38,040 nt of DNA from Hysterium pulicare CBS 123377 (lineage: Eukaryota; Ascomycota; Dothideomycetes; Hysteriales; Hysteriaceae). The notes beneath the pieces were generated by a model that was given only the letters and a program-made list of their open reading frames with translations, had not been told where the DNA came from and made no database searches. The stretch is from NCBI GenBank assembly GCA_000467715.1, contig AJFK01000229.1:1-38040 (forward strand), read 5' to 3'. The number at the start of each line of letters is the position of its first letter. Within the stretch, counting starts at the first letter, position 1. Shown piece after piece: positions 1 through 38,040 of the stretch. Position numbers and translations under genes: made by a program.

Positions 1-459
1 GTAGGTGGGGTTGTGGTTTGAACCTACTCTCTAGGTGAACTCTAGTGGATTGGTTTATTTCGCCCCATTTCGAGCAACGACTCTGAGGATTGGGAGCAAA
101 AGTGTGTATTGTATTGGTAAAGCATGGATTTGTCGGAAACAAAAGCGACAGGAGCGTCTAGCAACCAGAGTTGAAAGGCGTTTTAAGGAAAGATCAAGTC
201 GATCCAACACTCATTTGTGTTTAGCCAAATCCTCTTTACAATCCTACCAGCTTTCGCTCAATACAAGATACCAACTGATTTCATGTGTCCTATGACTCCT
301 ATCCCTACAATGCGACGGTATGCCATGTGCGGTGCCTTAGTGCGATGGGGTTTGGTGAGAAGAAGAAGGAAGACACGGAGGAGGAAGTACTTACTTTACG
401 CCCTCATTGACTTCTTTGCAACAACCTCCTTTCCGGTCGACCAAAACTGGCTTTCGTGC
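1..459. other. gene-free left edge
   Basis: I see no supported gene here. The stretch lies downstream of the minus-strand gene that ends at 460. Short open frames exist, but they begin with GTG or TTG and have no splice context, so I treat them as chance. Confidence 0.5.
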
Positions 460-1122
460 CTAATCGTCCCCGCCACAACCCTCCGCTCCTTCACCCTCGT
501 CACCGACAACCTCGATCTCATCACTGCCCTGTGAACTCCAACGTCCCTCATCTTTCCTCCAATCCATCGCTTTCGTCGCCTCAATCACCCTCGCTAAACG
601 CTTGAGCCCATCCCGCCGCTTCTCCGCTTTCAGATCCGCTTTGCTTACCTTTTGTTTCCCGTCCGTAGACTCTCCGGCCTTCATGTCGTTGCCCGCTCCA
701 CCAGCAACCTCTCCGGGCGCCTCCCCCAATCGTACATTCTGCAGCCAAACTTTCACCATGAAGTCAACCTTGGTTTTGATTTTCTTAAAGTTGGGGTGAA
801 CAGTGGTGGATAAAGCTGTGATTTCCTTGGCTACGCTTTCTTCAGCGGCGGTGGTGTTGGTTTCGACAACAACACGGTCTTCTAGGGATGCGTTGGAAGC
901 TGTGGTTTCTTTGGCTGCGGTTCCTTCGGCTTCGGTGACTTTGGCTTCACCTCTCAGTCGCTCTTCTAGGTAGGCGAAGAATTGGTTGGGCGTCATGGTA
1001 GCGAAGATGTGATGCATTGGGTGTTGCATTCTGTGGGAGTTGATGATGTCGTCGATGTTGGCGAGAGAGGAATTTGAGAGGGCGAAGGAAGTGGTGAGAT
1101 GGTGCGCATATGGGCCGTACAT
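460..1122 (-). CDS. hypothetical protein, 220 aa, charged and Ala/Glu-rich
   Basis: I do not recognise this gene. The open frame continues upstream of 1122 without another ATG, so I start at the first ATG, which gives MYGPYAHHL. The N-terminal ~60 residues are His/Met-containing and include a TPNQFFAYLEERL stretch that could be a short helix. The middle is Ala/Thr/Glu-rich low complexity with repeated 'TAAEE/TAAKE' wording. Residues ~145-190 are Lys/Arg-rich, and the tail is acidic and Gly-rich, ending in GCGGDD. There is no signal peptide or membrane segment. An upstream coding exon is possible because the frame is open further 5'. It is transcribed away from the membrane-protein gene at 2220. 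The call rests on frame length and composition only. Confidence 0.5.
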   Translation of the reverse strand: MYGPYAHHLTTSFALSNSSLANIDDIINSHRMQHPMHHIFATMTPNQFFAYLEERLRGEAKVTEAEGTAAKETTASNASLEDRVVVETNTTAAEESVAKEITALSTTVHPNFKKIKTKVDFMVKVWLQNVRLGEAPGEVAGGAGNDMKAGESTDGKQKVSKADLKAEKRRDGLKRLARVIEATKAMDWRKDEGRWSSQGSDEIEVVGDEGEGAEGCGGDD

Positions 1123-2219
1123 ATTGACAGACTGAGATGGTAAGAGAATTTGGTGTCTCGGGATTGAAGTGGGTATGCGGACCGTGCCCACTCTTTTTAG
1201 AGAAGAAAATTGGGGTTGATGTTGAGAGCAAACACCTTTGTATGAGCTTATCAAGGAGGCTCTTTCTGTTGAGGAAGAGATATGGGAAATATTTTTTCAA
1301 GTGGATGGGAGTTGCCTAGGTGATGTTAGTGGGATGGAACTGGAAGCGTTCGAGGCGTACTTGTGGTTGAATACCGTCAACGACTCTCGCGCCCAGAATC
1401 TTCTGTACCATGCGGAGCTGAATGCAAGTGAGAGTCCAAGTTGCAAACAATTCTAATCGCAGTCCCATTCAGGGCTATTCTAATTTACCGCGTTCCGAAA
1501 TTTACCCAGAGGATTCCTAGCCATGGCCTCTCAATGTTCCTCTAGCCTTCCTAAACCCTCAACACCATATTAAAACCTAACAACCGACGATGACGACGCT
1601 AATGAGCTATTTAGATACCCTTTAAGCACTCTAATCGTCATGCACTACCATTTGAATCAGTACTCTGCCTACGGGATAGCTAGGTCAACATCAAGAATTC
1701 GGTGATAGCCTCGGGGTGTCACTTACACCTTAACATTAGATGGAACCATGGAAATATACCAGCAAGCAAAGTTCACGCAAGTGACAAGAAAGCATACTGC
1801 AAGATGGAAGAAGAGTTTAGTAAAGCTCAACCACGCGTAAGCGTTAATCATACATAAGCTCTCAATCACGGTACTGCAAGATGGCAAAACATAAGCGATC
1901 AAGCAACGACCTTCTGTCTTGAGATGCTTGCTTGTTAGCAACATTGCATGGGGGCCGAGTGGCAAGTTTCATGTTTCATTGCATAGTCGAACGGGTAGCG
2001 CCAAGTGTCAATGGGGGCCAAAAGGAAGAGATGGGGCCAAAACCTTCACCCACAACTATTTTAGCAATTCAGCGCCTCGACCTGATGTCTTGTGTGTCCG
2101 TCGACACTCATTTGTACCTGGCATAGAGAAACCGGTCGTTACAATTTCATGAAAGAAAAGGGCAAAATCGCGTTCATTGTGACTATCCAGCATCAAAGCG
2201 GAGATAGCTTTGGCCCCAA
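1123..2219. other. divergent intergenic region
   Basis: This is the shared upstream region between the minus-strand gene at 460-1122 and the plus-strand gene at 2220. I see no convincing coding frame, repeat or RNA gene. It should contain both promoters, but I cannot pick out a clear TATA box. Confidence 0.5.
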
Positions 2220-3497
2220 ATGATGGCTGAATCACCTTTCGTCGGGTTCGTCGCCGATCCAAACTGCGGCCGCGGCACGATTCAGATTCTCTGGCAATGC
2301 CTTACGACAATTTTTCTCTGCATTTACACTGTGCTTCACCTCAACATACCCCGAGAACCGGAGACCATGCGCCAGTCCGCGAAACGAATAACACCATGGA
2401 TCCTGGCTGGCATTCTAGCTCCGGAGATCATCTGCTTTCGGGCTATGCGAGAACTGTACTCGGCACGGCAGGTGAGAAAGAGATGGAATGAGCATTTCTC
2501 AGATGGTGAAATCAGCCTACAGCAGGCCTTCCTGATGTTATCATCGGGTGTTATTCTCGAGGGACAGAGGGAGGTGGAGAAGAAGGACCCTCTCAACGGT
2601 GCCAGTCGTGCCGTTACCCTTAACACACGGGTAGTCTCTCTCCAAATGGAGATAACACTCTACACTGGCGGAATCTCCGGGCGAGAAATCAGCCAAGCCC
2701 TGCCCACCGACATCGAAATCGGCGCGCTCAGTAAAGCAAATCTGATATCCAAATTGATAACCAGCTTCCAGGCTCTATGGGTCGTCGCACAAATCATTAC
2801 TCGGCTCTCACAGTCTCTAGACGTCTCTCTACTCGAAGTTTTGACAGCCGGATCTATCTCCATGGCTGTTCTGGCGTACTTCTTTTGGTTTTCCAAGCCT
2901 TATAGCATTGGCATGGCTGTACGACGCGACCTTGGACCCAATCCACCCTGGGTCCATCAGTTTGACGTGCGTCAATCCGACGAGAACTCAACGGATCCGT
3001 CTGCATACAACGAGATGTATTTCCTATGGGACTGGGTTGATCCTAGTTTCGTAGGAATACAAAATCTCGATCACTTCATGACAAAAGCGAAGCGGCTGTG
3101 GATCAATATACTTCTAACGGGCGTCTTTGCTGGTATCCATCTGGCGGCATGGAATTACCGTTTCCCAACCGCTGCCGAGAAGTGGCTATGGAGAGCTTCG
3201 TCGATCACTATTGCCGTAACGCCGCTCGTTGTGGTGGCTCTTGTGACTATTCTTAGTCTAAGGGCGGATATCAAATCTGAGGAGGGTAGAAATAGACGGA
3301 TGTTAATGGCGCGCAGGAGGAGAGAAGGACAGGTGGACCCTAAGAGACTGTCGAAGGCTATATCGCCGCTTCTGGTGCTGTATGGCCTTGCGAGGCTGTA
3401 TATCATCATTGAATCTTTTGCAAGCCTGCGCGCTTCCCCGGCCAGTACATACCAGCTGCCAACATGGACATCGTACTGGGGCCACGTGGGATCCTAA
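2220..3497 (+). CDS. conserved fungal multi-spanning membrane protein, 425 aa
   Basis: The single-exon protein resembles a widespread, functionally uncharacterised fungal membrane family. In my memory of that family, members open with a Gly-Arg-Gly-Thr motif running into the first membrane helix and an HLNIP sequence. Here the N-terminus reads CGRGTIQILWQCL and then VLHLNIP at about residues 17-44. Further hydrophobic segments lie at about 57-75, 185-235 (two), 295-315, 320-345 and 375-400. The last contains the LYGLARLYIIIESFASLR ending typical of the family, followed by a short YQLPTWTSYW tail, so the C-terminus looks complete. Two consecutive ATGs open the frame and I took the first. No enzymatic motif is visible and the role is unknown. 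It converges on the MFS gene with a ~500 nt spacer. Confidence 0.8.
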   Translation: MMAESPFVGFVADPNCGRGTIQILWQCLTTIFLCIYTVLHLNIPREPETMRQSAKRITPWILAGILAPEIICFRAMRELYSARQVRKRWNEHFSDGEISLQQAFLMLSSGVILEGQREVEKKDPLNGASRAVTLNTRVVSLQMEITLYTGGISGREISQALPTDIEIGALSKANLISKLITSFQALWVVAQIITRLSQSLDVSLLEVLTAGSISMAVLAYFFWFSKPYSIGMAVRRDLGPNPPWVHQFDVRQSDENSTDPSAYNEMYFLWDWVDPSFVGIQNLDHFMTKAKRLWINILLTGVFAGIHLAAWNYRFPTAAEKWLWRASSITIAVTPLVVVALVTILSLRADIKSEEGRNRRMLMARRRREGQVDPKRLSKAISPLLVLYGLARLYIIIESFASLRASPASTYQLPTWTSYWGHVGS

Positions 3498-3999
3498 GGA
3501 CTTTCTCCCTCCTATAAACGTCGACTGATCTGATCGACAAAGGCTAAAGACAGCCCACTTTCTGCTTAGTCGGATGTTTTCCTCAATCAGTTTTGTCCGT
3601 AATGTCGGTAGCGATCTCATCCATGTTTTTTCCTAAATAAGGAATGAATGCATATCCCTTGCACGTTCTATTTTTTTAGGTTTTGGGAGGTGGAGGCTAT
3701 CGCGTTACCGTATGACTCTCAAGGTCGGCACAGAGGTGGAGCGATAGAGTATCAAGGTCCATCTATGGGTCATCAAAAAAGCTGGGAAGGAAGGTAGATT
3801 GAAGAGAATTATCCGTGAGGAAATGGTTAGGGTCTACGACATTCTTGATAGAGAGTAGGAAGTAATAGTACATTTGAATTCTATCCCATGTTCAGAAAAA
3901 ATTGACCCGATAGCTCCACCGTGACATATCTACCACTAATCCTTGAACTCCAATCTCTAGGCCATCCAAAGCCATCTCAGAACTTCATCGGCGGCGCCC
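3498..3999. other. convergent intergenic spacer
   Basis: This spacer lies between the 3' ends of the membrane-protein gene and the MFS gene. It should hold two terminator/poly(A) regions. I see no coding frame or repeat. Confidence 0.5.
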
Positions 4000-6034
4000 T
4001 CAAACCGTTCCTACATCCTTCTCTTCCTTCTCTTCCCTACCTTCACCCTCCTTCTTCTCTTCGCTCTTGACAGCGAACCTACTCCTCGCCCTCAAGCTCT
4101 CTCCAAACCTCCACAAAGCCAACAACATGATCGCGCATCCCACGGTAAGCCCGCCTAGTATACTGACACCTTTGCCAATTCCCAAGTTGATCATCATGGG
4201 TCGCGAGAAATGGATTGCGCCGGCAGCGAGACCACTTCTTGCGACGTCGTTCGCGGCGAAGAGGGAGGCGGTGTAGGTTGGGTAGATGAGGGGGATGTAG
4301 AGGAAAAGGCCTGTGAGTAAAAGGGTTAGTCACCAGTAAAGAGCGAGGAAGCAAAATTAAGGGAGTGAAATCGCTTCTAAAGTGGAGGTCTCGAGGAAGA
4401 TTGTGATTAGGGGGGAGGAAAGCATACCTTGCACAATGTAGAAGATACCTCCTACCGTAAGTCCGATGCCAATAATAGGAGCGATCCAGTGAATGGAGGG
4501 GTTTGAGGTCCAAGCTGAGAAAGTCAGCAGGCGTACGGTTGAAGTGGAGATAGGCGGAAACATCGGACTTACCAAACATGAACATCCCAATAGGGACCAT
4601 CACGCTGCCTACGATAGCCACGCGTAATAAATCCTCCAGACGCCCAAGACCCTTGGTCGCTACGTGTCGGTCGATGGTCATGTACCAATAGAGGGCGTAG
4701 AGTGGCGCCAGAATGATGAGGGAGATAAGTACCGACAAGAAGACGAGGCCCGACTGTCCGAGGTTGAATCCGTACATGACAGGAAAAACCAGCGGCACGG
4801 ATTCGAAGAAGGAGTAAAAGATACCGTAGAGAAGCGCAGCTGGAGAAGAATTAGTATTCATACGGTCAGCCTTGTTGGTTCGGGCATACTGTAGACAGTA
4901 GAGAATAAGATGGCGGGATCAAGCGCGTTGAGCTCCCATGGTTCTGAGAAGATACGTTAGCTGACTTTAGTTGCTGATAGGATTCGAGGAACTCGTACTT
5001 ATCAAAGCATCGAAGATGATTTCTTTGGGGGATAGATGTTTTTGGTCGATCTCGGATTTGCTTTGTATGCTGGGATTGTTCAGAGTTCGCCGGAGGCGGC
5101 GCGCACGCCGCAGTAAGATAGTCGATGCTGAAGTCTCCGGCAAGAAGAAGAACATGACGAGAAACATTGGCCCCGAAGCCCAGAGCATCTCCCATTGAGT
5201 CCATCTCCAGTCCTCGGCTTGAACACTGAAGCCGGAAATAATGGGCCCAAGCGCGGGACCAAGGGTTGCGGAAGCTGCCCAAGCGATGACTATATACGGC
5301 AACTTCACTGGCGCAAACTAGTGGATGTTAGTTAACAACTAAAGCATCGTAGTTAAGCAGCTTACGAGATCTCCGAATGAAGCACCAGCCGTGGCCAGAC
5401 ATGGTGACCCAAAGAAACCCTGCAAAAATCTCAAAACAAGCAGACCAGGGAAGTTGTCGACGACTGCGCCAAGAAGGGTGAATATAACGAAGAGGCCAAG
5501 GGTTGGAACGTATGGTGGATTGCGCCCTATGATCGGGATTTCGCTCAACGGAGACCAGAGAATAGGTCCGACTCCGTAACCCACGACGTAGAGGCTGAGA
5601 CCCAAGGCGGCAGTGCCTGGCCCAACACCAAAATGAATCATAATATCTTGCTCGCTTGGCGCATAGATTGAAGAGCCGACGTATACCACGAAGGTGTAGA
5701 TGCACAAGACGAAAGCCACAAAGCATTTCTTCTTCAAACTCCACTGCTGGGGATTATCGGGATCGTCGGTACTGTACCACCCAACCAGGATCTTGCCGTC
5801 AGATGATTTGACGGGATGTAGAGTTCGATCATGTTTGTCGATATCATCCGTATCGGAAGAGGCAGATAGTTCGCCATCTGCGGTGAGGCCATCGACGTTG
5901 TCTGCCTTTGGAGAGCTCTCGGGGATCGGGAATGGCAGCTCGAAAGTGGAACTTTCGTCAACGAAATATTGTTCCTTGCTTCGTATGAGCTGGATTAGCT
6001 GTCCGAACGTTGAATCACGAATCAAGTCCAACAT
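4000..6034 (-). CDS. MFS drug:H+ antiporter, DHA1 (FLR1/Mdr1-like), six exons, 568 aa
   Basis: This is a proton-coupled efflux transporter of the fungal plasma membrane, in the DHA1 group that contains yeast Flr1. Exons read on the minus strand are 6034-5366, 5317-4999, 4943-4890, 4839-4573, 4514-4428 and 4310-4000. All introns have GT..AG ends and compatible phases, and the sum is 1707 nt. The N-terminus MLDLIRDSTFGQLIQLI and the ILVGWYSTDDPDNPQQWS motif just before TM1 are hallmarks of this subfamily. About 12 membrane segments are present, including GFFGSPCLATAGASFGDL (TM4-5) and the ALGPALGPIISGF-type sequence in the TM5 region. The tail is Lys/Glu-rich. It is divergent from gene A across 1.4 kb holding two CGG-N4-CCG palindromes. 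The substrate cannot be told. The gene looks intact. Confidence 0.9.
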
Positions 6035-6354
6035 GATCCTGCGCGTAGGAATCGAGGATGGTTGCTAGTTGAAGAAGGAAATATGACAATGAAGGGCGGT
6101 TGCCTCGGGGTTAGAGGTCTTTTAAAGGTCCCAAAGAGTGGGTACTTCATCCTATCTGCCTGTATGACTAAGAAAGCAACAACTGGTGAAATTTGAAAGG
6201 TACACGTTATGCAGACTCGGCGTTAATGTCGCCATTTCCGGGCTGAGAGATTATGCGGATACGATCTGCTATTCTGACCCATGGATCCACAAATTCATCC
6301 TTGAAATAGTCAGCTTTGAAATCAGGTATGAAAAGCATAAAAACAGTGAGCATC

Positions 6355-6367
6355 CCGGAATTCCGAG
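6355..6367. promoter_or_regulatory. CGG-N4-CCG palindrome, copy 1
   Basis: The sequence CCGGAATTCCGAG contains a perfect 10-bp palindrome with inverted CGG triplets, the form bound by many Zn2Cys6 regulators. It lies 321 nt upstream of the MFS start codon. An identical 13-mer recurs at 6611. Binding is inferred. Confidence 0.4.
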
Positions 6368-6610
6368 GTCATTGCCATTGGGATGTAGTACAGTAAATCC
6401 TATTAACATCGGATAGAGATCAAGCTAGTAGAATGAGTCATCTCGTCAGATGTCATCACTGCTGCTGCCCTGAGCTTTCGTACACATGCACGACTGCGCC
6501 AACGTTATCTAACACGACGTGAGGGTAAAGGAACGAATGAGTTGAAGTACGAGTTACCGTTATCATGTAAGGCTGATGTTTCCTGTTAAGCGAGCCCAAT
6601 CAGAACTTTT

Positions 6611-6623
6611 CCGGAATTCCGAG
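6611..6623. promoter_or_regulatory. CGG-N4-CCG palindrome, copy 2
   Basis: This is an exact second copy of the 13-mer CCGGAATTCCGAG, in the same orientation and 256 nt from copy 1. Pairs of such sites upstream of efflux-pump genes would suit regulation by a Zn2Cys6 factor, but no factor is identified here. Confidence 0.4.
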
Positions 6624-7339
6624 TGGAGACGGCGATTATTGATAATCCAGCCGAACCGTAATCTCTGACTCTGACCGGGAAAAGCAACCAAAGGATCTGC
6701 GTCGGGCCGTAGTACGGGGCTGCCTCCATTTGAAGTCCAGAAGCGCTACAGTCCGCTTTTCGTCCGAATCGCAGTTCTCATTGGAATATGCAACCCAGAC
6801 GAATGTCTGGCTATAGACTGTTCTTAACAAGCTCTCGTCTCCTTCTTTCTGACGTCGCTTCAGCTATAATATTGACCGCTTACCACGCAGTAGGTTTTGG
6901 TGATTTGATCACGTGATGTAGCCCTCGCTGCATGGGTTTGTGCCACTTTGTCGGTATGCAGGCCATATCAACGCAATCAATGCCTGGAAGCCTTGCGGAG
7001 ATAGGTTGCGAAAAAACTGGGGGCTTCCAGGGGAAGCTCCTATTTTCTCTAAGACTCATCACTCTCGACAGCTCAGGATGGAAAGCGTCTTCAAAACGAG
7101 ACCAAGACACACATAGTTGGTACCATATGGCTTCTCACTAGTAAGGTATTTAGTGAACTCTACTAACAGCTCATATTCGCACTGGCTTCAGGTGATAGTG
7201 TATGCTGGCCTCAATGAATTACCCATTGCACTAATCTCATGACCGCGGTTAGCCTCGCAATACCAGCGCTTACCCGCTATACTTTTCAGATTCCATTGAT
7301 TGCTTCATGTCCATTTTCAAGCTTGTCAAATCCCCAGTC

Positions 7340-7348
7340 TATATAAAA
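7340..7348 (+). promoter_or_regulatory. TATA box of gene A
   Basis: TATATAAAA lies 87 nt before the start codon of gene A. A pyrimidine-rich stretch and a CA-rich leader follow, as in highly expressed or inducible fungal genes. Confidence 0.65.
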
Positions 7349-7434
7349 GTACCAACTTCTCTATCATGTTCTAACTCGGGCTTTCCAAACAAACAACCAT
7401 TTCTCAACTCTCCTCGGTAACAGCCAAACACACA

Positions 7435-8177
7435 ATGCCACACTTTCCCGTTAGAAAGAAGCGTCCTCCAACCAAGGATTCTACTCCGAAAGAACCATCA
7501 ACGAAGAAAAAGCGCCGAACTCGCAGCAAGAAATCTCCTGGCCTTACACGCTCATCTTCTAACATGGACTTTCAGCAAGCTTCCGTTGAGGTGTCAAAGC
7601 CTTTCCGCCAACGAGAGGAGCCTATCCGGAAGCAGTGGGTTAATGTTAAATGGCCGAGCAAGTTGGAAATTGCTCAGGATCTAGAGACTAACGGCAGAGC
7701 GCCACGAGGTAATCCTAAGTTTGGTTCGACACCCTCTGCTGAGACCATGCCAGTTGAAAGCAATGGCAACAAGCAACTCATGCACCATGACTCTGAGTCT
7801 GAAGCAACGTGGTCAGAGTGCTCTGAGCCCGAGAAGATGGACCTAAGGGGCGACTTTAGGGACATCGATTGGCCCTCAAGTACTTCTTCAACAGCTAAGT
7901 CGAGCGATAGCTCGAAAGCTTCTCGTAAGAGACTTTCTATTTATGCCATCAAGCGAGTTGACGAGCTACTAAAGGTCGTCTAGTGAACTCCGATCTCTAC
8001 TTCAGCTCTCTATCCTTAGAACCCGACTTTGATTACTGCAGGGTGAAGAGCGACACACCGCCGCCCGTGGAGCGTGATGGTTGGGTCAAGCTCACGCATG
8101 TTCCAGCTGCAACAAACGGACAGCCGTTCAAACAGAAGCTTACGCAACCCCTCAAAAAGAAAGGGAAGAAGAAGTAG
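7435..8177 (+). CDS. array gene A: small basic/acidic protein, 227 aa, one intron
   Basis: Unrecognised gene. The start is ATG 7435, 87 nt after a TATA box. Exon 1 runs 7435-7924. A 59-nt intron (7925-7983) opens with GTAAGA, has a CTACTAAAG branch-like site and ends CTAG. Exon 2 runs to 8177. The second exon has no ATG of its own, so it is only readable if spliced. The N-terminus is strongly basic (KKKRRTRSKK, a likely nuclear or nucleolar signal), the middle is acidic and Ser-rich, and the tail ends in KKKGKKK. The motif ERDGWVKL (Trp 197) matches the acidic-W-x-x-[VIL] pattern found in B-F, but here ~30 residues remain after it. No signal peptide. Grouping A with B-F rests on position, TATA promoter, size and this weak motif. 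Confidence 0.6.
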
Positions 8178-9031
8178 TGATACTGCTGTTTGGCGTGTTC
8201 CCGCGCCAGACCTAAGCAGACGCTACTAAGGTGGGAACTTGGTACAACTGGATTTATGTGCTAGCATATGCTAGTGGTCAAGGTATATATTTCAACCGAT
8301 CGAGAATTAGGTTTGGGGGGCGATGTGGGAAGCTGGGTTGATGGGTAGTTTTGGCGCGGTCAAGTTGTTCGATCGCACACTAATGGGTATGCTGTAGCAA
8401 ACTGCTATTCGTAGGACTACGATGGTACCTATCAGTAATTACCAACAATGGTGCAATATCCTACCCCTCCATCATGGTATCGTATTGCTCATCTATGTAG
8501 TAACGTCAGCGTTTGAGTTTTGCTGTCTCCTCTGGGCCTCAGCGCTGCCACGATAGCTTCGCCTTCAAACGAACAGCTGAACATGTCCTACCTTAACCCA
8601 TCGACATATCATGGTGCACATACATATAACCCACTGTGCATTTGTTAGTTACTGAGTCTCTCTTACTGAGCTTCTCATTCCCTTGATTCGTACTTCTCAT
8701 CCGAAAGTTCCAGTTATGAAGGGGCGCATTCACTCATTTCGTAGCACCTGGATGGCGAACGCCATCGTGAATTCGAGGTGACACTTGTAATGAAATGAGT
8801 GGATCAACATGAAGCTGGGTGACATGCATAGTAGATCAGCGACCGGGAACACACGTTGTAGGAAGTTGACGGCTTATAAAATATCCTCTTCGCCTTATAC
8901 TCTTCTTCTTCTACACCATCGTGGAAAACCAACTGCATCGTGAACTCTCTAACGAAAAGCCTTTCCGCGATCTAAAAGTCAGCGACTTGATCATAAAACT
9001 CTCTATACGTACTTTGTCTAACATTGTGGAA
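8178..9031. other. intergenic region A-B with promoter of gene B
   Basis: This 854 nt stretch has no supported coding frame. Its last ~160 nt contain a TATA box followed by a CT-rich initiator region (CTTCTTCTTC near 8902) and the leader of gene B. Confidence 0.5.
8875..8881 (+). promoter_or_regulatory. TATA box of gene B
   Basis: TATAAAA lies 157 nt upstream of the chosen ATG of gene B. An earlier in-frame GTG at 8921 is not an expected fungal start. Confidence 0.55.
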
Positions 9032-9871
9032 ATGCCTACCATCTTCCAGAACGTGCACTCGTATGCACGCCCTTGGGTCCGCCATGGAAAGGATCTCGCA
9101 AAGCAAGCTTTCAAGACTGCGCGTGAGGTCCAAATAGTCAACCGAGCGGGAGCGGACCCCACCTCTTCCTCCTCTCCTTGCTCTAGTTCTCCACCCAGTG
9201 CAACAGCATCACCCTCGTCGGTTATAGTTAGGTCGTCCGCCTCGCCTAACTTTAAATCAACCACACCCGTCAACGTTCCGCGCCCGGGATCAGCCCGCCG
9301 CATCACCGCTTCGTCAATGCAGCGCAACGGCTCGCCTCTGGCGCAATGGGAGTTTGTAGCGCATCCACTGAAATGCGTGGGATATGTTCAGGGTACTGCA
9401 AACCCGATCATGGTGCCCTTCTCCGACCCGCGAAGGGAGGTGGTCCAGGTTAATCCTGAGTACTTGCAGAGCTGGCTCGACAACGCCTTGCAGGCCCGGA
9501 CTGTGGTTCTTAGCAAGAATGGGCCGACCTCTTTCGGTATGCGGATAGATGCTCCTGCGGGACCCTCCGAGGGAAGTGGGCAAAAAGTGAACTATACGCG
9601 TAAAGCCAGTTACGGGACCGTTGGCAGTTTTGGAAGTCTGGGAGATGTGAGTCTTACGGGGCTAAGTGTCCACACCATCGAAGATTACTTTGATGAAGAT
9701 GAAGGTAAGTTCACTTATCCGCCGAAGAAGTCCTGCATCTGTGCTGCGCCCGATCCTGATAGTAAGATAGACTACCCTGTCGCTCCTCTTGGAGATGAAG
9801 AATGGACGTGGATAGCAGCGGAGGAGGCCATAGAGCGGGACGGACATCTCCAAGTTCCCATTCGTTGCTGA
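9032..9871 (+). CDS. array gene B: Ser-rich protein with acidic-Trp tail, 279 aa
   Basis: Unrecognised gene. The frame is open from 8921, but the first ATG is at 9032 and gives MPTIFQNVHSYARPWVRHGK. Residues ~45-95 are Ser/Pro low complexity. A more ordered region follows, from LAQWEFVAHPLKCVGYVQG through a Trp/Asn/Gln-containing stretch (~residues 108-160). Near the end, GDEEWTWIAAEEAIER (Trp 258) aligns with the tails of C-F, but the protein continues ten residues past the common end point. A perfect GTAAGT at 9705 with an AG at 9770 would remove 66 nt in frame, so an optional or constitutive small intron there is possible; it would not alter the tail. No signal peptide or membrane helix. 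Confidence 0.6.
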   Translation: MPTIFQNVHSYARPWVRHGKDLAKQAFKTAREVQIVNRAGADPTSSSSPCSSSPPSATASPSSVIVRSSASPNFKSTTPVNVPRPGSARRITASSMQRNGSPLAQWEFVAHPLKCVGYVQGTANPIMVPFSDPRREVVQVNPEYLQSWLDNALQARTVVLSKNGPTSFGMRIDAPAGPSEGSGQKVNYTRKASYGTVGSFGSLGDVSLTGLSVHTIEDYFDEDEGKFTYPPKKSCICAAPDPDSKIDYPVAPLGDEEWTWIAAEEAIERDGHLQVPIRC

Positions 9872-10554
9872 GTCCAGTAGCTGTAGTATAAAAGTTAAAT
9901 TTTGCCTGAATAAGGTAAGTACTCCCAACTATGAGCGCTGCCTCGTAGATAGACCGCGTCTGCCCTGCGCGCAGTGCTAATCTGTAGACAGATTTTCTCT
10001 TCCGGGTTGACGTACTGACGGAGGTGTTTCCCGAGTCATGGATTCGTCCCGTCAAGAGGAATTTTAGAGCCGTGGTGCGAGTGAGTACTTCGACCTCCGT
10101 AGGTTGTGCCCGGCATGCACCTTCTCATATCTGGGAGCTAGGATGGCTCTTCAATGTCCAGCAAGAACACATCCAATTATCTGCAGCCCTCTGATTCCGG
10201 CGTTGCGGAGGTATTTAGTGGTGCGGCCACTACAGCTTCCGCTCCATGATGGATACCTCGGACCATCCCTCGATACCCCAGGCCTGGCAATAGGACATAC
10301 TCGATGACGGCGTTATAGTTCGGCATCATTCTGATCTTCTAAGTTTTCTTGCCAACACTTTCTCTTCATTTTCTTAACGAATTCAAAAGTCTTATAATCT
10401 TTCAAAAGCGGCGGTGTTGTAGGTTCGATGAATTATGGATGTTGGTAGTAATGTAAACACAGGAGATAAAAACCGAGTTACCGGGGCGCATCGACGTTGC
10501 TTATTATCATGCTTTCAATTAAAGTTCATCTGTCTCATCATCAGCACGTCAATT

Positions 10555-11104
10555 CTACTCAGTTGTGGCTGACCTTTCTTTCTCCCAGCATTTCTCCAAA
10601 TCGCCAACCCCAATGGATGCCACATTAATGGTGCTCGAAAATTGTGTATGCCTAGCTCGTGCAAGGTTTAAAGTGTTCACATCAATGTTCCCACAGTGTG
10701 AGCAGCCTTGAGGATGGTTCTGCGCTAACTCTGACGTGAGTTGAGCAATAAATGGATGGAGGTTAGGGTCAACGAGTCGAGTCAGTCGCTTTGCAGCTAC
10801 ACCAGATGGTTTGCATAGTACAATGCTCAAAGTTTGCTTACATTATGCTTGCTTTTACCTCCACCACGCACGTGTCCGAAGTCGGGGAGATCTAGTTGAT
10901 TGTTAGTATATCTGCTCTGAAGAACTGTGACTGACCTTCTTCGCAATTCCTCCCAGACTTTAGTCCTTGAACTATCACTCCTGCTGATCGAGTGTTGCTA
11001 CTCTGCTACCAAAACTAACTGCTGTATCTTCGCGGCGTGTCCTGGGACCTTCGCGACCTCGACGCTACTTGTTTGAACTTGCTTCCTGACCGATCCAGTC
11101 TCAT
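10555..11104 (-). CDS. possible small spliced gene, unassigned
   Basis: Weak candidate. On the minus strand an ATG at 11104 opens MRLDRSGSKFKQVASRSRR. Further down there is a very good 44-nt intron (10935-10892) with GTCAGT donor, TACTAAC branch and CTAG acceptor, followed by coding-like LPDFGHVRGGGKSKHN. A last open stretch ends at 10555 and contains CSHCGN and a Glu/Lys-rich end. The joins between these parts need at least two further introns whose ends I could not place with consistent phase. It could be a real small gene, a decayed one, or chance. No function is suggested. Confidence 0.22.
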
Positions 11105-11514
11105 GGCTACTAGGAAAGTGTTCGTAGCAAATTGAAAGAACGCATATATCAAGGCGTCCCGCTTCCCAACCTTTCGACTCGGGGAGCCATGACCTTCAAC
11201 CAACAACATCAATCTTTAGCTATTGTGGTCTGTAGCCTTGTTTTGCGTCTACCTGGAGTACTTTCCGCAAGCCATAACATGGTATATGTTGTTTGGTGGC
11301 TGGTGAAGCTCGATGCAGCCTCAAATTGCCCCCTTCCCGCCTCGTGATGGCTCTAAACATGCACGATTGCGCCAGTGGCATCGTCCGTGAAGCTACCTTG
11401 GCCCTTGCAGCATGATTTGAAGAGGCGGACCTGTGTATCCCGTCGGTTATTAGCTGCAAGCTGCATGCCATTCTCAAACGAAGTTTTCGTGACCCGGCAG
11501 CTGGCGGGGAGGCC

Positions 11515-11522
11515 TATATAAA
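11515..11522 (+). promoter_or_regulatory. TATA box of gene C
   Basis: TATATAAA lies 85 nt before the ATG of gene C, with the same spacing style as gene A. Confidence 0.65.
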
Positions 11523-11606
11523 TGCCCAATTTTCGAGACTATAGAAACACCATCGACGCTACAACATTAACCACGTCAGTTTCTCGATTACAAATCAATC
11601 AGGGAC

Positions 11607-12417
11607 ATGTTTACCATCGGAAATGCCGACGGTACTGGTTGGTGGTTGGGTCCCGAGCCTGGCGATGAATCGCAACCAGTTCATCCTGGTTATGTGACAC
11701 GGTTGCCATTCTGCGGATGCAATCTCTTCTCCATTGCTTTCGAGGAGACTTGCCCACACGGCTACGGTGGACTAAAACCCGACCCCAGTACTCCCAAGCT
11801 TATTCCAAAACCTTCCGGTCTGCGCCTCAACTCAACGTCCTTCAAGCCGGGCCACAAGGAGCATCGCCTTTCTGTAGCTTTTCTGAGCATTCAGGAAACC
11901 AGCCCTACGATCGAACAAGTTGTAAGTAGCCCTTGTTATTCACGAGGGCCAGCTAAGGAGGGAAATGCAGCTTGGAAGGCTCTGGTAAAACTGACGGCAA
12001 GCAGAATCTTCGTGTGTCTGGTATGGTCCGAGGTCCTAAAGAATCTTCAACTCCAAAAGCTCCTGAGCGCGATGGTCATTCAAAGTAAAGCAAACCGCAG
12101 TCAAAATTCAGAAGACCAAGCAGTCCCAGACTATGAGAGGTACTTACTATTCATGCGGCTCTTACGAACTAGGAAAGGCGGCTTATACCATCGCAGATTC
12201 TCCAAAGAGCGCTTCAATCAAGAGTTCGGATGACGCCCCTGTCACTCTGAATACAGAAACTTCAACAACAACATATGATGAGTGGAGCAATGAGAGCGTC
12301 AACAGTTCGGATGCTAGCCATGATGGAGATTTCGAGGAAGAAGATGAACTGGCGAGTGAGTCGGGTAGTGAGGAGGACTGGCGTTGTGTGAACGCCGCCG
12401 ATGCCTGTTTCATCTAG
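11607..12417 (+). CDS. array gene C: GTGWWLGPEP-type protein, about 200 aa, spliced
   Basis: Unrecognised gene, paralogous at its N-terminus to gene D: MFTIGNADGTGWWLGPEP versus MFTVGNPDGTGWWLGPEP. Exon 1 is 11607-11921, ending at a GTAAGT donor in phase 0, the same phase as the first intron of D. The last exon ends at 12417 and encodes a very acidic, Ser/Thr-rich region finishing GSEEDWRCVNAADACFI, with Trp 11 residues from the end. The simplest phase-correct model is a single intron 11922-12129 (acceptor TCCCAG), giving 200 aa. An alternative middle exon starting at 12005 after a CTGAC branch site is coding-like, but I could not connect it in frame to the end. The middle of this model is therefore uncertain and partial decay cannot be excluded. 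Confidence 0.55.
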
Positions 12418-12646
12418 TAGATGGATTGCTCCATTGATTCATTCTCGGGACGTCTTCGATCTAAATGAATTTGCCTGATGAACTGGCCCCCAGGATGACA
12501 TGTGGCAAGAGAGTTGTGGTGTCACTGTTTATTGAATTAGTCTATAACTAAATTCTATTCATCAAATCCAAGTCAGGCATAGAGCTTCTTACTATACGAT
12601 TCTATCCATGTTGTGGTGCATGAATTGCATTCATCTGCAGCTGCCT

Positions 12647-12660
12647 TCCGCGTGACCAAA
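12647..12660 (+). promoter_or_regulatory. 14-mer shared with the promoter of gene E
   Basis: TCCGCGTGACCAAA lies 17 nt upstream of the TATA-like box of gene D. Gene E has TCCGCGTGACTAAA at 13749-13762. This may be a common upstream element or chance; no factor is assigned. Confidence 0.3.
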
Positions 12661-12676
12661 TTCCCCACAAAAAGAG

Positions 12677-12684
12677 CATAAAAA
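12677..12684 (+). promoter_or_regulatory. TATA-like box of gene D
   Basis: CATAAAAA lies 65 nt before the ATG of gene D, in the position held by TATA boxes in the neighbouring array genes. It is a weaker match than the others. Confidence 0.45.
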
Positions 12685-12748
12685 CACCTAACCATTAGCT
12701 GCACAAAACGCCATCCCGATCAACAACCCAACAACAACCCACCCAAAA

Positions 12749-13411
12749 ATGTTCACGGTAGGAAATCCCGACGGCACAGGCTGGTGGCTCGGGCCAGAGC
12801 CGGAAGACTCTCCTTCGTTCATAGGACGTCCTCGCACTGTAGCCAACAACGCTTCCAGCATGCATGCTGCTGCTGGTACAGCCAATTGCTACCAGAATCC
12901 ACACGCCGGAGTGGGTCGCGCCTCGTCGTACGGTCGACCTGTCGCACATGGTCATTACAATCCCGAGGTAAGTCTCCTTAACCTGTTTGGCGTTTTGTAA
13001 ATGTAGCAAGTCTGACGTGTACACGCAGGCAGATGAGTCCCCCCGGGTTCGGCGTTGCTTTCCGGCTCGCCCACCAACTGGCTATCCGCAAGGGAAGGTT
13101 TCAAGCAAGAGTAAGGTCAAATTCAAAGGCTGGGCGAAAGACACGATCGCGCAGACAAATCTCGTGCAGGGTAAGTTCGAGGGATTCGTAGCAATGACCT
13201 TGCAAGTAAAGCTAACAGCCGTACAGAGGAGCCCAAAGTCGATAAAGGCGCAAACGGCAGCGAACAAGCAGAGAAAGGACGTAAGACGGACGAGCAGAAC
13301 CCTACGACTGAGGTTGCTGAGGAGAAGTTGAAGGAGGTCCAGGATGACACGGAGCCACTCGATGGAGAAGAGTGGACTCTCGTTGGTATCAACGAGGGGA
13401 CCATTAATTAG
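12749..13411 (+). CDS. array gene D: GTGWWLGPEP-type protein with WTLVGINEGTIN tail, 181 aa
   Basis: Unrecognised gene with three exons: 12749-12967, 13029-13170 and 13227-13411. Introns of 61 and 56 nt both open with GTAAGT and have CTGAC and CTAAC branch sites; phases are 0 and 1. The N-terminus MFTVGNPDGTGWWLGPEPED is shared with gene C. The centre is Gly/His/Asn-rich and then basic (KVSSKSKVKFKGWAK). The last exon is a Glu/Lys-rich probable helix ending DGEEWTLVGINEGTIN, Trp 170, 11 residues from the end. Eight residues of this tail (VGINEGTI) are identical in gene E although the rest of the two proteins is unrelated. No signal peptide; likely cytosolic or nuclear. Confidence 0.72.
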
Positions 13412-13960
13412 GTCAAGTCAGTTAACTTCCACTCAGCACACACTTGGTCTTTTTGCTTGCGGCAAATCTTTGTATAGACTTGTCTTGACGAGAATGCCGC
13501 ATTGTTAAGTGTAGCATCGGCAAAGTAGTGGCAGTACAATGTTGGTTATCCTAATTCTAGGGATGTTGCCATGTATTCAAGCTTTGTTCCAATAGATAAT
13601 GGTGCCCAAGCCTAGGTCATAGTGAACCATTAGTTCAAATCAAAAGCGAATGGTGGTAGAATGATATCAGATTTAACTCACCGCTATCACAAATGTAGTT
13701 TGAGGTATAGAGTGAATTATGCTCCGAAGAGGCCCTGGACCAACCCGCTCCGCGTGACTAAAAGCGTCCGGTTGGGAGGGCGAAAGTGTGATTCTATGCC
13801 CTACGGTTCGTAGATAGTCTGGTCACCAATTATAAAAACTGTCGAATTCACACCAAGGTTAGGTAGAACAACACTTTCGGATTCTCACCACCCAAACCAC
13901 CCCTCCAACTTCACATCAACGGCCTTTCCTCTGGATGTGAATGAGCTCGACTTAATCGCG
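13412..13960. other. intergenic region D-E with promoter of gene E
   Basis: This 549 nt stretch has no supported coding frame. It contains the 14-mer shared with the gene D promoter (13749-13762), and a CCAAT box directly abutting a TATA box at 13826-13837. Confidence 0.5.
13826..13837 (+). promoter_or_regulatory. CCAAT-TATAAAA promoter of gene E
   Basis: CCAATTATAAAA places a CCAAT pentamer immediately before TATAAAA, 124 nt upstream of the ATG at 13961. CCAAT is the site of the Hap/CBC complex in fungi, but direct abutment to TATA makes simultaneous use uncertain. Confidence 0.55.
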
Positions 13961-14666
13961 ATGTCCGAGAATCAGAATTTTCGTGACTCTGCAGACGAGC
14001 AATCCGAGGGAATTTCGCAAAGCGTATCAGCTACGGGTGCAGCCCCAACACCACGAAAACGGACTCTTGATGATTACTTGAGAGAACGCCTTCATCCTGT
14101 GCGCGACCACTTAAGGCAATTGATGGAAGCCAACACAGAGAACTATCCTCTCAAACATGAGCAATTGCCAATACTCAGAGCTGAACTTCTAGCCGTGGGG
14201 AAGTTTATCTGTGATCGATTTCAAACGCGACCACATCTTGTGATGGAGCTCTGGTAAGATTAAGATGAGGTCTTGTTGCGCACATGAATATTAGCTGATT
14301 GCGTCCAGGGGTCTTGTCGCTCGCAACTACTGGCCTAGCGAACATTTGGATGCAGATCGTATCAAAACTTTGTATGAGAATTATGCGACTGAAGGAGCTT
14401 CCGAGTCCATTGTGACCTTGGATGCTACAACTTGCAGCCATGTTCGCGACGCCAGCGCAGAGCGGGAGTTACTCGGACTGGATCGCAAGCTTTTCCAAGA
14501 TCCGGTGGACTTCATCGAAGCAAATTGCAGGCTCTTCGGAATCACCAAGACGGAAGAGCTACTCGAAGAGTATGTCGACGTTCCTGACCTAGAGGATGAA
14601 TTAGACAGGATGGAAGATGAAGAAGAGTGGGTTTTCGTTGGCATTAACGAAGGAACGATCAGGTAG
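13961..14666 (+). CDS. array gene E: single copy of a new ~85-aa module plus WVFVGINEGTIR tail, 216 aa
   Basis: Unrecognised gene. An earlier GTG is open, but the first in-frame ATG is 13961 (MSENQNFRDSADEQ). Exons are 13961-14253 and 14309-14666; the 55-nt intron interrupts a TGG codon in phase 2. Residues ~40-125 form a module also found twice in gene F: YLRERLHPVRDHL, LMEANTENYP, ELLAVGKFI, then MELW, the intron, GLVARNYWPS and IKTLYENY. It is predicted helical, with conserved Trp-Pro. The rest is Leu/Asp/Glu-rich, with EEYVDVP and a final DEEEWVFVGINEGTIR (Trp 205). Frame, phase and similarity to F support the exon model strongly. No signal peptide or membrane helix. Confidence 0.78.
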
Positions 14667-15174
14667 GCGGAGTAGGATTCATCCGGTCATGCGGGACCGG
14701 CTTCAAGTAATGAGTGCGAGTCGATGAGTTCGAGAATGTGGTTTTGGAAAACACGAGGCTCTATTAATGACCGGAGAGTCTGTTGTCGTGAAAAGTACCG
14801 AGGTCTACATCATGTAAAATATTAGCTCAATGAAATTGAACAAGGCTCCTTGGTCAAACCTGTTAAAATCTTGCTTATACCATGTATCACTTGCAAGCAT
14901 CCCAAAGGCAGATTGCTGCAGCCAAATAACGCTAAATGTTTACTCTGGGCATGTAGGTGACAATATTTGTCAACTCGAGGTAGCCATAGTGTGAATTGCG
15001 TTCATTCACTGATTTAAGGTCGGCTGTGCCGTGATTCAGGTCCTGCATCCGTAAGTCACAGAATCACCACTTACAGCGCATATAAAACGCCACCACGTAC
15101 GTACAGTCCCTCCCATCAAACTCGATCCAAAAAACCCCAAGCTTTTACACCAACAACCTTTCTTCCAATCAACC
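14667..15174. other. intergenic region E-F with promoter of gene F
   Basis: No coding frame seen in 508 nt. The last ~100 nt carry the ATATAAAA box and an A/C-rich leader before the ATG of gene F. Confidence 0.5.
15080..15087 (+). promoter_or_regulatory. TATA box of gene F
   Basis: ATATAAAA lies 88 nt before the ATG of gene F, close to the spacing in genes A and C. Confidence 0.65.
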
Positions 15175-16554
15175 ATGTCCACGAGCAACGCCAAGGAGAA
15201 CTCAGGGCTTGCATCCGAGCACCTCAAGGAGAGCCAATTATCTCCCGGATACATCAGTGCGAGGCTTCAACCCGTTTATGATAAGCTTTGTCGACTGAGG
15301 GATGCCACCGAGGCACAATATCCTGTCATGCAGGATCTGTTAGAGGCTCGACAGAAAGAGCTGATTGCGATTGGGAACCATATTCGCAAGGATTACCGAG
15401 ATTGCCATGAGGACCAGATTTGGTAAGTGACAAGTCCATGAAATGCTGAGCGGCTCTTTTGGTATCATGGAATACTAACACACCTTAGGGCATATATTAC
15501 TCGTCATTATTGGCCGGATAAAACAGAGACAGGCAAGTCAGTCCGGAGGATGTACGACCAAATTACCTTGCTGGATCCAATTCCCGACTCAGCTCTGTCG
15601 TCAAATAAGCAGGCTGAGGCGACACTTCGAGGACCTTCCGGTGAAGCGGCTTGCGAGAAGACAGTTGCGCCCGATGATACTGATGACAAGCTTGTAAAAG
15701 CTGTTCATAAGCTGGGGTTGGAGACCCCGAGCCAATCCAGAATCCAGAATCCGATACATGAGCAGTACCTGGAGGGTTTACCTGAATCCGTTCGTGTCAG
15801 CCTTCATCGTCTGCGAAATGCAAACTCCCTAAACTTCCCAATCGACAAGCATCGAGAAGTAGTCATCAGATGGGAGCTTGTCAGAATAGGCAGGTTTATC
15901 TGTTGTAAAGAGGAAGCGAAGTCTGTTGATGAAATGGACCTCTGGTAAGATTGGGAATCCTTCTCGAAGTCGCATTTGGAAAATTTAACTTCATCTAGGC
16001 AACTCGTTAGTGATTGGTGGCCAAGCAAGCAGGATGTAGCTGGTGTCAAAAACTTGTACAACAGCATTGAAATTTCCTACAGAGATATTCAACTTTACAA
16101 CAAGGTAATGTCAACACGAACTGGTTCTGCGACTACTGGAGCGGATATAAAGGCTACGGAGGGCAAAGGCAAGAAGCGTCGGCGAGTCGGTAAGTCGTAT
16201 GCTATCAGTAACCTTAGACTTGAAGCTGATGGTTGCATAGGAACTAAGGCGGATATCTCAGCTGCAAAGACAACGAGGAAGGTGCAAGATCCTCCACTCG
16301 TTCCTAAGTCTGAAGCACAGATCCAAGCTCGTATAGCCAGGCAGCAACAATCCTTGTTGGTGCAGCAGCAAGCCGTGATGGACCGCAAAATGGAAGAAAA
16401 GTTAGCAGAGAGGCATTACGCGAAGATAAGCAATGAGAAGCAAGCTGTAGTGGACGACTACATCGAGGTTCCTCTCAGTGACAATGAGCGTGGTGCCGAG
16501 GAGGACGAGGACGACTGGGTCTTCGTTGGTCCCGACGAGGGCAAAATCATCTAA
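15175..16554 (+). CDS. array gene F: tandem duplication of the E module plus WVFVGPDEGKII tail, 402 aa
   Basis: Unrecognised gene with four exons: 15175-15422, 15489-15944, 15999-16189 and 16241-16554. The first two introns each split a TGG codon in phase 2, exactly as in gene E, and each lies at the same place in one copy of the module. Copy 1 (residues ~20-110) reads YISARLQPVYDKL, LIAIGNHI, EDQIW, then HYWPDK and VRRMYDQI. Copy 2 (~195-285) reads YLEGLPESVRVSL, LVRIGRFI, MDLW, then DWWPSK and VKNLYNSI. After this come a basic KGKKRRRVG patch, a Gln-rich helix (ARQQQSLLVQQQAV), DDYIEVP and the acidic tail DEDDWVFVGPDEGKII (Trp 391). The third intron (51 nt) is in frame either way. Probably cytosolic or nuclear. 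Confidence 0.78.
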
Positions 16555-16786
16555 GTGGTTTGCGATGGCGTTGCTCGCGAAGGGTGCGTACTGGATGTTC
16601 AGTCAGTGAGTTTGAGATGCCTAGGCATGCAGCTCGTTCCTTAAGATAAGAGCCTGCAATCATCTAGTATGGTAGGAAATCGGCCAATTGAAAGTGCTAT
16701 GAGTATTCTTTGTTGTTAGTCCTTGGTTTCTTTCAGTGGAGCCACGGTATGAATTTTGACTCTTAACGTGTAACTTTTGGGAAAAC

Positions 16787-16836
16787 AGAACAAGTGTGAA
16801 GTGGGGAAAGAAGAACAAGTGTGAAGTGAAGAAAGA
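16787..16836 (+). repeat. 25-bp tandem repeat, two copies
   Basis: Two adjacent copies of a unit beginning AGAACAAGTGTGAAGTG, identical at about 23 of 25 positions, lie 230 nt downstream of gene F. No function is apparent. Confidence 0.7.
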
Positions 16837-17631
16837 TTGTCAACGATAGAAAACGTGGACCAGAAATTGGGTACGACCAAACAAAATCTAATCAAACCAT
16901 GATGTGCAGAGTGCCAATCTCCTCGAAACGTAGGGAAGCATCGCAGTTGATTGCAATTAACCTGCGAGTGAGCGAAGCGACTACTGCGAATTCGGATGAT
17001 GAGACAAATAGGTTGTCATAAGGCAAGAGATCTGAAGCCAACTTCTGCGTGACTATTAGTGACTCTATCAACTCATCAAAGGTTTCAATCATCGAATGCT
17101 TTCCGCCTCCAGTGCCGCCAGAAGGAGTTCCGAGCGATGAAAGGAGGACGGAGGACAGAGAACAGGAACACATGGACAAGCGGCGCATGTAGCATGGCAT
17201 ACAGCCAGCGGTATGCAATGGGCTCAAAAGCCGAAAGATGTTGAGATGCTATTCTGGAGGACGCAGGTTTGTGAGAACGGCGATGCACTGGAGGTGGTGG
17301 AGTTTCGATTTTCGCGGAGTGCAGTCAGCATACAAACAGGTCAAACTTTAGCGGTGCGGGGTCTTGGCATTGAAAAGGACGATCGATTTCAGAGATGGTT
17401 GATAAAGGTTATGGGCGGCCACGATGCTTTTGAAGTGGCAAAGTCTATGTCGCCTTAGCTGCTCACTAAAATCAACCCAAGATATTTTCATGTTCCGGCT
17501 GGAGACCGCATAAGTTGGTTTCGATTCCGCATCATATTAACTTTGGATTCCTAGAGCTAATTCAAGGAGAGAAGAAGTCTACCCTTGAGCAGATCCACGT
17601 CAGCGTCAGCAAAAAGCAAAAGAGGACAAGT

Positions 17632-17745
17632 AATCGTGTTCTGGTTGGTCCCGAACCCGAGCTGGCATCTGCAGGGGCCGTAGGCTTACCGTTAAGAGGC
17701 ACAACGCGTGCCGGGTGTAACATCGTTCATGCACCAAAAGTAAGC
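17632..17745 (+). pseudogene. possible relic of a C/D-type (WWLGPEP) gene
   Basis: The stretch reads NRVLVGPEPELA in an open frame without an ATG and runs to APK followed by a GTAAGC donor-like site. In genes C and D the start region reads GTGWWLGPEP, and a first exon of similar type ends at a GTAAGT donor. The DNA CTGGTTGGTCCCGA resembles gene C with an internal stretch missing. The similarity is short, so coincidence is possible. If real, it is the 3' edge of array A-F. It lacks a start and the acidic-Trp tail. Confidence 0.28.
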
Positions 17746-18150
17746 ACCCAGCACATCACCGCCCATCAATCACTTGTAACGACTTCTCCTCCGATGCGGC
17801 GTAAATGGCGAGTCATGCAATTCAGGTCCGCTGCCCGGTGTATTCTACGTACCGCCTTTAAAGGGCCGATTTTAGCGTCGCGGGGATTGGAATATTGATC
17901 ACGCATCTTCAACAGCTTCTGCCTTCTTTCTGCCCTCTTCATTCGTACGTGCGCCCTATGACAGGCGAAACTTATTGCCCGATGAGCTGGTTTTAACGTC
18001 TGGGGGTTCTTGTAACGCGTCGCTCTACTGATCATCGCTACCGCGGGAGTTAGCCTATGAAAGGGAGCTTCTTCACATCAATAATAGTATAGTGTTGGAC
18101 CAGATTTGCCCCAAGTTTTTGAGGACGCTGATAGTTTGAATAGAGCAGCC

Positions 18151-20262
18151 ATGGATTCCATAATGCCGGCTCCTCAGCGAAGGGCACGACGGAAGCGAAA
18201 GCAGTCGGCTGGACCTCCCACTCTACAATTCGTGACCGCCACAGATCCGAAGCAGTTCAGAGACCAAGCTGTACGGCGAGAAATACGCTCTCAAGCAATG
18301 ATACAATATCGGTACAAGACTGATCAACTGAAGAAGAAGAATCGGAATGCATCAAAAGACAGCTTAGGGGTGACGCCGGTTCTGGAGGAACATTTACCTA
18401 TCCTTATTAAACGACCGCCCTTGGTGGCACCCAAAAGTCTTTTTTCTGGCCCACCAGAAGCGTATATGTCTAGATCGCAGAAGATCTATCTCAGAGATGC
18501 GGACTTCAAAGAACGTTACTCTTGGCTACAATCAGTTTCTAGCACAGCCACTAGTGGTATCTCCAACTCTGAATCATCCTCTTTTGCTCTCCCAGAACGT
18601 ACTTCTATCTCTCTGTATCAAGAAACGTTACAGATCATTGAGCAAAACAGAGTTGCCCCTCAGAGTTTAACCGATCATAAAGACAATGGGACTGCCGAGG
18701 AAAGAAACGTACACCGTTTCTGGTCTGCCGTTTCTCAACTTGGAGATGGGGTAGATCCCTTCGAGGTCTTACCAAAATTCGAGCACCCCGGCCTTTCCGT
18801 ATTAGCTCTGGTTCGACGATGTGAGGTTTCTTCTCTTTGTTGCATTCGGCTTTTCCCGTCCATTGGTTGAGGAAGAGTTAATTCTGTTAGCCTCCTGTCG
18901 AGCTGCTCATGCATATCAGCTGTAGCAACATTGCGAGATGTACCCTATACTAAGTTTGAAATTAGGTACTAGGGTCTTCACCTGTCCAGCAACGATGGCA
19001 AAATGGATACCGCTTCTATTCACACACCCACATGCTTTGTTAAGCTCCACATGCTTGGTCTCGACATTCCTGGATATGCAAAACAGCTGTGCCGGAGACA
19101 GCGAGCGTACAGTAACGATCAAAGGAGAAGTCATCAGCTTCATCAATCGCCGCCTCAAAGATACTGCAACCCAAGTCGAAGACATGACATTAATCGTTAT
19201 CCTACATTTGTTTGCCGGAGAGCTCTGGACGTGCAACGAGACAACTCTCGCTATCCACGAATCGGGAATCGCACGCATTGTTACTCAACGAGGTGGTATG
19301 CATACACTTCCTGTCGGAGCATTGAGGGATGTATGCGCGTTGTAAGTGACAACATCATCTATCCGTTTGGTCGTGTGAGTCTCATCATACCTAGACTCAT
19401 GAATCATGGTTGCATCGTACGCGAAAGCATGCCGCTTTCGATCTTCCGAGACTACGACCCATCTCCCGAACTGCCCTCGGAGATGTCCACGGCCATTCCT
19501 GAATCGCCACTCTACTCTGCGCGTTCGGATCTTCTCGCCATTGCCGGAAGCAAGCATTGTTGCGAACATACGTATGAGCTCCTCTGCGATATGCGGGAGC
19601 TAACAGATCTATTCCTTAATTATCATGATGCTTTGAATACAGTTGAAGACATCGGGAAAGATGGCCCGAGCATATCTCAATATGCTTCACTTCCAACACG
19701 GTTCGAAGAAGATGTTGCCAACATCCGCTCTCGGTTGGTCTCGTCGCCTTCTGCATATACTGCCGGTACTCCCGTATCAGGAGACTGGGTCTATGAATCA
19801 TGCCGTATTGCTGCTCTCATTTACGTTACAGCCATCACCAACCGAGTGCCGTTTTCAGAGGCGTCGGATCCTGCCAAAACTCCCCTACTTTCAAATTCCG
19901 ACTGCCGGAAAGAATCTTCCGCTCGCAGTAACTTTCAATCTCTTCGTCTCGCTGATATTTTGTATGAAACCTTGAGCAAGACTGATTTGAGCAATATCTG
20001 GGGTGAAATGTCTGGCGTTCTTTACTGGATTACCCTTATCGGAGCTGCGGCAGCCCGCCCATCGATCGTTGAAAGGGCCACTGTACCATTAAGCCGAGAG
20101 GAAGCATATAGTGCATGGTCTCGCAGGTGCCTCAATATCTTCGCCACAAGAATCCTCATCATTCTCCTATTTGAACATCCAGTGTCGATCTGTGCAATGC
20201 AGAGGAGGCTGATTAAAGTGCAAGAGATTCTTGGAAGTGGCAATTCAAGAAGATTGGTCTGA
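18151..20262 (+). CDS. Fungal_trans_2-like regulator ('tachykinin family' type), 637 aa
   Basis: The protein resembles the fungal proteins often named 'tachykinin family', whose long middle region matches the fungal transcription-factor domain PF11951 and which lack a Zn2Cys6 finger. The first in-frame ATG is 18151. Exons are 18151-18820, 18966-19341 and 19395-20262; the first intron (145 nt) has a TACTAAG branch site, the second is 53 nt, and the phases fit. A basic RRARRKRKQS start is followed by the family hallmark LQFVTATDPKQFRD and EIRSQAMIQYRY. The middle shows FEHPGLSVLAL, then helical segments with FINRRL and MTLIVILHLFAGEL, and a long helical C-terminal half. The likely location is the nucleus. 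The exact second splice junction is less certain than the first. Confidence 0.75.
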
Positions 20263-21406
20263 TATCTTGATACGAGTAGCGTTGTCAAATTGGAGGATGC
20301 GTTTCGGGTGTTGAACTGGGTGGAATGCTCGAAGTCCTCCTTAACTTTGCAGTTCCGGTCACGTGCAAGTCTCACATGACCCTACCTAGGTAATGTTAAA
20401 ATTCGCAAGCCGTAGTTCTACAGTCGGTCAACGCCAATACTTCCGGTCATCGTGAATGATCATCGCGTATATGATGGCTCGACCTCTGGTCTCGTCTATC
20501 ATGGCCTTTCAAAAGACTGTTGCTATGCCTTCCCGCTGTTAACAGATGGCGACTCTTCACGGAAGGCCTTCGAACGCTGGTATTTCATCGCTGAGGGCAT
20601 GAAGCTCTACCGATTGCGTCAACTTAGTTCGAAGTTATGAGAACAAGACCGATTTATAATATAAATCCTTCGCTTGGCGACTTTTGCGCCAAGAAACAAC
20701 AGCCGAACTGGCAGGAGGAGCCACGCAGCAAGGACTTCTATACGATAACTACAATTGGAGAACCAGGCAGATGTCGCTCAGCAATTGAGATCGGTGTTCA
20801 CTAGTTGATCATAGCCGTTTGCATTGTATGGCTTTAAAGGATATAACCCATAGGAGCGCGCTTTATCACCAAACTGACCAATCAGAGAGCGCTACGCTCG
20901 GCTGGCGGAAGCTGACGGATCCTATATCGAATTTCTTTGAAATCCAGACTCGAGTGTCTCAAACCGACTACTGGATCCTTTCGATCCTCTGGACTGGATC
21001 CGAGACGGATTTGTACAAGGCGACTCTAGAACTGGGTCGCCTAAGCTTTGGCATCATCTACAGCTGGTACTTTGTGGGTCAATTTGGGTGCTTATCTTCG
21101 CTAAGCTCATTTTCTTTGTACGTGTCATTGCCTTAGTATACATGTCTCGAATCTTCTTCAGCTTCTCTGGATCCTTTTCGTCTTAACAACAATTTAAAAA
21201 TGTTCTGAAACTTCTCCTGCACCACGCGCTATTGGTGAGTCGTGTGGCTTCCCGAATATACCGCTGGGCAACTCTCCTTCCGCTCCTTCCGCAGGAATGT
21301 CAGCTGTTGATGCTTATTTCCCCGCGTGTGACTCAGGTCCGTGCAAAGCCCGGTTCTGTTTCGATTTCCATACTTCTATTACTCTCGGCTCGCTGCTCTT
21401 TTTGAG
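20263..21406. other. intergenic region before the 729-aa membrane-anchored protein gene
   Basis: I see no supported gene in this 1.1 kb. Open frames at ~20450 and ~20820 begin with GTG/TTG and have no splice support. A short perfect inverted repeat CTTGGCG...CGCCAAG at ~20673-20692 is too small to interpret. The downstream promoter should lie in the last few hundred bases. Confidence 0.5.
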
Positions 21407-23596
21407 ATGCATTCCCACCGTATCAAAGCTTTAGTTGCCAGCGTTGCAATCATTCTTGGCTTAGCAGGCATGGGAATAGTCGTTATCAGGTTTCTTCATG
21501 TTCGGAGATCTTCTAACTCTAGGATCATGAAAGATTCTAAGGACTCATACTCGGAAGAAGATGCCGTCGCGTCCTACTCTATGGATCAGTCGTGGAGACA
21601 CTGGCTGTTATCAAAGCAGCACTCTCTACCAAAAGTCCCTGCTCTTGCAGCTATCATCGAGGCCGGAGATGGACGTATCTACTCCTCATTACTTTTTGAA
21701 CGCATATCTCTATATCATCTTGGGCCTGCTGCTCTATCATCATGGGAGCCACTATACGAGAGCTTTGCCAATGAACTGGCAAGCAAGCCACTTAGTGAAA
21801 GGGCAACATACCCGTCTCATCTCTACAAGTTTATGAATGACCGGCGAAATCGATTAAAGAGGACCGTGTCAGCCAGGGGACCAAAACCACCGCGGCCACC
21901 GATGTCGACGTCACGTAGGAATACTCTGGATCTCTCCGAGAAAGGAAGGATTTCTATCCGCCAGCTGAAAAGTTCACCGGAGTTAATCAGTTGCTCCAGT
22001 CCATTGCCATCATCCCAGTCTCCACGAACCCAAGATTTTAGGCACCATGCATCCTGGATGGACAACCTTAGGCGTATGGAGATACACGACGGCAAGAGCG
22101 TGGTACCCGTCGCTCCCGAAGAGCTAGCTTCACTAGCACTTGTTCTTGGGATGCAGATCGAGCTCATCAACCCCACCACCGAGAAGAAAAGCAAGATCCC
22201 GAAACCTTCTGTCCGGGCCGCCGGTGCCTTCGGCATCTCCCTGTCCGGTGAACCCGCAGCTGATGGTACATATCTTCTCCAACTCCAGCACGCTAAAGGA
22301 TCTTTATCTCAACAGCCTCCAAAAGGATCGGGCTACTCCACGCTCTTCGCAAAACATCTCGCTTGCGGTTCTCTTCCAATCTCCGAAAACGATCAAAGCA
22401 TCCAATCCATCCTCCTCGACCATAAGACTCTCAAAGCAATCAAGACGGGAGCTAATCTCGTCCTCGATCGCCTCGAGAAACCTACGAAGGGATTAACATA
22501 CCTCGACCGTCTCTCCTCCTCAAAAGTAAACTCATACTACACCCTCGTTCCCTACACCTCCTCAGCCACCACATCACCACAATCTAAACCCTCGTTATCA
22601 ACTCCCCTCATCTCCGCCATCTCCGCCCTTCCATTCACAGGCGGTCTCACACCCTTCGCTTCCACCCCTCTCCTCCACACGGTCCGCTTCATCGCTTCAG
22701 GTGGCGCACCCTCCGGCCGCCTACTCCAGCGCCTGGAAGATCTAATCCACAAAGTGCACCGCTCTTCCCCACATCTCCAACTCTTCGGTCCACTTCTCTC
22801 AGACACGAACCTAAAATGGTGGATCCGAGAACGGCAGAATCTTGGCGAAAACCCGGAAGCGCGATTCGAAGACAACGTACCAAGGGTCGGTCGATACATA
22901 ACACTACTCGAGAGATTAATAGCGCTCGTGCCAGATATGGCGAGAGGGGAAGTGCTGGATGCTGTGAGGGAGGGTATGAGAGCGGAGGTTGAGGCGGCTT
23001 ACTTGGTCGCACTCGGCCGAGGGCAGGGCGAGCTAGTAGTAGAACCAGGTCATGCTTACGGCACCACCATTCCGGTGGCTTCCGGGGATGAGGTGACTGG
23101 TGCGCTCCCACAGTACAACGCACTACCCTCACAAGCATCGATACCGGCTCCGACACGTGCGCATCCAAGACATAGTTGGTCTCTCTCGCGTCGTGACTCG
23201 GGTCTCGCTTCACACCGCAACAGTCTCCATGAGAAGAGATCTAGCAAGCGCTGGAGTATCGCTGATAAACGGCTCAGCCTCAATCTCAATCTCAACGAGA
23301 GTCATCGCGCTAGCATCGCTGAAAAGAGATCGAGCACTTCGACTGGGGCTTCGACGCCTTCAGCATCGTCCGTCTCGTCGGAGCTTAGTCTGGGGCAGCA
23401 ACTTGAGTTGATCTTGAAGCTGCCGTTGCCGTTGGATGTGGGCAGTGTGGTGAGAGTCGCGAGGTTGGTGCTTGTTGCTTGGACGTACTCTGTTGAGGGT
23501 GTTGGGTGGGAGGGTGATGAGGGTGAGGGTGAGGGTGATGGAGGGGTGAGATTGGTGGATTTGGACGCTTTACCGGGGAAGATGTATCTGAATTAG
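21407..23596 (+). CDS. conserved fungal hypothetical protein with N-terminal membrane anchor, 729 aa
   Basis: Single-exon gene. The frame is open upstream, but the first ATG is 21407 (MHSHRIKALVASVAIILGLAGM). Residues ~8-30 form one hydrophobic segment followed by HVRRSS, so the bulk is probably on the cytosolic side of a membrane. Residues ~165-220 are Arg/Ser/Pro-rich low complexity. The region ~225-390 (PVAPEELASLALVLGMQIEL, AAGAFGISLSGEP) looks folded and conserved-like. A second folded part (~430-560) contains FIASGGAPSGRLLQRLEDLI and a WWIRERQNLGENPEARFEDNVP stretch, followed by a Ser/Arg/Leu-rich linker (RLSLNLNLNESHR) and a hydrophobic C-terminal region. I recall similar uncharacterised proteins in Pezizomycotina but know no function. 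It converges with the PXB gene across 289 nt. Confidence 0.75.
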   Translation: MHSHRIKALVASVAIILGLAGMGIVVIRFLHVRRSSNSRIMKDSKDSYSEEDAVASYSMDQSWRHWLLSKQHSLPKVPALAAIIEAGDGRIYSSLLFERISLYHLGPAALSSWEPLYESFANELASKPLSERATYPSHLYKFMNDRRNRLKRTVSARGPKPPRPPMSTSRRNTLDLSEKGRISIRQLKSSPELISCSSPLPSSQSPRTQDFRHHASWMDNLRRMEIHDGKSVVPVAPEELASLALVLGMQIELINPTTEKKSKIPKPSVRAAGAFGISLSGEPAADGTYLLQLQHAKGSLSQQPPKGSGYSTLFAKHLACGSLPISENDQSIQSILLDHKTLKAIKTGANLVLDRLEKPTKGLTYLDRLSSSKVNSYYTLVPYTSSATTSPQSKPSLSTPLISAISALPFTGGLTPFASTPLLHTVRFIASGGAPSGRLLQRLEDLIHKVHRSSPHLQLFGPLLSDTNLKWWIRERQNLGENPEARFEDNVPRVGRYITLLERLIALVPDMARGEVLDAVREGMRAEVEAAYLVALGRGQGELVVEPGHAYGTTIPVASGDEVTGALPQYNALPSQASIPAPTRAHPRHSWSLSRRDSGLASHRNSLHEKRSSKRWSIADKRLSLNLNLNESHRASIAEKRSSTSTGASTPSASSVSSELSLGQQLELILKLPLPLDVGSVVRVARLVLVAWTYSVEGVGWEGDEGEGEGDGGVRLVDLDALPGKMYLN

Positions 23597-23885
23597 TGGT
23601 TTCGAGGCGAAGAGTGAAGGAGAGTGTGAGATGGGTGGGCGTAGCGTAGACTGGAAATTTGGATACGATACCCTTCAATTGGTTATGAGGAGCTGGAGTT
23701 TCGGATTGAAGGATTGTTCGACTATGAAATAGGGTTTTTCATGTACTATACTTGCTATGCAATCATGTCTATGCTTCCTTCTTCAAGTTCTTCGAATTCC
23801 CATAGGGTAATTCCATGCTCTCTTTATGGCGGCACACGCAGAACCCCGCTGCTGCTCTACTTTCCCAGAAACTTCCAAATCGCGC

Positions 23886-26079
23886 CTAATCCGACGGTCC
23901 CATAACCTCCATTCCCTTCAAAAGATCCTTGAATTGCTCGCCGAGCGCCTCTACCACTTTGTCCATTTTAATCTCCTCCTTGCCCACCTTTCTCTCATCC
24001 TTGGCGCTACCTATACCACCTTCCAATCCATCGCCATTGGTACCCTTCCCTTTCCTACCTCTTCCATTGATCAAACTCACCTTCCCGCCTTTATCCATCT
24101 CTCCCTTGACTTCCCAACCTCTCCTTACTCTGCCTGATTTTGTCGCTGGTGTTATCAGCGTGGCATCAAGCAGGGCGTGCCAGCGGACGAGGTAGATTCC
24201 GGGTCCATGGGTTGTATTGTGAGAGGTGGGTGAGAGGATGGATTTCAGACGATGAAGAGAGGATTTCTTAAGCTGAGAAAGATGGTTGGAATGATGATCT
24301 AGTAGGGGCAACACCGATTCTTGGGTTTCGGTAGGGAGCGTGGTAAAGAGGGTACTGAGGATGGGCGTAAGAGCTCCAGCGGCAGGTTCGGAAGATTTGG
24401 TTGGTGTCGGATCTGATGTCGAATTGTCGTGGTTGGTTTTTGGACTGGGAAGCGAGGACGTTGGTGGAGTTGACGGTTCACGGAATTCGGCTACACATGC
24501 TTTGGCGTACTCGCGCCACTGATCTGTGAGCTCTGGGGCGTTTTTCGCAACTTGATGGAGGAATTTGTGGGATGAAGGGATGTGTTTCCGGAGTAGTGCT
24601 ACGTAGTCTTCTACAGAAGGGAGGTGATTCGATTCGTTGTCTGGCTTTTCGAGGCCGTTCTTGGCATGCGGAGCTGGGCTGTTGCTTCGACTCCCAGGTC
24701 TGCTACCTGTGTCGTTGTTCTTGTTTTTAGGTTTGCTGGTCTTGATTAGATCTGTGATGAAGTTCTCTGCGTCTGTTATGGTGCCAGACAGATCGACGGC
24801 GTTGTGGACGGAGCGGATGATGGGGTCATATGCGGAGACTAGATCGCGGATAGCAGAGGTCAAGAGATCGGGCTGGAGTTTGCACAGAATCTTTGTCAGT
24901 TCTTCTCGGTCTCTTATAGATAAGAGAGTGGAGTAGTATTCGAGTGCTACATCATGTTGATGGTCGGAAAGATCCGAGATGTCGATGGATGGGGAAGCGG
25001 ATTCCAAAATCTCGGTCACTATGGATTTTGACTCGGAAATACTCTTCTCACGAGTAGATTCGTGGTTAGGGCGAGACGAGTAGACATAAGACTTTATGGC
25101 TTCGAAGGCTTCTTTTGAGGGAGCGTCAGGTGTCTTGGAAAGTTTTGTGGCGCGTTTTTGGAACTCCGAAGTATCCCAAGCCATTACTTGGGACATTATT
25201 TGCTGCAACAAATTCATTCCATCGTTGGCATTGTTGCTTAGACCCATCCAATTCGTGATCGCCCCAACGCTCAGCTTGGTGAGGACCAATCTCACCATTC
25301 CGTTTATCATTGTTGCAGCGTTTCCCACTCTCAGCGTCTGCCGTATCATCATGTATGGAACGAGCCGATTGATATTCTCGATGAGCTTAAGGAGATATTG
25401 GCCGTCGGGCGACATAACAAAGACGTGATGCATGAAAGATGCTAAGCTGCGCTGTATTAGTGTGTGCTGCATGGAAGGAAGGTATATGGTCCTACTTCAG
25501 AAGTATGTATTCATGTGCGCCCTGCACCAAAGGCGAATGATCCTCCAATTTCGATGTCTTGGCCGTCTTCTCAAACAGCTCATCCAATGAGTCTTCGTAT
25601 ATGATCTCCTGCAAGAGGTCTTCCCATGCTTGTTGTACATGCTCAGCTTTGGAGGTATCATACTTCCTTTCGGTCGTCTCCTTCTCTTTCTTGGGATATC
25701 CACCGAGGACTCCTCGGGCCACATATTCCAATATGGCGGAAATAGCCGTAGCCAGGGTCTTCCGGGATCCAATAGCGCCCTTGTCATAACTTTCCGACAA
25801 TTCAGCTTCTGCGAGCTTTGCCACCAACGCCTGGCATTTGTGCTGCCAGAAGTCGAGCGAGATAGTATTCAGACCCGGCAATCTCAGGACAAACTTGTTC
25901 AGCAGGTTCTGCAGAAGGGGACTCGCTGTTTGTACTCCCTCCTCTTTCTTGAATGGGTAGCCGTAGTGATCGATGGCAGAGGGGGATTTGAAGTTCTCGA
26001 TCTCGGCGTAGGTTTGGTGGTGGACGAGGATGTCGAAGAGAGCGTGCGCCTGGGCTGGCGACAGAGTAGAGGGAGACAT
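23886..26079 (-). CDS. PXB / DUF3818 (PX-associated) protein without evident PX domain, 714 aa
   Basis: The N-terminal ~130 residues match the PX-associated domain PXB (PF12828): LSPAQAHALFDILVHHQTYAEIENF and LLQNLLNKFVLRLPGL. From about residue 185 the protein matches DUF3818 (PF12825): HHVFVMSPDGQYLLKLI, VGNAATMINGMVRLVL, GAITNWMGL. Exons are 26079-25496 and 25446-23886. The 49-nt intron has GTAGGA, CACTAATAC and GCGCAG, and the phases join cleanly as LLN|LASF. ATG 26079 gives MSPSTLSPAQ, the expected domain start. Relatives usually also carry a phosphoinositide-binding PX domain, and yeast Lec1 is linked to lipid and membrane contact biology. I see no PX signature here. The C-terminal 200 residues are Ser/Pro and then Gly/Lys-rich. 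Confidence 0.85.
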
Positions 26080-26818
26080 GAGGCGGTTGGAGTGTGGAGG
26101 GCATGGTGAAGGTCGTTGGGCAGGTGAGCGTGTGGTGTGGCAGCTTGGAAGGTGAGGCCGACTCCACACGTCATGCCGCCGGAATCTTGAATTGCTCTTG
26201 GCGCCCTAGACTCTCCGCAGTTTGGCGTGGCGAAGTCAACGCGAACCTCGCTCCGCTTCACTTTCCGCCTTTCACCATACGCCTTTCACCTTTCATCTTT
26301 CCCATTCATTGTTCGGTGCATCCAGGTCATTCCATTATCAGCTTCGTGGAGCTGGTGTGTTCGTTGCGCTAAGTACATCTGTCAAACGCGGGCAAATATA
26401 AACCAGTGGAAACCCAGAAAGGAGACAGCCAAAGTGAGCCAAGTAATCCAAGCCAAGCAGAAAGCAAAAGAGAGCCAAATTAGGCCTAACCAATCTCAGG
26501 GAGGAAGAAAAGGGGATCCAAAGGAATCAAACCAAAGAGAAAGCAACGGTGAGGAAACGTGAGGCAAAGTCGAAGAGCATTTTTCCAGCCAATGCACCTT
26601 GCCCAGCAACCGGTACCCAAAGAAGACTGTAAAGGAAAATGGTTTTCTGCAATCAAGTAGTCAAGAAGGCCAAAGCAACCAAAGCAACAACACATCTTCC
26701 GAGCCGCATGCTTCGACCCTCGTCCAGACAACTGTTCCCACTCCGAATCAAGAAGCTACCATAGCCTCGTATGGCGTAAACACATCAATAAGCCTTTCGT
26801 ATCCCCTCCGTAGACGAA
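26080..26818. other. spacer upstream of the PXB gene
   Basis: This 739 nt stretch holds the promoter and leader of the PXB gene and the 3' region of the BTB-like gene at 26819-27835. A-rich and AG-rich tracts lie at 26400-26550. No supported coding frame. Confidence 0.5.
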
Positions 26819-27835
26819 TTAGATGGCCACGGCGGGTTCGTTCTCTTGGGTTGCAGTGTTGGTGAAGTTCCTCCTAACCCCCAGTCTTCGCATCTCTAGG
26901 GGCCGCACATGCGGGACGTGGCTGTACTGGTAGAATTTTTCGATCTCCACGTACAGGCGCGGTTGGCTCTCGGGCCACGGAGCAAATGGCTGTGAGTTCC
27001 ACACGAGCTGTTTCAATAGAGTGTTGAAAACGTCATCCAGGTACGTCTCGATCTCATAACTGTCTGCCATGCGTCCTCCTCCGCGCATAATCTGCTGCGC
27101 TGACGTTTTCTTCGCTTGGATCAAGTCGGAAATGGGGGCTTTCCAGGAGTAAGAGAATGTGGCGATGTTGGCGGCCATTAGGCAAGCATATTTGGTCGGT
27201 GCCCATTGGTTCTCTCGTTCCCAGACTGCCTTGATCTGTTTTAGGCGCAATGGGCTCACCATCATTCGTTGTCCAATAGCGTCGTCTAGCGCCAAAGCCT
27301 GTGCCGTCATTCCCAAGAGTCGAAAAGCGTCTGAAAGGCCGATGTAGATGCTGACATCCCCCAGCACTTTCCAGGGAAGTGTGACGAAGTTTGCGTGATT
27401 GCAGGCCTGCTCCATGTAGAGGACTGCAAGCTTCATTGACAGCGCGGTTGTATATCCGTCTGGGAATTGGACTGCCATCCTACCGTGCCGAGGCTCCAAG
27501 AATCGACCGATCTCTGGTGCGAAAAGGTACATAAGGGGCTTTGGTACTCTCTTGTGAAGTTTTGTGGCGCCAAGCCAAACATCCAGATAGGGACCCTCTT
27601 GGGCGATTTTCTTGCGGTAGATAGCTTGATATCGGTGCAGTTCTGTGATGGTCCCATTTCCAATTTTGATGCGGTACTGAAAGGAGTCTAGGTCACGACG
27701 TACTCTTCCCCGGAGCTCCTGCACAAATCCAGGGAGTTGCGCAACTGTCGGAGGACCCCAAACCAGGACTGGTGGCATAACGAAGCTTGCGGCTTCGGGA
27801 TTATACTCACTGTGGTAATAGATTGTAGGGAACAT
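26819..27835 (-). CDS. divergent BTB-like paralogue 1, 338 aa
   Basis: Member of the BTB-like group that fills the right part of the window. The frame is open upstream, but the first ATG is 27835 (MFPTIYYHSEYNPEAA). Residues ~83-112 (EGPYLDVWLGATKLHK, PLMYLFAPEIGRFL) follow the BTB/POZ plan of strand-turn-strand then helix, without the usual conserved His. The characteristic second part follows: a KLAVLYMEQACNH helix, IYIGLSDAFRLLGM, LRLKQIKAVWER and APTKYACLMAANI. The C-terminus is basic, ending NEPAVAI. Family knowledge: such lineage-expanded BTB-like proteins are common in Leotiomycetes and Dothideomycetes and mostly have no known role. Single exon, apparently intact. Confidence 0.65.
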   Translation of the reverse strand: MFPTIYYHSEYNPEAASFVMPPVLVWGPPTVAQLPGFVQELRGRVRRDLDSFQYRIKIGNGTITELHRYQAIYRKKIAQEGPYLDVWLGATKLHKRVPKPLMYLFAPEIGRFLEPRHGRMAVQFPDGYTTALSMKLAVLYMEQACNHANFVTLPWKVLGDVSIYIGLSDAFRLLGMTAQALALDDAIGQRMMVSPLRLKQIKAVWERENQWAPTKYACLMAANIATFSYSWKAPISDLIQAKKTSAQQIMRGGGRMADSYEIETYLDDVFNTLLKQLVWNSQPFAPWPESQPRLYVEIEKFYQYSHVPHVRPLEMRRLGVRRNFTNTATQENEPAVAI

Positions 27836-28313
27836 CTTGGCTAGGAGCAATCTCGGAGGGTCAGAGAATGGTGTTTGTGGTGGATGGGATGTCTCAAGTG
27901 ACGCGGGATGGTAGGTAACCAAAGAGGTGACACAGACATTCCATCTGCCGAAGTTCTCCCTACCCTCCCGAAATCAGCTTCCGACGGTGTCCATAGAACG
28001 ATTAGGCTCTGGGAAGTGTTTAAAAAGTTCTATTTGTCTATAAGACTATCTCACTGTACAGTAAGCCTAGATTTCTATTACACTTCCTTTAAAAAAGTCT
28101 TCTATCCTATTTTCAAGGTCCTAGAAAAGGTTTCCCATTAATATTCTCTATCCTGGGTCCTTTATAAAGTATGCTAGTTTCCGTGTACTATTTCCATACT
28201 CTCACGTCCAGATCATCTACTATTTTAGTCTTTCCCCAGATCCAGTCTACTGCAAACCCGCTTTATCATCAACTGTATATCACCAATATCTCGAGTTCTG
28301 CGGGGTCATTTGA
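27836..28313. other. AT-rich, CpG-poor spacer
   Basis: No coding frame. From 28001 to 28181 there is not a single CpG and the text is rich in TA and TATA-like words, unlike the flanking genes. This may be a mutated repeat remnant, but no element can be named. Confidence 0.45.
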
Positions 28314-29366
28314 TCATTTCTCTTTCCGATCGAACCTCCCCAAGATTTGTGCTGCCCGTGGATCACCCCATCGCATATGATTGCCCCGTCGCTCCCTCTC
28401 CGGAAACGCTCCAGCAGCCCGTCCCCACCAGTTCGGATCCTTGACCAGGTTGTTCAACGCCTCGTTTCCTGGCCTCTCCAACCAGTAGTACACGAGGTTG
28501 TCCCATCGACTCACTGCGTATGTGCCATAACGCTTCGTGGATCTTAGAAGGGGTATAGTTAGTATCTGCTTCAAAAGGGAGTTTTAAGCACTCCCAGAGC
28601 CCGCTTAATGCTTTCGCTCTCAAGTGTTTCCAGCTCGACATGCCACTGGAGAGGTGTTGCTGTAGGGACTCATACATGGTGGATATACAAAGACGGAAAC
28701 CTGGTATTTATAACCGGACTTTACTTACATGTTTTCTGCAACCTTCTGCACCCACTCGGAATTCACGTCCTTCTTTTCCATCAACCATACATCCTCGATT
28801 TGCTCAAGTGGGAGCTTGAAGACGCGCAGGTATCGACCGATTCCTTGGTCTAGCCGACTCACTTCCCGTCCCATGTTGAACAAGCTGAAGACTTTGTGCA
28901 TACGCACTGCTTTAGGCATAGGAAAGCGCTTGTCGTGGACGTAGAAGTCTTCATTGTAGACGTGCGGGGCATAGACGCACAGTAGCATCCAATCGATGAC
29001 CAGATCAATGGACTCCCGATCCGTGGAGTTTGGTGGGAGTTGGATAACGCGCGTGGATGAGCCCTCCACTTCTTCGATCCAGCGAACAAGATTCGGCGCA
29101 AAGAATAACAGAAATTGTAGAGACCAGTGTGGCTCAAGAAGGATTTCGCTATTATGCTCGATTTGCACTTTTGGCTGTGACTTCAGAATCTGGTCGCGTT
29201 GTTCGGTCGTGTAGGAAAGAAGGATGTCTCCAACGCGCTGGAGTGGAGCTCGCGAGTAGGTGGAATTTGCTGTTGGGGCTGGGTCTTGTGGCGAGCCAGG
29301 GGAGTTACTCAAGGCTTTCTCCTCAAGGGCCGCGAGAGTGACTCTGCGAGGAGTACGATTCGACAT
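28314..29366 (-). CDS. divergent BTB-like paralogue 2, 288 aa, one intron
   Basis: Start ATG 29366 (MSNRTPRRVTLAALEEKA). Exon 1 is 29366-28729 and exon 2 is 28542-28314. The 186-nt intron has a GTAAGT donor and a perfect TACTAAC branch site before a CTAAG acceptor; phase 2 joins as VAEN|I|STKRYGTYAV. The C-terminal exon (SRWDNLVYYWLERPGNEAL, then DPNWWGRAAGAFPERERR) clearly reads as protein and aligns by pattern with KYTYFMIKNMHIKY of the 36293 gene. N-terminal BTB-like part: VQIEHNSEILLEPHW, LLFFAPNLVRWIEEV; then LVIDWMLLC, MHKVFSLFNMG and LEQIEDVWL. The AAG acceptor is unusual, so a different short exon arrangement within the intron is possible. Confidence 0.6.
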
Positions 29367-30425
29367 TGTTGTGAGGCTTAAAATCAATTGCGAGGTCGAG
29401 TGTGTCGTTAAAAGGCGTGTTGTGAGCTTTCGGAACAATGAATAGCTTTTTGAGCTGGTTTGCCTGCCCAAGTCAGTGCAGAGGACGATTGTGCTGCCAA
29501 AACGCGGACTAAACCAGCAGTCCTTTAGGGTCCTCAGTTCTCCTTTGCGTGAGGATTGCCTTCCAGGTAAGTCAATCTTGCTCTCGAAAGCTTCCCGTGT
29601 GCTTTCTGTTGTTTTCAGGCGTACGGAAGAAAACTTTGGCTTCTTGTGTCGGACCCAACGCGAAAGCTCTTGGGAATTTTCTACCAGTGAACCCAAGTCT
29701 TCGCAAGTCTATTGATATGCTTCTAGCAATGTTGGTATCTATATGGTAAGAATATGAGGCTGTGAATAGTCTTCTAGCTTGCTTGTTCACCACTGTCAGT
29801 CCAGAGGGCGACGTTTGCAGGAGTTAGGAGTTGATGTACCAGCAGCGACTTGGTGAGTCTAAATTGTATTTCTTCTACCGTCAAGGCAGCCCAATCCTGC
29901 TCTTGAAAGCCTGCGGAGCGGCGTTTATAGCTGCAGCGTCAAACGTAGCTGGCACTGAGAAGTGGCGCTGCGCACAATCGCCGCAGCTGATCTATGCGAA
30001 CATTCACATAAGCTAACTGCATCAGAGGCTCGAAGACAAGGACTTTTCTTACCGGCTTGTTGAGTGACTTGCCCTGGCGACGCCGAAGGACCCCCGTAGA
30101 GGTCGGGGGGGTAGGTGGTGAGGAAGAGAGAGCAGGTGAGGCGGAAGAAGTCTTGGCACAACGAGGCCCCCCCAGGTCCTCTGTTCGAAGTGTCTCGATT
30201 GATTGATCGTCAGCGCAAGTTTGTAGCACCCTGCTACATCACTACAAGCAGAAATCAAGCAGTGTGTAAGTGAACTGAATTCCTTGCCCCCTGGCAATGA
30301 TACTGAAAAGACTGGTTGGGCTAATTTTGGACTAGGACGAATCGCGAGGCCATCTTTACGTTCTATTGCAGTCTTCCTCCGGTGTCTGAAATACGAGTAC
30401 ACGCCTCAGGTCCTTGGAAACAATC
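29367..30425. other. gene-poor spacer
   Basis: This ~1.06 kb stretch has no supported gene. Several open frames exist on both strands but start with GTG/TTG and lack splice support. Confidence 0.45.
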
Positions 30426-30958
30426 ATGGGTGCAAGAGGAGTACCAAGAACGCGCCTGCGCCCATTACAACAGCATCAACCGCAGCTCCAGCTTCAGCCA
30501 CAGCTCCAACCACAGCATCAGCTTCAGCCACAGCTCCAACCACAGCATCAACATCAAACAGCCAACATCCGCATGATCCTGTGGTCCGTCATCCGTTGCA
30601 ACACTTTCAAGCTCGCCTTTGCAGGCTATCTACTCATTATGGAAACCTACAGTCGTTTCGCTTGCCCATCTACTATACCTGCTTGGGTAAGAGATAATTC
30701 CAATATTGTGAGCCAAAACTAACAAAAGAACAGGTCCATGCAATAATGTGGATCTTTAAAGGTCTCTACTTGTTCATCTTGGCGTATTTGGCAACAAGGG
30801 TATTTCCGTGTAACGGCGACTTTCATGATCTCGGCACCATCTTCTGTTGTGTCTTCAGTGTTTTCATCGGGTTGGAAATGTCACTGCGGTCACCCCAGCC
30901 GGGTCCTCAGTGTCAGAGTTTGGCGGACTTGATACTAGGATTGGATTCGAGCTACTGA
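30426..30958 (+). CDS. possible small Gln-rich membrane protein, 161 aa, one intron
   Basis: Low-confidence gene. ATG 30426 in a good context (CAATCATGG) opens MGARGVPRTRLRPLQQHQ. A Gln/Leu/Pro/His repeat encoded by a 30-bp tandem repeat follows, then ILWSVIRCNTFKLAFAGYLL. An excellent 47-nt intron (30687-30733) has GTAAGA, AACTAAC and AACAG and keeps phase 0. Exon 2 encodes a hydrophobic stretch, IMWIFKGLYLFILAYLA, and LGTIFCCVFSVFIGLEM. Two or three membrane segments are likely. Another frame after ~30870 (GNVTAVTPAGSSVSEFGG) also looks coding-like, so a further intron and a different end are possible. I do not recognise the family. Confidence 0.35.
30491..30550 (+). repeat. 30-bp tandem repeat, two identical copies
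   Basis: The unit GCTTCAGCCACAGCTCCAAC plus CACAGCATCA occurs twice without mismatch, with partial units on both sides. In the frame of the candidate gene it encodes a ten-residue Gln/Leu/Pro/His repeat; in another frame it encodes Ser/Ala/Thr. Confidence 0.85.
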
Positions 30959-31386
30959 ATACCCTACTCGTACAGAGAGCGAGGCCATTGAATTGCCATT
31001 GGCGGCTTGAGCAGTTGGAGGGTAATTGAACTTCAGGGTTACGAGGGAAAGTTGAGATGGAGAAGTCGCAGTTCAGAACACTCGTGTCTGCGTGAGTGAT
31101 AGCTTCACAAGCAAATGTGAAGTATTAATAGGATTTCGGTAACGTTATTGAAACACAATTTCAGGCAGATGATTCATTGACCTCAAAATTCACTGATAGG
31201 CATGAACCGATTCTCGCAGCCCGTCCTAACATCCCTACTACATATTTAATGACCTTAACTCTCGATACGCCCTCCCCATCTACCTCCTGACACCAACCCG
31301 CTATACACATACCACAACTACCCCATTCCCCACCTTGAGATCATTTCAATCAATCAGAACCAAAGAAGCCATCTCGTGGATTCACA

Positions 31387-32472
31387 ATGAACAGCCCACC
31401 GCCTATCCTCACACTCCCTGAGCCAGAACGCTTCGCTGCTATATCAGCTAAACCTTACATAAACATTCACACAGGAACCTCGATAATATACCGCAGCCTC
31501 CCCAAGCCCGTTCTCCTAGCCTTCGCACCAGTCCTCGAGTCTCTCATGAGCCCGCTCTCAGACATGATCTTCCTAAAACAAGATGATGGTATCCCCACAA
31601 TCACATCTAAGGAGGGAGAAATGGTCCTAGATTGGATCTCGGACGTTGTGCGAGATCCCAAGAAGTATAACGAGGGATGGGATGAGACGGGAAAGCAAAA
31701 AGAGGAGTTACCAAAGCTGATTGCGCTACACCGTGGCTTCGTCGCGTTTGCAATGAATAAGCAAGATCAGGAGATACGAGAAATCATCATGGCCCGAATG
31801 ATCAACAAAGAGTTGTACGCTACGATTCTTCGTACACTATGGGATGCAGAACAAGCGCGATGGGAGGATAAAGGGATGGAGAAGAATGTTTATGTGAGGC
31901 TGATGCTGTGGAATATCCGCAAGTATGCACTCGGAACGTTCTTGAACAATAGCTCGGGCAACGAGCGCTGGCGGAAGAAAATCCTGGAGTTCGTGGAGAC
32001 TGAGGAGACCGGGTTCATAAAGGAGTGGTTGAAGGAAGAGGATCCAGAACTCGAAGCTTCAATTAAGCAGTGGAGCAATGCTCGGACTGTTCAACGATTG
32101 ATTGACAATGCCGGGAAGCAGATCCCCAAAACTCCTGCTCGACCGTCAGCACAACTTAAACCGAAACAAGTTCCTGAGCACTCGAAGAAGTCGCATAACC
32201 GGGCCGGACAAAAGAGTAACGCCCCACGTCCTACGCCGGAAGAGTATGCGGAGGCAAAGAAGAAGCTTTTCGAGAACATCAATGAGTGGGTACAATATCG
32301 AGATAGTATCCCACTTAGAACGGCGGAGATGTTTAGAAAGAAGAGAGAAGAGTGGGAGAAGGAGGAAGAATCGGCGGTGAGAATGCTTAGAGGCGAGATT
32401 GAACAAAACCTGGATGAGGAAGGTGCTGAATTGGAAGACGATAAAGATGAGATCAAATGGAGGGGATGGTAA
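31387..32472 (+). CDS. divergent BTB-like paralogue 3, 361 aa
   Basis: Single-exon gene, ATG 31387 after a CA-rich leader. It is the only intact member of this family on the plus strand. The BTB-like part is YINIHTGTSIIYRSLPKPVL and LAFAPVLESLMSPL (~residues 24-60). It continues with MVLDWISDVV, LIALHRGFVAFAMN and a helix around TILRTLWDAEQARWED. The C-terminal third is long, charged and probably coiled: AEAKKKLFENINEWVQYRD, then RKKREEWEKEEESAVRML, ending in an acidic DDKDEIKWRGW. The basic Pro-rich linker between them (~250-285) is disordered-looking. No membrane segment. Function unknown. Confidence 0.7.
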   Translation: MNSPPPILTLPEPERFAAISAKPYINIHTGTSIIYRSLPKPVLLAFAPVLESLMSPLSDMIFLKQDDGIPTITSKEGEMVLDWISDVVRDPKKYNEGWDETGKQKEELPKLIALHRGFVAFAMNKQDQEIREIIMARMINKELYATILRTLWDAEQARWEDKGMEKNVYVRLMLWNIRKYALGTFLNNSSGNERWRKKILEFVETEETGFIKEWLKEEDPELEASIKQWSNARTVQRLIDNAGKQIPKTPARPSAQLKPKQVPEHSKKSHNRAGQKSNAPRPTPEEYAEAKKKLFENINEWVQYRDSIPLRTAEMFRKKREEWEKEEESAVRMLRGEIEQNLDEEGAELEDDKDEIKWRGW

Positions 32473-33590
32473 TGGTGCCGCCCATGCCGCTGACGGATTA
32501 TGGATTCATATACCGAACGCTTCTAGTGCTTGAAAAGAAACTCGAGACACTAAATAAAAGAGGCGATGGTTGCTATTGGTAAGGGAGGATTACATATCAG
32601 ATTCCAAATAGATCTCTATACGGATAGTTCAAAATGAGTCTTGCATTACATATCAAAAATCCGTGGATACTCACATTCTTATATGATGAGGGATCTGCAA
32701 TGAGTAGGGTAATCATCGACGCTGGGCTATCCCTGGGCGAATCGAGGCTGTCACAGCATAGTGATGATTCTTGACCCCTGCGACCAGCATTACTAAGGAT
32801 ATCGCACTGTGAAGGCTGCCATAATAGTCGCAAAATCCTCAGGTAGGGAATAAATTATACTCAGGTAGCCGACCACAGCCTACGAATTTCACGCGCAACA
32901 CAGCAACGTATTACAAGCCTTCCCTATAATTATAATCCCATAATAGTTTAGCTTTTGAACAGATGTTAAATTAAGTCACGAATCAACCTTGTGAATTTAG
33001 AGTTACATTCAAGTCTCTAATGAGTATATATGTGCAGCGAGAGGAGCCAGAACAACCCAAAAAATGGTTGTCAAAGGACACCTATGCCTATAAGAGCACG
33101 TCCATGTATGAACAAGCACGTCCAGGAAACCAAAACCCGATCCTCTAAGGATTCAAGCTGAATTCTCGCCATCAATGAGTTGTAAACCAGGCCCAGGTTG
33201 GCGGTCCTACTTCTTCGGCTTATTTTCCAGTCCCATTCTCGCAAGACTCTTTACCCAACCCTACCAAACCTCAACCAACAAGATTGCTTGGTTGAAGTTA
33301 GATGTATGTTGTATGGTCGTCGTATACTCCAACAATTCAATAGAATGGCTGGTTGGGAGGCATAGGGCGACGGCGCGGAGCCGAGTCTCCTCCAAAGCGA
33401 TTCTTTTGATCCATGATCCACCTCACTAAAGGTGGGAGTACAATTAGCAAATTGTTCGAAAAGTGCTAGAACCCACTTGATACTTTTACTTATAATGTTC
33501 TGGTTACCAGACACTACTTAAGTGGGATGTAGATAGTGAACTTATAAGCGAAAAGTATAAACTCGGGAACATAGACTTTGTACTGGGACC
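32473..33590. other. gene-poor spacer
   Basis: About 1.1 kb without a supported gene. The sequence is AT-rich in places (32860-33060). Open frames begin at non-ATG codons and lack splice signals. Confidence 0.5.
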
Positions 33591-34350
33591 TTACGTACTG
33601 AAGACGAATTCCTTGACCCTCGGATCAGTCCGCTTCTCCAACAACATCTCATATACCGGCGTTATTTCAGGGCCAAGCTCCTTATAACGAGCTTTTAGTT
33701 TGAACAACAGCTCGGGCTGTGACTTCAAGAAATCTTTCAATGCCTGAAGCTTTTCCCTGTCGTCGTCAATACCAAATTTGCAGCCAGTGATACGAATTAG
33801 ATTATCAATCAACGCTTTGTAGAGCTCGGAGCTGTCATTGGTGACGTTGAGCTTGTCCCAAATTTGCATTACTTCCTCCACAGTAAGTAGTTGCTTCTTG
33901 AGTCGGTCGATGATGATAGCAAGGACCTGCGGTTTCTCTTCTGTCATCCCAAGGACGTCCAGAAGATGGTACATGCCAACTGCGACGATCATGCTCTCGG
34001 GTATGGTGTGGAATGTCGTAGTCTCACTCAGAACGCAAGCTTCGCGCACCCAGTTCATGACAAGGGAGACGGCGAGCTGTGACTCGACATGAGCCGGTAG
34101 TATGAGAACATCATTCCGCACGAGGCGTGTAGCGTTTGGGGCGTCTGCAATAAGGAATCAGTTAAGAATGACCAAGAGACGTGACCATAAACATACAGGC
34201 TTCCAACGCTGGTGCCGTCACGATGGAAGTTGTCTCCTGGCCGATGCTAACCATCAAAACTCCGATACGAGGATAGTCCTCGATAAGGCGGCGACGAAAT
34301 CCTAGGTTGTAGCCACGAGAAATCGAAACTTTAGAAGGTTCGATTGACAT
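33591..34350 (-). CDS. divergent BTB-like paralogue 4, 235 aa, one intron
   Basis: Start ATG 34350 (MSIEPSKVSISRGYNL). Exon 1 is 34350-34197 and exon 2 is 34144-33591. The 52-nt intron has GTATGT, CTTAACTGATT and TTGCAG; phase 1 joins as EA|Y|APNATRLV. This restores the BTB-like unit IGVLMVSIGQETTSIV, PALEAYAPNATRLVR. The shared core follows: DVLILPAHVESQLAVSLVM, NWVREAC, MIVAVGMYHLLDVLGM, LLTVEEVMQIWDKL and SELYKALIDNLIRITG. The end resembles the other copies (FLKSQPELLFKLKARY). The RNDVLILPAHVE segment lines up with NLEVLRLPAHAVE of the 36293 gene. It appears intact and slightly short. Confidence 0.68.
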
Positions 34351-34928
34351 GACTGAAAGAGCAACCGCGCCGGTGATTTCTACGTCTTCAGTCAGTAATC
34401 GCTAATAGGGGTGCTAATGCCATAGTTACGAGTACATACGAGAATAAGAGTGTAGTCAAAAGAGATACTAAACCGCACTGATCCTGTGTCAGTGTTAAGT
34501 TCGCAGATGAGCTGTCTTCCACTGGGCTGTGCTCAAGAACGACGAAATGAAAGTTAGTTGTCGTTGTTCTTTGCGAGTCCGTTATGTAGTTTAAATGCAC
34601 TGCCCATGCTAAAAGTGTGAGTCTGAAGTTGGGTCGTGCTACCTTGAACAAAAGAACCATTCACCCAAATTTCAATTACGACTACACTTCGCCGTAGCTC
34701 TTCCGTGAAGAAACAAGCATCTCTATTACTTCTCATGGACCTTCCACACCACCTAAATGCCTCTCGATTCGTTGCCAGCAAGCGCGTACATAATCTTCTA
34801 GATTGTAGAGCAAATTGCATTCTGAGTCCTAAAGTCTGGACACGGCTATTCATTACTGGCCGTTTATGCCAGCCATTGCTTCGAAAAGTACCTTTCGATT
34901 TAAACCCCAAATTCTCTATCAATCCAGC
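34351..34928. other. spacer between BTB-like copies
   Basis: This 578 nt stretch lies upstream of paralogue 4 and downstream of the broken copy. I see no supported coding frame. Confidence 0.5.
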
Positions 34929-35862
34929 CTAACATACGAAACGGCACCATATCAGCAGCATACCCAATGTCCTATCCTTAAAGGCCTGTGACAGTATACT
35001 GGCGAGATTTGAGCTCATGCTCCCATACATCACCTCGATGGTTGGACGTGTCGTTCTCCTGACGCCACTTTCAATTAGCATCGCGCTAAGGGACACTTCA
35101 TGGCTCTTCTTCTTCTGAAGATACTCTTCGCGCTTCGCAGCCTTCTCCTGCCTCTTCTTCTCTTGTTTGTTCTTGCGAGCCCGATATTGCTCCAATGTCT
35201 CTTTAAAGACAGCCTTATCGTTATTCTCTTTATTGCCGATACATTCCCGGAGCTCATTGTTGGATCACATATATTTCTCAATTTGCTGGCCATTCGGAAG
35301 AGTCTTGTTCTCCCAGAAATATACAACGTCCTTCACCATAGCATGCACACACTTCGAATCGCCCGCAAGCTTCACCCAGTTCTCCTTAATCTGTTCAAGA
35401 GAAAGTGGCTTGTCATGCCTGAGTTTCTTGATGAACTCGCTCATACGGTACGCGTCTTCCCCAAGATCGAGAAGTTTAAGAATACGAGCCAGATATACAG
35501 CACCCATGAGATTATTGAGGGCCTTCAGTTCGAGGAGGAAACTCGACAAACAGGCTGTTTTCGCCCAGTCTACAAAGAGCTTGACGTCTTGTATATCCGA
35601 GGCGATAGTATTAGGAAGCATAAAGACCCCCCGAACTGAACCAGTTCCGATACCTTATCGATAGAACTTCTCAGATTCCGACGCGAATGCGACAAGCATG
35701 CGGCGAGGGGCACCTTTCAAGACGTTTTGGCCTGTACCAACTGCGATGTTTATCTTAAGGCCACGCTGAAGGGCCTTGCGATCCTCGAGGGGCATGGGCT
35801 TGGCTATGTCAAGGACTGATTGCGTGGAGGGAGGATGCACGGAGTACGTATGGAATGCAGAT
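34929..35862 (-). pseudogene. BTB-like paralogue 5, broken by two in-frame stops
   Basis: One reading frame on the minus strand runs from 35862 to 34929 with clear family content: LEDRKALQRGLKINIAVG, RMLVAFASESEKF, VFMLPNTIASDIQDVKLFV, DWAKTAC, MGAVYLARILKLLDLG, LSLEQIKENWVKL, KCVHAMVKDVVYFW, then a Lys/Arg/Glu-rich end. Two stops interrupt it: TAA at 35657-35655 and TGA at 35267-35265. Alignment with the intact gene at 36293 keeps equal spacing across both sites, so they replace single residues and are not intron edges. No frameshift is visible. An upstream intron (GTAAGT to TTTTCAG, acceptor before 35862) seems preserved, but no ATG is found in the preceding exon. This is probably a recent pseudogene; sequencing errors are the alternative. 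Confidence 0.65.
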
Positions 35863-36292
35863 CTGAAAATTAAGGGTCTGGATACTATATCAGAATTTGT
35901 TTGAATGACTTACTTGCACGAGCATGCACTATTGTCAAACAAAGGCAAAATCTAAGAATTTGGTATATGCACCTTGCTGTGGGCCATGAATATTATTTAT
36001 TTCAACACTGGGGATATTGAAGAAGAAGCATATAATTTTTGCAAGTGTTTTGTCATTTTGTTGACTTTCTAAGAAAAGAATTGAATAGTTTCGAATGTGG
36101 CTCCATACTGTGCAATCTAGATCAAAGCCAACAGAGCCGTTTGAGACTTTGCACTTAAAGAAGGACATCCCCTACACCACACTAGTATAGCCAAATAGCC
36201 ATCGTGACAGTGGTTGTGCCCGGCAAACGTATGCCTCGCTTCTTAATCACTGTCGGTGAAACCGTAGCTACCTTACCCAAGTTGCCCCGCGT
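35863..36292. other. spacer with decayed 5' end of paralogue 5
   Basis: It contains the probable 5' intron of the broken copy (GTAAGT near 35910). A 77-aa ATG frame on the minus strand (36168-35935, MSFFKCKVSNGSVGF) has no recognised relatives and I do not call it. Confidence 0.4.
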
Positions 36293-37120
36293 CTACCATG
36301 GGGCATCGGCGTTAGCAGTCTCGAGCCCCTTGGCGAGCTTGCGCTGCTCATACTCTCGAGCACGACGCTCATGGAATTGGTCCGGGGTCTCAGGTTGGTG
36401 CTTCTCGTTCTCCTCGAAAGAATAAAAGCGCGCCGCAAGTTCAGGCTCCGAGTCAATAAGCTCCAGGGTACGCTGGAAATCTCGAAGCGTATTGTTGTTG
36501 TACTTTATATGCATGTTCTTGATCATGAAGTACGTGTATTTGCATTCCGACGGCAACTTGAACCAGAGCTCCTTGACTTGGTTGAAATAAAGCTGTTTAC
36601 GGAGCAAAGTGTCGACGAAGCGGTCCATTCGATTGGCGTCTTTCTTAAAGCCGAGTACCACCATTGCACGGGCTAGATAGATGGCGGAGACAAGATGGTT
36701 AGGGGCGCGTAGCTGGTAGAGCCCTTCGTCGGATTTACAGGCAGCCTGCATCCACGCGATCACCATCTTGACACCCTGACGCTCGACGGCGTGCGCAGGA
36801 AGACGGAGAACTTCGAGATTAGTCTCCGGATCACGCTTGAGAAGGGGGCGAATCTTTTCAAAGCCGGCGAACCGAATGAGCATCTTCTTGGAAACAGCCT
36901 GCATTAGGGTGATGCCAGTATGTCCCAAGACGATATCGACCCGACGGCTGTATTTGAGAGCATGGCGCTCTTCGAGAGACATGGACTGGGCGATAGCGAG
37001 GAGGGTATTTGGAATATACGATTTTGAGTCTCCGCCATTAAGAGAAAGCTCATTCATCTTCGCCAGAGCTTCATCAAAATCTTCCCCAGGCTGTGCCATT
37101 GTAACATTTGTGGAGGTCAT
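36293..37120 (-). CDS. divergent BTB-like paralogue 6, 275 aa
   Basis: Single exon. The frame is open a little upstream, but the first ATG is 37120 (MTSTNVTMAQPGEDFDEAL). It is the best reference copy of the local family. BTB-like part: RRVDIVLGHTGITLMQAVS and KKMLIRFAGFEKIRPLL (~residues 65-100). Core: EVLRLPAHAVERQGVKMVI, AWMQAACKS, LVSAIYLARAMVVLGF, LYFNQVKELWFKLPSECKY and TYFMIKNMHIKY. C-terminus: ELIDSEPELAARFYSFEE, then a charged helix (FHERRAREYEQRKLAKG) and DAPW. No membrane segment or catalytic motif. Classical BTB proteins mediate dimerisation or Cul3 binding; whether these divergent copies do is unknown. Confidence 0.7.
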   Translation of the reverse strand: MTSTNVTMAQPGEDFDEALAKMNELSLNGGDSKSYIPNTLLAIAQSMSLEERHALKYSRRVDIVLGHTGITLMQAVSKKMLIRFAGFEKIRPLLKRDPETNLEVLRLPAHAVERQGVKMVIAWMQAACKSDEGLYQLRAPNHLVSAIYLARAMVVLGFKKDANRMDRFVDTLLRKQLYFNQVKELWFKLPSECKYTYFMIKNMHIKYNNNTLRDFQRTLELIDSEPELAARFYSFEENEKHQPETPDQFHERRAREYEQRKLAKGLETANADAPW

Positions 37121-38040
37121 TGTGATAGTCTTCAACGAACTCGAAGGTGTGTCGAAAGGTCGCAGTGATGTTTTTGGTTGTAGGCGTTGTGTTGAGAGGT
37201 TGTTTGGTGTAGGTTGGAAGAGTTTGATGCAGATCTTAGGAGAGACTTCAGGGGTTTAAGTAATCCTCGAGTCACAGTGAAACCAAAGAAGTGCATGATA
37301 TTGTATGTGAATACAGTTTTAGTCACATCACTTCTTTCAAGCCTTGTGAGGTATAACGAACTTTGTGAATCTCCAAAAAAATTCACTGCAAGACGGTTCT
37401 GAGTATGGACCGTTTGTTCGTGAACGGAACTTTTCTGCACGGACTCAAAGGCATTTTAGAGATACAACGCAATGATTGAGGCTTCGAGTGACCGCCGGAC
37501 GCTGTGATTGTATGAGGTCAAATCTTGTAAAGAGATTGGTGTACTTTACAGAACTCATGTCATGTCTTTTAGATCATAGTATACCAATATCCACTTACGT
37601 AAATTATCGTTCTCACTATTTCAGGTCTCCAAGCTAGATCTTCTCAAGTCTCTGGTTTCAGTGATTGAGCATCATTTGGTGTATGGGCTCTTCTATTGTT
37701 ACCAATAGGTAAGCTACGAGCACGTCAAGTCAAACAAAAAGGGGTAACGTTGAAAATGGTAGGGCACCAGAAGTAATGGACGACGTTAGACTAATATACA
37801 GAATCTCGGGAGGGGATTCTAGTTAGCACGCAGAGTTGTCTCATGATTCTTATTACGCTTCACATTTTTGCAGGGTCCTAGCTTTCTATATTTTTTTTCA
37901 TTCTGGTATCTGTTGGGTTTCGGCATACTGACTGCCATCGACATACTAAATGCCACCCAAATCACACATTATCTAGAGTGGAGAACCATCTCTCTAGATT
38001 ACAGTCCTAGCCATCTACTCCACCCATCTACTCCACCCAT
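37121..38040. other. right-edge intergenic region
   Basis: It holds the upstream region of paralogue 6. No supported gene follows within the window. The sequence is AT-rich, with a poly-T/T-rich tract near 37890. Confidence 0.5.
38011..38040 (+). repeat. 13-bp tandem repeat reaching the window edge
   Basis: The unit CCATCTACTCCAC occurs twice in full, followed by the first four bases of a third copy at the last base of the window, so the repeat probably continues beyond it. Confidence 0.7.

Follow-up and report, generated by a model that had tools for sequence, protein, structure and literature searches.

Six small genes, A to F, follow each other on one strand of the window (the whole stretch of 38,040 nucleotides that was analysed), and the gene models bear out the one-strand array proposed in the initial annotation, with some uncertainty about the introns of C. 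Gene A (7435..8177, plus strand, as all features below; exons 7435-7924 and 8020-8177) encodes 215 amino acids with a basic N-terminus. Gene B (9032..9871) is modeled as a single exon for 279 amino acids, although an in-frame GT-AG stretch of 66 nt at 9705-9770 could represent an intron, and gene C spans 11607..12417 with uncertain internal introns. Gene D (12749..13411; exons 12749-12967, 13029-13170 and 13227-13411) encodes 181 amino acids, gene E (13961..14666; exons 13961-14253 and 14309-14666) 216 amino acids with one CHCT domain, and gene F (15175..16554; exons 15175-15422, 15489-15944, 15999-16189 and 16241-16554) 402 amino acids with two such domains. The models of A, D, E and F have intact splice sites and reading frames. 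The encoded bodies belong to few types, namely C/D, E/F with their CHCT domains, B, and A. The earlier description of unrelated types is partly wrong: C and D have an N-terminal block of 22 residues in common, and E and F are both CHCT proteins.

No Pfam family scores over its cut-off in A, B, C or D, and Pfam recognises no chromatin domain in B, C and D. When searched against the own genome (E≤10), A retrieves only itself without any paralogue, B itself and one match at E 0.99, and D itself and C. Fold prediction of B without an alignment was uninformative (pLDDT 35.5). The N-terminal block of C (MFTIGNADGTGWWLGPEPGDES, 11607..11672) has its counterpart in D at 12749-12814; the first 22 residues share 77% identity (E 9.9e-6), with pS 0.89 and pN 0.16 over the 22 codons. 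A TATA box is located 60-170 bp upstream of five of the six array genes, compared to none of nine other starts in the window, using a pattern that was picked after inspection of the upstream DNA. It is found at 7340..7347 for A and starts at 8875 (B), 11515 (C), 13831 (E) and 15081 (F), while the upstream scan of D gives only CATAAAAA at about 12677. The membership of A in the array rests on position, strand and this TATA box. The common layout agrees with a grouping in which A to F may form one functional unit.

All six proteins had initially been called unrecognised, which has to be corrected for E and F: both exceed the Pfam cut-off of 28.3 bits for PF13907 (formerly DUF4208), the CHCT domain of the remodeller CHD1. 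The spliced protein E scores 54.1 bits (2.1e-14) and the spliced protein F 68.9 bits (5.5e-19) in two stretches; on unspliced DNA the E exon passes at 37 bits and the first exon of F falls below at 24.2. The domain occurs once in E (14066..14378) and twice in F (15256..15558 and, with approximate limits, 15760..16071). Both E (3e-9) and F (5.4e-6) match the CHD1 protein of the same genome. In all four copies (E, both domains of F, and CHD1) an intron interrupts a Trp codon at the identical base, and this split Trp is invariant in the alignment of the four. A profile built from these copies, own CHD1 included, matches residues 1377-1462 of yeast Chd1 (E 1e-6); a PDB search with E alone gave no relative (best E 0.085). 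E and F most likely derive from the terminal domain of the own CHD1 by copying at the DNA level, as indicated by the retained intron. E and F differ from the remodeller in that chromodomain and SNF2 ATPase are absent, with no other Pfam family over cut-off. Judged by their predicted proteins, E and F are free-standing CHCT proteins. They resemble, by description only, the small human protein C17orf64, also called CHCT1, in having CHCT/DUF4208 outside a remodeller. For this human protein the domain is named in that context in a part of PMC10137952. Fungal stand-alone CHCT proteins are not mentioned in the portions of the literature searched. In viral contigs, none of seven pattern-matching stretches encodes a relative.

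D, E and F terminate in a common tail of 12 residues, W-x-[FL]-V-G-x-[ND]-E-G-x-I-x-stop. The protein ends read EEWTLVGINEGTIN in D (13367..13411), EEWVFVGINEGTIR in E (14622..14666) and DDWVFVGPDEGKII in F (16510..16554), in each case directly followed by the stop codon. C ends accordingly with EDWRCVNAADACFI and a stop (12373..12417), but is weak beyond its EDW..V core. The distance from Trp to stop is exactly 11 residues in each of C, D, E and F, which confirms an initial observation, and the alignment of these four tails has two invariant columns, the W and the V at position +3 from it. With the C-terminal 60 residues of every protein permuted, [DE][DE]W..[VIL] appeared at the same place in 0, 1, 3 and 7 of 20,000 shuffles for C, D, E and F, respectively. 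The D and E tails differ at most silent sites with the protein kept (pS 0.68 and pN 0.15, the silent-site estimates covering about 9 sites per pair).

A six-frame scan of the whole 38-kb contig, considering ORFs of 40 codons or more, detected [DE][DE]W-x-x-[VIL] followed by no more than 25 residues before a stop in B to F only. In the case of B, the stretch EEWTWIAAEEAIER (9797..9838) is followed by 10 further residues, which places 21 residues after the tail Trp; it fits the D/E/F profile with P 0.002 (500 shuffles). For C the whole 14 residues fit this profile with P 0.0005 and the last 8 residues alone with P 0.11. The best stretch of A gives P 0.65. Moreover, 14% of the shuffled versions of A contain a W-x-x-[VIL] preceded, within three places, by one or more acidic residues, and A was rejected as a tail carrier. 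By these comparisons of predicted proteins the tail is real in D, E and F, has good support in B and fair support in C, and is not supported in A. E and F, in this one genome, carry a conserved acidic-aromatic tail at their predicted C-termini, and the same tail is present at or near the C-termini of other predicted bodies in D and B, and probably in C. The idea of a common tail on interchangeable bodies can be retained to this extent, without A and with few body types. It is best illustrated by D, which combines the N-terminal block of C with the tail of E. The own CHD1 ends with GQAHGA and a stop, without an acidic-Trp tail (by eye, assuming no further intron).

E and F have a second motif in common, [DE][DE]Y[VI][DE]VP, present as EEYVDVP in E (14565..14584) and DDYIEVP in F (16453..16472). 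Its Tyr lies 19 residues N-terminal of the tail Trp in both, and a pattern search of the 37.2-Mb genome finds the motif only at these two places.

The near-identical tail on neighbouring genes, together with the end domain of CHD1 in two of them, suggests a local group of nuclear adaptor proteins that share one binding tag. This is our best reading of the array, yet a tentative one that we hold to be plausible rather than probable. By analogy, the CHCT domains of E and F would dock on the partner of CHD1's own CHCT, i.e., Rtf1/Prf1 of the elongating polymerase. Binding of CHCT to the N-terminal helix of Prf1/Rtf1 is reported for Hrp3 in a part of PMC13075793, and CHCT with Rtf1 is the subject of a 2025 NAR paper according to a citation in PMC13289920. 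The tail would be an exposed peptide in which one aromatic anchor, or a pair of them in E and F, is embedded in acidic residues and which binds a common partner; B, C and D would carry this partner elsewhere or be competitors for it. For E and F we consider a histone contact (H2A-H2B) the most likely tail partner. This is a guess, favoured because their other domain is of chromatin type and because acidic tails with paired aromatic anchors, as in APLF and Pol alpha, are described to bind histones (parts of PMC6166128 and PMC9328677). Similar to the APLF acidic domain and the Pol alpha N-terminus, E and F combine an acidic stretch with two aromatics (Y and W), but the spacing is 19 compared to 9 in APLF (Y476, W485) and Pol alpha (F58, Y67), and the fixed pattern W-x-x-V-G-x-[ND]-E-G-x-I is longer than in those acidic tails. 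Binding of Rtf1 by E and F would make them natural modifiers of how CHD1 is recruited to transcribed genes. Carried by unlike bodies in a single gene row, the tail represents a concrete case of a short peptide common to neighbouring genes. A more far-reaching scenario, which we regard as quite doubtful, is that the CHD1 end domain has been turned into a small local system of CHCT proteins and other bodies with one exchangeable tag that spreads between neighbours. In this scenario E and F would bring the tag partner to Rtf1-marked transcribed chromatin, and B, C and D would direct it to other places.

Alternatively, the tail may be an Atg8-interacting motif (AIM/LIR) that forms a strand on Atg8, with the proteins acting as autophagy cargoes or receptors; we consider this possible, if rather unlikely. 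As in LTWEEL of Atg19, W-x-x-[LIV] follows acidic residues, and the anchor positions coincide with the two invariant columns of C to F. The xLIR expression (given in a part of PMC5119064) is matched by EEWTLV of D, EEWVFV of E and DDWVFV of F, and also by DGWVKL of A, and the stricter cLIR occurs twice each in E (EEYVDV/EEWVFV) and F (DDYIEV/DDWVFV). However, B (EEWTWI) and C (EDWRCV) do not fit xLIR, a match is present in 8-32% of shuffled versions of the six proteins, and PMC5119064 itself, in the same part, warns of false positives. Such a motif would moreover leave the conserved G-x-[ND]-E-G-x-I of D, E and F unexplained; the conserved stretch of the array tails runs 7-8 residues past the core.

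It is unlikely that the tail serves as an acidic-aromatic activation domain or as a signal for degradation in proteins whose roles are unrelated. Activation domains typically have acidic residues around W, F and V; to our knowledge, neither they nor degradation signals depend on an exact pattern of 12 residues or on a constant spacing from the stop. In B, C and D no Pfam family passes its cut-off, and they therefore lack a known DNA-binding domain, which further speaks against this reading.

In a further alternative, the free CHCT proteins would act as decoys competing with CHD1 for Rtf1, and the tails of D, C and B would mimic the Rtf1 LLALA box and thereby fit the pocket of the CHCT domain in E, F or CHD1. 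CHCT is reported to bind the Rtf1 N-terminus in the LLALA box region, and the own Rtf1 starts with MADADIDDELFALAGGEDE, by eye showing acid, then hydrophobic residues, then G, as in the tail. Comparison of the tail with this N-terminus gives P 0.41 when Rtf1 is shuffled and 0.40 when the tail columns are permuted; the likeness is therefore no greater than chance, mimicry of the LLALA box was rejected, and the decoy model as a whole is very unlikely. Equally improbable are local duplicates in decay with functionless relics as tails, for the array is indeed local, as its own-genome matches illustrate, but silent changes per site greatly exceed replacement changes in the D/E tails and the C/D block, and four of the gene models (A, D, E and F) keep intact frames and splice sites.

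With the patterns used, the D/E/F type of tail appears to be confined to the array. Two pattern searches of the whole genome, covering the W-x-[FLIMV]-V-G and W-[AIMTV]-[FL]-V forms only, gave 36 distinct places, and in three of these, the adjacent D, E and F, a stop follows 11 residues after the Trp. This is the case for none of the 33 places outside the contig, one of which (L049) has no stop inside its locus. A genome-wide tail family was rejected, as the patterns used revealed no further members; tails like those of B or C would escape them because of their restriction to these forms. Both patterns exceed their reversed controls (19 places vs 4 and 20 vs 11), and other real acidic-Trp places may therefore exist. 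Three loci, L051, L053 and L066, are acidic-Trp ORF ends with different sequences.

Two of the six neighbouring small-protein genes A-F (window 7435-16554), which the initial annotation had left as unrecognised, apparently encode proteins derived from CHD1. The CHD1 helical C-terminal domain (CHCT; Pfam PF13907, CHD1-like_C) is found above the Pfam cut-off once in E and in two stretches of F, and A, B, C and D match no Pfam family above cut-off. The fungus' own CHD1, on contig C447, is matched by E at E 3e-9 and by F at 5.4e-6. On unspliced genome DNA a PF13907 search picks out three places, namely CHD1, E and, below cut-off in that search, exon 1 of F. A profile built from the four CHCT copies matches yeast Chd1 residues 1377-1462 (E 1e-6). 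Each of the four (E, F first, F second and CHD1) has an intron after the second base of one and the same Trp codon, which is invariant among them; the simplest account of E and F is therefore that the CHD1 terminal domain was copied at the DNA level. The 24-36% identity among the copies indicates that they are old.

The analysis covers one fungal genome (37.2 Mb, 596 contigs, the window being all of contig C181, 38,040 bases), Pfam, PDB and open-access papers. A, D, E and F could be modelled with GTAAG donors and exons that stay in frame; B is a single open exon, and C has two uncertain internal introns and a last exon open to the stop. As initially described, all six genes occupy the + strand, and no signal-peptide-like hydrophobic start was seen by eye in their models. 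The proteins had also been placed in unrelated types; C and D are nevertheless relatives, their first 22 residues being 77% identical (differences over this 22-codon block: 0.89 at silent, 0.16 at replacement sites). A 66-nt GTAAGT..TAG stretch in B (9705-9770) keeps the frame, is free of stops and may be an intron or optional intron; intron 3 of F (16190-16240, 51 nt), too, preserves the frame and lacks a stop.

The acidic-Trp C-terminal tail is clearest in D (EEWTLVGINEGTIN), E (EEWVFVGINEGTIR) and F (DDWVFVGPDEGKII). Silent and replacement differences per site are 0.68 and 0.15 for D versus E, 0.71 and 0.24 for E versus F, 0.52 and 0.32 for D versus F, and 0.49-0.94 and 0.41-0.52 for C versus the others, with 8-9 silent sites behind each silent figure. 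Among ORFs of at least 40 codons in the six frames of the window, five have [DE][DE]W..[VIL] with no more than 25 residues left before the stop: B, C, D, E and F. Leave-one-out scoring covered 185,940 stop-free stretches, drawn from the window plus 39 further loci (156 kb), of which 33 had been chosen beforehand for the motif. It gave 40.7 for D, 45.0 for E and 31.3 for F, the best stretches below the top four reaching 21-24. B ranked sixth at 24.3, with two stretches outside D, E and F above it, and its tail-like stretch has P 0.002 against shuffled B. C scored 15.8, and 38 stretches, C included, stand at or above this value. In A, no tail-like stretch goes beyond chance (P 0.65, shuffled A). 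The shared tail initially described on these neighbouring proteins is thus real: it stands beyond chance in D, E and F, is good in B and fair in C, and is not supported in A.

Genome-wide, [DE][DE]W-x-h-V-G occurs at 19 places against 4 for a reversed control, and [DE][DE]W-[AIMTV]-[FL]-V at 20 against 11; since these counts exceed the controls, acidic-Trp stretches in general are no rarity here. Pooled, the patterns mark 36 distinct places, and the stop follows 11 residues past the Trp in three (D, E, F). Because so few places have this spacing, and because the 20-residue tail of E as query returned nothing beyond E itself and D at E<=10 in the own genome, the tail, in the forms searched, is local to the array. 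At three other loci (L051, L053 and L066), ORFs end in acidic-Trp peptides (EDWVFV-stop, DEWAFVES-stop and EDWTLVTDQRLSELR-stop, respectively) at putative gene ends; these tails differ in length and sequence.

A second motif, [DE][DE]Y[VI][DE]VP, is common to E and F and, by eye, absent from D; its Tyr lies exactly 19 residues ahead of the tail Trp. As a DNA pattern it is found at two places genome-wide, both in E/F, and at none in the control; protein searches give 41% identity over the last ~37 residues of E and F. With this second motif, both proteins end in a two-anchor acidic unit.

What the A-F proteins do we infer. The CHCT domain makes us lean, tentatively, to a chromatin component as partner of the tail. 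Comparable peptides, exposed and acidic with aromatic anchors, occur in APLF, where the peptide binds histones via Y476 and W485, and in Pol alpha, whose histone-binding peptide has two aromatics with eight residues between them (PMC6166128 and PMC9328677). CHCT binds Prf1/Rtf1 (PMC13075793), its ligand being the Rtf1 LLALA box (PMC13289920), and free CHCT proteins could sit at, or compete for, the place where CHCT docks. The tail may instead be an Atg8-binding motif: the expression in PMC5119064 is matched by the tail residues of D, E and F and by A, but not by B and C. Mimicry of the LLALA box by the tail was rejected, since the tail resembles this fungus' own Rtf1 no more than expected by chance (P 0.41).

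Upstream, five of the six genes (A, B, C, E and F) have a TATA[AT]A 60-170 bases ahead of their start, and none of nine other gene starts in the window has one at that distance. With a first-order Markov null of 0.052 per region the binomial P is 2e-6, a generous value, since the pattern was picked after the upstream DNA had been seen and the nine comparison starts are only those of ORFs. No 8-mer is present in at least four of the six 500-base upstream regions.

Elsewhere in the window, five ORFs at 26819-27973 (-), 28725-29708 (-), 31339-32472 (+), 33591-34157 (-) and 36293-37255 (-) form a second local family. Blastp within a database of these five only links them, with best E-values of 2e-9 to 6e-9 and ~20-28% identity along extended regions; certain pairs are weak. 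By eye they have a common stretch like [ML]V[IL]-x-W-M-x-x-A-C, and they match no Pfam family above cut-off. Adjacent ORFs at 23889-26205 (-) carry PXB and DUF3818 (PX-associated) domains and are perhaps one gene. A family match identifies the N-terminal part of an MFS transporter at 5342-6064; the next two frames on the same strand (4082-4918 and 4869-5327), without family match, may be its broken or intron-split remainder.
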